Below, piece after piece: positions 1-64,000 of a stretch of 64,000 nt of DNA. Origin of the DNA: Cycloclasticus sp. symbiont of Poecilosclerida sp. N. Lineage in GTDB: Bacteria; Pseudomonadota; Gammaproteobacteria; Methylococcales; Cycloclasticaceae. The position numbers were made by a program, and so were the translations under genes. The first letter of the stretch is position 1; every line of letters begins with the position of its first letter. Under the pieces are notes generated by a model. The model did not search any database. It was not told the origin of the DNA and saw only the letters and a program-made list of their open reading frames with translations. The stretch is taken from assembly GCA_002101205.1 (NCBI GenBank), contig LWTM01000077.1, positions 62,001-126,000 on the forward strand, written 5' to 3'.

Positions 1-331
1 CAACAAAGCTTAAACTGCCAGCACAAACAAGTGCTGTGTATTCACCAAGACTGTGCCCTGCTAAGAACGCCGGTTCCACATCTACTTTACTTTCTAAACT
101 ACGCCACACCGCGATACTCGCCGTTAGTACCAATGGCTGCGTGTTCTGTGTTTTATTTAATTCTTCTGCAGGGCCATCTTGAGCTAATGCCCAAAGATCC
201 CGTCCCAAAGCAGCAGATGCCTCATCAAAGGTCGCTTTGATTTGACGGTGTGAGGCTGAAAGATCACTCAACATACCAACGGTTTGTGAGCCTTGGCCTG
301 GAAATACTATTGCTATTTTACGTGTAGACAT
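1..331 (-). CDS. fabD: Malonyl-CoA:ACP transacylase, N-terminal part (cut by window edge)
   Basis: The reading frame starts at 331 on the minus strand and runs off the left edge, so only about 110 residues are visible. The N-terminus carries the FPGQGSQ motif typical of malonyl-CoA:ACP transacylases. The nucleophile-elbow motif GHSLGEY lies near residue 92, where Ser is the catalytic nucleophile that takes the malonyl group. The enzyme loads malonate on acyl carrier protein for fatty-acid elongation in the cytosol. It lies 22 bp downstream of fabH on the same strand, the usual fab cluster order. No defect is visible in the part shown. Confidence 0.93.
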   Translation of the reverse strand, partial: MSTRKIAIVFPGQGSQTVGMLSDLSASHRQIKATFDEASAALGRDLWALAQDGPAEELNKTQNTQPLVLTASIAVWRSLESKVDVEPAFLAGHSLGEYTALVCAGSLSFV

Positions 332-353
332 AATTTATCTGTTTTATAGATAG

Positions 354-1316
354 TTACATTTTTACTAGGGCAGAGCCCCAAACGAAACCGCCGCCAAACG
401 CTTCCATTAAAACCATATCACCTTTTTTGATTCGACCATCTCTAACAGCCAGATCTAACGCTAATGGAACAGATGCTGCAGAAGTATTACCTTGGTTTTC
501 AATCGTCAAGATCACTCGTTCCATCGGCATTTTAAGCTTTTTGGCAACCGAGGAGATAATTCGGATATTCGCTTGGTGTGGAATTAACCAATCGACATCT
601 GATTTAGCCAAACCATTCGCTTCAAGCGTTTCATCAACGATTCGACTGAGTGTTTTAACCGCTACTTTATATACATCGTTACCGTGCATCGTCATGTAGC
701 TATTCTCACCGTCAGCTCGCTGATCTTTAATGGGATTATTTATATATAGAAGGTCTTGATATTGACCATCTGCGTGCATATGTGTCGATAATATGCCAGG
801 CTCATCAGCAGCCTCAAGTACTACTGCACCAGCACCATCACCAAAAATAACGCAAGTGTTACGGTCGGTGTAATCTAAAATCCTTGAATTTGCTTCTGCG
901 CCAATCACTAAGGCTTTTTTAGCACCACTCGATTTAATAAACTGATGAGCTATGCCCAACGCATAAATAAACCCAGAACACGCGGCTTGAACGTCAAAAG
1001 CCGGACCGTTACCTGCCCCTAATTTATGCTGAAGGATACAGGCCGTGCTTGGGAAAACTCGGTCTGGCGAACTGGTCCCGACGATGATTAAGTCAATTTC
1101 TGAAGCATCAATGTTGGCAGCTTCTAGCGCATTATTTGCCGCCATTTCAGCCATGCTGGATGTTGTTTCATGCTTGGCTATAACGTGACGTTGTTTTATG
1201 CCTGTACGCGCATAAATCCACTCATCCGTCGTGTCTAAAGTGGACTCAAAATCTTTATTCGTAACAATTTTTTCAGGTAAATAACCACCAGTACCTGTTA
1301 TTTTTACATTCAACAC
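354..1316 (-). CDS. fabH: 3-oxoacyl-ACP synthase III (KAS III)
   Basis: This 320-residue protein has the normal FabH length. It condenses acetyl-CoA with malonyl-ACP to start fatty-acid synthesis. The catalytic triad can be read: Cys113 in the AACSGF motif, His247 in PHQAN, and Asn277 in GNTSAAS. The thiolase-fold N-terminal motif GTGGYLP is at residue 8. It is followed by fabD on the same strand and preceded by rpmF. In most Gammaproteobacteria plsX lies between rpmF and fabH. Here the 110 bp between them are too short for plsX and show no remnant that I recognise. Confidence 0.97.
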   Translation of the reverse strand: MLNVKITGTGGYLPEKIVTNKDFESTLDTTDEWIYARTGIKQRHVIAKHETTSSMAEMAANNALEAANIDASEIDLIIVGTSSPDRVFPSTACILQHKLGAGNGPAFDVQAACSGFIYALGIAHQFIKSSGAKKALVIGAEANSRILDYTDRNTCVIFGDGAGAVVLEAADEPGILSTHMHADGQYQDLLYINNPIKDQRADGENSYMTMHGNDVYKVAVKTLSRIVDETLEANGLAKSDVDWLIPHQANIRIISSVAKKLKMPMERVILTIENQGNTSAASVPLALDLAVRDGRIKKGDMVLMEAFGGGFVWGSALVKM

Positions 1317-1426
1317 TCAATAAGGCCTTACTTGCTATACGTGAAACTCGCTTAAAAACATAATGTGCATTGACACTGGTCGCCTCAATACTGCTTTGAC
1401 TAAGCCAGTGTAGGGCTTATGCAATG

Positions 1427-1603
1427 CTAGTCTTTATCCGCGACAACTTGTTCGCCACGGTAAAAACCGTCTGCGCTTACGTGGTGACGTAAGTGTACTT
1501 CACCCGTTGTAGGCTCAGTTGATAATGTTTGTGCTATTAGCGCATCGTGTGAACGACGCATGCCACGTCTTGAACGGGATTTTTTACTTTTTTGAACTGC
1601 CAT
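1427..1603 (-). CDS. rpmF: Ribosomal protein L32
   Basis: This 58-residue frame begins [20 protein letters not shown], the standard L32 N-terminus. It is part of the large ribosomal subunit. This L32 has no zinc-binding cysteines, as in enterobacterial-type L32. It ends VVADKD. The gene sits 18 bp downstream of the yceD-family gene on the same strand, the conserved yceD-rpmF pair. The segment of 110 bp after its stop, before fabH, contains no gene. Confidence 0.96.
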
Positions 1604-1621
1604 CTAAAATTCTCCAGAGAA

Positions 1622-2137
1622 TTAATGTTTCTTTTTTAAACTTCCTAACGCCTCAAACGGGTTCTTCTTCACATCCGTCTTAAGCTTAAAATCTTTTCCT
1701 GTGCTATTTTTCGGTAACTCCACCGGGCAAACCTCATGCCTCGCAATAGATGGAAGCACCATAACCACTTCACTTTCAATCACTTCACTCATTAGTAATG
1801 AGTCACCTGCAAACAAATAAGGCTCATAGCCTTCAGGCACCAAACTCAGTCGCGCCTCATCATTAATGACCGCCAGTTTAACGTCTACATCAACTTTAAA
1901 AACGGTCGGCTCCAAGCAGGCGGCACATTGTAACACGAGATCACCTGCAATCCGACCCGTTAAAACAACAAATTTACCCTCCTTAGAAAACATCACATCC
2001 GCTATGATAGGTGCGCTAGAAGGCTCTATATCCTGTTGGATTTGCTTCAATTCATCAAATTTAAGCTCACCAAAAATTGCACGCTCCTGGCTTGCGCACA
2101 ACATAGGGTTTACGTCTATTTGTAACGTCTTAGTCAT
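1622..2137 (-). CDS. yceD: YceD / DUF177 family protein (23S rRNA accumulation protein)
   Basis: This 171-residue protein has the DUF177 signature: a central CAACLEP segment (about residues 91-97) and a later acidic stretch followed by LPSIARHEVCP. Family members are needed for normal 23S rRNA accumulation in E. coli and plants, though the mechanism is unsettled. It is immediately upstream of rpmF, which is the almost universal genomic context. The lysine-rich C-terminus (ending LKKKH) fits RNA or ribosome association. The divergent maf-type gene starts 38 bp away, so the two share a short promoter region. Confidence 0.93.
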   Translation of the reverse strand: MTKTLQIDVNPMLCASQERAIFGELKFDELKQIQQDIEPSSAPIIADVMFSKEGKFVVLTGRIAGDLVLQCAACLEPTVFKVDVDVKLAVINDEARLSLVPEGYEPYLFAGDSLLMSEVIESEVVMVLPSIARHEVCPVELPKNSTGKDFKLKTDVKKNPFEALGSLKKKH

Positions 2138-2175
2138 ATTATAGGTAAAATACTCATATTCAATTGGCGCATTAT

Positions 2176-2766
2176 ATGAAAAAACACCCGAAATTAGTAT
2201 TAGCTTCTAGCTCCCCTTTTCGCAAACAGTTACTCGCTAAGATTTACCCGCAATTTGACACCGCCTCTGCCGATATTGACGAATCGCAACGCGATGGTGA
2301 AACACCCTTAGCGTTATCAAAACGACTCGCCTTTGAAAAAGCCAGTGCGTTAGCTGGCACCTACCCTAATCATTTAATTATCGGCTCAGATCAAGTCGCC
2401 ATGCTTGGCGACACGCAATTAACCAAACCCGGCTGTTTTGAAAACTCCGTTAAACAACTCACACTTTCTTCCGGAAAAACGATTGTTTTCTATACCAGCA
2501 TTTGCGTGCTAAACACCAGCAAAAACACTTCCGTAAGCGATGTCGATACATGCAAAGTTTATATGCGAGAATTATCTACAAACGAAATAGAGAATTACGT
2601 TTCACGAGATAAGCCTTACGGTTGCGCCGCAGCGTTTAAATCAGAGTGCTTAGGCATTAGCTTATTCAAGAAAATAGAAGGCGACGATCCCAACGCGCTA
2701 ATTGGACTACCTTTGATAAAGTTGGCTAACATTTTAAGTGAGATGGGCTATAGTTCACTTGAATAA
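2176..2766 (+). CDS. Maf-family nucleotide pyrophosphatase (YceF-like)
   Basis: This is a 196-residue Maf protein. It begins MKKHPKLVLASSSPFRK, where the LASSSPFR loop is the family's phosphate-binding motif, followed by DES and the SDQVA segment with the conserved Asp. Maf proteins hydrolyse non-canonical or modified nucleoside triphosphates; YceF-type members prefer 7-methyl-GTP. I chose the ATG at 2176. An in-frame TTG at 2164 would add four residues but removes the family's usual start. It is divergent from yceD-rpmF, as in many gammaproteobacteria. The exact subfamily cannot be fixed by eye. Confidence 0.92.
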   Translation: MKKHPKLVLASSSPFRKQLLAKIYPQFDTASADIDESQRDGETPLALSKRLAFEKASALAGTYPNHLIIGSDQVAMLGDTQLTKPGCFENSVKQLTLSSGKTIVFYTSICVLNTSKNTSVSDVDTCKVYMRELSTNEIENYVSRDKPYGCAAAFKSECLGISLFKKIEGDDPNALIGLPLIKLANILSEMGYSSLE

Positions 2767-2839
2767 TCAGACCAATAACTCTATCGAATAAGAATTTGGG
2801 CCTTTAACGAAGGTCAAAATACTATTACTGCCTTTCACC

Positions 2840-2964
2840 GAATCTACCGCAGGCGTTGCCCCAGCAAAACGAGCGACAATATTAATGCGTTTATTGAGCG
2901 TGCAGATAAAGCCTTATACCAAGCAAAAAGCACGGGGCGAAATAAGCTTGTTTTATCTGCATAG
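2840..2964 (+). pseudogene. Remnant of a GGDEF (diguanylate cyclase) domain C-terminus
   Basis: Between maf and the ABC transporter the plus strand encodes the end of a GGDEF domain: an STAGVA stretch (in place of the usual SIGVA), a one-base frame change, and then ERADKALYQAKSTGRNK followed by a stop at 2962. The RADxALYxAKxxGRN block is the classic C-terminal GGDEF signature. No start codon, no GG(D/E)EF active site and no upstream domain remain. This is a dead relic of a cyclic-di-GMP signalling gene. Confidence 0.8.
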
Positions 2965-2996
2965 CTAAACGCCTATTTTTTAGCCAATATAAAAGC

Positions 2997-3779
2997 TCAT
3001 TTTATGAGCCTTTTCTTTATCCGCTCCGTCGCCCATACACCTGCAATAGTAGCAAACGCCAACAAAACAAATAGATGTAATAAAATGAAGGACAAATCGC
3101 CGCCTGTCATTAATGGGCGCACCAAACAGATAGCGTGATACAAAGGGAGTGCTTTAGCCAACCACTGCACCACATCTGGAAGTGTATCAATAGGAAAAAA
3201 CACGCCACTTAATAAAATCATTGGTGTAATAAACAAGGTGGTGTAATACAAGAAAAAATCATAGCTTTTAGCGCGTGAGGTCACCAACAAGGCTAGCGCA
3301 GAAAAACATAAACCGGTAATAAATACGATGGGCAATATAAAAACCGCCCAGGCATTTTCAACCAGACCCAGCGCTGTTGCGACGACTAGAATGGCACAAA
3401 CGCTAATAAGGCTTTTCGTTGCCCCCCACAAAATTTCACCCAATACGACCTCAGCAACGCCGATGGGTGTTGCCAACATGCCCAACCAAGTTTGCTGCAC
3501 CTCCATTCTTGTATACGCAGAATACATGCCCTCAAAACTTGCTGAATTGACGGCACTTGTACAAATAACACCAGCGGCTAAAAACGCCTCGTAAGGCAGC
3601 CCCTCCACCTTACCTACAAACTTCCCAAGCCCATAACCTAATACGAGCAGGTACAGCAAAGACTCGCCAAAATTACCCATCAACGAAGGGCCTGCGAGCT
3701 TGCTCCAAACACGTATATTTCGCGACCATATTGAAGTGCTGCGCGATAGAAATAAAATTAAATTAGACCTGTTATTCAC
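2997..3779 (-). CDS. ABC-2 type transporter permease (NodJ-like)
   Basis: This is a 260-residue permease with about six hydrophobic segments and the ABC-2 membrane pattern (for example LSGVFFPIDTLP near residue 189, typical of the NodJ/DrrB group). It would form the membrane channel of an exporter with the ATPase gene directly upstream; the two frames overlap by 8 bp, indicating translational coupling. The substrate cannot be told from sequence: NodJ-type systems export lipo-oligosaccharides, but gammaproteobacterial homologues are uncharacterised. The family assignment is firm. Confidence 0.9.
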   Translation of the reverse strand: MNNRSNLILFLSRSTSIWSRNIRVWSKLAGPSLMGNFGESLLYLLVLGYGLGKFVGKVEGLPYEAFLAAGVICTSAVNSASFEGMYSAYTRMEVQQTWLGMLATPIGVAEVVLGEILWGATKSLISVCAILVVATALGLVENAWAVFILPIVFITGLCFSALALLVTSRAKSYDFFLYYTTLFITPMILLSGVFFPIDTLPDVVQWLAKALPLYHAICLVRPLMTGGDLSFILLHLFVLLAFATIAGVWATERIKKRLIK

Positions 3780-4701
3780 GCAGGTCTCGTCCTGTTAACT
3801 TAATAAACACATCTTCTAAATTTGCCGGCCTAAACAAATAATCATCGTGCCCGCTTTTCTCTAACACATCCAACGCGTATTGCAATTTATGTCCATAAAA
3901 AAAATATATGTCACCAGATGTTTCAAAACGTGCAATAGAACTGTCTTGCTTCAACTTATTTACCAATTCATCTTTTACAGCATGGACTTCAAGCACATGT
4001 GATTCAATTTCATCTTTTATTAATTGCTTAGGCGGTGCATCCGCCATCATCTCTCCGTAGTCCATCACAATCACACGGTCACATAATCGCTCAGCCTCTT
4101 CCATGTAGTGCGTCGTCAGTATGAGCGTTAGCCCTTGCTTTTGTAATTCGCGAAGCTTCTGCCAAATAGCCTGCCGCGCCTGCGGGTCCAATCCCGTTGT
4201 AGGTTCATCTAAAATCAATAATTTTGGCTTATTTATCAGCGCCCTAGCTAGGGTGAGCCGCCTTTTCATCCCGCCCGATAACTCAGATATTTTACTCTCG
4301 GCCTTATCCTTCAAAGAAGCAAAATCGAGCAAGCCAACAATCCGTTCATCAAGGACATTTGCTGATAAACCAAAAAACCTCCCGTAAACGTACAAGTTCT
4401 CCTTGACGGTGAAATCCGGATCAAGATTATCCATCTGCGGCACAACCCCGATTGATTCACGCACTATAGCTGCATTTTTCGGCATTGAATAACCTAGTAC
4501 CAACAACTCCCCGTCATCGATTGGACAATGACCTAGAAGCATTCGTAACGTTGTTGTTTTACCCGCGCCATTAGGGCCAAGAATGCCACAAAACGAGCCT
4601 TCTTCTATTATCAGATTTAAGTTATTTACAACATGAACACCGTTATATACTTTGCAAAGATTGCTAGCAACAACAGATGAGGAGGGTTTTACAGCATTCA
4701 T
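3772..4701 (-). CDS. ABC transporter ATP-binding protein (NodI-like)
   Basis: This 309-residue protein has a complete nucleotide-binding domain: Walker A GPNGAGKT near residue 43, Q-loop VPQMDN, signature LSGGM, Walker B LLILDEPTTGLDP and the H-loop TTHYMEEAE. The C-terminal extension of about 80 residues is typical of NodI/DrrA-type ATPases that pair with ABC-2 permeases. It is the first gene of a two-gene operon with the overlapping permease. A possible Fur-like operator lies 15-33 bp upstream of its start (see separate entry). It should energise export from the cytosol across the inner membrane. Confidence 0.93.
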   Translation of the reverse strand: MNAVKPSSSVVASNLCKVYNGVHVVNNLNLIIEEGSFCGILGPNGAGKTTTLRMLLGHCPIDDGELLVLGYSMPKNAAIVRESIGVVPQMDNLDPDFTVKENLYVYGRFFGLSANVLDERIVGLLDFASLKDKAESKISELSGGMKRRLTLARALINKPKLLILDEPTTGLDPQARQAIWQKLRELQKQGLTLILTTHYMEEAERLCDRVIVMDYGEMMADAPPKQLIKDEIESHVLEVHAVKDELVNKLKQDSSIARFETSGDIYFFYGHKLQYALDVLEKSGHDDYLFRPANLEDVFIKLTGRDLRE

Positions 4702-4715
4702 AACGTGAAAGGTTT

Positions 4716-4734
4716 AAATGATATTGATTATCGG
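4716..4734 (-). promoter_or_regulatory. Possible Fur-type operator ahead of the ABC exporter
   Basis: The 19-mer TTAAATGATATTGATTATC matches 14 of 19 positions of the classical Fur box consensus, by hand alignment. It lies just upstream of the start of the ABC ATPase gene. This would fit iron-dependent control of the exporter. AT-rich intergenic DNA can produce such matches by chance, so this is tentative. Confidence 0.3.
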
Positions 4735-4918
4735 ATATTTATTATAGCTCAGCTAGTTCGCAGTTTTAATCAGCCGCTATAACTTTCGCTATTTAATATT
4801 ATCGACATCTCAACAGAACAATTATTGGGCATGTAATATTACCTGTTACAAATCGATACATTTCCTAAAAAACACTTATACTAGCGTCTTCAATTAGCAA
4901 CTTAATGGCAGTCCTTTT

Positions 4919-5308
4919 ATGGATTATTCCCTCGTATTCGCTCTTGCCATTGGCCTATTCGCGTTTCTTTACTTCGCAAAGGTTTACTTATCCAGATTTA
5001 AGCTCATCGGCGAAGCGAACCCCGCACGCAACGATGGCCACTTCAACAATAACTGGGGCATTTATTATTTTTACAGCCCGCAGTGCAGGTCGTGCAAAAA
5101 AATGATGCCTAAAATAGAAAAGCACCGCGAAGAACACGCAGAAATCATTGTCGTTGATATATCAACCAATTTCGAATTAGCGCAAAAATTTAATGTGCGT
5201 ACGACACCAACGGTTTTCTTTGTCGAAAAAAACACCATCACTGATGTTCATTTAGGCTCAAGCGCCATCGCTGCGGTCAATGATTTTATTCAACGACATG
5301 AGCCTTAA
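4919..5308 (+). CDS. Membrane-anchored thioredoxin-like protein
   Basis: This 129-residue protein has an N-terminal hydrophobic helix (about residues 4-23) followed by a thioredoxin domain. The redox motif is C56-R-S-C59, inside a YFYSPQC context, and the cis-proline loop TTPT (Pro97) is present. This architecture suggests a membrane-tethered thiol-disulfide protein, most likely with the domain in the periplasm, but orientation is not certain. It stands alone, divergent from the ABC operon. The start ATG at 4919 places the hydrophobic helix directly at the N-terminus. The specific partner is unknown. Confidence 0.85.
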   Translation: MDYSLVFALAIGLFAFLYFAKVYLSRFKLIGEANPARNDGHFNNNWGIYYFYSPQCRSCKKMMPKIEKHREEHAEIIVVDISTNFELAQKFNVRTTPTVFFVEKNTITDVHLGSSAIAAVNDFIQRHEP

Positions 5309-5393
5309 ATCCTAGCCATTAGGCTTTAAGTTATTAGCTGCTTGTAGAATTTGCTTAACGCTCGTTATTGATAATGGACTATTAATCGGAAAA

Positions 5394-5607
5394 CTATTTC
5401 GAGAGTTCATTCCAGCGTTTTATATCTTCAATAGTACCAACATTCCACAAGGTTTGAAGTAACGGACTTCTTAACGTTGCTCTATCAAGTACCACCAACG
5501 TAATAAGCACGGCAAGCGCCAACAATGCCTAAATCAGGCATTAGGCAAGTTTTTATCTGCCCCTTAATGGGCGCTTTAGCAAAAACTTGGAACAGCTCGC
5601 CTGTCAT
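5394..5607 (-). pseudogene. Relic of a TIGR04282/DUF2064-type glycosyltransferase
   Basis: The 385 bp between the thioredoxin-like gene and dapC hold a decayed gene on the minus strand. From an ATG at 5607 it reads FAKAPIKGQIKTCLMPDLG, the N-terminal nucleotide-binding signature of the family (FAKAPxxGxVKTRL). A stop follows, and in another frame it reads LLQTLWNVGTIEDIKRW, close to the family's C-terminal (DVDTPEDL) end. The middle of the gene is deleted. The remainder of the interval shows nothing further. Confidence 0.72.
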
Positions 5608-5693
5608 TTGTTTTTAATTAATATGTTTACCGATTCTATCCTAATCACTAATCGCCTATACTAAACAGGCTCTAGAAAACACTCTTATTTTGC

Positions 5694-6890
5694 ATGAACC
5701 CTGATTTGGCACTTTTACAACCTTACCCTTTTGAGAAATTAGCTCAATTGAAAAGCTGCATTACGCCACCAACTCATTTAACGCATATCGCCTTATCTAT
5801 AGGTGAGCCTAAGCACCCTACGCCAAGTATTATCACGCAAGCACTCACCGAAAACCTAAACAGCTTAGGACAATACCCTTCAACTCATGGCTTAGACTCT
5901 TTGAGAGAAAGCATCGCAGCTTGGCTTTGTGACCGCTTTGCTTTGCAAACAACGGACATCAGTCCGCACGATCACGTACTACCGGTTAGCGGTACGCGCG
6001 AAGCATTGTTTTCTTTTGCTCAATGCGTGATCGACAAACAACAAAAAGGTATTGTAGCGATACCCAACCCCTTCTATCAAATTTACGAAGGCGCCACTCT
6101 TTTAGCAGGCGCCGAACCGTATTTTATTAATTGCAATGAAAACACTCACTATCTGCCTGATTACGATTCAGTAGACCAAAGCGTGTGGAAAAAGTGTCAG
6201 TTACTTTACATTTGCAACCCAGGAAACCCAAGCGGTTCCATGCATAGCACTACGCAATTGTGTCACTTAATTAAACTCGCACACCGTTATAACTTCATCA
6301 TTGCCGCAGATGAATGCTATTCAGAAATCTATTTTAAAGATGGCAAGAAACCTGTTGGCTTACTACAAGCTAGCGCCACGATGGGGAATAAAAACTTTGC
6401 TCGCTGCATAGTGTTCCATAGCTTATCTAAACGCTCTAATGCGCCGGGTTTACGCTCTGGATTTGTCGCTGGCGACCCCGCTATCATTAACGTATACTTT
6501 CGTTACCGAACCTATCATGGCTGCACACTTCCATTGCCAACACAGTATGCAAGTATCGCTGCTTGGTCTGATGAAAAACACGTCGCACAGAATAGAGCCT
6601 TATACCAAGAAAAGTTTGCTGCCGTCATAGATATAGCAGGCGATAGTATGCAACTAGAAAAACCCGATGCAGGCTTTTATTTATGGGCAAAAACACCCGT
6701 TGCTGACGATGTGTTTGCTCAAAAACTATTTCAGCAGCAAAATATCACTGTATTACCTGGGCAGTACTTATCACGCGATACCAGACAAGGCAACCCCGGT
6801 GAAAACCACGTTCGTATGGCGCTTGTCACCTCATTAGATGAGTGCGTAGACGCCGCCAATAGAATCAAACAATTTACTCAATCACTTTAA
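5694..6890 (+). CDS. dapC: N-succinyldiaminopimelate aminotransferase
   Basis: This 398-residue class I/II PLP aminotransferase is of the DapC type. It transfers an amino group from glutamate to succinyl-2-amino-6-oxopimelate in lysine and diaminopimelate synthesis. The PLP-binding lysine is Lys246 in SLSKRSNAPGLRSG, and the CNPGNPSG motif near residue 174 binds the cofactor phosphate region. The start context (MNPDLALLQPYPFEKL) is the usual DapC N-terminus. It heads an operon with dapD, an arsC-like gene, dapE and gor, which confirms the pathway. The length is normal and no defect is seen. Confidence 0.93.
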   Translation: MNPDLALLQPYPFEKLAQLKSCITPPTHLTHIALSIGEPKHPTPSIITQALTENLNSLGQYPSTHGLDSLRESIAAWLCDRFALQTTDISPHDHVLPVSGTREALFSFAQCVIDKQQKGIVAIPNPFYQIYEGATLLAGAEPYFINCNENTHYLPDYDSVDQSVWKKCQLLYICNPGNPSGSMHSTTQLCHLIKLAHRYNFIIAADECYSEIYFKDGKKPVGLLQASATMGNKNFARCIVFHSLSKRSNAPGLRSGFVAGDPAIINVYFRYRTYHGCTLPLPTQYASIAAWSDEKHVAQNRALYQEKFAAVIDIAGDSMQLEKPDAGFYLWAKTPVADDVFAQKLFQQQNITVLPGQYLSRDTRQGNPGENHVRMALVTSLDECVDAANRIKQFTQSL

Positions 6891-6908
6891 ATTAACGCAG
6901 GAAGTTAT

Positions 6909-7727
6909 ATGTCAAACCTAGAAAACATCATTAACGAAGCCTTTGAAAACCGTACAGATTTCAACCCCAAAACCGTATCGGCTGAAATTCGTAGCGCCGT
7001 AGAACAATCGCTCTCTTTACTAGACAGCGGCGAAGGACGTGTGGCTGAAAAGAAAAATGGCGAATGGGTGGTGAATCAATGGCTAAAAAAAGCCGTTTTA
7101 TTATCATTCAAAATTAACGATAACCGCCCCATGTGCGGCGACAATAATCGTTACTACGACAAGGTAGAAACTAAATTCGCCAACTACACCGAAGAAGACT
7201 TTAAAAAAGGCGGTATGCGTGCTGCACCCGGCTCTGTTGTTCGCGCAGGTTCGTTCATTGGGTCTAATGTTGTGCTCATGCCCTCTTTTGTTAACATTGG
7301 CGCTTATGTTGGCAACGGCTCAATGGTAGATGGTTGGGCAACCGTTGGTTCATGCGCGCAAATCGGTGAAAACGTACATTTATCTGGCGGCGTGGGTATT
7401 GGTGGCGTTTTAGAGCCCTTACAAGCGGCCCCCACCATTATTGAAGATAACTGCTTTATCGGCGCTCGTTCAGAAGTGGTTGAAGGCGTTATTGTTGGTG
7501 AAGGTTCTGTTATTTCAATGGGCGTCTACATCGGTCAAAGTACTAAAATTTATAACCGCAGAACAGGCGAAATTATGTACGGGCGTGTTCCTCCATACTC
7601 TGTTGTTGTACCGGGTAACTTACCGTCTAAAGACGGCAGCCATAGCTTATACGCGGCAATTATTATCAAAACAGTTGATGCTAAAACGCGCAGTAAAACG
7701 GGCTTAAACGACCTGCTAAGAGATTAA
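6909..7727 (+). CDS. dapD: Tetrahydrodipicolinate N-succinyltransferase
   Basis: This 272-residue enzyme is a left-handed beta-helix acyltransferase, with hexapeptide repeats visible from about residue 105 to 215 (for example [20 protein letters not shown]). It succinylates tetrahydrodipicolinate, the step before DapC. The conserved [11 protein letters not shown] segment lies near residue 73. It starts 18 bp after dapC with a purine-rich ribosome site (GCAGGAAG). Lysine and peptidoglycan precursor synthesis in the cytosol is its role. Nothing unusual is seen. Confidence 0.96.
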
Positions 7728-7728
7728 G

Positions 7729-8079
7729 ATGCCAGTTGTTCTATACGGCATTAAGAATTGCGACACCTTTAAAAAAGCCAAAAACTGGTTGACTGATAAG
7801 GGTGTCGCGTTCACCCTGCATGATTACCGCAAAGACGGCTTAGACAGCGCTTTACTGAATGAGTTAGAAGCTGCTCTAGGCTGGCAAGCGATGGTCAACA
7901 AGCGCGGCACAACATGGCGCAAGTTACCTGACTATGTAAAAGACAACATCGATAAAGCCAGCGCACTAAGCATCATGCTAGAAAACCCCGCTATTATTAA
8001 GCGCCCTATTCTTCGTACCGACAAGGGCTTAGAACTTGGCTTTGAAATTGACCATTACCAAGAGCTATTTTCAGCATGA
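7729..8079 (+). CDS. ArsC/Spx family protein (YffB-like)
   Basis: This is a 116-residue thioredoxin-fold protein of the ArsC/YffB group. It starts with VVLYGIKNCDTFKKA: a single cysteine at position 11, without a second resolving cysteine in a CXXC. The C-terminal RPILR motif is typical of the family. Homologues often sit between dapD and dapE, as here, but their function is unclear; glutathione-dependent reductase activity has been suggested. It starts one base after the dapD stop and overlaps dapE by 4 bp, so it is translationally coupled to both. Confidence 0.9.
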   Translation: MPVVLYGIKNCDTFKKAKNWLTDKGVAFTLHDYRKDGLDSALLNELEAALGWQAMVNKRGTTWRKLPDYVKDNIDKASALSIMLENPAIIKRPILRTDKGLELGFEIDHYQELFSA

Positions 8080-9215
8080 GCAATACTTTAGATTTAGCCA
8101 TAGCGCTACTTAAAAAGCAGTCCCTAACGCCGCAAGATGCTGGCTGCATGGACTTGATGGCCGAATATTTAGAGCAACGCGGCTTCAATATAGAATGGAT
8201 GAACTTCGGTGACACGCGAAACCTCTGGGCGCGACGCGGAAACGCCACTCCCCTATTCTGCTTTGCCGGACATACCGATGTTGTACCAACCGGCCCACTA
8301 GACCAATGGGATACACCACCGTTTGAGCCGACTATAAAAGGCGACTTACTCTATGCCCGTGGCGCAGCCGATATGAAAGGCAGCCTTGCCGCCATGCTAA
8401 CCGCTTGCGACAGCTTCATTCAACAGCACGCTGACCACAACGGCTCTATTGCCTTCCTTATCACCAGTGACGAAGAAGGTACCGCGCTTGATGGCACCGT
8501 TAAGGTCATGCATGCACTTAACAAGCGTAACGAAAAAATTGATTTTTGCATTGTTGGCGAACCATCCAGCCATAAAATCTTTGGCGATATGGTGCGCGTA
8601 GGTCGGCGTGGTTCTATCAATGGTTATTTAAAACTTATCGGTAAACAAGGCCACGTGGCTTACCCAGAATTAGTTGAAAACCCTATTCATAGGCTTGCGC
8701 CTATTTTATCGCTGCTAACGGCTGAAAAATGGGACGAAGGCAATGACCACTTCCCGCCTACCCACTTTCAAATATCTAATTTAAACTCTGGTACTGGTGC
8801 TACAAATGTTGTCCCAGGTCATGCAGATATGGCCTTCAATTTACGCTTTTCAAGCGAACTAACGCCCGCAGAAATTAAGCGCCGCATCACCTACATTATC
8901 GACCAACATTCAGACAATTATGAACTCACATGGGCACTCTCTGGCTTACCGTTTATTACCGAAAAAGGCACGCTTACAAATGCCGTCGAAAAAGCCGTTC
9001 ACGAAGTCACAGGAATAAGCCCTGTTTTATCCACTGGCGGCGGCATATCTGATGGCCGATTCATAGCGCCCAGTGGCGCACAACTCATAGAGCTAGGACC
9101 CATTAACGAAACCATTCATAAAATAAACGAATGCGTGAGCGTTAAAGATTTAGATACCTTATCCATTACTTACTGCAAAGTTTTAGAAAACATCTTGCTT
9201 GTAAGCATTGAATAA
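8076..9215 (+). CDS. dapE: Succinyl-diaminopimelate desuccinylase
   Basis: This is a 379-residue M20 metallohydrolase. Zinc-ligand motifs are present: FAGHTDVVP (His and Asp, about residues 66-74), [21 protein letters not shown] with the general-base Glu, and GEPSSHK. It releases succinate and LL-diaminopimelate in lysine synthesis. Its ATG overlaps the stop of the arsC-like gene (ATGA). It belongs to the dapC-D-arsC-like-E operon. The length and motifs are normal. Confidence 0.96.
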
Positions 9216-9216
9216 T

Positions 9217-10566
9217 ATGGACTATGACTACGATTTAGTCGCTATTGGTGGCGGAAGTGGCGGCATAGCAGGCACAAATCGCGCCGCTTCTTACGGCGCT
9301 AAATGCGCCGTTATTGAACAAGCACGTTTGGGCGGCACCTGCGTTAATGTTGGTTGTGTACCTAAAAAAGTCATGTGGTTTGCAGCCGCAACCGCAGATA
9401 CGCTTCACTCTGCTAAAAACTACGGGTTTGATGTCTCAATCAACCGCTTTGATTGGAACGAACTCAAACAAAAACGCGATGCCTATATCGAACAATTAAA
9501 CGGCATTTATGCCAACGGCCTAAATACCAACGGTGTTGATAACATTGAAGGTACTGCCACATTCATAGACGAACACACCATTCAGGTAGGTAACAAACAA
9601 ATCACTGCTGAACGATTCCTTATCGCCACCGGCGGCAAACCTAGTATTCCAGATATTCCAGGTGCTGAATATGGCATTACCTCCGATGACTTCTTTAAAC
9701 TTGAGAAACAACCCAAAAAAGTTGCTGTTATAGGCGCTGGCTTTATTGCCGTTGAATTAGCCGGCGTGTTTCAGTCGCTTGGCACACAAACAAGCCTACT
9801 TATTCGTCGCGAACAGCCTCTAAGACAATTTGATTCCATGCTTGGCAGCGAGCTCGTCAAAGCCATGCAACATCAAGGCATTACGCTTGAAACCAACACC
9901 TCCCCTACTGCCATTGAAAAAAACGCCAATAAAAAATTAATCATTCACACCCAAAACGGCACATTAAACGGTCAGTATGATGAAGTGCTTTGGGCTATTG
10001 GTCGTCACGCCAACACCGAATCGCTCAACTTGCAAAACGCGGGGTTAAGCACCAACAAACGTAGCTTTATAGACACGGACGAATGGCAAAAAACGGCTCA
10101 AGATAACATCTTTGCCGTCGGTGATGTGACAGGCAAAATTGCTCTAACACCCGTTGCCATTGCCGCCGCAAGAAGGCTAAGCGATCGCCTATACAATGGT
10201 CAAGAGAATCGGAAATTAGACTACAACCTAGTGCCCAGCGTCATATTCTCCCACCCCGCCATCGGCACAGTAGGGCTTACAGAACAAGAAGCGAATGAGC
10301 AATATCCCGGGCAAGTTAAAACGTATACCTCCAGCTTTAACCCCATGACGCAAGCCCTATCTGAAACCAAGCAAAAAACCACCATGAAGCTTGTTACTGT
10401 GGGTAAAGAAGAAAAAGTAGTTGGCTGCCATCTGTTTGGTCAAGACTCAGACGAAATTCTACAAGGCTTTGCCGTCGCCATTAAAATGGGCGCGACAAAA
10501 CAAGACTTTGACGATACCGTCGCCATTCATCCAACAAATGCCGAAGAATTAGTGACAATGACCTAA
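9217..10566 (+). CDS. gor: Glutathione reductase
   Basis: This is a 449-residue FAD/NADPH disulfide reductase. The FAD-binding motif GGGSGG is near residue 11. The redox-active pair C42/C47 sits in [13 protein letters not shown], and the second dinucleotide-binding motif [13 protein letters not shown] is central. The two arginines in [13 protein letters not shown] fit NADPH preference. The C-terminal HPTNAEE carries the catalytic His-Glu. Together these favour glutathione reductase over dihydrolipoamide dehydrogenase. I chose the ATG at 9217, one base after dapE ends, rather than an upstream in-frame TTG. It keeps glutathione reduced, which matches gshB at the other end of the window. Confidence 0.93.
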
Positions 10567-10609
10567 ACCGGTCAGTAAATCACAAATTATCCAACGGACT
10601 ATTCACTCC

Positions 10610-10790
10610 CTATCCACCTTGACGCAACACATGCATATAAATCATCGCTGTTTGTAAATCAGCATGCCCTAATAATGCTTGAATCGTTCGAATATCCGTG
10701 CCTGTTTGCAACAAGTGCGTTGCAAAGGAATGCCTGAATGTATGTGTACTCACTTTTTTCACAATGCCGCACTTACTATACTGAACGTTT
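10610..10790 (-). pseudogene. C-terminal fragment of a tyrosine recombinase, integron-integrase-like
   Basis: On the minus strand a frame ending at 10610 reads [17 protein letters not shown], then [28 protein letters not shown] and stop. This is the catalytic C-terminus of a tyrosine recombinase. [12 protein letters not shown] holds the conserved H-x-x-R and LLGH the next His. The nucleophile Tyr (MIY-x-HVL) is kept. The [10 protein letters not shown] ... MIYxHVLxxGG pattern is close to integron integrases and some phage-type relatives. The N-terminal two thirds are missing, cut by an insertion-sequence remnant that begins at about 10795. Confidence 0.72.
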
Positions 10791-10794
10791 GATC

Positions 10795-11345
<551 letters not shown>

Positions 11346-11467
11346 ATTTTCTCATAAAAAATGATTGGTTTTTTGTTGCAATGTGTAAAGGGCTAAAATC
11401 AAATAGAATTTAGTCGTTTTTAAGCTGATAGGGGTGGTTTTTGGTTTGGGTTTTTAAGGGTTGACTA

Positions 11468-11557
11468 CATAACAGACCGCTCAAACATCGTTACGGCCGC
11501 AAAAAGCGCGGCCTCCACTGAACTCGCTATCGCTCGCCGTTTAGCGGGGCGTTAGGG
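11468..11557 (+). other. attC-like recombination site (integron cassette type)
   Basis: The left arm TAACAGACCGCTC (11470-11482) pairs imperfectly with the right arm AGCGGGGCGTTA (11543-11554). The right arm ends in GTTAGGG, one base off the GTTRRRY core. Inside lies a GC-rich imperfect stem around GGCCGC-AAAAA-GCGCGGCC. An outer AAC/GTT pair, an imperfect long inverted repeat with unpaired bases, and a length near 90 bp are the hallmarks of attC sites. The nearby minus-strand recombinase tail is oriented as an integron integrase would be. The call is structural only. Confidence 0.5.
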
Positions 11558-11574
11558 ACTAGGAGTTTTTTAAA

Positions 11575-11781
11575 TTGAAAGGAAATAAAGAACAGTTCGT
11601 CGATTATCACGAAGAGTTATTATTCACCGATTTAGCCACATTTAATGAACAATTGGCTGACTGGCTAGTGAAATATAACAGTGTAAGACCGCATAAAGGT
11701 TTAGAGTTAAAAACACCGATGCAGTATATTATTGAAAACAAACCACAGTGTAATATGTGGTGGACTCATACATGGGCTTGA
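11575..11781 (+). pseudogene. C-terminal fragment of an rve-type (IS481/IS3-like) transposase
   Basis: This 68-codon frame reads EQFVDYHEELLFTDLATFNE, then ADWLVKYNSVRPHKGLELKT and PMQYII. It is the end of an integrase-core transposase, where the N-x-x-RPH-x-GL-x-x-x-TP block is diagnostic. No N-terminal half or catalytic DDE set is present, so it is a fragment. It ends 57 bp before the rpsT start and lies in the promoter-proximal region of that gene. Confidence 0.7.
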
Positions 11782-11838
11782 CAAAACGTGTGTTTTTCAT
11801 CAAAATGCGCAATCTTTTACATCACCAGAGGATTTACC

Positions 11839-12108
11839 TTGGCTAACAGTGCACAAGCGTTAAAACGCGCCAAACAAGCAGAAAAAAACCGTCAGCTTAA
11901 TATGTCTGCGCGTACTCGATTACATACAAAAATTAAGCGTGTTGTGTATAGTGCCGATGAAGGTAACACTGAAGCATCTGAAGCTGCTTATAAAGAAGCG
12001 GTGCCTTATATCGATGGCGCTGTTACTAAAGGCCTTATTCACAAAAACAAAGCGGCTCGTTTAAAAAGCAGATTAAATACTCGTATTGTTAAGTTGAAAC
12101 AAGCATAA
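11839..12108 (+). CDS. rpsT: Ribosomal protein S20
   Basis: This is an 89-residue S20. I start it at the TTG at 11839, giving MANSAQALKRAKQAEKNRQL, the normal S20 N-terminus. The ribosome site AGAGGA at 11827-11832 is correctly placed. An in-frame upstream ATG would add 17 unrelated residues. A non-ATG start for rpsT is also known in E. coli, where it takes part in autoregulation of translation, so the same control may apply here. S20 binds 16S rRNA in the small subunit. A strong terminator follows at 12131. Confidence 0.95.
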   Translation: MANSAQALKRAKQAEKNRQLNMSARTRLHTKIKRVVYSADEGNTEASEAAYKEAVPYIDGAVTKGLIHKNKAARLKSRLNTRIVKLKQA

Positions 12109-12130
12109 CGATTATCTTAGATAATTTATA

Positions 12131-12158
12131 AAAAAGCCGACCTAATGGTCGGCTTTTT
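12131..12158 (+). terminator. Rho-independent terminator of rpsT
   Basis: A stem AGCCGACC/GGTCGGCT with a 4-nt loop (TAAT) is followed by TTTTTA. It has an A-run on the left, so it may also work for the converging proB transcript, which ends at 12176. Confidence 0.9.
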
Positions 12159-12175
12159 ATTGCCCTGCTTTTGCT

Positions 12176-13300
12176 TTAAAGCAAAACAAGGTTATCTCGG
12201 TGAATCACTTCAGGTTCCCCGAGATAACCAAGTAAACCCTCAATATCTTTGCTTTTTCTTTGCTTGATGCTTTCGATATCCGCCGAACTATAGTTCACCA
12301 ACCCACGAGCTATTTCTTCACCACTTTGGTCCACACAAGTCACTAATTCACCTCTATCAAAGTCGCCCATTAACGACACTATTCCAACAGGCAGCAGGCT
12401 GACACCAGATTGTTTGAGTGCTTTTGATGCCCCCTCATCTAACACCAATGTCCCTTTAATACCCAAATGTGTCGTCAACCACCGTTTGCGCGCCGAAACA
12501 GGCGCTTCAGCGGGCATAAATAAAGTACCTAGCTTTACCCCCCCTATAACATCCAGAATCACCTTTTGCTTCAAACCAGAAGCGATAACCGTAGCCGTGC
12601 CAGAACGTGCTGCAATGCGTGCCGCTGTTAATTTCGTTTGCATACCACCACGCCCAAAATCTCCTGCTCCTTCACTGGCCGCTGCATCTAACGTCTTATC
12701 CGCAACACTTACCTGCGATAATAATTTTGCACGAGCATTTATTCTAGGGTCAGCATCAAAGAAGCCGTCTTGGTCCGTTAGAATCATCAACAAGTCTGCG
12801 CTCATCAAGTTAGCAATGATCGCCGCCAAGGTGTCGTTGTCACCTACGCGTAGCTCTTCGTTAGCAACCACGTCGTTTTCATTGATGATGGGGACTACCG
12901 AAAGCTCTAATAGTGTTTTTATCGTGGCTCGTGCGTTTAAATATCTCGTCCTATTTGCCAAGTCGTCATGCGTGAGCAACACCTGAGCTGTTTTAAACCC
13001 TTTTGTTTGAAACCCTTCTTCATAGGCCTGAATCAAACCCATTTGCCCTACCGATGCGGCTGCTTGTAATTGTTGAAGTGCATGAGGGCGTGAAGACCAG
13101 CCTAATCTCACCATACCTTCAGCAACTGATCCAGATGAAACAATAATCACGTCAATGCCTCTCGCCTTAAGCTCACTGATTTGCTCAACCCAATGAGTAA
13201 TCGCGGCGCGATTTAAGCCTTGGCCGTTATCCGTCAATACGGCACTGCCAATTTTAATCACACAACACTTTGTTTTTTTTAAATCTTCTCTTGATTTCAT
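12176..13300 (-). CDS. proB: Glutamate 5-kinase with PUA domain
   Basis: This is a 374-residue ProB. An amino-acid kinase domain occupies about residues 1-260, with KIGSAVLTDN at the phosphate-binding N-terminus, VSSGSVAEGM, INENDVVA and DFGRGGMQTKLTAA. A C-terminal PUA domain follows from about 280. It phosphorylates glutamate in the first step of proline synthesis and is usually feedback-inhibited by proline. It lies 27 bp downstream of obgE on the same strand, the common obgE-proB order in Gammaproteobacteria. Length is normal. Confidence 0.95.
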   Translation of the reverse strand: MKSREDLKKTKCCVIKIGSAVLTDNGQGLNRAAITHWVEQISELKARGIDVIIVSSGSVAEGMVRLGWSSRPHALQQLQAAASVGQMGLIQAYEEGFQTKGFKTAQVLLTHDDLANRTRYLNARATIKTLLELSVVPIINENDVVANEELRVGDNDTLAAIIANLMSADLLMILTDQDGFFDADPRINARAKLLSQVSVADKTLDAAASEGAGDFGRGGMQTKLTAARIAARSGTATVIASGLKQKVILDVIGGVKLGTLFMPAEAPVSARKRWLTTHLGIKGTLVLDEGASKALKQSGVSLLPVGIVSLMGDFDRGELVTCVDQSGEEIARGLVNYSSADIESIKQRKSKDIEGLLGYLGEPEVIHRDNLVLL

Positions 13301-13327
13301 AGCAATACGTTAACTAATCTCGTCTGA

Positions 13328-14368
<1,041 letters not shown>

Positions 14369-14404
14369 TCAACTTATTTATTTCTGCTCAGTATTGTTTT
14401 ATCG

Positions 14405-14430
14405 GAGCCTCTGCATAACGCAGCGAGCGC
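14405..14430. repeat. Copy of a short repeat related to the element before acs
   Basis: GAGCCTCTGCATAACGCAGC followed by GAGCGC resembles the reverse complement of 53101-53127 (GAGATCTCTGCATAACGTAG then CGAGCAC). The shared core is CTCTGCATAACG(C/T)AGCGAGC. It looks like a solo end of a small inverted-repeat element, in the obgE upstream region. Confidence 0.5.
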
Positions 14431-14483
14431 CAGCAAAAATGACGAAAAGCGCAGTAGTGATACTGAGGTGTTCTTGTCGCAAT

Positions 14484-14512
14484 AAAAAACCCTGTCTTAG
14501 ACAGGGTTTTTT
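14484..14512. terminator. Bidirectional terminator between rpmA and obgE
   Basis: The stem CCCTGTC/GACAGGG with loop TTA is flanked by A6 and T6. On the minus strand it ends the rplU-rpmA transcript, so obgE-proB probably has its own promoter. Confidence 0.85.
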
Positions 14513-14551
14513 CTATGCACCTGCCGCTATAACCGCAGTGTTCTGCCCTAT

Positions 14552-14812
14552 TTACTGAGCAGTATCAATGCGAATGTATTTTTTGCGTTTCGGACCTTTA
14601 ATTTCAAAAATCACTTTGCCTTTTTCTGTCGCGAATAAAGTATGGTCTTTACCCATACCTACATTTTCGCCAGCATTAAATTTAGTGCCTCTTTGGCGAA
14701 CTAAAATATTACCTGCTAGAACACTTTGGCCGCCATAACGTTTAACGCCCAGTCGTTTTGACTCGGAATCGCGACCATTCTTAGTACTACCGCCTGCTTT
14801 CTTATGAGCCAT
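14552..14812 (-). CDS. rpmA: Ribosomal protein L27
   Basis: This is an 86-residue L27. It begins [20 protein letters not shown], the universal N-terminus that reaches toward the peptidyl transferase centre. [20 protein letters not shown] and GTKFHAG-type (here [10 protein letters not shown]) segments follow. The C-terminus [12 protein letters not shown] is ordinary. It lies 4 bp downstream of rplU, the standard L21-L27 operon. Confidence 0.96.
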
Positions 14813-14816
14813 TCTA

Positions 14817-15272
14817 TTATTCCTTTTCTACTTTAGGTTTTGCCGTTACTTTAGGTTTTGCCGTTACTTTAGGTTTTGCCGTTACTTTAGGTTTTGCCGT
14901 TACTTTAGGTTTTGCCGTTACTTTAGGCTTCTCCGTTACTTTAGGTTTTAACTTAGCCTCACCTTCATTAATTCCAGTAATCGTAACTTCAGTGTAATAC
15001 TGACGGTGCCCCATTTTTTTCATATGGTGCTTTCTGCGCTTAAACTTAATGATGTTGATTTTTTTGTGACGACCTTGAGTTTTAACTTTTGCCGTGACTG
15101 TTGCGCCATCTATATTAGGCGTACCAACTTTTAAACCAGCATCGCTGTTTACTAGTAAGACTGAATCAAAAGTAACATCGCTACCTTCTTCAGTATCTAG
15201 TTTTTCTACTTTAAGAAAATCGCCTTCGGCAACTTTATATTGTTTACCGCCTGTTTGAATGACCGCGTACAT
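14817..15272 (-). CDS. rplU: Ribosomal protein L21 with a repeat-encoded basic tail
   Basis: The first 103 or so residues are a normal L21: [18 protein letters not shown] at the start, and [20 protein letters not shown] near the usual end. The frame then continues for about 45 residues as KPKVTEKP, five KVTAKP units and KVEKE, giving 151 residues in total. Typical bacterial L21 ends near 103. The tail is rich in Lys, Pro, Val and Ala, has no hydrophobic core and is probably unstructured and exposed. It is encoded by an exact 18-bp tandem repeat (see 14830-14937). L21 binds 23S rRNA in the 50S subunit. rpmA follows 4 bp later. Confidence 0.95.
14830..14937 (-). repeat. 18-bp in-frame tandem repeat inside rplU
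   Basis: The unit ACTTTAGGTTTTGCCGTT occurs five times without any change (14830-14919) and once with three changes (14920-14937). Each unit codes six residues (KVTAKP on the coding strand). Exact identity, even at third codon positions, points to recent expansion by slippage. Confidence 0.97.
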
Positions 15273-15363
15273 TGTCTAGAAACTCCCTAAATGATGGGTG
15301 GTTTTGAAAAGAGGCAGATTCTATCCTTTCGCCCGCATTTGGTCAATGCTAATAAACAACCCT

Positions 15364-15478
15364 GTTAGAAGTAAATTCCCTATCCTAGTAATTAAACGTG
15401 ACCCACCTAGATTTATTCTATCCCTATTTGGGGGCTGAATACTGAACCAGACAAATTTTCACGGGAGATTAAAACAGA
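15364..15478 (+). repeat. Copy A of a dispersed repeat (truncated element end)
   Basis: This segment starts GTTAGAAGTAAATT and includes CTGAATACTGAACC and ACAAATTTTCACG. It matches the reverse complement of 51911-52027 and 58115-58232 along about 115 bp. The match stops where a transposase remnant begins at about 15479, so this copy is cut. It lies in the upstream region of rplU. Confidence 0.8.
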
Positions 15479-15757
15479 ATTTGAGACCACCTGTGAACAA
15501 TTGAATATCTCATTATTTGTATTGTCTGCGGCAAGGCGGGCCGCCCAGAAAACCAAAATGGAATGGGTGTGTGGAACGTGCTAAGGGTACTAACCGTTAT
15601 GAGTTCTATCTATATTTATGTGGGAATCTTAACGGCATCAGCACTTAACATTGCGCTAGAAAAGTACCCGTGGTGTTATAACCACTATCGTCCTCACGAT
15701 AGTTTGGATTTGATGATGCCAATGGCGTATTGTCAATACATCAAAGAGACGGCCTAA
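15479..15757 (+). pseudogene. Remnant of IS481-like transposase
   Basis: The region 15273-15917 between rplU and the sigma gene holds no intact gene. From 15479 the plus strand reads EFETTCEQLNISLFVL, matching EFERACEALNISLFVL of the related relic at 27930. It ends in CYNHYRPHDSLDLMMP followed by AYCQYI, the rve C-terminus (YNxxRPHxxL). Frame changes and missing catalytic parts show it is dead. From 15758 to 15917 I see only a short open tail (EEAIAEALLSVL) of unknown origin. Confidence 0.72.
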
Positions 15758-15917
15758 ATGTCCTAGGTGTAGTGAACCCGATCACGTGTTTGTATTCTCG
15801 TTTAGGGCATACCAAAATGGCCGTTGAGGAAGCAATAGCAGAGGCGCTACTGAGTGTTCTTTAAACAATAATATAAAGGGAATTTAGCTGTAAGATAGTA
15901 AAAACAATTAAGGTCTA

Positions 15918-16412
15918 GTGTTGCAAGAGAAGCAAAAACAACTTGAATATGAACGATTAGTTTTAGTGCATAGCGATGATCTTTTTCGTTATGCGCTTTG
16001 GCGTTGCCGCGATAAAAGCATGGCGGAAGACTTGGTTCAAGAAACGTGTCTGCGGGCGTGGAAATCGTTAGATAAGTTACGTGATGTGTCTTCTAGCAAA
16101 GCGTGGCTGATGACTATTTTACGCAATGAACATGCTCGAGTGTATGTGCGTTATCAACCGGATATGGTGAGTATGGAGTTAGATACGGTGGCTTTGAAAG
16201 ATACAGCCAATGACACCAGTGCAGAAGCTTTCGCGCTGAAGTTGGCGTTGTTTGACTTGGCTGAAGAGTATAAAGAGCCATTGTTGTTACAGGTCATCGG
16301 TGGGCTTAGTTGTGAAGAAATTGCATCGGTTTGCAATATTACGAAAAGTGCAGCGATGACGCGGCTGTTTAGAGCTAAGCAAAAATTAAGAGAGGTATTA
16401 CGACCTGAATAA
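15918..16412 (+). CDS. ECF-type RNA polymerase sigma factor
   Basis: This 164-residue protein has sigma-70 region 2 (DLFRYALWRCRDKSMAEDLV then QETCLRAWKSLDKL, about residues 19-55). Region 4 has a helix-turn-helix (LLLQVIGGLSCEEIASVCNI, about 119-138). There is no region 1 or 3, as expected for ECF sigma factors. It starts with GTG at 15918; TTG at 15921 is an alternative. It sits 17 bp before a gene for a zinc-finger-type membrane anti-sigma factor, forming a standard pair. The inducing signal is not evident. Confidence 0.92.
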   Translation: MLQEKQKQLEYERLVLVHSDDLFRYALWRCRDKSMAEDLVQETCLRAWKSLDKLRDVSSSKAWLMTILRNEHARVYVRYQPDMVSMELDTVALKDTANDTSAEAFALKLALFDLAEEYKEPLLLQVIGGLSCEEIASVCNITKSAAMTRLFRAKQKLREVLRPE

Positions 16413-16429
16413 GGTCAAACGAGTGCAAA

Positions 16430-17125
16430 ATGCAATGTAAAGAGTTTGAATTTGAATATATAGCTGTGCCCAATGAAATAGCAGGTGATGCGTGCGAGCA
16501 TTTACAAGCTTGTCCGACGTGCCGGCTATTTGCGGAACAGCAAGCAATGTTTGAAAAACGATTGGATGATGTTATTCAGTGTGATGTAGCAGAAGGTTTT
16601 CGACACCTTGTTCGCGAGTATGTCGTCAATAAACGTCTTTCATTTTGGACGGCACCTAGATGTTCACTGGCCTTGGCCGCCTCTTTATTTATAGCAATAG
16701 GTTTGGTGACGGGGCATCAAGTTACAACAAGGCCAAATTTTCCAATCGATAGAATGGTTGTAGAGCATTTTGATTATGATGGTAGTGATTCTATACAAGC
16801 GTCGCATCAAATAAATTCGCAAGAATTGGCGCAAATAAGTCAACAATTTGGCGTGAGAGTAACATTAGAAAAGGGCATCAGCTATGCGGAGAAATGCTTG
16901 ATTGGTGATAGTTTTGGGTTGCATATGGTATATCAATACGATGGACAACCTATAACCGTTATTTATATGCCAGAGATGACCCTAGATGCGACTTTACCAT
17001 TTTATTACGCCGGTCTTAAAGGTTGGGTGAAACCAATGAATAGGGGTTCAATAGCCGTACTTGCCGGCTCCACAGCGAATCTTCCTGAGGAGGATTTTGC
17101 TGACCGTGCCATTAAATGGCTTTAA
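16430..17125 (+). CDS. Membrane anti-sigma factor (DUF3379-like)
   Basis: This 231-residue protein starts MQCKEFEFEY. A short cytosolic domain contains ACEHLQACPTC, a His/Cys arrangement resembling zinc-binding anti-sigma domains. One membrane helix follows at about residues 77-96 (CSLALAASLFIAIGLVTGH). The rest would be periplasmic. Its position directly after an ECF sigma gene is the main support. The likely role is to hold the sigma factor at the membrane until an envelope signal arrives. DUF3379 is my best guess for the C-terminal part. Confidence 0.78.
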   Translation: MQCKEFEFEYIAVPNEIAGDACEHLQACPTCRLFAEQQAMFEKRLDDVIQCDVAEGFRHLVREYVVNKRLSFWTAPRCSLALAASLFIAIGLVTGHQVTTRPNFPIDRMVVEHFDYDGSDSIQASHQINSQELAQISQQFGVRVTLEKGISYAEKCLIGDSFGLHMVYQYDGQPITVIYMPEMTLDATLPFYYAGLKGWVKPMNRGSIAVLAGSTANLPEEDFADRAIKWL

Positions 17126-17527
17126 AAAATAAATTAATTTGGTGCTTTTGTAGGGAGTGCGTTTCCACGCTTGTGTCATAACGCTAATCGCAGTGTGAGA
17201 ACAAAAGAACATTCATAAAGAACTCTTATCTGGCTTATTCTGGCGTTGATTGTCTCAGTGGATAAACGTCCACAGCTTTCGGCTCGCGTCAGTAAGGCTT
17301 ACTTCCTTTACGGCTAAATAATATTGATTTGCTCATTTAAAAGGCGAGTACAAACGCGCCATCTTGTTGCTTATTGTCGAGAGCCAGCGGTATAGTCCTA
17401 ACTGAAACATGATGGCAATAGCTGTACTTCTTTGAGTGCCCGCTATGCGGCGAAGAAAAGTTATATCCATGGTGGTAAGATGGCTGAAAAATGGCAATAG
17501 CTAGGTCATAATGAAGAGAGATTTATT
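17126..17527. other. Intergenic stretch without recognised content
   Basis: These 400 bp between the anti-sigma and MutS-like genes contain several stop codons in all frames. I see no conserved protein fragment, RNA or clear terminator. The codon-like run near 17280 (SARVSKAYFLYG then stop) could be a gene relic but is not recognisable. Confidence 0.4.
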
Positions 17528-19150
17528 GTGAAAAAGACACCAAAAATGCGCGAATTATTTCGCCATATTCGAGACTTAATGTTAGGAGAAGAAACCGTTA
17601 GAAGGAATCCTAGCACGGCAGACGGCGATGGCTTAATGGACCAGAATTCGTATCGCGTGATTGAGGTGGATAAATTGTTAGATACGGTTGACCACGCGCA
17701 GACGTTAGTGGGCAAGGACGTTATTCATAAAGCGTTTTCGCAGCACGTTTTAACGCCGCAGCAGATTGAAGAAAAGCAACAAGCGCTTAAAGAGTTGTCA
17801 GATGATGATGAGCTTAGAGGGGATGTGAATCGTTTGTTAGAGACAGCGGCTGAAAAGGAATACGTGTTTTATCGCCTTTTGCTCTCAACCTTTGTGGGTT
17901 TTATTTTTTCACCGGATGAGGACCGTTTAGAAGAGGCCGGCTACGGCTATGGCGTGTACGACAAAGCAACGGCATTTTTACCAGAAGCGGTTACACAAGC
18001 ACAAAACATAAAAAAGCCGAAGAGTGTTTACATACAAGGTTTAATTGATGAGCTGATAATATTCAGTGGGACAAAGCCTTATAAGCTGATGGTCGGGCCG
18101 GTGTATATGTTAATGGGTAAGTTTTTATTAAAGAACGAAAGGTCTTGGAAAACGCCAGCGATTAAATTAAGAACCTCTCTTTTCAAGCCAGCATTGTTAC
18201 CACTAGCTTTTCTAGCAATGGTTTTAATGCCCTATATTTTAAATGTGTCGATAGCGCAATTCACGGTGTTTTCGTTGATACCTTTCATCATCTTAGTGTT
18301 TTACGTGCCAGTGGTTAGCGACTTTGATAAACAGGCGTTTATTCTTCCTTTACGACGTATTTTCGCACGTTCACAAGACGTTGAACGGGCCGTTTATGCA
18401 ATTGGTCAGCTGGACGAACTAATGTCTTATCACCTATATGCAGAAAAAAATGTGCATCAAACTGTTTTGCCAACGATGGTGGTCTCCAGTTCACAATACA
18501 TTGATGTGACGGCGGCAGTAAATCCCGTATTGGGCTTTTCGGATGAGCAATATGTCGCTAACGATTTTGACACGAGCCAGCATAATCTAGCCTTTTTCAC
18601 GGGGCCAAATAGTGGCGGCAAAACCGCGTTTTGTAAGACTTTAGCGCAAATTCAGTTGTTATCTCAAGTGGGTTGTTATGTTCCAGCGGAAAAGGCAACG
18701 CTCTCGATAGCAGACAGAATTTATTATCAAGCCCCTGAAATTAATTCGTTAGATCATGAGGTGGGTCGTTTTGGCACAGAACTTAAACGCACGCGAGATA
18801 TTTTCACCGCAGCAACGCCTAATAGCTTGGTGATTTTAGATGAATTAGCTGAAGGTACAACGCATAAAGAAAAGCTAGAAACGTCATTAATAATTTTAGA
18901 GGCATTTAGACGGCTAGGTTCGTTGACGATTTTAGTGACGCATAATCATGAGCTTGCTGAGCATTACCTTGAAGGCGATTTGGCGGTTTTTAGACAAGTG
19001 GCGTTTGACGGCGAGCGCCTAACGCATAAGTTTATCAATGGTATATCAGTGATTAGCCATGCTGATTTAGTCGCCCGTTCAGTTGGGTTTTCAAAAGAGG
19101 ATGTCGAGCGCATCCTAGAAGACAAATTGGTGGCGGCAACCGCTTCGTGA
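17528..19150 (+). CDS. Membrane-associated MutS-like ATPase
   Basis: This 540-residue protein has a C-terminal MutS-type ATPase. It shows Walker A GPNSGGKTAF near residue 359, Walker B LVILDELAEGTTHKE near 434, and the ILVTHNHELAEH switch near 475. Before it is a helical region with two hydrophobic segments around residues 218-262 (LLPLAFLAMVLMPYIL and FSLIPFIILVFYVPVV). Mismatch-binding and clamp domains of true MutS are absent. It belongs to the poorly studied membrane-bearing MutS homologues, so a mismatch repair role should not be assumed. It starts with GTG, and its stop overlaps the MOSC gene start by 4 bp, implying joint translation. Confidence 0.82.
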   Translation: MKKTPKMRELFRHIRDLMLGEETVRRNPSTADGDGLMDQNSYRVIEVDKLLDTVDHAQTLVGKDVIHKAFSQHVLTPQQIEEKQQALKELSDDDELRGDVNRLLETAAEKEYVFYRLLLSTFVGFIFSPDEDRLEEAGYGYGVYDKATAFLPEAVTQAQNIKKPKSVYIQGLIDELIIFSGTKPYKLMVGPVYMLMGKFLLKNERSWKTPAIKLRTSLFKPALLPLAFLAMVLMPYILNVSIAQFTVFSLIPFIILVFYVPVVSDFDKQAFILPLRRIFARSQDVERAVYAIGQLDELMSYHLYAEKNVHQTVLPTMVVSSSQYIDVTAAVNPVLGFSDEQYVANDFDTSQHNLAFFTGPNSGGKTAFCKTLAQIQLLSQVGCYVPAEKATLSIADRIYYQAPEINSLDHEVGRFGTELKRTRDIFTAATPNSLVILDELAEGTTHKEKLETSLIILEAFRRLGSLTILVTHNHELAEHYLEGDLAVFRQVAFDGERLTHKFINGISVISHADLVARSVGFSKEDVERILEDKLVAATAS

Positions 19151-19926
19151 TAACGCTCGGCAAGATATTCGTATACCCAATAAAGGCTATGCCTGGTGTG
19201 GCGTTAGAGGCTGTAGATATAACCAAAGGCGGTGCCTTATATAATGATCGACGCTGGGCATTAGTAGATGAGGCCGGCGGCTTGATTAGTGGGAAAAACA
19301 ATAAGCGTATATTTTCACTCCGGCCTGTATTTGATTTAGATGCGTTGACGGTGTGTTTTTCTGATAAAGAGTATGCAGACGAAGCGTTTTCATTGCAAGA
19401 CGCGGAAGGACTATCTAGTTATTTCTCCGCAAAGCTTGGGCAACCCATTTTTATAAAAGAAGATAAGCGGCAGGGCTTCCCTGATGATATGAATGCATCA
19501 GGCCCAACCGTTGTATCGCGCGCATCTTTGGAAGAAATCGCCACGTGGTACCCTACTCTCTCACTTGACGATATTCGTGCGCGCTTTCGGATAAACTTGG
19601 AAATATCATCGGTATCTGCATTCTGGGAAGACGGTTTATTTAAGCGCAACGAGTTACCTAAAACGATGCACATCGGCTCCGTTGAAATTCAAACCACAAA
19701 CCCGTGCGCACGTTGTTCAGTGCCGACAAAAAGCCCAAGCTCAGGGAAACGATATGATGGTTTCTATAAAACATTTATTGATATGCGTCTAAAAACAAAG
19801 CCCAATTGGACGGATGCGTCGTGCTTTGACCACTGGTATCGTTTAAGCGTTAATACGAATATTAACTTAGATCAGTCAGATAAAACATTGACTATTGGCG
19901 ATGTTGTGCGGGTTGATGGTGAATAG
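19147..19926 (+). CDS. MOSC-domain protein (YcbX-like, without ferredoxin domain)
   Basis: This 259-residue protein has an N-terminal MOSC beta-barrel (YPIKAMPGVALEAV near residue 8, YNDRRWALVDEAG near 32). The MOSC domain follows, with Asn/Cys in the ETTNPCARC-like segment (IQTTNPCARCSVPT, near residue 182), where the conserved Cys would bind the molybdenum cofactor. MOSC proteins such as YcbX reduce N-hydroxylated compounds. The [2Fe-2S] domain of E. coli YcbX is absent. It starts with GTG inside the stop of the MutS-like gene. moaB elsewhere in the window shows that the cell makes molybdenum cofactor. Confidence 0.88.
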   Translation: MITLGKIFVYPIKAMPGVALEAVDITKGGALYNDRRWALVDEAGGLISGKNNKRIFSLRPVFDLDALTVCFSDKEYADEAFSLQDAEGLSSYFSAKLGQPIFIKEDKRQGFPDDMNASGPTVVSRASLEEIATWYPTLSLDDIRARFRINLEISSVSAFWEDGLFKRNELPKTMHIGSVEIQTTNPCARCSVPTKSPSSGKRYDGFYKTFIDMRLKTKPNWTDASCFDHWYRLSVNTNINLDQSDKTLTIGDVVRVDGE

Positions 19927-20002
19927 TAAAAAGTTAGATATTGTTGAGCACAGTCGTATAGCTTATGCTTAATGCACGCGATGAAAGTAGAGCGGAGGAA
20001 GT

Positions 20003-20227
20003 ATGTCAAATGGAAACGTAGTAGCGTTTAAAAAGCGCGATGAAACAGGCGATTTAATTAAGGAGTTATTGGAAGAACGCAAACAAGTCTGGGCACTGTA
20101 CTGCACGGTTTCTGGCATTGAAGAGTATGTAACAAGTAAAAGTTTGGAGGAGTTTGTTCAAGCGCTTTGTCAGTTAGCGAACTGGATTGAATTAGAAGAT
20201 GAACTTTTAGGCGAAATGCTTGCTTAG
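20003..20227 (+). CDS. Small protein of unknown function (74 aa)
   Basis: A 74-residue acidic, helix-rich frame begins at an ATG with the ribosome site GGAGG at 19994-19998 well placed. Features are EERKQVWALYCTVSGIEEYV and a C-terminal ELEDELLGEML. It has no signal peptide, membrane segment or cysteine cluster. The ERxxVWxxYxxxxGI pattern loosely recalls the Rsd/AlgQ anti-sigma-70 family, which is about twice as long; I do not assign it. It precedes a Nudix gene by 7 bp, so the two are likely co-transcribed. Confidence 0.62.
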   Translation: MSNGNVVAFKKRDETGDLIKELLEERKQVWALYCTVSGIEEYVTSKSLEEFVQALCQLANWIELEDELLGEMLA

Positions 20228-20234
20228 CCCCGCA

Positions 20235-20777
20235 ATGAATTATTGCCCTCAATGTGGCGATAAAACACAATCCGTTATTCCAGAGGGCGATAACCGTTTA
20301 AGGGATGTTTGTCCCTCTTGTGGGAGTATTCATTACCAAAACCCACGTATTATTGCGGGCTGCGTGCCCGTTTGGGAAGATAAGGTTTTGCTTTGCAAAC
20401 GGGCGATTAATCCTAGAGAAGGCTTTTGGACGTTGCCGGCGGGTTTTATGGAGTTGGACGAAACAACAGAACAAGCCGCTGTTCGAGAAACCTTAGAAGA
20501 GGCGAATGCTGTTGTTGCAGTTGACCAGTTGTATGCAGTATTTAATTTACCGCATATCAACCAAGTCTACATAATGTACCGTGCAACGTTATTAAAGCCT
20601 GAGTTTTCAAGCGGTGTAGAAAGTTTAGAAACGCGCCTTTTTGAAGAACATGAAATCCCATGGGATGACTTGGCTTTTGAAACGATACGCCTGTCATTGG
20701 AATGTTTTTTCCAAGATAGACAGCTAGGTACGTTTAAGTTCAGAGCGACCGACATTACAAAGCCTACGTTGCGATAA
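20235..20777 (+). CDS. Nudix hydrolase with N-terminal zinc ribbon
   Basis: This is a 181-residue protein starting MNYCPQCGDK, chosen over an upstream in-frame ATG-free extension at 20220. Two CxxC pairs (CPQC, CPSC) in the first 30 residues form a zinc ribbon. A complete Nudix box follows, GFMELDETTEQAAVRETLEE (about residues 70-89). This architecture resembles NudC-like or ADP-ribose/NADH pyrophosphatases, but the substrate is not certain. It is followed by another Nudix gene on the same strand. Confidence 0.9.
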   Translation: MNYCPQCGDKTQSVIPEGDNRLRDVCPSCGSIHYQNPRIIAGCVPVWEDKVLLCKRAINPREGFWTLPAGFMELDETTEQAAVRETLEEANAVVAVDQLYAVFNLPHINQVYIMYRATLLKPEFSSGVESLETRLFEEHEIPWDDLAFETIRLSLECFFQDRQLGTFKFRATDITKPTLR

Positions 20778-20808
20778 TAATCGAATTTATTAGTTTGGTA
20801 TCAAAGCA

Positions 20809-21393
20809 GTGGACCGTAAACAAATTATTCAAAGTTTAGAGCCTCTCCATACGATTGAAGATTGGTCGCATCAAAAACGCGATGATGGACTTAGCAATGC
20901 TGCTGTTTTAATACCGCTGGTCGAAAGGGAGTGTTGGCATATTTTGCTCACTCGACGTACTGACCATTTACACCATCACGCCAGTCAAGTGAGTTTCCCT
21001 GGTGGGCGAGCCGATGCAGTTGATATTTCTCCGTTAGATACAGCCCTCAGAGAAACGTTTGAAGAAGTTGGCATTGAGAAAGGTTTGATAGAACTGGTAG
21101 GCACTATAGAGCCTTATTTAACGGTGACTGATTTTAGCGTGGTACCTGTTGTGGGGTTTCTTGATCCATCGTTTGAACTGAATATTGATGAATTTGAAGT
21201 GGCGCAGGTATTTGAAGCACCCTTGTCCATCGTGATGGATCAATCGTGTTATAAGCGTAAAGAAATTTTTTGGAAAGGCGAAAATAGATTTTATTGGGAA
21301 CTCATGTACGAAGGGTTTCAAATATGGGGAGCGACGGCGGCAATGTTATATGCTTTTGCCGAGCGTTTAAATGAAACGATAGCTACTCAGTAG
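20809..21393 (+). CDS. Nudix hydrolase, CoA pyrophosphatase type
   Basis: This 194-residue protein carries the Nudix box GGRADAVDISPLDTALRETF followed by EEVGIE. The upstream SFPGG context is characteristic of the CoA pyrophosphatase group (NudL/YeaB, Nudt7-like), which also has the LLTRRxxxLxxHxGQVSFPGG pattern, here as LLTRRTDHLHHHASQ VSFPGG. It probably cleaves coenzyme A to 4-phosphopantetheine and 3,5-ADP. It starts with GTG. The end overlaps the convergent DUF1456 gene by 11 bp. Confidence 0.88.
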   Translation: MDRKQIIQSLEPLHTIEDWSHQKRDDGLSNAAVLIPLVERECWHILLTRRTDHLHHHASQVSFPGGRADAVDISPLDTALRETFEEVGIEKGLIELVGTIEPYLTVTDFSVVPVVGFLDPSFELNIDEFEVAQVFEAPLSIVMDQSCYKRKEIFWKGENRFYWELMYEGFQIWGATAAMLYAFAERLNETIATQ

Positions 21394-21850
21394 AGGGCCT
21401 GTTTTTTTGTTGAATGCCTTGTAAAAAATTACGCAAGACTTGATCTTTGCAAAGGCGGTAATGTTTGTGGTCAATGCGTCTAAAGAAAGCGCTTAACTCA
21501 TGTTTGCCGAGAGTAAAGCCAACAGCCGCCATTAAATTTAAAATATCATCGTTTTTCAGGTCTAAGGCAATTTTTAGTTTGCGCAAGACAATGTTGTTCG
21601 TCAGCTTTTTCTCAGCGACAGGTACAATCCCATCTTGCTTGCCGCGATTTTTAATAATTAATCCGTTTAGAAAAGCAGCAAATGTTTGATCGCTACAACT
21701 GGCGTAAGCTTCGGCATCATCTTTTTTTAGCCAATTGCTAATTTGTTCATGGTTGGCGTCGTAATCGGCGCATTTGAAAATATTGATAACCGTCGCGTCG
21801 TCAAAGTCGAAGGTATATCGGATGCGTCGTAGAATATCGTTATTAGTCAT
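21383..21850 (-). CDS. DUF1456 family protein (YehS-like)
   Basis: This 155-residue protein consists of two similar halves, starting NNDILRRIRYTFDFDDATVI and NNIVLRKLKIALDLKNDDIL. Each half ends in a CxDQxxxxFLxGxxxKNR segment. This duplication is typical of DUF1456, small basic proteins of unknown function found across Gammaproteobacteria. It has no membrane segment. It is convergent and slightly overlapping with the Nudix gene. The 250 bp beyond it toward pepN contain no gene. Confidence 0.9.
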   Translation of the reverse strand: MTNNDILRRIRYTFDFDDATVINIFKCADYDANHEQISNWLKKDDAEAYASCSDQTFAAFLNGLIIKNRGKQDGIVPVAEKKLTNNIVLRKLKIALDLKNDDILNLMAAVGFTLGKHELSAFFRRIDHKHYRLCKDQVLRNFLQGIQQKNRPSTE

Positions 21851-22101
21851 AGGGGTTAAGCCTGAAAGTTTTGCTGCTTATTTAAAATTCACGAGAGGGT
21901 AACATTTTATTGGGCGGTGTTTTTCAGTTTTGCTCTAATGCCAGTTATGTCTTTTTGGCGGGCAAGCCAGTTGGAGTATTTAGTTGATTGATGTGCGAAT
22001 GTGTCTATATTCACAATCACACAGGTAAAGCGGTTGATTAATGGCTCCTAAAATAAGTTCTCCATACAGCGTTTTGAAATATTGTATGCAAACTTCTTGC
22101 C

Positions 22102-24732
22102 TTAGCCCTGAAGGCTGCGAGTAACAATTTCTAATACGTCTTTCGATAAAGGGCTGTGCGATTGTATGCGTTTGAGTTGAGTTTGGATGAGTTCTTGTCG
22201 CGCACCATCAAATTTTTTCCAGTGACTTAGCGCATTCGCAAGGCGAGCCGAAATTTGTGAGTTTATAGCGTCCAACGTGATGATATTGTCGGCAACGAAA
22301 GCGTAGCCAGAACCATCAATCGCATTGAAATGTAACGGGTTTGCCGAGGCAAAAGCGCCGATAACGCTGCGTACACGGTTAGGTGTTTTCATGTCGAAGT
22401 CGGGGTGGCTGAGTAATTTTTTTACGCCGTCTAGCGCGTTGTTTTTTTCACTGCAAGCTTGCAGTGCAAACCACTTGTCGATCACGAGATCTTCTCCCTG
22501 CCACTGCTCATAAAACGTATTGAAACACTGCGTATTTTGATCAAGCACAAGGTGGCTTAACTGACCTAACGCAGCGATTTGATCGGTCATGTTCTGTGCG
22601 TTATTAAATTGTGCGTGACATAAAGCCACCATATCGTCATCATCACAAGCCATAAGGTAATCAAGGCAAATATTTTTGAAGGTTCGTTGTGCAATTTCTG
22701 TCGCGCTAATGCCCGCATCAATTTGATGGTGAGTTTTGTAGTTCTCGGTCCACAAGCCTTTCAATGAATATGCTAATGTTTGTTTAATTAAATGGTGGGC
22801 TTTGAATAAAGCATCGATATCAATAACGGTCATTTGCTCTGCAAGATAAGCTTTGGTGGGTAAACTGACCAGTAACGCCTGATAAGCGAGGTCGTCGAGT
22901 GGGGATTGTAAAATTCGACGAAAGGCATAAATGAAGGCAGAAGGTAAAGTGGGGACTGGGTTGTCTTTTTGTATGGCCAGAACAGTGTTAAAAATAAAAT
23001 GACTCAAACACTTTTGCCCCGCTTCCCAACGGTTAAAGGGGTCGCTATCGTGCTGGAACAAATGGATAAGCTGTTCAATGGATAATGCTTGCTCAAGCCG
23101 TACTGGCGCAGAAAAGCCGCGCAAAATAGAAGGCGTGGGTTTTGCTTGAATATTGATAAAGGTGAAGCTTTGATGTTGTTCAGTAAGTTCTAATACAGTT
23201 TCTTTTTTTCCATCTTGAAGCGCGATTTGTTGCCCCGTATCATCAATCAGCCCGATGCTAATAGGCAGGTGAAACGGCTTCTTTTCTATTTGTTTTGTTG
23301 TGCTAGGGACATGTTGTTTAAATGTTAGTGTGTACGTTCTATTTTGCACATCGTAATCATCGGTCACGCTAAGCACGGGTGTGCCAGCTTGTGAATACCA
23401 GCGTTTAAACTGGGTGAAATCTGTCGCATTAGCGTCTTCCAGTGCTTTAACGAAATCATCCGTTGTAACGGCTTGCCCATCGTGCCTTTCAAAGTATAAA
23501 TCGCAACCTTTTCTGAATCCCTCTTTGCCTAATAAGGTGTGAAGCATTCGGACCACTTCAGCGCCTTTTTCATAAATGGTCAGGGTGTAAAAGTTGTTAA
23601 TTTCCACAAAAGAATCAGGGCGAACCTGGTGAGCTAAAGGACCTGCATCTTCTGCAAACTGGTGTGTTCGCAACATATTGACATCCTTGATGCGCTTAAC
23701 TGCATAGGACGTTTGGTGGGCGGTAAATTGTTGGTCGCGAAAAACGGTGAAGCCTTCTTTTAAACTGAGCTGAAACCAGTCGCGGCAGGTCACGCGATTG
23801 CCCGACCAGTTATGAAAGTATTCATGTCCAATCACCGCTTCAATATTCTCAAAATCATTGTCTGTGGCGGTTTGTTCGCTGGCTAAAACAAACTTGGTGT
23901 TGAATACATTGAGGCCTTTGTTCTCCATCGCGCCCATGTTGAAGTGGCTGACGGCGACAATCATGTATAAATCTAGGTCGTATTCACGCCCAAAAGCTTC
24001 TTCGTCCCAACGCATGGCATTTTTGAGCGATTGCATGGCGTGTTGAGTCTTATCTAAGTCACTTTCTTCTACGTAAACTTCAAGTTTAATATTGCGGCCT
24101 GAGCAGGTGGTGAAGCTGTCTTCTAAACAGGCCAAATCACCTGCGACTAAGGCGAATAAATAACACGGCTTTGGGAAAGGGTCGTGCCAACTTGCTGAGT
24201 GTTTATTGCCGCCTAATTCACTTTGCCCTGTCCGGTTACCGTTGGACAGTAAAATAGGATATGTAGCACTGTCGGCTGCAATTGTAACGGTGAATATGGA
24301 CATCACGTCAGGCCGGTCTAAATACCACGTTATTCGTCTAAAACCCTCAGCCTCACACTGCGTACAAAGCATGGTTTTTGATTCGTACAAACCGCTTAGG
24401 GCCGTGTTTTTTGAAGGATCTATTTGGTTTGTGATTTCTAGAATGAAATCATCTTTAGAGTTATCAATGGTGAGCGTTTCGTCGTTTAAGCTGTATGCAT
24501 CATTAGGTAACAGTTTGCCATCTATGGCTATGGAAATTAGCGTAAGCTGTTCACCCATTAATACGAGATCTGGTTTGCTTTTTTTGCAAGCTCGGTTGCG
24601 CTGAATACTGAGGCGAGAACGTACGGTGGTTTGCTTGGCCGATAAATCGAAGTGCAGTTCTGTATGGCTAATAAAGAACTCGGGGACGGTGTAATCTCTT
24701 AGGTAAATGGTCGCTGCTTGGATGTTGGGCAT
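22102..24732 (-). CDS. pepN: Aminopeptidase N
   Basis: This is an 876-residue M1 metallopeptidase of the E. coli PepN type. The exopeptidase motif GAMENKGLNVF lies near residue 267. The zinc site is H303-E304-x-x-H307 in HEYFHNW, with the third ligand Glu in LKEGFTVF. The N-terminal beta domain and the long C-terminal helical domain are present, and length fits the family. It removes N-terminal residues from peptides in the cytosol. It is followed downstream on the same strand by nothing closer than the DUF1456 gene. Confidence 0.96.
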   Translation of the reverse strand: MPNIQAATIYLRDYTVPEFFISHTELHFDLSAKQTTVRSRLSIQRNRACKKSKPDLVLMGEQLTLISIAIDGKLLPNDAYSLNDETLTIDNSKDDFILEITNQIDPSKNTALSGLYESKTMLCTQCEAEGFRRITWYLDRPDVMSIFTVTIAADSATYPILLSNGNRTGQSELGGNKHSASWHDPFPKPCYLFALVAGDLACLEDSFTTCSGRNIKLEVYVEESDLDKTQHAMQSLKNAMRWDEEAFGREYDLDLYMIVAVSHFNMGAMENKGLNVFNTKFVLASEQTATDNDFENIEAVIGHEYFHNWSGNRVTCRDWFQLSLKEGFTVFRDQQFTAHQTSYAVKRIKDVNMLRTHQFAEDAGPLAHQVRPDSFVEINNFYTLTIYEKGAEVVRMLHTLLGKEGFRKGCDLYFERHDGQAVTTDDFVKALEDANATDFTQFKRWYSQAGTPVLSVTDDYDVQNRTYTLTFKQHVPSTTKQIEKKPFHLPISIGLIDDTGQQIALQDGKKETVLELTEQHQSFTFINIQAKPTPSILRGFSAPVRLEQALSIEQLIHLFQHDSDPFNRWEAGQKCLSHFIFNTVLAIQKDNPVPTLPSAFIYAFRRILQSPLDDLAYQALLVSLPTKAYLAEQMTVIDIDALFKAHHLIKQTLAYSLKGLWTENYKTHHQIDAGISATEIAQRTFKNICLDYLMACDDDDMVALCHAQFNNAQNMTDQIAALGQLSHLVLDQNTQCFNTFYEQWQGEDLVIDKWFALQACSEKNNALDGVKKLLSHPDFDMKTPNRVRSVIGAFASANPLHFNAIDGSGYAFVADNIITLDAINSQISARLANALSHWKKFDGARQELIQTQLKRIQSHSPLSKDVLEIVTRSLQG

Positions 24733-24742
24733 AGGTGTGTGA

Positions 24743-25117
24743 TTATTCGGATTTTAATGATGCGCAAATGAGCATAAGCCATGCGATTAAGAATAATACG
24801 CCGCCAATGGGTGTGATGGCACCTAGAGCTTTAATGCCGCTTAAACTTAGAGCATATAGGCTGCCAGAAAAAATAACAATGCCGGCGGTCATTAGCCAGC
24901 CTGCTTTTAATAGCAGTTTAGACGGTTTGTGTGCGTATATAACGCCGATAAGCATTAGACCGATGGAGTGCCACATTTGATAATCGTTTGCCGTTTGGTA
25001 TACCGTTAAAGCGTGTTCGGGCAAGCTGCCTTTTAGCGCGTGCGCACCAAATGCTCCGAGCAAAACAGCTAAAAAAGCGAATAAAGCGCCTAGGGTAATA
25101 AAAGAAGGTTTACCCAC
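24743..25117 (-). CDS. DUF423 family membrane protein (YgdD-like)
   Basis: This is a 124-residue protein with four hydrophobic segments and the family start LGALFAFLAVLLGAFGAHAL. The family is widespread in bacteria and its function is unknown. It is likely in the inner membrane. It is packed between moaB (4 bp upstream) and pepN (10 bp downstream) on the same strand. Confidence 0.9.
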   Translation of the reverse strand: MGKPSFITLGALFAFLAVLLGAFGAHALKGSLPEHALTVYQTANDYQMWHSIGLMLIGVIYAHKPSKLLLKAGWLMTAGIVIFSGSLYALSLSGIKALGAITPIGGVLFLIAWLMLICASLKSE

Positions 25118-25121
25118 GGGG

Positions 25122-25646
25122 TTATTTTTCCAATAAGCGCGGCATCACTTCGACTAAATTGCAGGGCCGTGTTCTGTGGTCAAGTTGCGCGCTAATTAGC
25201 TTGTCCCACGCGGTTTTGCACGCGCCTGAAGAGCCGGGAACGCAAAAAATATAATGGCCATTAGCAACCCCAGCAATGGCTCTTGACTGAATGGATGATG
25301 TGCCGATTTCATCGTAAGACAAGGTGCGAAAGACCTCACCAAAGCCATTTAACTCTTTGTCTAATAATGGCTGAACCGCTTCAGGAGTTCCGTCCCTTCC
25401 CGTTACGCCAGTGCCGCCGGTTGTGATGATGGCATTAATGTTAGGGTCTGCAATCCATGCGGATAATTTGGCGCGAATAAGGTAAATATCATCGGCAATA
25501 ATGGTTTTTTCAGCGCATTGATGCCCCGCTTCTTTGAGTCGCTCAAGCAGGGCTTTTCCTGATGTGTCAGTTTTTTCCGTGCGTGAATCGGACACCACCA
25601 TAATGGCAATGTTAAGTGAAATAAATAGGCGTTCGTTGTTAGACAT
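25122..25646 (-). CDS. moaB: Molybdenum cofactor biosynthesis protein B
   Basis: This is a 174-residue MoaB/MogA-fold protein. The conserved segments are VVSDSRTEKTDTSGKAL at the N-terminus, ITTGGTGVTGRDGTPEAV (about residues 75-92, the molybdopterin-binding GGTG loop) and FCVPGSSGACKTAWDKLI near 130. It acts on molybdopterin adenylylation or a related step. Length and motifs favour MoaB over MogA. It is followed by the DUF423 gene after 4 bp. Confidence 0.92.
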   Translation of the reverse strand: MSNNERLFISLNIAIMVVSDSRTEKTDTSGKALLERLKEAGHQCAEKTIIADDIYLIRAKLSAWIADPNINAIITTGGTGVTGRDGTPEAVQPLLDKELNGFGEVFRTLSYDEIGTSSIQSRAIAGVANGHYIFCVPGSSGACKTAWDKLISAQLDHRTRPCNLVEVMPRLLEK

Positions 25647-25651
25647 ATGGG

Positions 25652-27013
25652 CTACCGAATAATTAAAAAGAATGCACTGTTGCCACGTTGTACATTAAGC
25701 AATAGCGACGAACGTTTTTTAGTGGCACTGATGAGTTCAATGATACTGCGAACTTGTATTCTATTAGCGCGAGCGATAACGTCTCCTTTACGTAGGCCGC
25801 TGAACCATGCTTTCGAGTTAGCCGTTATGTCGAGAACTTTAACGCCGTGCTTGATGTTATGGTGTTTATCCTCAGGTGATAAGTTTGATAATGTCGCGCC
25901 CTCAAGCTGTTTATGAATACGCGTGCCATTAACCGAAGCGGTTTTCCGTTTGCCAATGCGGATAATGATCTCTCGTTGTTTGCTATGACGTAAAATTTGT
26001 AACGCGGCCTTATCGCCAACACTTAATAAACTAAGGCGGTTGCGAAGACTTGCGCTGCTTTTTGTTGGCTTTCCATTAACGCTTAATACAATATCGCCGG
26101 GCAGTAGCTTTGCCTTTTCAGCGGGGGAATTTGATTCGACTTGGCTGATAATAACGCCTTGCTTGATTGATACGTTAAATGCCTGTGCTAACTCTGGAGT
26201 TAAATTTTGTACGCTAATGCCTAGTTGCCCACGATTAACTTTGCCAAACTTAATCAGTTGGTTTTTTAAGCTGATGGCCATGTTGCTAGGAATAGCAAAG
26301 CCTATACCTACATTGCCACCACTGGGCGCAATAATAGCAGTATTAATACCAACTAATTCGCCTCGTAAGTTTATGAGTGCGCCGCCTGAGTTACCTGGGT
26401 TAATAGAGGCGTCCGTTTGTATAAAATCTTCGTAACCTTCAATGCCAAGCCCTGAACGGCCCAATGCGCTGACAATGCCTGACGTTACCGTTTGACCAAG
26501 CCCGAACGGGTTACCAATGGCAAGCACGAAATCACCAACACGAAGGGCGTCGGAGTCAGCAACTTTAAGCGCAACGAGTCCATCGGCCTTAATGTTGATA
26601 ACAGCAACGTCTGTTTCTGGGTCGCCGCCAACAACTTCAGCATTAAATGAGCGACCATCACGTAAAGTCACGGTGATTTTATCCGCCTTATTGATGACGT
26701 GTTGGTTGGTGAGAATGAGTCCTTTGCTGGCATCAATAATAACGCCGGAGCCTAAACTTTGTGACGAACGTTTAGGTGTTCTTGGTACTTGAAAAAAACG
26801 ACGAAAACGCGGGTCTTGTAACAAAGGGTTTTCGCGTTGTTGAACCATGTTTTTTGTCGCGATATTGACAACTGCTGGCGTCGCTTGCTCAAGAATAGGG
26901 GCTAGGCTCGGTATGCGGCTGTCTGCGCTATATAAAGGAAGAACCGCGTGAGCAGTGGCACTTATCAGGCTGAAAGTGATGATGCGAAGGAATATGTTTT
27001 TCATGGGTGACAT
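25652..27013 (-). CDS. Periplasmic serine protease/chaperone of the DegQ/DegP family
   Basis: This is a 453-residue Deg protease. An N-terminal signal peptide (cleavage likely after TAHA, near residue 23) is followed by the trypsin-like domain with catalytic triad H105 (TNQHVI), D135 (ETDVAVI) and S209 (NPGNSGG). Two PDZ domains follow, the first with GQLGISVQNL near 255. It degrades or refolds damaged envelope proteins in the periplasm. Met4 (27004) is an equally possible start. It is close to DegQ in size (short Q-linker region). moaB follows 5 bp downstream. Confidence 0.93.
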   Translation of the reverse strand: MSPMKNIFLRIITFSLISATAHAVLPLYSADSRIPSLAPILEQATPAVVNIATKNMVQQRENPLLQDPRFRRFFQVPRTPKRSSQSLGSGVIIDASKGLILTNQHVINKADKITVTLRDGRSFNAEVVGGDPETDVAVINIKADGLVALKVADSDALRVGDFVLAIGNPFGLGQTVTSGIVSALGRSGLGIEGYEDFIQTDASINPGNSGGALINLRGELVGINTAIIAPSGGNVGIGFAIPSNMAISLKNQLIKFGKVNRGQLGISVQNLTPELAQAFNVSIKQGVIISQVESNSPAEKAKLLPGDIVLSVNGKPTKSSASLRNRLSLLSVGDKAALQILRHSKQREIIIRIGKRKTASVNGTRIHKQLEGATLSNLSPEDKHHNIKHGVKVLDITANSKAWFSGLRKGDVIARANRIQVRSIIELISATKKRSSLLLNVQRGNSAFFLIIR

Positions 27014-27365
27014 AAGGTTGATTTTAGTGCCTATTCATCTATGCAGTGAGTACTCATTTGATTATTCACTTTCCAAGGAATGCGTAACAAAGACATGCTG
27101 GTTGTTGCAATAGAGCACAAAACGATTTGGCCACGAAAAGTTACGCTTTATATTATAGTCCTCTGAAGTAAGTGTTCATTACGGCTATTCTAACTGAAAA
27201 TGATAAATTTCTAATGAAGGATGTAGTATATTTTAAATTATTGAAAAGGGTCATGCCAAGTTAAGAGGCTCTTTTTTGAACATTTTGAGCAAAATATTAT
27301 AGGCCTTGCTCTCGATTATTAAATCTAAACTCACACTGTTTAAGGTGTAAATTGAGCATACCTTT

Positions 27366-27570
27366 GATCTTCACCCGTCGTATTTTAGCATAGCCCACAA
27401 CGACTCAATTCCATTGATATGACTTATGTTTCTAAAAGACTCTTGGGCCATGCTGTACTCTAAAATGCTTCTTATAACCAAAACCGACAAATCCGTTATA
27501 ACCGCGCCAACCATCAAAATGAATAACGCTATGTCTGGGTTCAGATAGAAGTGAAACTTTTTGAGATGTG
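27366..27570 (-). pseudogene. Remnant of an IS1595-family transposase
   Basis: The 1.2-kb gap between the Deg protease and pmoA starts with about 350 bp in which I see nothing. On the minus strand it then reads VIHFDGWRGYNGFVGFGYKK then HFRVQHG, and after a frame change RNISHINGIESLWAMLKYDG. The DGWRGY...G..HINGIES block is the C-terminal catalytic part of IS1595-type transposases. The rest of the gene is missing. Confidence 0.78.
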
Positions 27571-27618
27571 AAGCTTGGGTAGCCTGTGAGTTGTTGACTA
27601 AACACAGGAGACTAGCCG

Positions 27619-28121
27619 ATGCAAATCAAAAGTCTGCGAATCAAATCATACAAAAGTTGATCTGTTGCCGATACTCTCAGCGCAGAAACTGTTGTTCGGA
27701 TAAAGAAGCTTGAACTCTACGAGCAGCTAAAATCAGAAGGTTGTTCGGTGGCTCTTCGCCTACGAGCCATAGGCTGGTTAAAAGCCACCTGCCCTGTGAC
27801 AGGGACAACCATTATGCGCAGTTACCGTTGTGCCACTAGCTGCAATGCCAAAAGCTTTCTTGAATACCTGCTGGAGCAACTACCCTTCGATTTGCTCGCC
27901 ATATAGATGGATGGTGGTAGTGAGTTTAGGGATGAGTTTGAGCGGGCATGCGAAGCGCTGAACATATCCCTATTTGTCTTACCGCCTGCGGCAAGGCGGC
28001 CGCGAATGAGGCCAAAATAAAATGGCCGTGTGGGCCGACTATAACCACTGTCGACCCCATCATGGCTTGGGATTAGAAACACCAATGAGTTATTATCAAC
28101 AACTCATGCAGGGTGCCTGAT
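27619..28121 (+). pseudogene. Degenerate IS481-like transposase directly upstream of pmoA
   Basis: From ATG 27619 the plus strand reads MQIKSLRIKSYKS, a stop, then VADTLSAETVVRIKKLELYE, continuing to ALRLRAIGWLKATC. This is the N-terminal helix-turn-helix part of an IS481-like transposase. After a large internal deletion it resumes with DGGSEFRDEFERACEALNIS (rve domain, near 27911), a stop, and the RxH-type C-terminus. It ends about 30 bp before the pmoA promoter candidate. It is non-functional. Confidence 0.78.
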
Positions 28122-28153
28122 TTGTCTCACAGATACTGGACTCATACAAAGGG

Positions 28154-28182
28154 TTGCTTTGTTAGTATGAAATGTTTATGAT
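28154..28182 (+). promoter_or_regulatory. Candidate sigma-70 promoter of pmoA
   Basis: TTGCTT (28154-28159) and TATGAT (28177-28182) are separated by 17 bp. They lie about 70 bp before the pmoA start and just beyond the transposase relic. A clean ribosome site AGGAGG follows at 28247-28252. Confidence 0.5.
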
Positions 28183-28255
28183 TGACGAAGCATTGTGCTT
28201 AATAGTTTGGGCATGGTTCGAATAAAGGTTTTTTTATAATAATTAGGAGGTCGAG

Positions 28256-28999
28256 ATGAGCGCAGTGCAATCTGCTATTACTACTGCTGAGCAACAGCAT
28301 AGAATTTACAAAGCATTTGATTGGATTATTATTCCAATTGTTGTTTTAGTTATTATTGGTGCATTCCATATTCACGCGATGTTAACCATGGGTGATTGGG
28401 ATTTTTGGATTGATTGGAAAGATAGACGCTGGTGGGTAACGGTGACACCCATTACATTGATTTTCTTCCCTGCGGCACTTCACGCCTTATTATGGCAAAA
28501 CTTTAGGCTTCCGTTTGGTGCAACACTAGCTTGTGGAGGTTTGTTAATTGGAGAATGGGTAAACAGAGTGGTTAACTTCGTTGGTTGGGCTTATTTCCCA
28601 CTTAACATGGTCGTTCCCGCTGAAATCATTCCAATGGCCTTATGTTTAGACGCCATTCTTATTATTAGCCGCAGTTTAACGGTAACAGGCGTTATTGGTT
28701 CCATGGTTTGGGGCGTTATCTTTTACCCTGCAAACTGGGCACTAATTGCTCCATTCCACGTGCCTATTGAATACAATGGCGTGATGATGTCAGTTGCTGA
28801 TTTAATTGGTTACAACTATGTAAGAACAGGTACACCTGAATACATCCGCATTATTGAAGAAGGCACATTGCGTACCTTCGGCGAGGATGTAACGCCGGTA
28901 TCTGCATTCTTTGCGGGCTTCATATCTGTATTTATGTACTTTATCTGGATTGGTCTAGGTAACTGGTTCGCAAAAACAACATGGGCTAAACGCATTTAG
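28256..28999 (+). CDS. pmoA: Particulate copper monooxygenase subunit A
   Basis: This 247-residue integral membrane protein has exactly the length of PmoA of Methylococcus. It contains the family signature HIHAMLTMGDWDFW. The polar residues His38, Met42, Asp47, Asp49 and Glu100, noted in PmoA structures as a hydrophilic cluster, are all at the same positions here. It has seven hydrophobic segments. The GYNYVRTGTPEYIRIIEEGT motif near residue 190 is intact. It would oxidise methane, short alkanes or possibly ammonia in the inner membrane with PmoB and PmoC. pmoB follows after a hairpin; pmoC is not adjacent. The substrate cannot be told by eye. Confidence 0.95.
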   Translation: MSAVQSAITTAEQQHRIYKAFDWIIIPIVVLVIIGAFHIHAMLTMGDWDFWIDWKDRRWWVTVTPITLIFFPAALHALLWQNFRLPFGATLACGGLLIGEWVNRVVNFVGWAYFPLNMVVPAEIIPMALCLDAILIISRSLTVTGVIGSMVWGVIFYPANWALIAPFHVPIEYNGVMMSVADLIGYNYVRTGTPEYIRIIEEGTLRTFGEDVTPVSAFFAGFISVFMYFIWIGLGNWFAKTTWAKRI

Positions 29000-29013
29000 T
29001 TAAAGTTAATCAA

Positions 29014-29042
29014 AGGCGGTGTTTCGAAATCAAACACCGCCT
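29014..29042 (+). promoter_or_regulatory. Intercistronic hairpin between pmoA and pmoB
   Basis: An 11-bp perfect stem AGGCGGTGTTT/AAACACCGCCT with a 7-nt loop lies 15 bp after the pmoA stop and 35 bp before the pmoB start. No T-run follows, so it is more likely an mRNA stabiliser or processing site than a full terminator. Confidence 0.75.
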
Positions 29043-29077
29043 ATAACTTAATAAATAAAAATACATTGAGGAAAGAA

Positions 29078-30313
29078 ATGTTAAATATTAAAAAAACAAT
29101 ATTGATGCTAATTGCGTTGATGGTAGCTTGCATCGCGTTATATGCAGCGCCAGCAATGGCTCATGGTGAGAAATCACAGGCAGCTTACTTAAGAATGCGT
29201 ACGCTATTATGGTATGACGTAGAAGTTTCTACAGTTAAGCTTGAAGTAAATGAAGAATTAACAATGACAGGTAAATTTTACTGGTTCTATGATTGGCCAA
29301 ATAATATTGCTAAACCTGAAGTTGCGTTCTTAAACATAGGTATTCCAGGCCCAGTATTTGTAAGAAAAGCATCTTACATTAACGGTGTATCGGGTACTAA
29401 CTCAACACGCTTTGATATTGGCGAAACATACGAGTTTAAAGTTATTCTTAAAGCTCGCCGTCCAGCTAGAATCCATATGCACGCGTTAATGAATGTTAAA
29501 GAAGCCGGTCCATTAATCGGCCCTGGTCGTTGGGTTGAAGTAACAGGCAATCAGGCTGACTTCACAAACGAAATAACAACATTAACTGGTGAAACAATTG
29601 ACCTTGAAACTTATGGTCTGGAAAATGCAGTTAAATGGCATATTTTCTGGGGTGTAATCGCCGCAGCTTGGCTGTTGTACTGGATTTTCCAAGGTCCAAT
29701 TTTAATTCCTCGTTATAAGAAAGTGAAATTGTTGAATGAAGATGCGGATGACATGATATCACCGACAGACCGCATGGTTGGTCTTGTAATGTTAATCGGT
29801 ACTTTCGTAGTTGTTACCTGGAGTTACTTTAATGCATATCAAGAGTTCCCAATAACGATTCCACTACAAAGTGGCCAAATCACAATACCAGCTCTTCCTG
29901 ATGCTGCACGTGGTGTAACCGCTGAAGTGGTAGATGCTAGGTACCGTGTTCCTGGTCGTGCGTTAGAGTATACGTTAAAGGTAACTAATAACACGAATTC
30001 GCCCATTAAATTAGGCGAATACACAGCAGCTAACATCCGTTGGATGAACCCTGAAGTGTCTGTAGCTCTACCAGCTGATAGCCATGACCCCGTAGCGAGT
30101 AATGGTTTGTCTTATGAAGGTGGAGCCGTGATGCCAGGCGAAACAAAACTTCTTAAAGTCACCTGTACAGATGCCGCTTGGGAAACATACCGCCTAGCTA
30201 AATTGATTTACGATCCAGATAGTCGTTTCGGTGGATTGGTTATGTTCTTCGATGAAGAAGGTAATCGTTCAGTGATTGCTATTGGTGGACCATTAATACC
30301 TGTATTTATTTAA
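29078..30313 (+). CDS. pmoB: Particulate copper monooxygenase subunit B
   Basis: This is a 411-residue PmoB. I start at ATG 29078 (GAGGA ribosome site just upstream), not at an in-frame TTG at 29066. A signal peptide ends APAMA at residue 28, so the mature protein begins at His29. His29, His133 and His135 (HMH) correspond, with a constant offset of four, to the copper ligands His33, His137 and His139 of Methylococcus PmoB. Two cupredoxin-like domains flank two membrane helices (about 187-208 and 231-252). It would be the periplasmic copper-bearing part of the enzyme. A strong terminator at 30335 follows. Confidence 0.95.
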   Translation: MLNIKKTILMLIALMVACIALYAAPAMAHGEKSQAAYLRMRTLLWYDVEVSTVKLEVNEELTMTGKFYWFYDWPNNIAKPEVAFLNIGIPGPVFVRKASYINGVSGTNSTRFDIGETYEFKVILKARRPARIHMHALMNVKEAGPLIGPGRWVEVTGNQADFTNEITTLTGETIDLETYGLENAVKWHIFWGVIAAAWLLYWIFQGPILIPRYKKVKLLNEDADDMISPTDRMVGLVMLIGTFVVVTWSYFNAYQEFPITIPLQSGQITIPALPDAARGVTAEVVDARYRVPGRALEYTLKVTNNTNSPIKLGEYTAANIRWMNPEVSVALPADSHDPVASNGLSYEGGAVMPGETKLLKVTCTDAAWETYRLAKLIYDPDSRFGGLVMFFDEEGNRSVIAIGGPLIPVFI

Positions 30314-30334
30314 TCAGGTCATTGACGTAAGTCT

Positions 30335-30365
30335 AAAAAAGCCCCGCTTAGCGGGGCTTTTTTTT
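30335..30365 (+). terminator. Rho-independent terminator after pmoB
   Basis: The stem AAAAGCCCCGC/GCGGGGCTTTT with loop TTA is followed by a long T-run. It separates pmoA-pmoB from the next operon. Confidence 0.92.
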
Positions 30366-30438
30366 ATTTAGAGAATTTTGCTCGAACTAAATCATTTATA
30401 ATGGGTCAGATAAATTCAACTATAACGGAGACGATAGA

Positions 30439-31035
30439 ATGTATAAGATTGTATATGCAGCAATTATGCTGATGGTTAGCACTGCTTCATGGAGTCATGG
30501 TGGTGTTATGAATGAGGGGAATGAGTGTAAATTACGCGTTGGCCCTTACGTAATGAATTTTTCTGGTTATCAGTTGAATAACAATGCACCAATGCAATTC
30601 TGCGATGATTTACCAACAACCGGAGAGTCATATATTGTTTTAGACTTCATCGATAATAAGTTACGCGATATGACTGTTAATTTTCGAGTTATCAAGTCGG
30701 ATACGGCCGCTTTAGGGACGTCAGAAGATGGTCTTGTCGTTGACTCTGAATTAAAAGAAACGCCATTTTTTGAAATACCAGCTAAAAGATATCCGTATGG
30801 AACGATGAAAATCACGCAACAATTTACCGAAAAAGGGCACTTTGTTGGTTATGTAATTGTAGAGGGTGAGAATGAGAAGTTTATTTCACGTTTTCCATTT
30901 TCTGTCGGTTACCCAGAAGCAGGGATTCCTTCGGCATTGAAAATCCCAATTGCAATGTTTGTGATTATCGTAATTATTATGATTTGGTTTGTGCGTAAGA
31001 AGCCAGTTAAGTTCAATGAGAAAAGAGACGATTAA
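30439..31035 (+). CDS. Membrane-anchored periplasmic protein of unknown function with predicted N-terminal histidine
   Basis: This 198-residue protein has a signal peptide (residues 1-19, ending TASWS), a periplasmic domain and a C-terminal membrane helix (about 168-185) followed by a short basic tail. If cleaved after Ser19, the mature protein starts His20-Gly-Gly, the same type of start as mature PmoB (His-Gly-Glu). Cys30 and Cys55 (NECKL, QFCDDLP) may form a disulfide. It starts an operon with a multicopper oxidase and cupredoxin. A TATAAT box lies at 30397. I do not recognise a named family. A copper or redox-accessory role is inferred from context only. Confidence 0.85.
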   Translation: MYKIVYAAIMLMVSTASWSHGGVMNEGNECKLRVGPYVMNFSGYQLNNNAPMQFCDDLPTTGESYIVLDFIDNKLRDMTVNFRVIKSDTAALGTSEDGLVVDSELKETPFFEIPAKRYPYGTMKITQQFTEKGHFVGYVIVEGENEKFISRFPFSVGYPEAGIPSALKIPIAMFVIIVIIMIWFVRKKPVKFNEKRDD

Positions 31036-31055
31036 CAAGTAGTTAAATATCGCAA

Positions 31056-32765
31056 ATGAAAAAATTCTCAGTATTAGGGTTAGTACTAAGCGCAGTAGTG
31101 TTGAGTGCTACTGCGCTTTTTCTTTATGATCCATCTATATTGTATTCAAAGTTCTACGAATACACAGGTATGCCCTCTTATGTAAAAGCCCCTGATCCTT
31201 TGCCTAAGGCGGAACTAACGAAGGAAAAGATGTGTGATGAACAATATCCAGAGTGGCGTAAAAACTATACGATTGGTGGGGTAGATATACAGGCATCAGA
31301 CGCTTGTAACCCCGATAACCCGTATGAAGTCGCCGCATTTGTACTGGGTACCAATAATGTAATTATGCCTGTGCTAATGCGTACGCAGTTATCAGATGAT
31401 TCGGTTGTTAAAACAGACGACCTTGATGGCGATGGGGATCCTGACAATATAGTTATTCGTGTAGAAGTGGCCGAGCTTAATGGCCGTTCACCGGACGAAG
31501 AAGGCTTCATTCCTAGTTATCAAATTGCACCAGGCATCAAACCAGGCGCTTGGGTTTTTGCACCTAAAAGTCGAGGTATGTCGACGATTAATAGGGATAA
31601 CTTAAATGCAAATCATTTGCTAAGACTACCGTCTGCGCCCATACGCGTTGAAGCTGGTGATAATGTCACGTTGATTTTAGAAAACACACATTATTTTCCA
31701 CATACGATTCATTTACATGGTGTAGACCATACGTATGAAGGTAATGACGGTGTTCCTCAAACCAGTGAAAAGATGGCGATGCCTGGCGAACAACACGTGT
31801 ATAAAATAAAGCCAAGGCATGCAGGCACCATGCTTTACCACTGCCATGTGCAAGTACATGTTCATATGATGATGGGCTTACAAGGCCTTTTTATCGTCGA
31901 AGAGAATAAGCCGAATAATTGGGTGCAAACATTTAATGTAGGCGCTGGTAAGGTACGTAAACCATCAGTCGGTGTTTTAGCAGATTATGAACAAGAGTAC
32001 GACATGCATTATCAAGCCATCGACACATCGCTAAACAATTTAATTCAAACATCGAATGACCCGCGTCAACTAGCGAAAAGAATGAATCGTTTATACGACA
32101 TTACTGATGGAACGGATGATTATTTTTTGCTCAATGGTCGCTCTTTTCCCTATACGTTAAGGGAGTCATTGATTACAGTGGAACCAAACCAACATACAAA
32201 AATGCGCATATTGAACGGTACGGCGGAAGTCCTTGCATTACATACACACGGGCATAAAGCGACAATAACTAGTTACGATGGTGTGGACGTTAATCCTGTT
32301 GCCCAGATTACAAGAGACGTCTACTCAGTATCGCCTGCACAACGCATTGACTTGGATTTATTTACTCAAAATGATGGTCTGCATTCCTATGGCGAAGGTG
32401 TTTGGTTAATGCATGACCATGCTGAACGCGCTATAACAAGTGATGGTATTGCACCCGGCGGCAATGTTTCTCAAATTGTTTATAGAAAATATTTAAACAA
32501 GAACGCGATGGCATCCACGATGGGTGAAGACCTGAGCGCTTACTTTACGCCTGAATATTACAGAGGAGAGGTGCCTTCGTGGACGAATGCAGACGCTTTT
32601 GGTTTCTTTGACGATGTGGGCGGTAAAACAGTCGATTCTTATAAAGACGTATTGCTATTGATTGTACTCGGCATGTTATTGGGAGTGCTTTTTCTATTAT
32701 TGAATGCCTTATACAGTTTCTTACACGCCACATCAATTAAGATTAAAGACAGGAGTTCACGATGA
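31056..32765 (+). CDS. Membrane-anchored multicopper oxidase, type 1 site in first domain
   Basis: This is a 569-residue protein with an N-terminal helix (about 5-25) and a C-terminal membrane helix (about 532-555). Copper motifs are clear. PHTIHLHG (HxxHxH, His218/His220 in the HLH) and H262-C263-H264 with His268 and Met273 lie in the first half. HTHGH (396-400) and H453-D-H455 lie in the second. The Cys-His-Met type 1 site is thus in domain 1, like type C two-domain multicopper oxidases. Residues near 121-131 carry DLDGDGDPDN, a calcium-loop-like insert. It likely oxidises a periplasmic copper or electron donor. The stop overlaps the cupredoxin start (ATGA). Confidence 0.88.
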   Translation: MKKFSVLGLVLSAVVLSATALFLYDPSILYSKFYEYTGMPSYVKAPDPLPKAELTKEKMCDEQYPEWRKNYTIGGVDIQASDACNPDNPYEVAAFVLGTNNVIMPVLMRTQLSDDSVVKTDDLDGDGDPDNIVIRVEVAELNGRSPDEEGFIPSYQIAPGIKPGAWVFAPKSRGMSTINRDNLNANHLLRLPSAPIRVEAGDNVTLILENTHYFPHTIHLHGVDHTYEGNDGVPQTSEKMAMPGEQHVYKIKPRHAGTMLYHCHVQVHVHMMMGLQGLFIVEENKPNNWVQTFNVGAGKVRKPSVGVLADYEQEYDMHYQAIDTSLNNLIQTSNDPRQLAKRMNRLYDITDGTDDYFLLNGRSFPYTLRESLITVEPNQHTKMRILNGTAEVLALHTHGHKATITSYDGVDVNPVAQITRDVYSVSPAQRIDLDLFTQNDGLHSYGEGVWLMHDHAERAITSDGIAPGGNVSQIVYRKYLNKNAMASTMGEDLSAYFTPEYYRGEVPSWTNADAFGFFDDVGGKTVDSYKDVLLLIVLGMLLGVLFLLLNALYSFLHATSIKIKDRSSR

Positions 32766-33388
32766 GAAATGTCTTTTTAATCCTTCTTGTCTTACCGTTT
32801 GCTAATGTTTCCCATGCCACGATGAGAATGGGCGAATGGGGCATGGTAATGAACGAGAACGTGAAAGAGTTACCGCAAGGCTGCACGAATATTGCCGGTG
32901 TTAAAGAAATCACGATTAAGGCAGGCAGAGAATACGCAAAAGAGTTTCCCGGGACTATTTTTGGATACAGTCAGCACGAGTTTGTTTTACCTAAATGCAC
33001 ACAGATTAACGTTAAGTTCATTAACGAAGATAATATCCGACACCAATTTATGATTCACGGTTTGCCGACGTATTTGCACCCACAAGGTATGTTCCATATG
33101 GAATTGTATGCAAAGGGTGAGACGCAGGGAAGTTTTATTACACCGGCTGCGGATGCAACCTACTTAGCGCATTGTGATGTAGCCCAGCATATGGAAAAAG
33201 GAATGAAAGCCCAGGTTGTTGTAGGCGATGGCAGTGGTGATTTACCGTCTGTTCCTGGTATTTCAGGACAATTAAATAAAGATAGCTATGGCATAGATAT
33301 GAGCGCTGGAAATATCTCTCTATCGCTTGTACTGCTCCTTTTGGGGCTTTCAAGTTGCCTGTTTTTCTTTATTTGGCGTAAAAAGTAA
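32762..33388 (+). CDS. Membrane-anchored cupredoxin (type 1 copper protein)
   Basis: This is a 208-residue protein. A signal peptide (residues 1-18, ending SHA after residue 19) is followed by a cupredoxin fold and a C-terminal membrane helix (about 184-203). Type 1 copper ligands can be read as His94 (RHQFMIHG), Cys138, His143 and Met148 in HCDVAQHMEKGM (C-x4-H-x4-M spacing). Several extra Met and His residues surround the site. It should carry electrons or copper at the periplasmic face, most likely with the multicopper oxidase, whose gene overlaps its start by 4 bp. Confidence 0.88.
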   Translation: MRNVFLILLVLPFANVSHATMRMGEWGMVMNENVKELPQGCTNIAGVKEITIKAGREYAKEFPGTIFGYSQHEFVLPKCTQINVKFINEDNIRHQFMIHGLPTYLHPQGMFHMELYAKGETQGSFITPAADATYLAHCDVAQHMEKGMKAQVVVGDGSGDLPSVPGISGQLNKDSYGIDMSAGNISLSLVLLLLGLSSCLFFFIWRKK

Positions 33389-33400
33389 ACTTAACTACCT

Positions 33401-33835
33401 ATGTTTGATGGTTTGGTTGAAACTTATGGTGTGTTGGGGTTATTTATAAGTGCCTTTATCTCCTCCACATTAGCGCCTGGCGGATCTGAAGCCGTTTTAG
33501 CCTATTTAATTATTAATAACGAACATGATTCTTATTACTTGGTTATCGTTGCTACGATAGGTAATACGCTAGGTGCGCTTACAACATACTATATTGGTTA
33601 CTTAACCTCTTCTAAGTTCCCACCTGAAAAAACCAACATGAAGCATTTTGATCGAGCCAATATAGCCATCCAGAAGTATGGAAGCGTTGCGTTATTATTG
33701 AGTTGGTTACCGATTATTGGAGATGCTCTGTGCTTGGCTGCCGGCTGGGTTAGACTTCATGTTGTAAAATCGCTGAGCTTTATTTTTCTGGGCAAGCTTG
33801 CTCGATATTCCTTAATCGCCCTTATGCTCAGTTAA
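33401..33835 (+). CDS. YqaA/DedA-like membrane protein
   Basis: This is a 144-residue protein with about four hydrophobic segments. It starts GLVETYGVLGLFISAFISST and has the LAPGGSEAVL motif and the later YGSVALLLSWLPIIGDALCL segment, typical of the YqaA branch of the DedA/VTT superfamily. The DedA family flips lipids or polyprenyl phosphates in several bacteria, but YqaA itself is poorly studied. It is the fourth gene of the copper operon, 12 bp after the cupredoxin gene. Its role there is unknown. Confidence 0.85.
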   Translation: MFDGLVETYGVLGLFISAFISSTLAPGGSEAVLAYLIINNEHDSYYLVIVATIGNTLGALTTYYIGYLTSSKFPPEKTNMKHFDRANIAIQKYGSVALLLSWLPIIGDALCLAAGWVRLHVVKSLSFIFLGKLARYSLIALMLS

Positions 33836-33839
33836 CAAC

Positions 33840-34748
33840 ATGGCGGATAATTTGATCACTATTGAACAAGATATTGATTATCGTACGGGCAGTCGTGATG
33901 ATTTAATCAGTGATATTGCCGATTATTATGATCAAAGTTACTGGGACTACAGAACGTCGTGGCTAAACAGCAAAAACTTAGCTATACATTATGGTTATTG
34001 GTCTGAAAACACAAAATCACACAGTGATTCATTAATCGAAATGAACGAGGTAGTGGCGGGACAGCTTGATTTAAAACCGGGCGACCATGTGCTTGATGCG
34101 GGCTGTGGAATTGGCGGTAGTTCTATTTGGCTGGCCGAGAATTACGGTGTGAAGGTAACTGGCATAACGGTCTCACCTACGCAAATTACTCAGGCCAATA
34201 AGAACGCTAAGAAACGTGGCGTTGACCATCTCGTTAACTTTAAATTGGAAGATTATACGAAAACCTCTTTTGTTGATGAATCATTTGATCACGTGTGGGC
34301 GCTTGAAAGTATTTGTTATGCACTCAAGAAGTCGGACTTCGTTAAAGAAGCGTATCGCGTACTTAAGAAAGGCGGTTGTTTCGCCATAGCCGATGGTTTT
34401 GCAAGTAAACGTGAACTGACACCTGCTGAATGGAAGCACGTACTAAAAGTGCTCAATGGTTGGTCTATGCCTAATATGTCATTGCCCTGTGAATTTAAAT
34501 CTTTTATGCAAGACAGTGCGTTTGAAGATATTTATTACAAAGATATTACACAAAACATATTGCCTTCGTCAAAACGGCTTTATTACATTGCTTTACTGAC
34601 TTACCCTCTGGAAAAGATCATGAGCTTTTTGCGCTTAAGAACTGGCGTTCAAAGTAGTAATTTTAATGCCTGTTTTGGCCAGTACCACGTACTGCACGAC
34701 GGGATTGGCTGTTATGGATTGTTCTCAGCTAAAAAGGCGGTTGAGTAG
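33840..34748 (+). CDS. SAM-dependent methyltransferase (class I, sterol/tocopherol MT-like)
   Basis: This 302-residue cytosolic protein has a class I methyltransferase core. Motif I VLDAGCGIGGSS (residues 84-95) binds S-adenosylmethionine, followed by GVKVTGITVSPTQITQAN and LEDYTKTSFVDESFDHVWAL, EAYRVLKKGG. The arrangement is closest by eye to sterol- or tocopherol-type and small-molecule C/O-methyltransferases. The substrate is unknown. It begins 4 bp after the YqaA-like gene, so it is the last gene of the five-gene operon. A lipid or quinone substrate is only a guess. Confidence 0.85.
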   Translation: MADNLITIEQDIDYRTGSRDDLISDIADYYDQSYWDYRTSWLNSKNLAIHYGYWSENTKSHSDSLIEMNEVVAGQLDLKPGDHVLDAGCGIGGSSIWLAENYGVKVTGITVSPTQITQANKNAKKRGVDHLVNFKLEDYTKTSFVDESFDHVWALESICYALKKSDFVKEAYRVLKKGGCFAIADGFASKRELTPAEWKHVLKVLNGWSMPNMSLPCEFKSFMQDSAFEDIYYKDITQNILPSSKRLYYIALLTYPLEKIMSFLRLRTGVQSSNFNACFGQYHVLHDGIGCYGLFSAKKAVE

Positions 34749-34778
34749 GTACCGAGTACCCTTAAGCAATAGAGAAAA

Positions 34779-35339
34779 TTAAAATCTGATTAACATTATT
34801 TCGTCTTGGCGTTTTTTCCATTCTTTAAAAGCCATTACGCTTAACGATGTGTCTTGATAAACCATTACAAGTTGTAGGTTCTGTGGCGATACGGATTGCT
34901 CGCACTCGATGGTGATTTGACGCTGGTTATGTTCTCGAATTTTCCATTTACTTTCCCCTTTGCTCACCTTAAATTGAGGTGAAGTACCAAGTGTATTAAG
35001 CGTTTTTTCAATTAATTGATCACGTTGCTCCAAACAACTCGCTTTAGCCAACTCTCGCGGACTTTTAACCGTGATGCCATAGATCACATGGGATTTCGGT
35101 GTCGTTGAATATTCATATTTAACAAAGCGCTTATCTTCGATATCTGGTGTGAAAACAATGGCCATATTCTCACTGACATAGCCTTCGGGTAAGTTTTTGT
35201 CCACGGTGTTAAGCTTTATGCCAAAAGCACCGTTGATAGAAAATGTTTTGCCAGAATTTCTTGCAGCGTTATCCTCGCCTCCACAAGCGGCTAGGAGCGC
35301 TAGCAAAGTGACAATCAATGTGGTCTTGATAATATTCAT
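34779..35339 (-). CDS. Putative lipoprotein of unknown function
   Basis: This 186-residue protein has a lipoprotein signal peptide with lipobox LLAAC (Cys at residue 19), so it is likely lipid-anchored. The mature part starts GGEDNAARNSGK and contains two cysteines (near 103 and 150: ASCLEQR, IECEQS) that could pair. I recognise no family. It is convergent with the copper operon, ending 30 bp after the methyltransferase. No terminator was found between them. Confidence 0.8.
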   Translation of the reverse strand: MNIIKTTLIVTLLALLAACGGEDNAARNSGKTFSINGAFGIKLNTVDKNLPEGYVSENMAIVFTPDIEDKRFVKYEYSTTPKSHVIYGITVKSPRELAKASCLEQRDQLIEKTLNTLGTSPQFKVSKGESKWKIREHNQRQITIECEQSVSPQNLQLVMVYQDTSLSVMAFKEWKKRQDEIMLIRF

Positions 35340-35414
35340 AGTCGTTAATGCGTTTAGTTTTAAGACAGCACATTTAGCCCCAAAAAAAAGCTGTGGTAAG
35401 CTGCCACCACTTTC

Positions 35415-35960
35415 CTAGACAATTTCTAAATTCTCAAAATGCTGCTTTTCATACTTAATTGGTGACAATCCGTCATTATTACCACGATGTTGTTTAGGTT
35501 TGTAGAAAAACTCAATATAATCGAATATTTCAGCTCGAGCTTCTGCTCGTGATTTAAATATTTGTCGTTTTATACGACCCATTTTTAATAATAAAAAGAA
35601 GCTTTCAGCAACGGTATTGTCATGACAGTTGCCTCGCAACTCAGACTGTTCTCAAGGTTGTTTTCACGTAAGAACTGTCGCCAGTCGCGGCAGGTGTGTT
35701 GAATATCTTGATCTGAATGAACAAGCACCTTCTGCTTAGGCTTCCTTCGCCATATTGCCATTAATGACGCGTCAATCACTAAGTCAGCTTTTAGGTCGGC
35801 TTTCATACTCCAGCTAACAACTTGCCGTGAAAACAAATCAATCACAACGCTCAGGTACAACCAGCCTTCATGAGTTCGTGTGTACGTGAAATCAGTGACC
35901 CATATACTACTTTTCGCTGTGAACTGGCGCGTTATAATGAAAGCACCGTTGTTTTTCAGC
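35415..35960 (-). pseudogene. Broken IS3-family transposase (OrfB part)
   Basis: The 700 bp between the lipoprotein gene and sucC hold an IS3-type rve domain on the minus strand. It reads SSIWVTDFTYTRTHEGWLYL, then VVIDLFSRQVVSWSM, VLVHSDQD, RGNCHDNTVAESFFLLLK and the C-terminal SPIKYEKQHFE. At least two frame changes occur (near 35640 and 35930), and the N-terminal half with OrfA is missing. It is inactive. The remaining 100 bp form the sucC upstream region. Confidence 0.85.
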
Positions 35961-36057
35961 GAGCATGTTATCTATATATTTGTCTGTTTTCATTAGCAGA
36001 ATAACTTAAAATGGTTATATTTTAGAGCGAAGTGATTAACAACTATACGGAAGATGA

Positions 36058-37221
36058 ATGAATTTACATGAGTATCAAGCAAAACAGGTGTTTGCTGAGT
36101 TTGGTGTACCGGTTCCGCAAGGAAAACCAGCACGGTCAGTGAAAGAAGCTATCAATGTTGCAAAAGAATTAGGCGGTGATTGTTGGGTTGTTAAAGCTCA
36201 AGTGCACGCTGGCGGTCGTGGTAAAGCGGGCGGTGTGAAACTGTGTAAAGGGATGGATGAAGTAGAAGCATTCAGCAAAAAACTATTGGGTACCCGTTTG
36301 GTAACGCCACAAACAGATGCAGAAGGCTTACCGATTGAAACCTTAATTGTTGAAGAGGTGAAGCCCATTGAGCGCGAGTTATATTTAAGTGCTGTGGTTG
36401 ACCGTAGCTCTAAACGTATTATGTTTATGGCGTCTGAAGCAGGTGGTATGGATATTGAAGAGGTAGCTGAAGAAACACCAGAAAGAATATTATTGGCCTC
36501 AATTGACCCCATAGTAGGTTTGCAACCTTATCAGTGCCGAAATATGGCATTTAAAATGAAGTTAGAAGGTAAACAAATCAGTCAGCTATTTAAAGTCATG
36601 TCAGGTGTTTTGGCTATTTTCCATGCGAAAGATGCCAGCCAAGTTGAGATTAACCCATTGATTGTGAGCGGCGATGGCGACCTAATTGCGCTAGATGCCA
36701 AAGTGAATTTAGATGATAACGCTGCCTATCGTCACCCAGATATGGTTGCGATGCGCGATCCGTCTCAAGAAGATGAAAAAGAACATGCGGCTCAACAGCA
36801 CGACCTTAACTACATCACGCTAAATGGCAGTATTGGTTGTATGGTCAATGGTGCTGGTTTGGCGATGGCGACAATGGATTTGGTTAAATTAGAAGGGGGA
36901 TTCCCAGCTAACTTCTTAGATGTGGGCGGCGGCGCAACGGCTGAACGTGTTGCCGAAGCACTCAAACTTATCCTGTCAGACGATAAAGTGAAAGTGGTTT
37001 TAGTGAATATCTTTGGCGGCATCGTTCGTTGTAATTTAATCGCAGATGGGATTATTCAAGCGGTCAAAGAGGTGGGTGTCCAAGTGCCTGTCGTAGTTCG
37101 TTTAGAAGGCACAAATGCTGGTCAAGGTCGCCAAATATTGAAAGACTCAGGTCTTGATATTATTGCTGCGGATGATTTAACGTTAGCCGCACAAGCCGCT
37201 GTTAAAGCAGCAGCATCATAA
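36058..37221 (+). CDS. sucC: Succinyl-CoA synthetase, beta subunit
   Basis: This is a 387-residue ATP-grasp subunit, starting [20 protein letters not shown] as in the family. It has the [12 protein letters not shown] nucleotide-binding loop, EINPLIV, and the succinate/CoA-site segment [13 protein letters not shown] and [10 protein letters not shown]. With SucD it converts succinyl-CoA to succinate with formation of ATP or GTP in the citric acid cycle. sucD follows 13 bp later. Unlike many relatives, no sucAB lies upstream; instead an IS3 relic does. Confidence 0.97.
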
Positions 37222-37234
37222 GTTAAGGAAAGAC

Positions 37235-38107
37235 ATGAGTATTTTAATAAATAAAGACACAAAGGTCATTTGCCAAGGCTTTACTGGCAAACAAGGAACA
37301 TTCCATTCTGAGCAAGCTATTGCTTATGGTACTAACGTTGTCGGTGGTGTAACGCCGAGTCGTGGCGGTGAAAAACATTTAGATTTACCTGTATTCAATA
37401 CAGTTGTAGATGCGGTTCACGCAACAGGCGCAACAGCAACGATGATTTATGTGCCGCCTCCATTTGCTGCGGATGCTGTTTTAGAAGCTGCCGCTGCAGG
37501 CATTAAAGTGATTGTTTGTATCACAGAAGGCATTCCTGTGCTGGATATGCTGAAAGTAAAGGCGACTTTAGAAACGCAAGATGATGTCGTGCTAATCGGT
37601 CCTAACTGCCCTGGTGTTATTACACCGGGGGAATGCAAAATCGGCATTATGCCTGGATTCATTCATCAAGCAGGTTGCATCGGTGTGGTCTCACGCTCAG
37701 GTACATTAACCTACGAAGCGGTTCATCAAACAACGCTCGCAGGTCTTGGGCAAACAACCTGTGTGGGTATTGGTGGTGATCCGATTCATGGGATGAGCTT
37801 TATCGACGTTATTTCACGTTTTCAAGAAGACGATGCAACGAAAGGCATCATTATGGTGGGTGAAATTGGTGGCACGGCGGAAGAAGAAGCCGCACAGTAC
37901 ATCAAAGAGCATGTCACTAAGCCAGTTGTTGGCTATATTGCAGGTGTTACAGCGCCTCCAGGTAAACGCATGGGTCATGCCGGTGCGATTGTTTCTGGTG
38001 GCAAAGGCACTGCTGATGCAAAATTTGAAGCGCTAGAAACAGCGGGCGTTCACATTGTGAAATCACCAACTAAAATGGGTGCGAAAATGAAAGAAATTTT
38101 GGGTTAA
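37235..38107 (+). CDS. sucD: Succinyl-CoA synthetase, alpha subunit
   Basis: This is a 290-residue subunit that begins [20 protein letters not shown], the CoA-binding Rossmann start. The phosphorylated catalytic His lies in the [10 protein letters not shown] motif near residue 248. [20 protein letters not shown] and SRSGTLTYE are conserved landmarks. It forms the sucCD complex with the preceding gene. A terminator follows at 38131. Confidence 0.97.
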
Positions 38108-38130
38108 ATTAAACTCAAAATGCTAATCTG

Positions 38131-38158
38131 AAAGGGTTGTTTTTTGCAGCCCTTTTTT
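38131..38158 (+). terminator. Rho-independent terminator after sucD
   Basis: The stem AAAGGGTTG/CAGCCCTTT (one G-U pair) with a 6-7 nt loop is followed by T6. It ends 14 bp before nadE, so nadE transcription may begin nearby or read through. Confidence 0.8.
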
Positions 38159-38171
38159 ATGCAATGAACCT

Positions 38172-39791
38172 ATGAAAATAGCAATCGTACAATTCAATCC
38201 TGTTGTTGGTGATTTAACCGGTAATGCCGACCGAATCATTGCTTTTTGCCATCGAGCTATGCGGAAAGGAGCTGTGGCGATTGTTTTTCCTGAATTAGCA
38301 ATAACAGGGTACCCGCCTGAAGATTTATTGTTCCGAGACGATTTTATAACTGGGGTTGAAAAGGAGCTAGAGCGAATTTCATCGGCAAGCCCTTTGCTAA
38401 CGGTTATCGTGGGCTATCCTGAAAGAGCCGATGGCGCTTTGTTTAATAGTGTAGGCGTGCTTCGAGCAGGTGAACTAGTTGCTAATTACCGCAAACAACG
38501 GCTGCCTAATTACGGCGTGTTTGATGAAAAACGGTACTTCCAAGCAGGTACCCAGGTGAGTACATTCCCGCTAGGAGCTGAAACGGTTGGCTTAACTATT
38601 TGTGAAGACATTTGGACTGAAAACGTTTGTCAACAGTTGAAGCAAGCAGGCGCAACACTGATTATTAATTTGAACGCCTCACCTTTTGAAATAAATAAAG
38701 CTAGTAAGCGTGAACGAACGGTCCAAACAAGAGTGTCAGAAATAGGGTTGCCCATTATTTATCTTAACCAAGTAGGTGGACAAGATGAATTGGTTTTCGA
38801 TGGTAACTCGTTTGTGATAAGTGCACACGGTTGTATTGTGCAGCGAATGTCGGCGTTCGTTGAACAGATGAGCTATGTTGAAGTTGAATTGGGCAATATA
38901 TTGAAAAGCGACAGTCCAGCGACTGCAATGTCGACGCTGGAAAGTATTTATCAGGCTCTAGTTTTAGGCGTACGTGATTACGTTAGCAAAAATGGTTTTA
39001 ACGGCGTAGTGTTAGGACTATCCGGCGGCATTGACTCGGCGTTGGTGCTGGCCGTTGCCGTAGATGCGCTGGGTAGCGAATGCATTGAAGTGGTGTTGAT
39101 GCCGTCGAAATATACGGCGGATATGAGCAATGAAGATGCAATTAAGCAGGCGCAAGCACTGGGTGTTAAACATCAAACGATACCTATCGAACCGGCGGTA
39201 ACGGCGTTTTCTGCGATGCTGGCACCAGCGTTTGAAGGACTTGACGCTGATGTCACAGAAGAAAACATACAAGCACGTAGCCGCGGTGTATTGCTGATGG
39301 CAATCGCCAATAAAAAACGAAAAATCCTGCTCACCACGGGTAATAAAAGTGAAATGGCGGTAGGTTATGCCACCTTGTATGGCGATATGTCGGGCGGTTT
39401 TGCGCCGATAAAAGACGTACCAAAAATGCTGGTGTATGCGCTGGCAAAATATCGCAATGAAATATCACCGGTCATACCGGAAAGGGTCATTACACGAGCC
39501 CCCTCAGCAGAATTAGCGCTCGACCAAAAAGATGAAGATAGTTTGCCGCCGTACCCTGTGTTGGACGATATTTTGCAGCGCTATATTGAATTGGACCAAT
39601 CAAAAAGAGAGATTCTTGAGGCGGGGCATAAGGCTGCCGAGGTGGATAGAGTGCTAAAATTAGTTGAACAAAATGAATATAAACGCCGACAAGCACCACC
39701 AGGGGTTAAGATTACGTCGAGAGCGTTTGGCCGTGAACGTCGTTTTCCAATGACCTCTGGATTTAGTAAGACTCTCTTTAAAGACAAATAG
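38172..39791 (+). CDS. nadE: Glutamine-dependent NAD(+) synthetase
   Basis: This is a 539-residue two-domain enzyme. The N-terminal nitrilase-type glutaminase (residues 1-250) has the Glu of FPELAITGYPPEDLL, a Lys (NYRKQRL) and the catalytic Cys in TICEDIW. The C-terminal synthetase has the P-loop LGLSGGIDSALVLA near residue 281 and TTGNKSEMAVGY. It amidates nicotinate adenine dinucleotide to NAD using glutamine as the ammonia source. Length matches the long form of NadE. It is convergent with bamD, leaving 4 bp between stops. Confidence 0.96.
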   Translation: MKIAIVQFNPVVGDLTGNADRIIAFCHRAMRKGAVAIVFPELAITGYPPEDLLFRDDFITGVEKELERISSASPLLTVIVGYPERADGALFNSVGVLRAGELVANYRKQRLPNYGVFDEKRYFQAGTQVSTFPLGAETVGLTICEDIWTENVCQQLKQAGATLIINLNASPFEINKASKRERTVQTRVSEIGLPIIYLNQVGGQDELVFDGNSFVISAHGCIVQRMSAFVEQMSYVEVELGNILKSDSPATAMSTLESIYQALVLGVRDYVSKNGFNGVVLGLSGGIDSALVLAVAVDALGSECIEVVLMPSKYTADMSNEDAIKQAQALGVKHQTIPIEPAVTAFSAMLAPAFEGLDADVTEENIQARSRGVLLMAIANKKRKILLTTGNKSEMAVGYATLYGDMSGGFAPIKDVPKMLVYALAKYRNEISPVIPERVITRAPSAELALDQKDEDSLPPYPVLDDILQRYIELDQSKREILEAGHKAAEVDRVLKLVEQNEYKRRQAPPGVKITSRAFGRERRFPMTSGFSKTLFKDK

Positions 39792-39795
39792 CGCC

Positions 39796-40665
39796 TTATT
39801 TATCTAGTTCTAGGTACTCCCATATTTTCTCAGATACTGTTGGCTTATAAGTAAAGTCTGGGTTATACATTGGCGGCATTCCGTCAGGGTAGTTAAGATC
39901 GTAAATGCGTTGAGCATCTGCAGCCAGGTCATTCATGCCGATGTGTTGATATGCATCTACCATCAGCAATAATGCACGGGGGACAGAAGTGGTACGTTCG
40001 TATTCCTCAATAATGCGTTTGCTGCGGTTGATTACAGCGATGTACGCTTGACGCCTCATATAATAATGAGCAACATTTAAATTGTGTAAGGCAAGAATTG
40101 ATTTAACTGCAATAATTCGTTGCTTAGAGTCGGCTACATATCGACTTTGAGGGAATCGACGAATGAGCGTTGCAAAATCATCTAATGATTCAACTGCAGT
40201 GCCTAGGTCGCGTTGGGATTTATCAGTGGGTAAATAGCGCTCTAGCAACCCGATGCCGCGGTTAAAGTTGACAAGCCCTTTTAGATAGTAAATATAAGCA
40301 ACGTTTTTGTGACGGGGGTGAATGCGGATGAAACGATCTGCTGTTGCAATCGCAGCCTCAAAGTTATCGTTTTTATAATATGCAAAAGCCAAATCAATTT
40401 GTGCTTGTTGTGCATATTCGCCAAATGGATAACGAGACTCTAAGTCTTCATACAACTCGATTGCATGAATGTAATTTTTTTCATTCAAGGCCGCTTTTGC
40501 TTCTTTGTAGAAGTCAGCGGCTGACCAGTTAGCTTTTTTAGCAACCTCATTTTCAGAGCTTAACATACCCAATCCAGGTATCTGTATGATTGAGCAGGCG
40601 CTTAGAGTGGAAAATATTAAGGCAAGCAAAACGGTTTTAATTGAAAAGGCGTTCATTGAAGTCAT
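39796..40665 (-). CDS. bamD: Outer membrane assembly lipoprotein BamD
   Basis: This 289-residue protein has a lipoprotein signal (STLSAC, Cys near residue 24) and a TPR-rich body starting SAADFYKEAKAALNEKNYIH. The ALYEDLESRYPFGEYAQQAQ-like repeat (here ELYEDLESRYPFGEYAQQAQ) is the family hallmark. It is part of the BAM complex that inserts beta-barrel proteins into the outer membrane. It is divergent from rluD, as in most Gammaproteobacteria. Confidence 0.95.
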   Translation of the reverse strand: MTSMNAFSIKTVLLALIFSTLSACSIIQIPGLGMLSSENEVAKKANWSAADFYKEAKAALNEKNYIHAIELYEDLESRYPFGEYAQQAQIDLAFAYYKNDNFEAAIATADRFIRIHPRHKNVAYIYYLKGLVNFNRGIGLLERYLPTDKSQRDLGTAVESLDDFATLIRRFPQSRYVADSKQRIIAVKSILALHNLNVAHYYMRRQAYIAVINRSKRIIEEYERTTSVPRALLLMVDAYQHIGMNDLAADAQRIYDLNYPDGMPPMYNPDFTYKPTVSEKIWEYLELDK

Positions 40666-40739
40666 GGTTTAAATTACTGGTTAGGATAAATTAAGTGGTT
40701 ATAATGCCGTAGCATGCCACCTATTATAATGTTATTGGC

Positions 40740-41693
40740 TTGAAAACTGAACAGCAAATAAAATTAACGGTCCCTCTTCAAATGGCAGGGCTTCGGATTG
40801 ACCAAGCGTTGGCCGAGTTATGTCCAGAGTATTCGCGTAGTCGGCTGAAAAGTTGGATGAAAAGTGGCGACATAAAAGTTGATAATAAAACGTTGCGGCC
40901 GCGCGATAAAGTGCTTGGCGGCGAAGAAGTTTTGATAACGCCGATAGCGGATGCGTCGTTAGACGTGAAGGCAGAGCCGATTGAGCTAAACATTGTTTAT
41001 GAAGATGAGACGATGCTAGTGGTTAATAAACCTGCTGGTCTGGTTGTTCATCCTGCCGTAGGTAATTGGGGCGGTACATTACAGAATGCGTTGTTGCACT
41101 ATGACGCTGAATTAGAAGGTTTGCCGCGTGCAGGCTTAGTGCATCGGATTGATAAAGAAACCAGTGGTTTGCTAATGGTTGCGCGGACATTAACGGGGCA
41201 TAAAAAATTGGTTGATCAGCTACAAGCACGCGAGTTTGAGCGAGAATACCTCGCCGTGGTTCGTGGCTATATAACAGCGGGCAGTACGGTCGATGCACCG
41301 TTGGCTCGACATCCAACTGATCGCAAACGCTATGCTGTAAAAATGGGTGGTAAAGAGGCTATAACCCATTACAGAGTAGAAAAGCGTTTTACGAAACATA
41401 CTTTATTACGAGTTAAATTAGAAACCGGCAGAACACATCAAATACGCGTGCATATGAGCCATATTCATCATGCCATTGTGGGTGATCAAGTATACGGCGG
41501 GCGTTATCGCGCCATTGCAAATGCGAGTGAATTATTAAGCAAAACGCTTTCTGGTTTTAGGCGACAAGCCTTACACGCGGCAAAACTGGGTGTTGTTCAC
41601 CCGGTAACAGATGAGCCTATATCTTGGATTTGCGATATGCCTGCTGATATGGCAACGCTTGTTCAGGTGCTGGATCAAGAAACACCCGCGTAA
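40740..41693 (+). CDS. rluD: 23S rRNA pseudouridine synthase D
   Basis: This is a 317-residue protein with an N-terminal S4 RNA-binding domain (RIDQALAELCPEYSRSRLKS) and a RluA-type catalytic domain. The catalytic Asp is in HRIDKETSGLLMVA near residue 139, and the RTHQIRVHMSHIHHAIVGD block follows. It makes pseudouridines in helix 69 of 23S rRNA. It begins with TTG at 40740. It is followed 6 bp later by pgeF, the usual order rluD-pgeF. Confidence 0.95.
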   Translation: MKTEQQIKLTVPLQMAGLRIDQALAELCPEYSRSRLKSWMKSGDIKVDNKTLRPRDKVLGGEEVLITPIADASLDVKAEPIELNIVYEDETMLVVNKPAGLVVHPAVGNWGGTLQNALLHYDAELEGLPRAGLVHRIDKETSGLLMVARTLTGHKKLVDQLQAREFEREYLAVVRGYITAGSTVDAPLARHPTDRKRYAVKMGGKEAITHYRVEKRFTKHTLLRVKLETGRTHQIRVHMSHIHHAIVGDQVYGGRYRAIANASELLSKTLSGFRRQALHAAKLGVVHPVTDEPISWICDMPADMATLVQVLDQETPA

Positions 41694-41699
41694 TAAACG

Positions 41700-42434
41700 A
41701 TGGAGATTATTATTCCAGATTGGCCAGCGCCGGACAAAGTTAAGGCGTTTAGTACATGTCGTGAAGGTGGCGTTAGTAACGCAAGTTATTACAGTTTAAA
41801 TTTAGCGGGCGATGTTGGTGATGATGGACAGATGGTCGAGCAAAATAGACGAACGTTAGGGAATGAAGGTCATTTGCCCTCTCAACCTGTCTGGCTTAAT
41901 CAAGTGCACGGGGTTGACGTTGTTAAATTGGATGGCGATAAAAATTCACCAGCACCAGAAGCGGATGCTTCAATCACCCAGAACAGCGATGTGGTTTGTG
42001 CGGTGATGACAGCAGATTGTTTGCCTATTTTATTGTGTAAAAAGAATGCTTCGTCGGTTGCCGCTATTCACGTAGGTTGGCGTGGTTTGGCGGCGGGCAT
42101 CATCGAGAACACTGTATCGCGTTTAGCTGAGCCTGAGCAAACTCTAGCTTGGTTGGGCCCTGCTATTGGCCCTGGCTGCTTTGCGGTTGGTGCAGAAGTA
42201 AAGAAAGCTTTCGTTGATAAAAATGCAGTTATGGCGCAAGCCTTTCGACAGATAGATGCTTCCCATTATTATGCGGATTTGTATGCTCTGGCGCGAATGG
42301 CACTTCTTCAATGTGGGGTAAAAAGAATGTATGGTGGTGAGCATTGTACGTATAATCAAAAGAATCAGTTTTATTCATATAGACGAGAGCCTGTGACGGG
42401 TCGAATGGCTTCGTTAATTTGGCTGCAGTCCTAA
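41700..42434 (+). CDS. pgeF: Polyphenol oxidase/peptidoglycan-editing family protein (YfiH)
   Basis: This is a 244-residue member of the multicopper-like polyphenol oxidase (DUF152) family. Metal/active-site residues are in NQVHG, TADCLPIL, HVGWRGLAAGI and GPAIGPGCFAVG. In E. coli YfiH the protein removes faulty L-Ser-containing peptidoglycan precursors, and homologues also act as purine nucleosidases. It sits between rluD and a ZIP transporter. The gene symbol follows the E. coli usage. Confidence 0.93.
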   Translation: MEIIIPDWPAPDKVKAFSTCREGGVSNASYYSLNLAGDVGDDGQMVEQNRRTLGNEGHLPSQPVWLNQVHGVDVVKLDGDKNSPAPEADASITQNSDVVCAVMTADCLPILLCKKNASSVAAIHVGWRGLAAGIIENTVSRLAEPEQTLAWLGPAIGPGCFAVGAEVKKAFVDKNAVMAQAFRQIDASHYYADLYALARMALLQCGVKRMYGGEHCTYNQKNQFYSYRREPVTGRMASLIWLQS

Positions 42435-42446
42435 CTTTTATTTTCT

Positions 42447-43226
42447 ATGAGCGCATTAACTTGGATTGTCTTGTTTACATTGCTTGGCGGCGTGCTGAGC
42501 GTGTTAGGCGCATCGTTGGTTTTATTTTTACCTAAAAAAGTGATCAGTAAGGCGCTACCTTTTAGTGTGAGCTTTGCCACGGGCGCTTTGCTGAGTGTGT
42601 CTTTTGTTGGCTTAATTCCACATGCGCTGGAAGAAGTAAATCCGGAGAACTTTCATACACTCTCAATGACAATATTGGGGGGGTTGATGTTCTTCTTTGT
42701 TTTGGAAAAAATGGTGCTGTGGCGCCATTGCCATCACGATGATTGCGAAGGACACGTTGACGTACGTGCGCACAGCCATAAATCTGCTGGCGCACTAATT
42801 CTTGTCGGTGATAGCGTACATAATTTTGTCGATGGCATCTTGATTGCGGCTGCGTTTTTAACAGATATTCATTTAGGTATAGTGACAGCCTTAGCGGTTA
42901 CAACGCATGAAATCCCTCAGGAGGTTGGTGATTTCGCCATTTTATTGCAAAGTGGCTTTACCCGTAAAAAGGCGATTACCTATAATGTTATTTCAAGTTT
43001 CGCAACGCTAGTTGGCGCCTTGCTTGCTTATTTTTGGTTGCCATATTTCCAACATATTCTCCCGTATACTCTTGCTTTTGCCGCTGCTAGCTTCATCTAT
43101 ATAGCCGTGGCAGATCTAATTCCAACGTTACATAAACGTGTTAGCCAAGATGCAGTAATTGAGCAGATTGTACTGATGCTAGCGGGTATTGGTTTGATTG
43201 CTTGGTTGCATAGCTTTATTCATTAA
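42447..43226 (+). CDS. ZIP-family divalent metal transporter
   Basis: This is a 259-residue membrane protein with about eight hydrophobic segments. A histidine-rich cytosolic loop (residues 92-112: HCHHDDCEGH and AHSHKS) and the metal-binding HNFVDG and HEIPQEVGD motifs (near 127 and 153) identify a ZIP transporter. Zinc, or another divalent metal, would be taken up across the inner membrane. It lies between pgeF and clpB, which are normally adjacent, so it seems an extra gene in this conserved block. Confidence 0.93.
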   Translation: MSALTWIVLFTLLGGVLSVLGASLVLFLPKKVISKALPFSVSFATGALLSVSFVGLIPHALEEVNPENFHTLSMTILGGLMFFFVLEKMVLWRHCHHDDCEGHVDVRAHSHKSAGALILVGDSVHNFVDGILIAAAFLTDIHLGIVTALAVTTHEIPQEVGDFAILLQSGFTRKKAITYNVISSFATLVGALLAYFWLPYFQHILPYTLAFAAASFIYIAVADLIPTLHKRVSQDAVIEQIVLMLAGIGLIAWLHSFIH

Positions 43227-43250
43227 AGCTAATGCCTTCAAGGTTTAGCG

Positions 43251-43279
43251 CCTTGAAAAACAACGGCTTGCCCCCATTG
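43251..43279 (+). promoter_or_regulatory. Sigma-32 (heat shock) promoter of clpB
   Basis: CCTTGAA (43251-43257) and CCCCATTG (43272-43279) are separated by 14 bp, close to the sigma-32 consensus CTTGAA-N(11-16)-CCCCAT. The pair lies about 40 bp before the clpB start. Confidence 0.8.
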
Positions 43280-43316
43280 AAATGTTATTCAAAGATATTT
43301 TAATGGGGATTCAAGT

Positions 43317-45911
43317 ATGCGAATGGATAAACTGACGAGCCAATTTCAAGCAGCGATATCTGACGCGCGTAGCTTAGTGCTCGGCAAAGACCATCAATTG
43401 ATAGAACCGACCCATTTAATGATTGCGATGCTCGATCAGCAAGGCGCGAATGTGCGCCATTTACTGCAGTTAGCTGGCGTTAACGTGAATAAGCTACGCT
43501 CATCATTAGGCGATACGCTTGATCGTATCGCAACGATAGAAGGCATTGCTGGCGATGTGCAAATATCCAATGACTTAAACCGTTTGTTTAACGTGGCCGA
43601 TAAGCTCGCGCAAAAACGTAAAGACTCCTATATCTCCAGTGAATTATTTGTGTTGGCGGCGTTAGAAAGCAAAGGCCAAACGGGAAAAGCATTACAGGAG
43701 GCTGGCGCGACAAAGAATCTATTGGAAAAAGCCATTGATGGTGTTCGCGGTGGCGAAGCTGTTAACGATTCAAATGCTGAAGAAAACCGTCAGGTACTAG
43801 AAAAGTACAGTATCGATTTAACAGAGCGTGCTGAGCAGGGTAAGCTCGATCCTGTTATTGGTCGTGATGAAGAAATTCGGCGGACCATTCAAGTGTTACA
43901 GCGTCGAACCAAAAACAACCCCGTACTGATAGGTGAACCCGGGGTTGGCAAAACGGCTATTGTGGAAGGCTTAGCACAACGCATTGTGAACGCTGAAGTA
44001 CCAGAGAACCTCAAAGGAAAGCGAGTGTTGTCTTTGGACATGGCTGCTTTAGTCGCAGGCGCTAAGTTTCGCGGTGAGTTTGAAGAACGCTTAAAAGCAG
44101 TGCTTAAAGATGTTTCTAAGCAAGAAGGCCAAGTCATTCTATTCATAGATGAATTGCACACCATGGTAGGTGCAGGTAAAGGCGATGGTGCAATGGATGC
44201 TGGCAATATGCTGAAGCCAGCGCTTGCGCGCGGTGACTTACATTGCGTGGGCGCAACGACTTTAGATGAATACCGCCAATACATTGAAAAAGATGCTGCG
44301 CTTGAGCGTCGCTTTCAAAAAGTCTTAGTGGATGAGCCGACGGTAGAAGATACCATCGCTATTTTACGCGGTCTTAAAGAGCGTTATGAAGTGCATCATG
44401 GCGTGGCGATTACAGACCCTGCGATTGTTTCAGCGGCTGTGCTGTCACACCGTTACATCACTGACCGGCAGTTACCTGATAAGGCGATTGATTTGATTGA
44501 CGAGTCGGCCAGCCGTATACGAATGGAGATGGATTCAAAACCCGAATCGATGGACCGTTTGGAACGTCGTTTAATTCAGTTGAAAATTGAACGCGAAGCG
44601 CTGAAAAAAGAAAGCGATGACGCATCGATTAAACGTTTGCAATTACTCGAGTCTGAAATAAACGAACTCGAAAAAGAATACTCTGATTTAGAAGAAGTGT
44701 GGAAATCTGAGAAGGCGGCAGTGCAAGGTAGCGCTCAACATAAAGAAGAACTAGAGCGCGTTAAACTTGATTTAGAAACCGCGCGTCGTGCTGGCGACTT
44801 AACGCGAATGTCCGAATTGCAATACGGTGAAATCCCTCGCTTAGAAAAGCTCATTCAAGAGGCGGATGCTGACAATGATGATGAGCAAGAGTTTACATTG
44901 CTGCGCAATAAAGTAACCGAGGAAGAAATTGCCGAAGTGGTATCTCAGTGGACAGGGATTCCTATGTCCAAAATGCTGGAAGGTGAACGTGAAAAACTGC
45001 TTCAGATGGAAGTTAGTTTAGGAGAAAGGGTTATCGGTCAACAAGAAGCCGTTAAAGCGGTGAGCGACGCGATTCGTCGTTCGCGGGCGGGGTTGTCTGA
45101 TCCTAACCGGCCGAATGGATCATTCTTATTTTTAGGCCCAACAGGCGTGGGTAAAACAGAGCTTTGCAAAGCATTGGCAGAATTCTTATTCGATACAGAA
45201 GAGGCCATTGTGCGGATTGATATGTCCGAATTTATGGAGAAGCACTCTGTTGCTAGGTTGATTGGCGCGCCTCCTGGCTACGTAGGTTATGAAGAAGGCG
45301 GGTATTTAACTGAAGCGGTTCGACGCAGGCCTTACAGCGTTATTTTGATGGACGAGGTGGAAAAGGCGCACCCTGACGTATTCAATGTTTTGTTGCAGGT
45401 ACTGGACGATGGGCGCTTGACTGATGGTCAGGGTCGCACGGTAGATTTTCGTAATACCATTATCGTGATGACATCAAACTTAGGCTCAGACCGTATACAA
45501 GAATTAGCGGGTGAATCAAATTACGAGGGCATGAAAAACGCAGTGATGGCAGTTGTGACTAATCATTTTCGTCCTGAGTTTATTAATCGCATAGATGAAT
45601 CGGTGGTGTTTCACCCATTGGGTCGTTCTCAAATTCGTGCGATTACGGCGATACAAGTAGAGGTGTTACGCAAACGCCTACAGGAGCGAGAGATAGATTT
45701 ACAGGTTTCGGAAGCGGCGCTAGATAAATTGGGTGAGGCAGGTTTTGACCCAATATATGGTGCCCGCCCGCTTAAAAGGATTATTCAGCAACGCTTGGAA
45801 AACGGTCTGGCGCAAGACCTTTTGTCGGGTAAGTTCATGCCAGGTGATACTATTAAATTAGACGTCGATGGTAAAGTGGGTGGCGACGACTTAAAGCTTA
45901 CTAAAGCGTAG
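43317..45911 (+). CDS. clpB: ATP-dependent disaggregase ClpB
   Basis: This is an 864-residue Hsp100 protein. It has an N-domain (residues 1-145), a first AAA+ domain ([10 protein letters not shown] near 205), a long coiled-coil middle domain (about 400-530), and a second AAA+ domain ([10 protein letters not shown] near 606). The pore-loop GYVGYEEGG is intact. The [11 protein letters not shown] start matches E. coli ClpB (MRLDRLT), which supports ATG 43317. With DnaK it resolubilises aggregated proteins. A heat-shock promoter precedes it. Confidence 0.97.
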
Positions 45912-46184
45912 TGACTGAACCCAATACCTTCAAACCAAGCAGGAGGTTCTGCACTTATTTGGTTGGCTTTTCTCTTTCCGAATAGGGCGAAAGATATTTG
46001 CTATAGTTGGTCGTTTCTGCGTGACTCAACGAGGTAAAGGCCAATAAAAGCTGGCAAGGGAGCTTGCTTATCTCTGTAGCACGGTATTTGTATACTTTCT
46101 TTAGAATTAAATCAAAAAATTGTGGTGCTTTTTAGAATTCTACATATAATGCGCAAAAATGAATAACGATATTATAGATGAAAA

Positions 46185-46865
46185 ATGGCTTCTAAAAATT
46201 ATCTCATAGGCTTGTTTGGCACGTCCCCAGTAGCTCCTTTACAAGAGCACATGACGCTTGTCGACAAATGTGTTTCCAAGTTAGTTGATTTGTTTGAATC
46301 GATGAGTAAAGGCGATACGGAGTCGGTAGTAAAAATTTACCACCAAATGGCAGAGTTAGAGCAAAAAGCGGACGATAAGAAACACTTTCTTCGTGAGCAT
46401 CTGCCAACGGGTTTATTTATGCCGATTGAGCGCCAGGACCTTCTAGATGCCTTACGTGTTCAAGATTTATTGGCTAATAGGGCAAGAGATATTGCTGGTA
46501 TTGTTGTTGGCCGAAAGCTACAGTTTCCAGAGAATGCGAGCCTAAAAGCTATTGAGCTAGTCAAAGCAACTGTTGCAACGTGCAATCAAGCCTTAACGGT
46601 TGTTAATGAGCTCGATGAGCTTATTGAAACAGGCTTTAGAGGCCATGCTGTGCGCGTGGTAGAAGAAATGCTAATGGAACTTGACAACCTAGAATCTGAA
46701 ACGGACCGTATTCAAGTTGAATTGCGAGCCGCTTTGTTTGTTGTTGAACGTGACTTGTATGCAGTGGATGTCATGTTTATGTATCGCGTAATCGAATCGA
46801 TTGCCGATATTGCTGATGACGCTGAGCGTGTCGGGCGCCGTTTTCAATTGATGTTGGCTAAATAA
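46185..46865 (+). CDS. DUF47 / TIGR00153 PhoU-like protein
   Basis: This is a 226-residue, mainly helical protein starting MASKNYLIGLFGTSPVAPLQ. DUF47 proteins are PhoU-like and are nearly always encoded before a PiT-type phosphate transporter, as here (11 bp). They probably modulate the transporter. It has no membrane segment. The 273 bp upstream (45912-46184) hold no gene, and a TATAAT-like box lies near 46145. Confidence 0.93.
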   Translation: MASKNYLIGLFGTSPVAPLQEHMTLVDKCVSKLVDLFESMSKGDTESVVKIYHQMAELEQKADDKKHFLREHLPTGLFMPIERQDLLDALRVQDLLANRARDIAGIVVGRKLQFPENASLKAIELVKATVATCNQALTVVNELDELIETGFRGHAVRVVEEMLMELDNLESETDRIQVELRAALFVVERDLYAVDVMFMYRVIESIADIADDAERVGRRFQLMLAK

Positions 46866-46876
46866 GAGGATTTCAG

Positions 46877-48127
46877 GTGGATTATGGAACTACTTATTTA
46901 GTTTTAGCCATCATTTTTGGTTTATTTATGGCGTGGGGCATTGGCGCTAATGACGTTGCTAATGCAATGGCGACATCGGTCGGATCAAAAGCGATCACCA
47001 TTAAACAAGCGGTTATTATTGCGGCTATTTTTGAATTTGCTGGCGCTATTTTGGCGGGTGGTCAAGTTACCTCAACGATTCGAAAAGGCATCGTTGACGT
47101 TAGTGGTTTAGGTGCGACACCTGAAGTTTTGGTATACGGAATGCTTGCGGCTTTATTGGCGGCAGGTACGTGGCTATTAGTGGCATCGTTTAAAGGTTGG
47201 CCTGTTTCTACCACACACTCGATTGTGGGTTCTATTGTTGGCTTTGCGATTGTTGGCATGGGTATGGATGCGGTTTACTGGGGTAAGTTAGGCAAAATTG
47301 TTATAAGCTGGGTTACCTCTCCTTTACTTGCAAGCATTATTTCCTACATGCTGTTTCGCTCGGTTCAGATCGTTATTTTGGATACAGATAAACCGTTTGA
47401 AAATGCAAAAAAATACGTTCCATATTATGTTTTCTTAGTGGGCTTTGTGTTAACGCTGGTAACTATTATGAAAGGTCTGAAACATGTTGGTTTAAACATG
47501 TCCATGTCAGATTCAATTATGGTTGCTTTAGGTTTTGGCGTACTAACAACGCTTTTGGGCAAATACTTGGTTAGCCGAGTTAGGTTTGATGCAAGTGCAG
47601 ACAAGAGTTTTCATTACGCAAATGTTGAGAAAATATTTGGCTCACTGATGGTGTTAACGGCCTGTGCAATGGCGTTTGCACATGGGTCAAATGATGTTGC
47701 CAATGCCATCGGCCCATTGGCTGCTATCAATAGCATCATTCAAACAGGAGAATTGTCCCAGAACTCTGCTTTACCTATATGGGTTTTGTTAGTGGGGGGC
47801 GTTGGTATTGTTTTGGGCTTAGCGATGTATGGACGTAAAGTGATTGAGACGGTGGGCTCAAAAATCACCGAGTTGACGCCGAGCCGTGGCTTTTGTTGCA
47901 CCATTTCTGCGGCTAGTACAGTTGTTTTAGCATCAGGCATGGGGCTGCCTATTTCCACGACCCACACCATGGTAGGTGCGGTATTGGGTATTGGTATGGC
48001 AAGAGGTATTTCATCGCTTAATATGGATGTTGTTCGAGGTATCTTTATGTCGTGGGTTATTACCTTACCAATTGGCGGTGTGTTAGCGATTATTTTCTTC
48101 TTTATTCTTAAAGCATCTTTTAGTTAA
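46877..48127 (+). CDS. PiT-family inorganic phosphate transporter
   Basis: This is a 416-residue membrane protein with about ten helices. The duplicated PiT signature GANDVANAMATSVGS (near residue 23) and GSNDVANAIGPLA (near 273) is intact. GWPVSTTHSIVGSIVGFAI and GLPISTTHTMVGAVLGIG are the paired second motifs. It would import phosphate with protons or metal-phosphate. It is co-transcribed with the DUF47 gene. The start is GTG at 46877. Confidence 0.95.
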   Translation: MDYGTTYLVLAIIFGLFMAWGIGANDVANAMATSVGSKAITIKQAVIIAAIFEFAGAILAGGQVTSTIRKGIVDVSGLGATPEVLVYGMLAALLAAGTWLLVASFKGWPVSTTHSIVGSIVGFAIVGMGMDAVYWGKLGKIVISWVTSPLLASIISYMLFRSVQIVILDTDKPFENAKKYVPYYVFLVGFVLTLVTIMKGLKHVGLNMSMSDSIMVALGFGVLTTLLGKYLVSRVRFDASADKSFHYANVEKIFGSLMVLTACAMAFAHGSNDVANAIGPLAAINSIIQTGELSQNSALPIWVLLVGGVGIVLGLAMYGRKVIETVGSKITELTPSRGFCCTISAASTVVLASGMGLPISTTHTMVGAVLGIGMARGISSLNMDVVRGIFMSWVITLPIGGVLAIIFFFILKASFS

Positions 48128-48159
48128 GCTTAAGCAGTCAACCCTTAAAAACACCATAA

Positions 48160-48315
48160 CAATGTGCAGACAAAGTTGATAACTTAACGGTATTCAACAT
48201 AGGTGGTAACAAAATAAGGTTAATTGCCGCTATACGCTGCAACTCTGAATGTTTATATATTCGTCATGTACTGACACGTAACGAATACAACAAAGAGAAA
48301 TGGAAAGAATTATGA
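48160..48315 (+). pseudogene. C-terminal remnant of HigB-type toxin
   Basis: In the gap after the phosphate transporter, a frame reads NLTVFNIGGNKIRLIAAIRC, then YIRHVLTRNEYNKEKWKEL and stop at 48313. This is the end of a HigB-type mRNA interferase (VFNIGGNKxRLIAAI...IRHVLTxxEYDKxxWK). A stop at 48157 precedes it and the first half of the protein is gone. It overlaps the start of the antitoxin frame. Confidence 0.8.
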
Positions 48316-48713
48316 ATAATCAATTAGAGAATATTTCAAAAGTCTGACCAACTATTAAAGCTATCTTCTCAGTTCCTCATACAGAACTTGAGTATCAGGC
48401 ATTGGTTAAAATCTTAGATGCTTTAGTTGATGAGGTAGGAAATAATCAAAACCATAAGTTAGCACCTGCAATGGAAACGATAGGGAATCTAATAGCAAAT
48501 TATGAAAACCGAGAGTACAAAATAAAGGACGCATCCCCTATTGATGTTTTAAAATATCTCATGCATGAGCAGGACTTGAAACAATCTGATTTAAAAGAAA
48601 TAGGAAGTCAAGGTGTGGTTTCTGAAATTTTGACGGGAAAAAGAACTTTTAATCTTGAACAGATTAAAAAGATTAGCAGTAAGTTTCAAGTTTCACCGTT
48701 AGTGTTCATTTAA
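48312..48713 (+). pseudogene. HigA-type antitoxin gene with early stop codon
   Basis: From ATG 48312 (overlapping the toxin stop) the frame reads MNNQLENISKV and then meets TGA at 48345. The same frame continues unbroken to 48713. It resumes PTIKAIFSVPHTELEYQALV, then a helical part, and a C-terminal helix-turn-helix (YLMHEQDLKQSDLKEIGSQG) typical of HigA. Reinitiation at an internal TTG (48402) could give a 103-residue protein that keeps the DNA-binding domain. The toxin is already broken, so the antitoxin is under no need to be kept. Confidence 0.8.
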
Positions 48714-48754
48714 GGCACCATATTCTGTCACTGACTGATAAATCTGCTTTAAAT

Positions 48755-49023
48755 CAGCCTCGTGGAATATTAAGAGCATCCTCCCCATGGTTGCCTTTTA
48801 CCTTTTTAGAGCCATAACCATTGCGACAGTTGCAGGTATTGTCGCCTTGTGAACTTTATGGCTTGCTATAGCCTAAATGGGTGCCCATTTTCGCGCCTAA
48901 GGCCGCTTCTACCGTCATCTTTAACAAGGGTGCCGATACGTCCTCCAAGTCTTCCTGTGTTTTGACCCCTTGTGCCCAATCAATGGCGAAAGACTTTAGT
49001 TTTGCTTGTGTTATCGAGCCCAT
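48755..49023 (-). pseudogene. N-terminal remnant of an IS256-family transposase
   Basis: The 750-bp gap before birA contains, on the minus strand from ATG 49023, MGSITQAKLKSFAIDWAQGV, DVSAPLLKMTVEAALGAKMG and THLGYSKP, then a stop. It resumes with NCRNGYGSKKVKGNHG and LNIPRG. This is the N-terminus of an IS256 transposase (LVKMTVEAALxAEMxxHLGY ... RNGYSxKTLKGxxG). The catalytic domain is missing. Downstream, 49090-49207 has an open tail ending REAFLEQLGK that I cannot assign. Confidence 0.8.
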
Positions 49024-49274
49024 ATTCTTCTCTGTTTAGGGGATTATAAAATACAAGCATTTACACGTTTTATTTTACAGGCTCGCTTCGATGTCCATCA
49101 CATCTCCCACTGCTTTGGTAGAAAGTAGTCGTCCAGCATCTAGCACATTGATTTATTGGTGGGATCAAGCCACTAGAGAGGCATTTTTAGAGCAGTTGGG
49201 TAAATAACTAAACGTTTAATTTAAACTATACTTTAGTCGGATATGCTATTTAAAGAGGTCGCTATATAATGGTC

Positions 49275-49359
49275 TACAGTTAGATTATAGGCAATGCATT
49301 TTGATATCCTCCGGTTCGTTAGAACCATCTATAGCCCACGCATTACGTGGGTTTTTTTT
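49275..49359 (+). ncRNA. Candidate small RNA with its own terminator
   Basis: A TATAAT box at 49265-49270 is followed by a non-coding stretch with a hairpin GGTTC-GTTA-GAACC (49313-49326). A terminator stem CCCACG-CATTA-CGTGGG with T8 follows (49335-49359). No gene on the plus strand upstream needs this terminator. The -35 element is poor. This is a structural candidate only; it could be the leftover end of a lost gene. Confidence 0.35.
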
Positions 49360-49460
49360 GAGTTAAATTCTTTCCAGCCAAAAGCAGATATTATTACTTT
49401 AGTCTTACATTCATTTCTTTTAAATCTTTCTCGTTCAACGGAAACTGTTATGCTTTTTTA

Positions 49461-50453
49461 ATGGAATTAACAGCAAGCCATAAATTACTCATCAAGCACT
49501 TGGCATCAGGTCGTTTTTTTTCTAGTTCACAATTGACAGGTGAACTAGGTGTGAGCAGAACCTCTGTTTGGAATTATCTCCAAGCGTTAGAAAAAGCTGG
49601 TTTTGAGTTGCACGCAGTTAAAGGAAAGGGTACGCGACTTAAAGTGCCGTTAGAGTTATTGGACGAAAAAGAAATCACGTCTCATATCGGTATTGAAGAG
49701 CGAAAACTGCTAACGCAATTAGAGTTGTTAGACATTTGCCCATCAACAAATGCACACGTTGCGCAAAAAAATTCATTAAACCCGCTTAAAAATGGAACTG
49801 TTTGTATGGCAGAGATGCAGACAAGGGGTCGAGGCCGCTTAGGAAAAACATGGGTTTCACCGTATGGGCAGAATCTATATATTTCTTTTTTATGGAATTT
49901 TAAAAGCGACACAGCCGCACTTTCAGGGCTAAGCTTGGCTTGTGGTGTCGCTGTTTGTAATGCGTTGAGTGAGCTAGGTATAGAGGGGCACGGGCTAAAG
50001 TGGCCGAATGATATTCTGTGGCAAGGTAAAAAACTGGGCGGAATTTTAGTGGCGATACAAGGGGAAAGCCAAGGTGGTTATTCAGCAATAGTGGGTGTTG
50101 GAATTAACTATCATATGGATTCAAAAGCATCACTAGGGATTGACCAACCATGGGTGGATATAAGCAAAATACATGGAGCGGTGGGGCGCAATAAAGCGGC
50201 TGGACGAATAATTGAACACATGTTGGGAGTCCTTAGTGCATACGAAGAAACGGGGTTGGCTCCTTATATTAAACAATGGGATAAGCTGGATTATTGTCGC
50301 GGTAAAGCAGTTCAAATTATTTCCGGCAAAACACGTCAGCAGGGTATTGCCAGAGGCATCTCGGCGAGAGGAGAGTTATTGCTAACAAGGCCCGATGGAG
50401 AAAAGCAGCTTGTAACATCAGGAGAAGTTAGTTTGCGGTTGGATAATGATTAA
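49461..50453 (+). CDS. birA: Biotin-protein ligase and biotin operon repressor
   Basis: This is a 330-residue BirA. The N-terminal winged helix (QLTGELGVSRTSVWNYLQAL, about residues 21-40) binds DNA. The catalytic domain holds the biotinoyl-AMP loop GRGRLGKTWVSPYG (near 115), KWPNDILWQGKKLGGIL and the C-terminal SH3-like part. It attaches biotin to carboxyl carrier protein and represses biotin genes. coaX follows 3 bp later. Confidence 0.95.
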   Translation: MELTASHKLLIKHLASGRFFSSSQLTGELGVSRTSVWNYLQALEKAGFELHAVKGKGTRLKVPLELLDEKEITSHIGIEERKLLTQLELLDICPSTNAHVAQKNSLNPLKNGTVCMAEMQTRGRGRLGKTWVSPYGQNLYISFLWNFKSDTAALSGLSLACGVAVCNALSELGIEGHGLKWPNDILWQGKKLGGILVAIQGESQGGYSAIVGVGINYHMDSKASLGIDQPWVDISKIHGAVGRNKAAGRIIEHMLGVLSAYEETGLAPYIKQWDKLDYCRGKAVQIISGKTRQQGIARGISARGELLLTRPDGEKQLVTSGEVSLRLDND

Positions 50454-50456
50454 ATA

Positions 50457-51185
50457 ATGCAATTATATATAGACCAAGGCAATACGGCGTTAAAGTGGCA
50501 ACTTGTAGACCAAGGTGTCTTACTAAATCGGGGGCGAGTAGAGAATACGCTAGATTTGAATGACGCTTTGAGCGAGGTGTCCGCTTGTCGCCTTGGTGAT
50601 ATTTTTGTTGCCAGCGTTGTTGCGCCAGCTTTTTCCGAAGAGCTTAAGGCGTGGGCAAAGCAGCATAAGAAGCCGGCTCCGACATTTTTTATTAGCTCAC
50701 GTAGCGCTTGTGGTGTAACGAATGCTTATGAAGACGCCGCTCAATTAGGCGTGGACAGATGGTTAGCGCTAATAGCGGCGCACCATAAATACGCAGGCCT
50801 GTTATGTGTTGTTGATAGCGGCACGGCTCTAACGATGGATTTTTTGATGCCTGATGGTCGTCATTTAGGCGGCTTTATCGTCCCAGGTGCGGCATTGATG
50901 CAAAACAGTTTATTGAAAAACACACGGCAAATTAAGGTGAAAGAAATAACGCTATCAACACAGTTAGGCCGCGATACAAATGAAGCTGTTTCATTCGGAA
51001 TACAGCAAATGATGCAATTATTCATCAAGGGGAAAGTAGCGGCTGTGGCATCTGAGCAGCAACAAAAAGTATCGCTTATTTTGGCAGGTGGCCATGCAAA
51101 GGTATTATCCGAGGGCTTGTTAATGCCCGTTAACTTAGAAGAGGACCTTGTGTTGCAAGGTTTGCAATTACTGGCGAAAGAATAA
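50457..51185 (+). CDS. coaX: Type III pantothenate kinase
   Basis: This is a 242-residue CoaX. The ASKHA-type phosphate loops DQGNTALKWQL (residue 6) and DSGTALTMDF (near 121), and the middle AAQLGVDRWLALIAAH, mark the family. It phosphorylates pantothenate in the first step of coenzyme A synthesis. It is directly linked to birA, as in many Gammaproteobacteria. The 240 bp after it hold no clear gene; in relatives a SPOR-domain gene may follow, but I could not confirm a relic. Confidence 0.94.
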   Translation: MQLYIDQGNTALKWQLVDQGVLLNRGRVENTLDLNDALSEVSACRLGDIFVASVVAPAFSEELKAWAKQHKKPAPTFFISSRSACGVTNAYEDAAQLGVDRWLALIAAHHKYAGLLCVVDSGTALTMDFLMPDGRHLGGFIVPGAALMQNSLLKNTRQIKVKEITLSTQLGRDTNEAVSFGIQQMMQLFIKGKVAAVASEQQQKVSLILAGGHAKVLSEGLLMPVNLEEDLVLQGLQLLAKE

Positions 51186-51385
51186 GGTGTGGTAGTTTCT
51201 TTACTGTTATTAGCTGGTTAACATGGTTTATTTCTTCTGGTTGAGGCAGAATAAACGGCGTTAAAGAAAAGTTGCGCTAAGGCACTCAGGTTGAAGTAGC
51301 TAATGATACGGATAGGCTACAATATCCTTTGAACAAAAACAAATTAGATAAAATTAGCCGCGTCCGCAAATTGCTTGTTAAGCAT

Positions 51386-51414
51386 TTGCTCCAAAAAATC
51401 ATTTGGCATACAAT
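51386..51414 (+). promoter_or_regulatory. Promoter of the tRNA-Thr gene
   Basis: TTGCTC (51386-51391) and TACAAT (51409-51414) lie 17 bp apart, ending 12 bp before the tRNA. A GC-poor discriminator follows. Confidence 0.65.
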
Positions 51415-51426
51415 GCTCGCCCTGAT

Positions 51427-51502
51427 GCTGGTGTAGCTCAGTCGGTAGAGCAGCTGATTTGTAATCAGCCGGTCGGTGGTTCGAATCCTCTCACCAGCTC
51501 CA
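51427..51502 (+). tRNA. tRNA-Thr (anticodon TGT)
   Basis: This is a complete cloverleaf. The acceptor stem GCTGGTG pairs with CACCAGC, the anticodon stem GCTGA/TCAGC carries loop TTTGTAA (anticodon TGT, reading ACA), and the T-arm loop TTCGAAT is normal. CCA is encoded. Its place after birA-coaX is the usual one for tRNA-Thr(TGT). In relatives tRNA-Tyr, tRNA-Gly, tRNA-Thr(GGT) and tuf normally follow; here they are absent. Confidence 0.97.
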
Positions 51503-51508
51503 TACATA

Positions 51509-51541
51509 AAAAAGGCTTAGCAGTTTTGCTAAGCCTTTTTT
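51509..51541 (+). terminator. Terminator after tRNA-Thr
   Basis: The stem AAGGCTTAGCA/TGCTAAGCCTT followed by T6 lies 6 bp after the tRNA. It shows that the tRNA is transcribed alone. Confidence 0.9.
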
Positions 51542-51572
51542 GTTTTTAGGTGTCCTTTAAATCTGCACTGGT

Positions 51573-52027
51573 GTTAGGAGTCAATAGAACTATCCAGATA
51601 ATTAACACGACATCTGTCCGTTCTTATTAACTTTGTTCCAGACGTTGTGAAGCGCAACGACGCAACGTTAGCCTTGATGAATCATCATGCTAGGTAATGC
51701 ACTCGCTAGACGTTTTATACGGTGAGGTTTCGGTTGACTGGATTTAGTAACCAGTTTTGCTTTTAGGGGGTGGTTTTTAACCCAACTGTAACTGCATGAA
51801 CCGTCATGTTCGCGCTGATGCCAACGGTGAAAGTGCCGAACGTTCCAACCGTTATATCGATTGGAATATAGGTCAGTTAAAGTACCCTTTATCTGTTTAT
51901 ACGAATCTCATCTGTTTGAATTTCTCGTGAAAATTTGTCGGGTTCAGTCTTCAGCCCCCCAAATTGGGGTAGAACAAATCTGGACAGGTCATGTGTTAAT
52001 TAATAGGACAGATGATTTGTTCCTAAC
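51573..52027. mobile_element. 455-bp non-coding element with inverted ends (repeat copy B)
   Basis: The left end GTTAGGAGTCAATAGAAC and the right end (reverse complement GTTAGGAACAAATCATC) form inverted repeats of about 45 bp, with AATTAACAC in both. The right 145 bp (51883-52027) match 58089-58232, and 115 bp of it match 15364-15478. Inside there is no convincing gene. It may be a MITE or an internally deleted insertion sequence. No clear target duplication was found. It fills most of the gap between tRNA-Thr and phaB. Confidence 0.65.
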
Positions 52028-52163
52028 AAGAGCTGGTTTTTCGCTTGTATCGCCTGTCTTTTACTGAGATAATTTTAGCAATACATTTGGATAAATGAAC
52101 AATAAAAATAACACCACGGCCTTTGTGTTAGAGGCTATAAATATAATCTTAAGGGGAATAAAA

Positions 52164-52901
52164 ATGGTACAGAGAGTTGCATTAGTTACAGGCGGTACGG
52201 GTGGTATTGGTGAGGCAGTATGTCAGCGTTTTGTACAAGATGGCTATAAAGTTGTTGCAGCTTATAACAACAAAGAAAAAGCTGAAGCATGGCAGGTTAC
52301 TCAAAAAGAAGCAGGTTTTGATATCGACATCGTTCATTGTCCAGTAACAGACTTTGAAGCGTGTGGTGCAGCCATCAAATGGGTTGAAGACAACGTAGGC
52401 CAGATTGATATTTTGGTAAACAACGCAGGTATCACAAAAGACGGTATGTTCAAAAAAATGCCTATCGAACGTTGGGCTGCGGTTATCGATACTAACTTAA
52501 ACAGTGTTTTCAACATGACACGCCAAGTTTTTGAAGGCATGGTTGAACGTGGTTTTGGCCGTATTATCAACGTTTCATCATTAAACGGACAAATTGGCCA
52601 AATGGGTCAAGTTAACTATTCTTCTGCAAAAGCGGGTATGCACGGTTTTACTAAAGCGCTATCACGCGAAGTTGCACGTAAAGGCGTTACGGTTAATACT
52701 ATCTCTCCAGGCTATGTTGCAACACCAATGGTGATGGCGATTGATGAAGAAATCCTTAAGAAAATTGCCAGCGGTATTCCAATAGGTCGTTTATGTAAAC
52801 CGGAAGAAATTGCCCACGGCATATCATTCTTGGCCAGTGATCTGGCGGCCTTTACAACGGGATCTGATTTAAGCATGAACGGCGGTTCATTCATGCATTA
52901 A
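52164..52901 (+). CDS. phaB: Acetoacetyl-CoA reductase (SDR family)
   Basis: This is a 245-residue short-chain dehydrogenase. The NAD(P) motif TGGTGGIGEA lies near residue 12, NNAGITKDGMF near 88, and the catalytic Ser-Tyr-Lys is in NVSSLNGQIGQ and NYSSAKAG. The FNMTRQVFEGM context and the GYVATPMV loop are typical of PhaB. It reduces acetoacetyl-CoA to 3-hydroxybutyryl-CoA for polyhydroxybutyrate. I start at ATG 52164 (ribosome site AAGGGG); an upstream ATG at 52095 would add 23 unrelated residues. No phaA or phaC is adjacent; a fatty-acid role (FabG-like) is the alternative. Confidence 0.88.
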   Translation: MVQRVALVTGGTGGIGEAVCQRFVQDGYKVVAAYNNKEKAEAWQVTQKEAGFDIDIVHCPVTDFEACGAAIKWVEDNVGQIDILVNNAGITKDGMFKKMPIERWAAVIDTNLNSVFNMTRQVFEGMVERGFGRIINVSSLNGQIGQMGQVNYSSAKAGMHGFTKALSREVARKGVTVNTISPGYVATPMVMAIDEEILKKIASGIPIGRLCKPEEIAHGISFLASDLAAFTTGSDLSMNGGSFMH

Positions 52902-52906
52902 AAATC

Positions 52907-52936
52907 AAAGGGCAGCTTAATCTCTGCCCTTTTTTT
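52907..52936 (+). terminator. Rho-independent terminator of phaB
   Basis: The stem AAAGGGCAG/CTGCCCTTT with a loop of about 8 nt is followed by T7. It is close to the phaB stop. Confidence 0.9.
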
Positions 52937-52944
52937 AATAAAAA

Positions 52945-53127
52945 GAGACCTCAACATAACTACAGTGCTAGACAATATGGCGTTTCTTAAGGCACCTATT
53001 GTTGGCAAAAATCTGCTCAAGATGTTCATTTGCACCCGTAAAATGCGCCTTCCCTCCAATTTTTGCCTCGCTTAAGATGCCTACTTTTGGTGCCTTGTCT
53101 GTGCTCGCTACGTTATGCAGAGATCTC
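52945..53127. mobile_element. 183-bp MITE-like element ahead of acs
   Basis: The left end GAGACCTCAACATAAC (52945-52960) and the right end GTTATGCAGAGATCTC (53112-53127) are imperfect inverted repeats. Left-end copies occur at 57873-57888, and the right end resembles 14405-14430. No coding capacity is seen. The GAGACCT...CATAAC ends recall IS5-group insertion sequences. A-runs flank both sides. The element ends 32 bp before the acs start. Confidence 0.62.
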
Positions 53128-53159
53128 AAAAAAACAAAGTAAATTTAGGAGAATATAAA

Positions 53160-55097
53160 ATGGCAGATAAGATTTATAAGGTGCAAAGCGAAATTGCGGC
53201 AAATGCTCATATCAATAAAGAACGATATGAAGCTGACTATAAACGCTCAATTGAAGACACCGACGGCTTTTGGAATGAAAAAGCAAAAGAGTTTTTAACA
53301 TGGTCGAAACAGTGGGATACAACGGTTGAGTATGATTTCCCTAGAGGTGAAGTTAAGTGGTTTAAAGGTGGCAAGCTTAATGTCAGTGTTAACTGTTTGG
53401 ATCGCCATTTAGCCACACGTGGCGACCAGCCTGCCATTATTTGGGAAAGTGATGACCCAGAAGTAGATAAAACCTATTCTTATAAAGAGCTTCATGCAGA
53501 AGTATGTAAGTTCGCAAACGGGCTTAAATCATTAGGCGTTAAAAAAGGCGATCGTGTTTGTATTTACATGCCGATGGTAGCTGAAGCAGCTATTGCGATG
53601 TTGGCGTGTGCCAGAATTGGCGCAGTTCATTTAGTCGTATTTGGCGGCTTCTCAGCTGATGCGCTTAAAGATCGTATTGCCGATTCTGAAACAGCCCTAG
53701 TTATTGTGACTGATGAAAGTGTTCGTGGTGGTAAGCCGGTTCCTCTAAAAACAAATGCCGACAAAGCATTAGAAAGCTGCCCATTTGTTACGAACATGGT
53801 GGTTGTTAAACGTACAGGCGGCGATATCGCCTGGACACAAGGTCGTGATGTTTGGTATCACGAATTATTAGAGAATGCTTCTGATGACTGCCCAGCAGAA
53901 GAAATGGATTCAGAAGATCCATTGTTTATCCTTTATACATCTGGTTCAACAGGTAAACCAAAAGGTGTTGTTCACACAACAGGCGGTTACCTATTGCACG
54001 CGGCGATTTCACATAAATACATCTTCGATTATCAAGAAGGTGATGTTTACTGGTGTACGGCCGACGTGGGTTGGGTGACGGGTCACTCGTATATCGTTTA
54101 TGGCCCGTTGGCTAATGGCGCGCAAACATTGATGTTTGAAGGTGTGCCAACGTATCCGGATGCTTCACGTTTCTGGAAAGTTTGCGAAAAACATAATGTT
54201 AATATTTTCTATACGGCGCCAACGGCTATTCGTGCGCTCATGGCGAAAGGCGATTCATACGTTGCAGCGTGCGATTTAAGTAAGTTGCGTATTCTAGGCA
54301 GTGTGGGCGAGCCAATTAATCCCGAAGCATGGGAATGGTACTACCATAAGGTTGGCGGCGGACGTTGCCCTATTGTTGATACGTGGTGGCAAACAGAAAC
54401 AGGCGGTATTTTAATGACGCCACTTCCAGGTGCGACTGATTTGAAACCCGGTTCTGCCATGCAGCCTTTCTTTGGTGTTGAATTTGGTCTTGTAGACAAC
54501 GACGGCAAAGAAGTAACTGGTAGCCCTGCTGAAGGTATTTTGGTGATTAAAAGGCCATGGCCTGGCATGTTCAGAACTTTATTTGGTGATCATCAGCGTT
54601 ATATCGACACGTACTTTGCTAACTATCCTGGTTTGTATTTTCCAGGTGACGGAGCACGTCGCGATAAAGACGGCGACTATTGGATTACAGGTCGTGTAGA
54701 TGACGTGATTAATGTATCAGGTCACCGTATGGGTACGGCTGAGGTTGAAAGTGCGCTTGTGCTTCATCGTGCTGTTGCGGAGGCGGCTGTTATTGGTTAT
54801 CCGCATGACATTAAAGGCCAAGGAATCTATGCCTTTGTTACCTTGATGGACGGTGTTGAGCCAACAGATGCATTGCGTAAAGAACTGGTTATGCATGTGC
54901 GTAAAGAGATCGGTCCGATTGCTTCACCTGACGTTGTTCAGTGGGCTCCAGGCTTACCTAAAACGCGCTCAGGTAAAATTATGCGTCGGGTTTTACGTAA
55001 AATTTCTGAAAACTTGATTGATGAACTAGGCGATACTTCAACACTGGCAGACCCATCTGTGGTTGATGAGTTAATTGCTAATCGTCCTAATAAGTAA
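53160..55097 (+). CDS. acs: Acetyl-CoA synthetase
   Basis: This is a 645-residue AMP-forming ligase, starting [20 protein letters not shown] at ATG 53160 with TAGGAG upstream. An in-frame ATG at 53115 lies in the MITE end and is unlikely. The adenylation motifs [15 protein letters not shown] (near 265) and TWWQTETGG are intact. The C-terminal lysine in [11 protein letters not shown] is the site often acetylated to switch the enzyme off. It converts acetate to acetyl-CoA. A terminator follows at 55177. Confidence 0.97.
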
Positions 55098-55176
55098 TAA
55101 CTAGAAGTAATTAAAGAGCAAGGCTAGCCATTCATCCCCATTTTAAAAAATTGGGGTTTTCTTGCTGGTTTATTAT

Positions 55177-55206
55177 AAAAGAGCCCGCTTAATGCGGGCT
55201 TTTTTA
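55177..55206 (+). terminator. Terminator between acs and GAPDH gene
   Basis: The stem AGCCCGC/GCGGGCT with loop TTAAT is followed by T6, with A-residues on the other side. It can serve acs (plus) and possibly the convergent GAPDH gene. Confidence 0.9.
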
Positions 55207-55259
55207 TGCGGTGAAGCAAAGAACTAATCCGTCAGCCAAATTAGTTCTTTAGGCTGTTT

Positions 55260-56723
55260 TTAGTTTTTAGCCGGTAATGATGGAAAGTCTAAACCAGCCA
55301 TCTTTTGCATAATACGAATAACCTGGCAGCTATAACCGAATTCATTGTCATACCAAAGGTAAAGTACGCATGAGTCGCCAGTAGCAATGGTTGCTCTTGA
55401 GTCAATAGTGCAGGCTTTACGTGCGCCTACTAAATCAGTAGACACAATTTCCGTTGATGTGGTGAAATCAATTTGCTCGCGCATCGATGAATGCAAAGCA
55501 GTTTCGCGTAAGAAGCTGTTTAAAGCGCGTTTGTCCGTTTCTTTCTTAAGGCTAAGGTTCAATATAGCCATTGAAACATTCGGTGTTGGAACACGAATGG
55601 CGTTACCGGTTAGCTTGCCTTCAAGCTCAGGTAGTGCTTTCGATACGGCTTTCGCCGCGCCAGTTTCTGTAATCACCATATTAAGTGCAGCAGCACGGCC
55701 TCGCCGCTCGCCTTTATGGTAGTTGTCTATGAGGTTCTGATCGTTTGTATATGAGTGAACTGTTTCAACGTGACCTTTAATAATGCCAAATTCATCGTTA
55801 ACCGCTTTAAGCGTTGGAGTGATGGCATTAGTTGTACAGCTGGCGGCTGAAATAATTTTGTCTTCAGGCTTGATGTCGTCTGTATTCACACCAAAGACGA
55901 TATTTTTAACATCTTTACCGGGTGCTGTTAGTAGTGCTTTTGTTGCGCCGTTTGCTAAGAAATGCTCACTGAGCTGAGCTTCGTCACGGCGTATGCCAGT
56001 GTTATCTACAATCAACGCATTTTCGATGCCGTACTGCGTGTAATCAATTTCTTTTGGATGACTGGCGTAAATAACTTGAATGAGATTGCCGTTGGCCATA
56101 ATGGTGTTGTTTTCTTCGTCAACTTTAATTGTGCCTTTGAATGAGCCGTGAACAGAATCACGACGAAGCAAGCTGGCGCGTTTTTGTAAGTCATTATCGC
56201 CACCTTTGCGCACAACAATGGCGCGCAAACGCATTTTGTTACCAGAGCCAGTGCGTTCAATTAGCAGGCGAGCCAATAAGCGACCGATTCGGCCAAAGCC
56301 ATAAAGAACAATGTCCTTTGGCGCGGCATTAGATTGCTCTTGAACTTGGCGAATGCCTTCGCCTAATTTCTTAGCAAGAAAATCCTCTATAGCAAGGTTA
56401 CTCGTATCATGGTTAAACTGCGTTACGAGAATGCCAAGATCAATACGAACAGGCCCTAGCTTCATCGCTTGTAGAGCGGTTAATACTTTAAAGCTATCGT
56501 GAATGGACAGTTCTACTTTTTCAAATTGACGAACATAGCGATGTAACTTCAATAAGGTAACAGGAGATGCATTAATGAGCGTTCTGCCGTAAATTTTAAG
56601 GACAACACCATTGGCGCGGTACATTTTGCCAATGATGGGAATCATTGACTCTGCAATTTCTTGACGAGTTTCCCATTCGGCGAGGTATTGGTCGTGTTTT
56701 TCTGCGCTCATACTTAAAGACAC
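55260..56723 (-). CDS. Glyceraldehyde-3-phosphate dehydrogenase, long form
   Basis: This is a 487-residue GAPDH. The first 125 residues or so form an N-terminal extension found in the long GAPDH group of Gammaproteobacteria (for example in Pseudomonas). The Rossmann motif VLYGFGRIGRLLARL lies near residue 135. The catalytic Cys296 is in SAASCTTN, followed by HSYTNDQNLIDNYHKGERRG, with the Arg/Lys substrate site nearby. In relatives this long form is often linked to gluconeogenesis. It is monocistronic. No phosphoglycerate kinase is adjacent. Confidence 0.94.
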   Translation of the reverse strand: MSLSMSAEKHDQYLAEWETRQEIAESMIPIIGKMYRANGVVLKIYGRTLINASPVTLLKLHRYVRQFEKVELSIHDSFKVLTALQAMKLGPVRIDLGILVTQFNHDTSNLAIEDFLAKKLGEGIRQVQEQSNAAPKDIVLYGFGRIGRLLARLLIERTGSGNKMRLRAIVVRKGGDNDLQKRASLLRRDSVHGSFKGTIKVDEENNTIMANGNLIQVIYASHPKEIDYTQYGIENALIVDNTGIRRDEAQLSEHFLANGATKALLTAPGKDVKNIVFGVNTDDIKPEDKIISAASCTTNAITPTLKAVNDEFGIIKGHVETVHSYTNDQNLIDNYHKGERRGRAAALNMVITETGAAKAVSKALPELEGKLTGNAIRVPTPNVSMAILNLSLKKETDKRALNSFLRETALHSSMREQIDFTTSTEIVSTDLVGARKACTIDSRATIATGDSCVLYLWYDNEFGYSCQVIRIMQKMAGLDFPSLPAKN

Positions 56724-56819
56724 CTTAATTGTTTATTGTGTTGAATAAGTTAATTATAACAAAACCTGTAAAATTGTGCGCCGCAACCTAGTGGCGCAAT
56801 AGCGTTTTTTCAAAGAAAA

Positions 56820-57824
56820 TTAGTAACTACGTTGAATAGAGAACAGGGCTAACTGTTCCATAGCGTCTTTGTATTTGCTATTTGGAATGTTGCCGAGTGC
56901 ATCAATAGCTTTTTTTGCTTGCTGTTCGGCAAAATTAGCTGTGTAGTCTAATGATCCAGTTGATTTTATAATGGCAAGAACCTCTAAGTAAGCGTCACGG
57001 TCACCATCTTTAATGGTTTGTTTTATGAAATTAGCATGTTCTTGCGTACCATTAATCATGGCGTGAATAAGAGGCAGGCTAGGCTTACCTTCGGCGAGGT
57101 CATCGCCGAGATTTTTCCCAAGCTCTTCTACATTAGCAGTGTAATCAAGCATGTCATCCATAATTTGAAATGCATTACCTAAATGTAAGCCGTAAGTCGC
57201 TAGAGCTTTTTCAATATTCTCATCTGTTTTTACGAGTACAGCTCCAAGTTGGGTGGCGGCTTCAAAAAGCTTAGCTGTTTTTCTGTGAATGACCTCAAGG
57301 TATTGTGCTTCGCTGGTGTCTGGGTTGTTGATGTTAAGTAATTGTAAAACCTCACCTTCCGCAATAGCGTTCGTGGTGTGTGACAAAATATCCATAACAC
57401 GCATATTATTAACGGCCACCATCATTTCGAAAGAACGTGAATACAAGAAGTCGCCCACTAAAACGCTGGCAGCATTGCCCCAAATGGCGTTGGCTGTTTC
57501 ATCACCACGACGCATATCTGACTCATCAACAACATCGTCGTGTAGTAAGGTTGCGGTATGAATAAATTCGATAACAGCGGCCAGTGTCGTGTGCTGCTTG
57601 CCTTCGTAGCCTAAAGCACAAGCAGATAGGGCTACCAGCATAGGTCTTAAACGTTTGCCGCCACTATTAACGATATGGAAGCCAATTTGATTAATAAGTA
57701 CGACGTCGGAATTTAATTCGCGCAGAATCTCCTGATCGATTTGCTTCATAGCAGGCGCCATGAGGTGTTGAATTGCTTCGAAATCTAATTTGTTAAGACT
57801 TGTTTGGGCAGGGGTGCTACTCAT
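56820..57824 (-). CDS. ispB: Octaprenyl diphosphate synthase (trans-polyprenyl transferase)
   Basis: This is a 334-residue all-trans prenyltransferase. The first aspartate-rich motif LLHDDVVDESDMRRG (near residue 92) and the second DDMLDYT (near 217) are intact. It builds the side chain of ubiquinone. In many Gammaproteobacteria ispB is divergent from rplU; here rplU is 42 kb away, indicating rearrangement. The region upstream to gshB (57825-58233) contains an element end at 57873 and repeat copy C. Confidence 0.93.
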   Translation of the reverse strand: MSSTPAQTSLNKLDFEAIQHLMAPAMKQIDQEILRELNSDVVLINQIGFHIVNSGGKRLRPMLVALSACALGYEGKQHTTLAAVIEFIHTATLLHDDVVDESDMRRGDETANAIWGNAASVLVGDFLYSRSFEMMVAVNNMRVMDILSHTTNAIAEGEVLQLLNINNPDTSEAQYLEVIHRKTAKLFEAATQLGAVLVKTDENIEKALATYGLHLGNAFQIMDDMLDYTANVEELGKNLGDDLAEGKPSLPLIHAMINGTQEHANFIKQTIKDGDRDAYLEVLAIIKSTGSLDYTANFAEQQAKKAIDALGNIPNSKYKDAMEQLALFSIQRSY

Positions 57825-57872
57825 GTGATGAATAATCTCAGGTGGTCTGAATCAAAGGACGTATAACAACAA

Positions 57873-57888
57873 GAGACCTCAACATAAC
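57873..57888. repeat. Solo end of the MITE-like element, upstream of ispB
   Basis: GAGACCTCAACATAAC is identical to the left end at 52945-52960. GTCTC follows directly, giving a short GAGAC...GTCTC pair. No matching right end was seen nearby. Confidence 0.6.
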
Positions 57889-58088
57889 GTCTCAATTTTA
57901 TCGTTAAACATGTGTTTTTGTTTTATGTTCTATATTTTCTGCATAAATACGTGGTTATGTCATTAATTCAAGCTGGTTTTGATCGTTTCTTGGATTTTCT
58001 ATATAGCGATTCGTATATCGCCGAAAAATACGGCCACAAACCCCTAAAATTCTTACTGCCTCATCTTGGCGTTAACCGTTTACTATTA

Positions 58089-58232
58089 TACCCTTTATAT
58101 GCTTATTCGAATCTCATCTGTTTTAATTTCTCGTGAAAATTTGTCCGGTTCAGTATTCAGCGCCCCAATAGAGATAGAATAAATCCGGACAGGCCACGTG
58201 TTAATTAATAGGATAGATAATTTACTCCTAAC
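58089..58232 (-). repeat. Copy C of the dispersed repeat, abutting gshB
   Basis: This matches 51883-52027 along its length and 15364-15478 (reverse) for 115 bp, with GTTAGGAGTAAATTATC at its outer end on the minus strand. That end is 1 bp from the gshB stop codon. Between 57890 and 58088 there is a short open frame (SLIQAGFDRFLDFLYSDSYI) that I do not trust as a gene. Confidence 0.8.
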
Positions 58233-58233
58233 A

Positions 58234-59175
58234 TTACGCTATCTTTTCCTCAATACAATCCATTAACAAGGCGCTGATATTTAAATCGTAAAGCTGATCT
58301 AACTCTTGTACACACGTTGGGCTGGTGACGTTGATTTCTGTTATGTAATCGCCAATAACATCAAGACCTACGAACAACAGCCCCTTCTCAATGAGTTTGA
58401 AGCCAATCTGTTCACATAGCCAATAATCTCTTTGTGTTAACTCGCGCCCCTCTCCCGTACCACCTGCCGCTAAATTGCCACGCGTTTCCCCTTCCGCCGG
58501 AATGCGCGCCAACCCATAAGGAACTGGCTTTCCATTAATAATAAGAATACGTTTATCGCCCTCTTTAATTTCTGGCAAAAAACGCTGAACCATCGTGAGT
58601 TTTTTGCCGTGATCGGTCATCGTTTCCAACACCACGCCTAAATTATAGTCTTGTTTTTTTAAACGAAAAATTGAAGCACCGCCCATACCATCCAGTGGTT
58701 TAATAATCACATCTTCGTGTTCTGTTAAGAAATCTCTAATACGCTGGATTTGTGATGTCACCAAGGTCGGCGGGCAGCATTGTGGAAACCAAGCAGTAAA
58801 GAGCTTTTCATTCGCATCGCGCAGTGATTGCGGCTTATTTACAACCAATACACCGTCTGCTTCCGCCTGCTCCAGAACATAGGTCGTGTAAATATAATCC
58901 ATATCAAAGGGTGGATCAACACGCATTAAAATCGCGTCTATTTCAGTCAACGACTGGTCGATTGGCTCGCCCAAGTCGAACCAACTGCTTTCGTCACGCT
59001 GCACACGTAACGGCCGACAGACCGCCTTGGCTGTGCCATTGAGCAAATATAAATCTTGTTGTTCCATATAGAACAACTCCCAGCCACGGCTTTGTACCTC
59101 TAACAACATGGCAAAGGTGCTGTCTTTTTTGATATTGATCGATCCGATGGGATCCATTACAACGCCTAAGCGCAT
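58234..59175 (-). CDS. gshB: Glutathione synthetase
   Basis: This is a 313-residue ATP-grasp enzyme with the GshB start MRLGVVMDPIGSINIKKDST, the DGMGGASIFRL glycine-rich loop (near residue 162), and the C-terminal EINVTSPTCVQELDQL. It joins gamma-glutamylcysteine and glycine. It is followed by a repeat element right after its stop. rsmE lies upstream on the same strand, as in E. coli, but with 290 bp between that show only a short hydrophobic open frame. Glutathione reductase (gor) is also in this window. Confidence 0.96.
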   Translation of the reverse strand: MRLGVVMDPIGSINIKKDSTFAMLLEVQSRGWELFYMEQQDLYLLNGTAKAVCRPLRVQRDESSWFDLGEPIDQSLTEIDAILMRVDPPFDMDYIYTTYVLEQAEADGVLVVNKPQSLRDANEKLFTAWFPQCCPPTLVTSQIQRIRDFLTEHEDVIIKPLDGMGGASIFRLKKQDYNLGVVLETMTDHGKKLTMVQRFLPEIKEGDKRILIINGKPVPYGLARIPAEGETRGNLAAGGTGEGRELTQRDYWLCEQIGFKLIEKGLLFVGLDVIGDYITEINVTSPTCVQELDQLYDLNISALLMDCIEEKIA

Positions 59176-59462
59176 AGTTGCTCCAAGGTTGATGGTTAAT
59201 GGTTTTTATTATATATCAGACGGGGTTTAGGCGTTTCTCCCTGAGGGCGGGGTTATGTTTTTATTCATTACCAGCAACAAAGTAAAGGATGAATCCTCAC
59301 CTATGGATTAAAGCACGGTGTGAGGATAAATTTAAAGGTCTGCGTGTAAATTCAAAACTGTGGGTGCGAATTCATTCGTCCGCCGTGCCAAAATAGCTAT
59401 CCCAAGCAGGAGCATGGCCGTAAACAAAACCAATGTCATTCTCGGCAGAAAAACATAAAACT

Positions 59463-60194
59463 TTACCCCATATCTCCCCAAAGCACCTGCATAGCAGCAG
59501 TAGACGCAATAGCGGCTGTTTCATTACGCACAACCCGCGGTCCAAAACCTAATGCAGAACAGCCGATGCCTTCGGCATCAATAACTTCCTGCTGCGAAAA
59601 CCCACCTTCAGGGCCAATAAGTACGGCTACTCTTCCTGTTGGTCTAGCGTATCCCTTTAAAGTTTCGGTTTTCCCAGGTTCAAATATGATTCGGCTCGAG
59701 GGTAAATCACTGGCTAACCAATCAGAAAAATCGAGGGTTACATTGAGAACGGGCGGAACATTCCGCCCACATTGTTCGCACGCTCTATAAATAATACTTT
59801 GCCAATGGCTATGCCGTTGCAAACGTCGCTCTTCGGTCAGTTTAACCACGCAATGCTGAGTGATAACAGGGGTAATAACAGCTACGCCAAGTTCTGTGGT
59901 TTTTTGAATTGCTACGTCCATGCGCTCGCCGCGTGACACGCTTAAACCTAACTCTATCGCTAACGACGATTCTGTGTTGATATCTCGCCATTTTGCTATC
60001 TTTAAAATGACTGTTTTGCGGTTAACTTCCTCTATTGTCGCCGAAAACTCGCCTCCTTTGCCATTAAAAACGGTTAAAACAAACCCTGTCTTTAAGCGCA
60101 AAACACTGCGTAAGTAATGTGCCGCCTCGTTTTCTAGTGCTATGCAGGTGTTTTCAAGCAGTTCTTGCTCAACAAATAGACGAGAAATACGCAT
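59463..60194 (-). CDS. rsmE: 16S rRNA (uracil-1498-N3)-methyltransferase
   Basis: This is a 243-residue SPOUT methyltransferase. It has the N-terminal PUA-like part (HYLRSVLRLKTGFVLTVFNG) and the C-terminal knot motifs VLIGPEGGFSQQEV and LGFGPRVVRNETA, which bind SAM. It methylates U1498 of 16S rRNA in the decoding region. The gene is 2 bp downstream of a YcgL-family gene. Confidence 0.94.
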   Translation of the reverse strand: MRISRLFVEQELLENTCIALENEAAHYLRSVLRLKTGFVLTVFNGKGGEFSATIEEVNRKTVILKIAKWRDINTESSLAIELGLSVSRGERMDVAIQKTTELGVAVITPVITQHCVVKLTEERRLQRHSHWQSIIYRACEQCGRNVPPVLNVTLDFSDWLASDLPSSRIIFEPGKTETLKGYARPTGRVAVLIGPEGGFSQQEVIDAEGIGCSALGFGPRVVRNETAAIASTAAMQVLWGDMG

Positions 60195-60196
60195 TT

Positions 60197-60493
60197 TTAG
60201 CCATTTAAGCTATCTGGTAAAGTAATAGTATCGATGGGGTTTTCGTTTTTAGGCGACATTTGTAGATGAAAACCTTGCTTTTGCAAATTCTCTATAACAA
60301 TAAAAACATCTTCACGTATTAAAGGTCTGCTGGCTGACAACTCTAAATCAAACACATGCTCTGGCACAGGAAAGTGCGCCATGACTTCCTCTGGCACATC
60401 GGAAAAATTATCTTGTTCTTTGACATACAAATACAGTCCGTCTCGCTTGCTTGTTTTATAGATAGCGCAGGCTACTTTTTCTCTCTCACTCAT
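60197..60493 (-). CDS. YcgL-domain protein
   Basis: This is a 98-residue protein with the YcgL signature YKTSKRDGLYLYV, FSDVPEEVMAHFPVPEHVFD and NLQKQGFHLQM. The family is small and restricted mainly to Gammaproteobacteria, with unknown function. It overlaps the metF stop by 4 bp and precedes rsmE by 2 bp, so all three are probably co-transcribed. Confidence 0.92.
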   Translation of the reverse strand: MSEREKVACAIYKTSKRDGLYLYVKEQDNFSDVPEEVMAHFPVPEHVFDLELSASRPLIREDVFIVIENLQKQGFHLQMSPKNENPIDTITLPDSLNG

Positions 60494-61338
60494 GCGTTTT
60501 CAATGCCCAAATTACGGCAAATGGCTAAACTGGCTTCTGCTTGATTCATGCTATAAAAATGAAGCCCAGGGCAGCCATAGTCCAATAACGATTGGCTTAA
60601 TTCGCTCACCACATCGGTGCCAAATGCCTTTATTGATTCTTTGTCGTCAGCAAAGCCTTCTAAACGTTTTGCTATCCAACGGGGGATTTCTGCACCACAC
60701 ATTTCGGAGAATTTTGCTAACTGATAATAGTTGGTTATTGGCATAATTCCTGGCACAATCGGCACATTTAGACCCGTTTTATCGCAATCTTCTACAAATC
60801 GAATATAGGCTTCAAAGTTAAAAAAGTATTGTGTAATGGCGCTGTTAGCACCTGCTTCTACTTTTTGTTTAAAGTTAGCTAAATCGGTTTGCGCGTTTTT
60901 TGCCTGTGGGTGAATTTCTGGGTACGCCGCCACCTCTATATGAAAGTGATCGCCCGTTTCTTCTCGAATAAAGCCTACGAGTTCATTCGCATAACGAAAC
61001 TCGCCAGCATCTAAGGTGCCGGATGGGATATCGCCACGTAAAGCAACAATGCGGCTTATCCCCTCCTGCTGATAGTTCGCTAAAATCTCACGAATATTTC
61101 CTTTGGTTGAGCCAACGCATGACAAATGAGGCGCCGCCGAAAACCCTTGTTTTTTTAAATCTAAAACCGTATTAATTGTCCCCTTCTGGGTGCTACCACC
61201 AGCACCAAAAGTCACGGAGAAATACGTTGGGGAAACCCTCCCCAGCGTTTGACTGACCTTTAGTAGTTTTTCTCGACCCTCTTCCGTTTTAGGCGGAAAA
61301 AACTCAAAACTTATCGGCTGATGTGATTCTAATGCCAT
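60490..61338 (-). CDS. metF: 5,10-methylenetetrahydrofolate reductase
   Basis: This is a 282-residue FAD-dependent enzyme, starting with SFEFFPPKTEEGREKL, the conserved Glu-containing start. It has VTFGAGGST and ALRGDIPSG, and the C-terminal PGLHFYSMNQA. It makes 5-methyltetrahydrofolate for methionine synthesis. It lies directly after ahcY (3 bp), forming the metK-ahcY-metF SAM recycling set. Confidence 0.96.
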   Translation of the reverse strand: MALESHQPISFEFFPPKTEEGREKLLKVSQTLGRVSPTYFSVTFGAGGSTQKGTINTVLDLKKQGFSAAPHLSCVGSTKGNIREILANYQQEGISRIVALRGDIPSGTLDAGEFRYANELVGFIREETGDHFHIEVAAYPEIHPQAKNAQTDLANFKQKVEAGANSAITQYFFNFEAYIRFVEDCDKTGLNVPIVPGIMPITNYYQLAKFSEMCGAEIPRWIAKRLEGFADDKESIKAFGTDVVSELSQSLLDYGCPGLHFYSMNQAEASLAICRNLGIENA

Positions 61339-61341
61339 ATT

Positions 61342-62745
61342 TTAATAACGGTAATGATCTGGTTTATAAGGGCCATTGACAGGCACATTAATATAATCTG
61401 CTTGTTCTTTTGATAGCTCAGTTAAGTTTGCACCAATTTTCTCTAAATGCAAACGCGCCACTTTTTCGTCCAATATTTTTGGTAATACATACACTTCATT
61501 CTTATACGCATCGCCATTGGTAAAGAACTCCATTTGCGCCATCACTTGGTTGGTGAACGAAGCTGACATCACAAAACTTGGATGACCTGTGGCACAACCT
61601 AAATTCACTAAACGACCTTTGGCTAATAGTATAATACGCTTACCATCAGGGAATATAACGTGATCCACTTGCGGCTTAATTTCTTCCCACTCATATTGTT
61701 CAAGCGATGCAATATCAATTTCTGAATCGAAATGTCCGATGTTACATACGATGGACTCGTTTTTCATCGCCACCATATGGTCGTGGTTAATAACACCTAA
61801 GTTGCCGGTTGTTGTTACGAAAATATCACCTTGGTTTGCCACATCATCCATACGAACAACGCGGTAACCTTCCATTGCGGCTTGTAGCGCACAAATAGGG
61901 TCAACTTCGGTCACCCATACAGTTGCGCCCATGCCTTTAAACGCTTGCGCACAACCTTTGCCCACATCGCCATAACCAATAACCACAGCAATTTTGCCTG
62001 CAATCATCACGTCTGTTGCACGTTTAATACCGTCTAATAAAGACTCACGACAACCGTATAAGTTATCAAATTTACTTTTTGTCACTGAATCATTTACGTT
62101 CATCGCTGGGAACAATAATTCACCGGCTTCTTGCATTTGATATAAACGATGCACACCTGTTGTTGTTTCTTCTGTTACACCTTTTACACTAGTTGCCATA
62201 TCTCGCCATCTTGTTGGTGCAATAGGTAAGTTGCGACGTAGCACTTCAAGAATCGCCACCCACTCTTCGTTGTCTCCTTCTTTTGCATCGGGCACAGCGC
62301 CTTCTTTTTCAAACTCAGCACCTTTGTGAAGCAATAACGTTGCATCGCCACCATCATCCAAAATCATATTAGCTTGCTGCCCGGCTGGCCATGTCATCAT
62401 TTTTTCAGTACACCACCAGTATTCTTCAATGGTTTCGCCTTTCCATGCAAATACAGGCACACTTAAGTCAGCAATCGCAGCCGCAGCGTGATCTTGTGTT
62501 GAATAAATATTGCAAGAACACCAGCGAACTTGTGCACCCAAAGCAATCAATGTTTTAATCAGCACCGCTGTTTGAATCGTCATGTGTAAACTACCTGCAA
62601 CACGCGCACCTTTTAATGGTTTGCTTTCGCCAAACTCTTCGCACAATGCCATAAGGCCTGGCATTTCGTTTTCAGCAATTGCTATTTCTTTATGTCCCCA
62701 TTGCGCTAATGAAATATCAGCAACTTTATAATCTGTAAAACTCAT
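61342..62745 (-). CDS. ahcY: S-adenosylhomocysteine hydrolase
   Basis: This is a 467-residue enzyme. The NAD-binding loop [20 protein letters not shown] lies near residue 260, and the C-terminal KPDHYRY, which reaches into the partner subunit, is intact. [14 protein letters not shown]-like and [11 protein letters not shown] motifs are present. It splits S-adenosylhomocysteine to adenosine and homocysteine. metK precedes by 18 bp. Confidence 0.97.
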
Positions 62746-62763
62746 GTTTTATGCTCCTGAAAT

Positions 62764-63930
62764 TTAAAGGCCAGCCGCGTCTCGTAACACGTCTGCTTTG
62801 TTTGTTCTTTCCCATGTAAAATCTGGCAGTTCACGACCAAAATGTCCGTAAGCGGCTGTTTGTTTATAGATGGGGCGTAATAAATCTAGTTCTGCAATTA
62901 ACGCTTTAGGGCGCAAATCAAAATGTTCACGAACTAAAGCCTCAATCTTGTCATTCTCTATAGCCGCTGTACCAAACGTTTCAACTGAAATAGAGGTCGG
63001 CTCTGCCACACCAATTGCATAAGAAAGTTGAATTTCACAACGCGTTGCCAAACCAGCAGCAACGATGTTTTTAGCAACATATCGACCCATATACGCAGCA
63101 GATCTATCCACCTTGCTGGGGTCTTTGCCTGAGAATGCACCACCGCCATGCCGCGCCATGCCGCCATACGTATCGACAATAATCTTGCGGCCTGTTAAAC
63201 CGCAATCACCCACTGGACCACCAATAATAAACTGGCCTGTTGGGTTAATATGAATATTTTCTGCCTTACAGCCCTCAAACCACTCTTGCAGTAAAACAGG
63301 CTTGATAATTTCTTCAATCACCGCTTCACGCAAGTCTTTAGCACTAATATCTGGCGCGTGTTGTGTCGATAACACTACCGCTTCAACGCCCACAGGCTTA
63401 TTGTTTTCATAGCGGAATGTTAACTGGCTTTTTGCATCGGGGCGCAGCCAATCAAGCTGCCCAGATTTACGCACTTGTGCCTGTTTTTCAACCAATAAAT
63501 GCGAATAGGTAATCGGCGCTGGCATCAGCACGTTTGTTTCATTACAGGCATAGCCAAACATTAGGCCTTGATCGCCCGCACCTTGCTCATGCTCATCACT
63601 GTCATCAACACCAACGGCTATATCGTGCGACTGTTTGCCAATAGCGTTCAATACAGCGCAGCTTTGCCAGTCGAAACCAATCTCGGGCTTATCGTAGCCA
63701 ATATCTCTTACAACATTACGAACCAGTTCTTCCGTATCAACCCACGCATCAGTGGTCACTTCACCTGCCAAAATAACCATGCCGGTTTTAACCATTGTTT
63801 CAACAGCCACGCGAGATGCGGGGTCTTGTTCCAACAAAGCATCCAGCATCGCGTCAGAAATTTGATCGGCGACTTTATCTGGGTGTCCTTCAGACACCGA
63901 CTCAGATGTAAAAATAAAATTATTGCTCAT
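62764..63930 (-). CDS. metK: S-adenosylmethionine synthetase
   Basis: This is a 388-residue MetK. It has the [17 protein letters not shown] start, [12 protein letters not shown] (residues 117-128), the phosphate-binding [16 protein letters not shown] (near 260) and the C-terminal [13 protein letters not shown]. It makes SAM from methionine and ATP. About 70 bp of upstream sequence remain before the window edge, with a GGAGC ribosome site. A SAM- or SAH-responsive leader could lie outside the window, so none can be claimed. Confidence 0.97.
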
Positions 63931-64000
63931 AGTACATTTGCTCCATTTGTATAAATAGAAACAAAATAGGGCTGATGTGCTTACCTAGAAAAGGAATAAG

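Follow-up and report, generated by a model that had tools for sequence, protein, structure and literature searches.

The PmoD/AmoD proteins (6cpd; PMC6189053) form a family linked to genomes with copper membrane monooxygenases (CuMMOs), with a common fold, two conserved cysteines and a C-terminal transmembrane (TM) segment. Copper binding has been reported for a PmoD homologue with the motif Cx8MxnC, and CuA is formed only by PmoDs with Cx7MxHxnC (PMC6189053). In Methylosinus the CuMMO genes are followed by PmoD and other periplasmic copper proteins in an extended operon, pmoCAB-pmoD-copC-copD-pCuAC (PMC6189053). A PmoD gene beside a multicopper oxidase (MCO) gene has also been published (PMC6189053, PMC6688271), as in MCA2130 of Methylococcus capsulatus and in a Methylacidiphilum pair (PMC6688271).

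The window (the whole stretch of 64,000 nucleotides that was analysed) shares with these pairs a PmoD gene adjoining an MCO gene, compared at the level of MCOs and not of a subfamily. The published pairs are named alone, whereas the window also has cupredoxin, VTT/DedA-like and methyltransferase genes. In contrast to the Methylosinus operon, it contains an MCO and a cupredoxin and no copC, copD or pCuAC. A full-text literature search for the PmoD-MCO-cupredoxin trio, for MCA2129/MCA2130 or for a named system recovered only the PmoD-MCO adjacency, and the main texts of the M. capsulatus copper transcriptome and of the CRISPRi essentiality paper do not mention the MCA2129/MCA2130 loci. According to the preliminary description of the locus, no named system with this exact composition was known to its author. 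The trio, its spread and its occurrence beside a cytochrome oxidase in place of a CuMMO were found nowhere in the literature searched, but the PmoD family and the PmoD-MCO adjacency had already been described.

Organisation of the locus

The monooxygenase is represented in the window by subunits A and B, both above the family cut-offs, and subunit C is located on another contig of the genome. The gene pmoA (28256..28999, + strand) scored 365 bits with PF02461, 361 bits with AmoA_BACT (cut-off 290) and 334 bits with TIGR03080 (cut-off 318), and pmoB (29066..30313, + strand, TTG as the listed start) scored 487 bits with PF04744 and 536 bits with AmoB_BACT. We searched for a pmoC remnant upstream of pmoA and found none.

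The first of five ORFs, all on the + strand, begins 125 bp after pmoB. They encode a PmoD homologue of 198 aa (30439..31035), an MCO of 569 aa (31056..32765), a membrane-anchored cupredoxin of 208 aa (32762..33388), a membrane protein of the VTT/DedA superfamily of 144 aa (33401..33835) and a class-I SAM-dependent methyltransferase of 302 aa (33840..34748), separated in this order by +20, -4, +12 and +4 bp. The same gene order was present in all ten other genomes of the genus in which the locus was examined, one of which (G039) has both the MCO and the PmoD gene broken. Since the order is conserved in the genus and is accompanied by a conserved terminator/TATAAT block and this ORF layout, the arrangement is far from chance, and the five tightly packed genes are a genuine operon, as had been proposed.

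The operon is separated from pmoB by an intrinsic terminator with a 13-pair stem followed by a T run (30335..30363, + strand). The terminator is kept in seven related species, and in G035 its stem is made of different bases. Directly downstream lies TATAAT, which is kept in six of the seven relatives and reads TACAAT in the seventh. It is enclosed in a promoter-like block, GAACTA-N15-GTC (30384..30407, + strand), also conserved in the relatives. The terminator and the TATAAT box that were said to divide the operon from pmoB are thus both conserved, but a consensus scan for sigma-70 promoters scored none at this block. Upstream of pmoC, GAACTA-N16-ACTA is likewise conserved in five species, a hint that the two upstream regions may have a GAACTA block in common. 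The pattern GAACTA-N15-GWC was rejected as a regulon marker, with 17 matches genome-wide compared to 34 in the reversed control, i.e. no enrichment.

Proteins encoded by the operon

The first gene belongs to no Pfam family, and NCBIfam names neither its product nor four of its relatives, a fifth having only a chance match below the cut-off. The 198-aa protein matched PmoD 6cpd by profile (E=4.1e-26), and its predicted model matched the same structure (Foldseek E=1.1e-10, TMt 0.82); judged by both, it is a PmoD homologue. A signal peptide is predicted, C30 and C55 are invariant and hydropathy places a C-terminal TM segment at 160-192. The predicted N-terminal His and the membrane anchor noted earlier agree with these predictions, but the protein belongs to a described family that had been missed. 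HGG is invariant at the predicted mature N-terminus of the aligned MCO-linked PmoDs, and this feature, together with the grouping with MCO and cupredoxin and the terminator between pmoB and PmoD, distinguishes the window PmoD from those described (PMC6189053). The window motif is Cx8MxnC (C-x8-M-N-F...C), unlike the Cx7MxHxnC required for a CuA-type (AmoE-like) PmoD, and this assignment was rejected. The motif at this site varies: the window has Cx8M, many Methylococcaceae have Cx9H, f7 has Cx8MH, and many other Methylococcales have yet another form.

The second protein has MCO domains (PF07732 75.8 bits, PF07731 69 bits) and is of the two-domain type with an extra N-terminal domain of ~130 aa (Cys60/Cys84, DLDGDGDPD loop). 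Its best solved relative is 3g5w, the two-domain MCO of Nitrosomonas europaea (E=8.6e-38). The match is confined to residues 185-480 and covers both domains, including the type-1 spacing C-x6-H-x2-M in domain 1; the window protein differs from 3g5w in its added N-terminal domain, which carries the DxDGDxD loop, in its longer linker and in having TM segments at both ends. The putative copper ligands H216, H219/H221, H262-C263-H264, H270, M273, H396/398/400 and H453/H455 are invariant in 15 sequences and comprise one type-1 site and the trinuclear HxH motifs. Two-domain MCOs are trimers in which the trinuclear site lies between monomers; for the window protein a monomer was predicted from 15 sequences, and since this model was of low quality (mean pLDDT 61) the copper sites are taken from the alignment only. 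Relatives of this MCO were absent from viral contigs, and the plasmids carried only generic MCOs with <60% identity and never 80% coverage.

The preliminary description of a doubly anchored MCO and a membrane cupredoxin was borne out by hydropathy, with TM segments at 3-29 and 526-559 of the MCO and at 178-207, the C-terminus, of the cupredoxin. In the latter (PF07731 28.6 bits), the type-1 ligands H94, C138, H143 and M148 are invariant in 17 sequences, as are C41/C79, M28 and M30.

The fourth protein is a member of the DedA/VTT superfamily (PF09335 42.2 bits, cut-off 33.9), and its identity as the UptA transporter was rejected (equivalog score 30 vs cut-off 250). The methyltransferase scored 77.1 bits with PF08241 and reached none of the specific equivalog cut-offs among those shown. 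Among 80 named MCO loci, the VTT gene was found in 44, and a methyltransferase gene stood close to the cluster in about 22, at times on the opposite strand. Among the loci read, the two genes were limited to Cycloclasticus and part of Methylococcales, and judging by this gene content they are looser, lineage-specific additions. An indivisible five-gene unit was therefore rejected, as only the first three genes are broadly conserved, and the suggested role of the last two genes in modifying a lipid or quinone gained no support.

Distribution of the trio and its link with monooxygenases

The trio is a broadly conserved, CuMMO-associated unit. The cupredoxin accompanies the MCO in 79 of the 80 named loci and PmoD in 64, and pmo/amo-type genes lie within 10 kb of the MCO in 17. 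The hosts include Cycloclasticus, Methylococcales, Nitrosomonas and Binatota, the last with the gene order pmoD-C-A-B-pmoD-MCO-cupredoxin. Among 274 Gammaproteobacteria, nine genomes had the MCO, nine had pmoA and seven had both (7/2/2/263; P=6e-11, kinship ignored), and co-occurrence persisted when the home order was left out (P=1e-6). Within the genus, presence and absence of the MCO agreed with those of PmoA, in 13/13 genomes with and 5/5 without, and PmoA was present in the same genome for 25 of 35 tested named carriers. In the order, 193 of 201 genomes had the MCO and 165 had PmoA, and the two co-occurred also where their loci are unlinked; most methanotrophs, and several Cycloclasticus genomes as well, carry the module at a site that does not adjoin pmoCAB. 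Two CuMMO genomes lack this MCO (G228 and G412), and G244, L180 and G363 are exceptions to the co-occurrence. The co-occurrence test proposed in the preliminary description is thus positive and ties the operon to the monooxygenase. The recurrence of the trio with CuMMOs across methane, ammonia and alkane oxidisers suggests that it is a likely helper of the monooxygenase, which ranks among the most difficult enzymes to purify. In a lineage in which no CuMMO was detected (the G244/Arenicellaceae clade), it adjoins an operon for a caa3-type cytochrome oxidase with cytochrome c domains.

Possible roles of the trio

We tentatively prefer the reading that the trio, a periplasmic module anchored in the inner membrane, handles copper for membrane copper enzymes: it would load, keep loaded or set the redox state of the copper in their periplasmic sites. 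Family membership, ligand conservation, operon structure and the CuMMO association, all read from the sequences, are its basis. In this marine bacterium of the Cycloclasticus type, the enzyme served would be PmoABC, its monooxygenase for light hydrocarbons. PmoD, with its N-terminal His and Cx8M motif, may hold copper and pass it on, the MCO, with complete type-1 and trinuclear ligands, may re-oxidise copper or a reduced partner at the expense of O2, and the cupredoxin may shuttle single electrons between the two; we infer every functional step, as well as the direction of electron or copper flow.

The caa3-type oxidase likewise has a periplasmic copper site, a link more easily reconciled with copper handling than with a donor for CuMMO only, and the position of the trio beside this oxidase in a CuMMO-less lineage argues for copper handling over a dedicated electron donor. 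Disruption of an in-operon pmoD caused a copper-dependent growth defect, which also counts for copper handling, with the caveat that the disrupted gene is of the in-operon class, whose alphaproteobacterial members have the motif Cx7MxHxnC (PMC6189053). Against it stand the lack of the Met-rich insert that marks a cuprous oxidase (Met content of the MCO is 3.3%), the CuMMO genomes without the MCO, the variable PmoD motif and a blue-copper cupredoxin that suits electron transfer equally well.

It is possible, with lower probability, that the cupredoxin and MCO exchange electrons with the monooxygenase, or with the cytochrome oxidase in the caa3-linked lineage, the MCO being an electron valve or an O2-reducing side branch. 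This would agree with the intact type-1 ligand sets of both proteins, the membrane anchors predicted for all three and the linkage to CuMMO and, elsewhere, to the caa3-type operon. Which reductant serves pMMO in the cell is still unsettled, and this leaves room for such a branch. However, an O2-reducing MCO would itself drain electrons, the module is apart from pmoCAB in most methanotrophs and the Cx8MxnC class of PmoD does not form CuA (PMC6189053).

A protective function, in which periplasmic Cu(I) oxidation shields cells that amass copper for the monooxygenase, is unlikely, and the earlier suggestion of copper protection is accordingly disfavoured. The combination of an MCO with copper-binding proteins would suit it, and the down-regulation without copper of MCA2130, a PmoD adjoining an MCO (PMC6688271, citing expression data), would fit both this function and copper handling. 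The MCO has domains like those of the copper-resistance MCOs CopA and CueO but is far below their equivalog cut-offs (TIGR01480 40.5 vs 479; CueO 28.6 vs 525) and has no Met-rich insert, and the distribution tracks CuMMO. None of the five genes is of the copB, copC or copD type, and a copper-resistance (cop) operon was rejected. Functionless hitch-hiking with CuMMO genes by shared transfer is very improbable and already strained by the data: the module is not next to pmoCAB in most methanotrophs, nor in several genomes of Cycloclasticus, but co-occurrence persists at these unlinked loci and across phyla, and Cycloclasticus without CuMMO also lacks the module.

Returning to copper handling, a bolder version, which we offer as a speculative possibility, is that the trio is an unnamed cross-phylum maturation/redox module without which CuMMO would not reach full activity, that it can be exchanged between CuMMO and caa3-type cytochrome oxidase, and that it is among the things lost when pMMO or AMO is purified. 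On isolation, these two enzymes retain little or no activity, and the absence of protein components is suspected (PMC6189053). The trio, which tracks these enzymes in Cycloclasticus, Methylococcales, Nitrosomonas and Binatota, offers a concrete list of candidates. Moreover, the range of PmoD now takes in degraders of light hydrocarbons and a lineage in which no CuMMO subunits were detected, the latter running against the published statement that every PmoD found came from a CuMMO genome.

The genes of the operon

The five-gene operon occupies positions 30439-34748 on the forward strand, with spacings of +20, -4, +12 and +4 bp. Its first gene received no family name from Pfam or NCBIfam. The sole credible PDB match to a profile of 19 relatives was the soluble domain of PmoD (6cpd, E=4.1e-26), and 6cpd was also the top match (E=1.1e-10) of a structure model with a mean pLDDT of 78, so gene 1 is a PmoD homologue. 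In the alignment, residues C30, Y44, C55 and P59 do not vary, nor does the HGG at the N-terminus predicted for the mature protein. The window's protein has the motif Cx8MxnC; PmoDs of this class are commonly found near multicopper oxidases (MCOs), and a tested member binds copper without CuA formation (Fisher et al., PMC6189053).

Gene 2 encodes an MCO with transmembrane anchors predicted at both ends, whose nearest named relatives come from genomes of Cycloclasticus, among them those of symbionts hosted by Bathymodiolus heckerae and by a poecilosclerid sponge. Trinuclear-type histidines are invariant in the alignment. Among solved structures, the two-domain MCO 3g5w of Nitrosomonas europaea is the closest. 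Both have the type-1 spacing C-x6-H-x2-M, but an additional N-terminal domain of the window protein, containing Cys60/Cys84 and a DLDGDGDPD loop, is unmatched by 3g5w. The structure predicted for gene 2 was unusable. Gene 3 encodes a cupredoxin, anchored C-terminally, in which the H94/C138/H143/M148 site is invariant and Met residues close to the N-terminus are conserved. Genes 4 and 5 encode a VTT/DedA protein and a class-I methyltransferase. In many Methylococcales clusters the VTT gene is followed, often before the methyltransferase, by a gene for a multi-TM protein of about 250 aa without a Pfam family (F18; e.g. locus L089 10796-11542, and loci L092, L098, L103 and L120).

Distribution with copper membrane monooxygenases

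Across a sample of 201 genomes from the home order, an MCO (E<=1e-40) was present in 193 and PmoA in 165. Within the genus, all 13 genomes with the MCO have genes of the copper membrane monooxygenase (CuMMO), G059 being counted by its B subunit, and five genomes have neither. Cultivated Cycloclasticus is described as lacking phmo, which the other genomes analysed carry (PMC12510462). In a class-wide sample of 274 genomes, nine had the MCO subfamily (E<=1e-50), nine had PmoA and seven had both (Fisher P=6e-11, or 1e-6 with the home order left out, values that ignore shared ancestry). PmoA was detected in 25 of the 35 named MCO carriers tested; the negatives were mostly MAGs of groups known to carry PmoA, and absence calls are affected by MAG incompleteness.

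The scanned genome collection held 584 relatives of the MCO. Among the best 80 of these loci, a cupredoxin was found in 79, PmoD in 64, VTT in 44 and the methyltransferase in about 22, and CuMMO genes lay within 10 kb in 17. The CuMMO-linked loci include Binatota, with the order pmoD-pmoC-A-B-pmoD-MCO-cupredoxin, a MAG of Hyphomicrobiales and two further MAGs of Gammaproteobacteria. In Nitrosomonas the MCO and cupredoxin occur together, and no PmoD was found nearby. Locus L136, from a record titled Klebsiella pneumoniae MAG, contains pmoCAB, PmoD, MCO and cupredoxin; its label is probably wrong, because it clusters with Binatota-like sequences and those of unnamed Proteobacteria.

A caa3-linked form and the proposed role

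PmoD-MCO-cupredoxin was also found in genome G244 (single contig, 99% complete), where searches for CuMMO subunits A, B and C detected none, and in the Arenicellaceae MAG locus L180, where a search for subunit A was negative. In both (L198 of G244, 8545-17367; L180, 9214-18259) the trio adjoins a caa3-type oxidase operon, whose genes are a UbiA-type ctaB, coxA, coxC and a coxB with cytochrome c domains. In a quick tree their MCOs are sister to each other and cluster with MCOs linked to CuMMO. The trio can thus adjoin a different copper-containing membrane enzyme, and its presence in a lineage without detected CuMMO is at odds with the published claim that PmoDs are found only where a CuMMO is. 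Since both partner enzymes have periplasmic copper sites and redox traffic in common, we prefer a general copper-handling role to that of an electron donor for CuMMO only, and on the same ground give it about an even chance.

PmoD and the PmoD-MCO adjacency have already been described (PMC6189053; PMC6688271), and expression of MCA2130 is reported to drop without copper (PMC6688271). In the open-licence literature we found no mention of the trio, of its caa3-linked form or of its spread to Cycloclasticus, Nitrosomonas and Binatota.

Transcription unit and flanking sequences

The source genome (1.9 Mb) is 98% complete. Upstream of the operon lie pmoA (28256-28999) and pmoB (29066-30313). A strong terminator (30335-30363) separates pmoB from gene 1, and it is kept in seven species of the genus together with the TATAAT block 3' of it, so the operon is most likely a transcription unit of its own. 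The terminator stem of genome G035 has bases partly different from those in other relatives. In G006, G043, G050 and G039, four more genomes from this genus, the same five genes occur with no adjoining pmoAB. In G039, an otherwise near-complete Cycloclasticus MAG, frame breaks split MCO and PmoD (C12:436348-438633; locus L113), and a more distant pmoA is retained elsewhere.

GAACTA-N16-ACTA, with a variable spacer, is conserved 5' of pmoC in five genomes, and GAACTA-N15-GTC 5' of the pmoD operon. This two-block pattern, noticed after the fact and not enriched genome-wide in the window's genome, resembles an ECF-type arrangement and would imply that pmoC and the pmoD operon are co-regulated. 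The pmoC leader of about 140 bases (L208; upstream regions of L066-L069) is strongly conserved in the five genomes, the window's own with its lone pmoC among them, and contains further conserved blocks. That full-length pmoC stands alone on contig C74 (112657-113346), which has a second, partial match at 84245-84625. At the usual place of pmoC 5' of pmoA (27014-28255) the gene is missing, with no remnant in this interval, and apparent insertion-sequence fragments occur there.

On the reverse strand 3' of the operon, 34779-35339 encodes a predicted lipoprotein of 186 aa without a family, which has tandem duplicates in several relatives. It is followed by a fragment resembling an insertion-sequence integrase ORF (35585-35860, reverse strand), located between the operon region and sucC.
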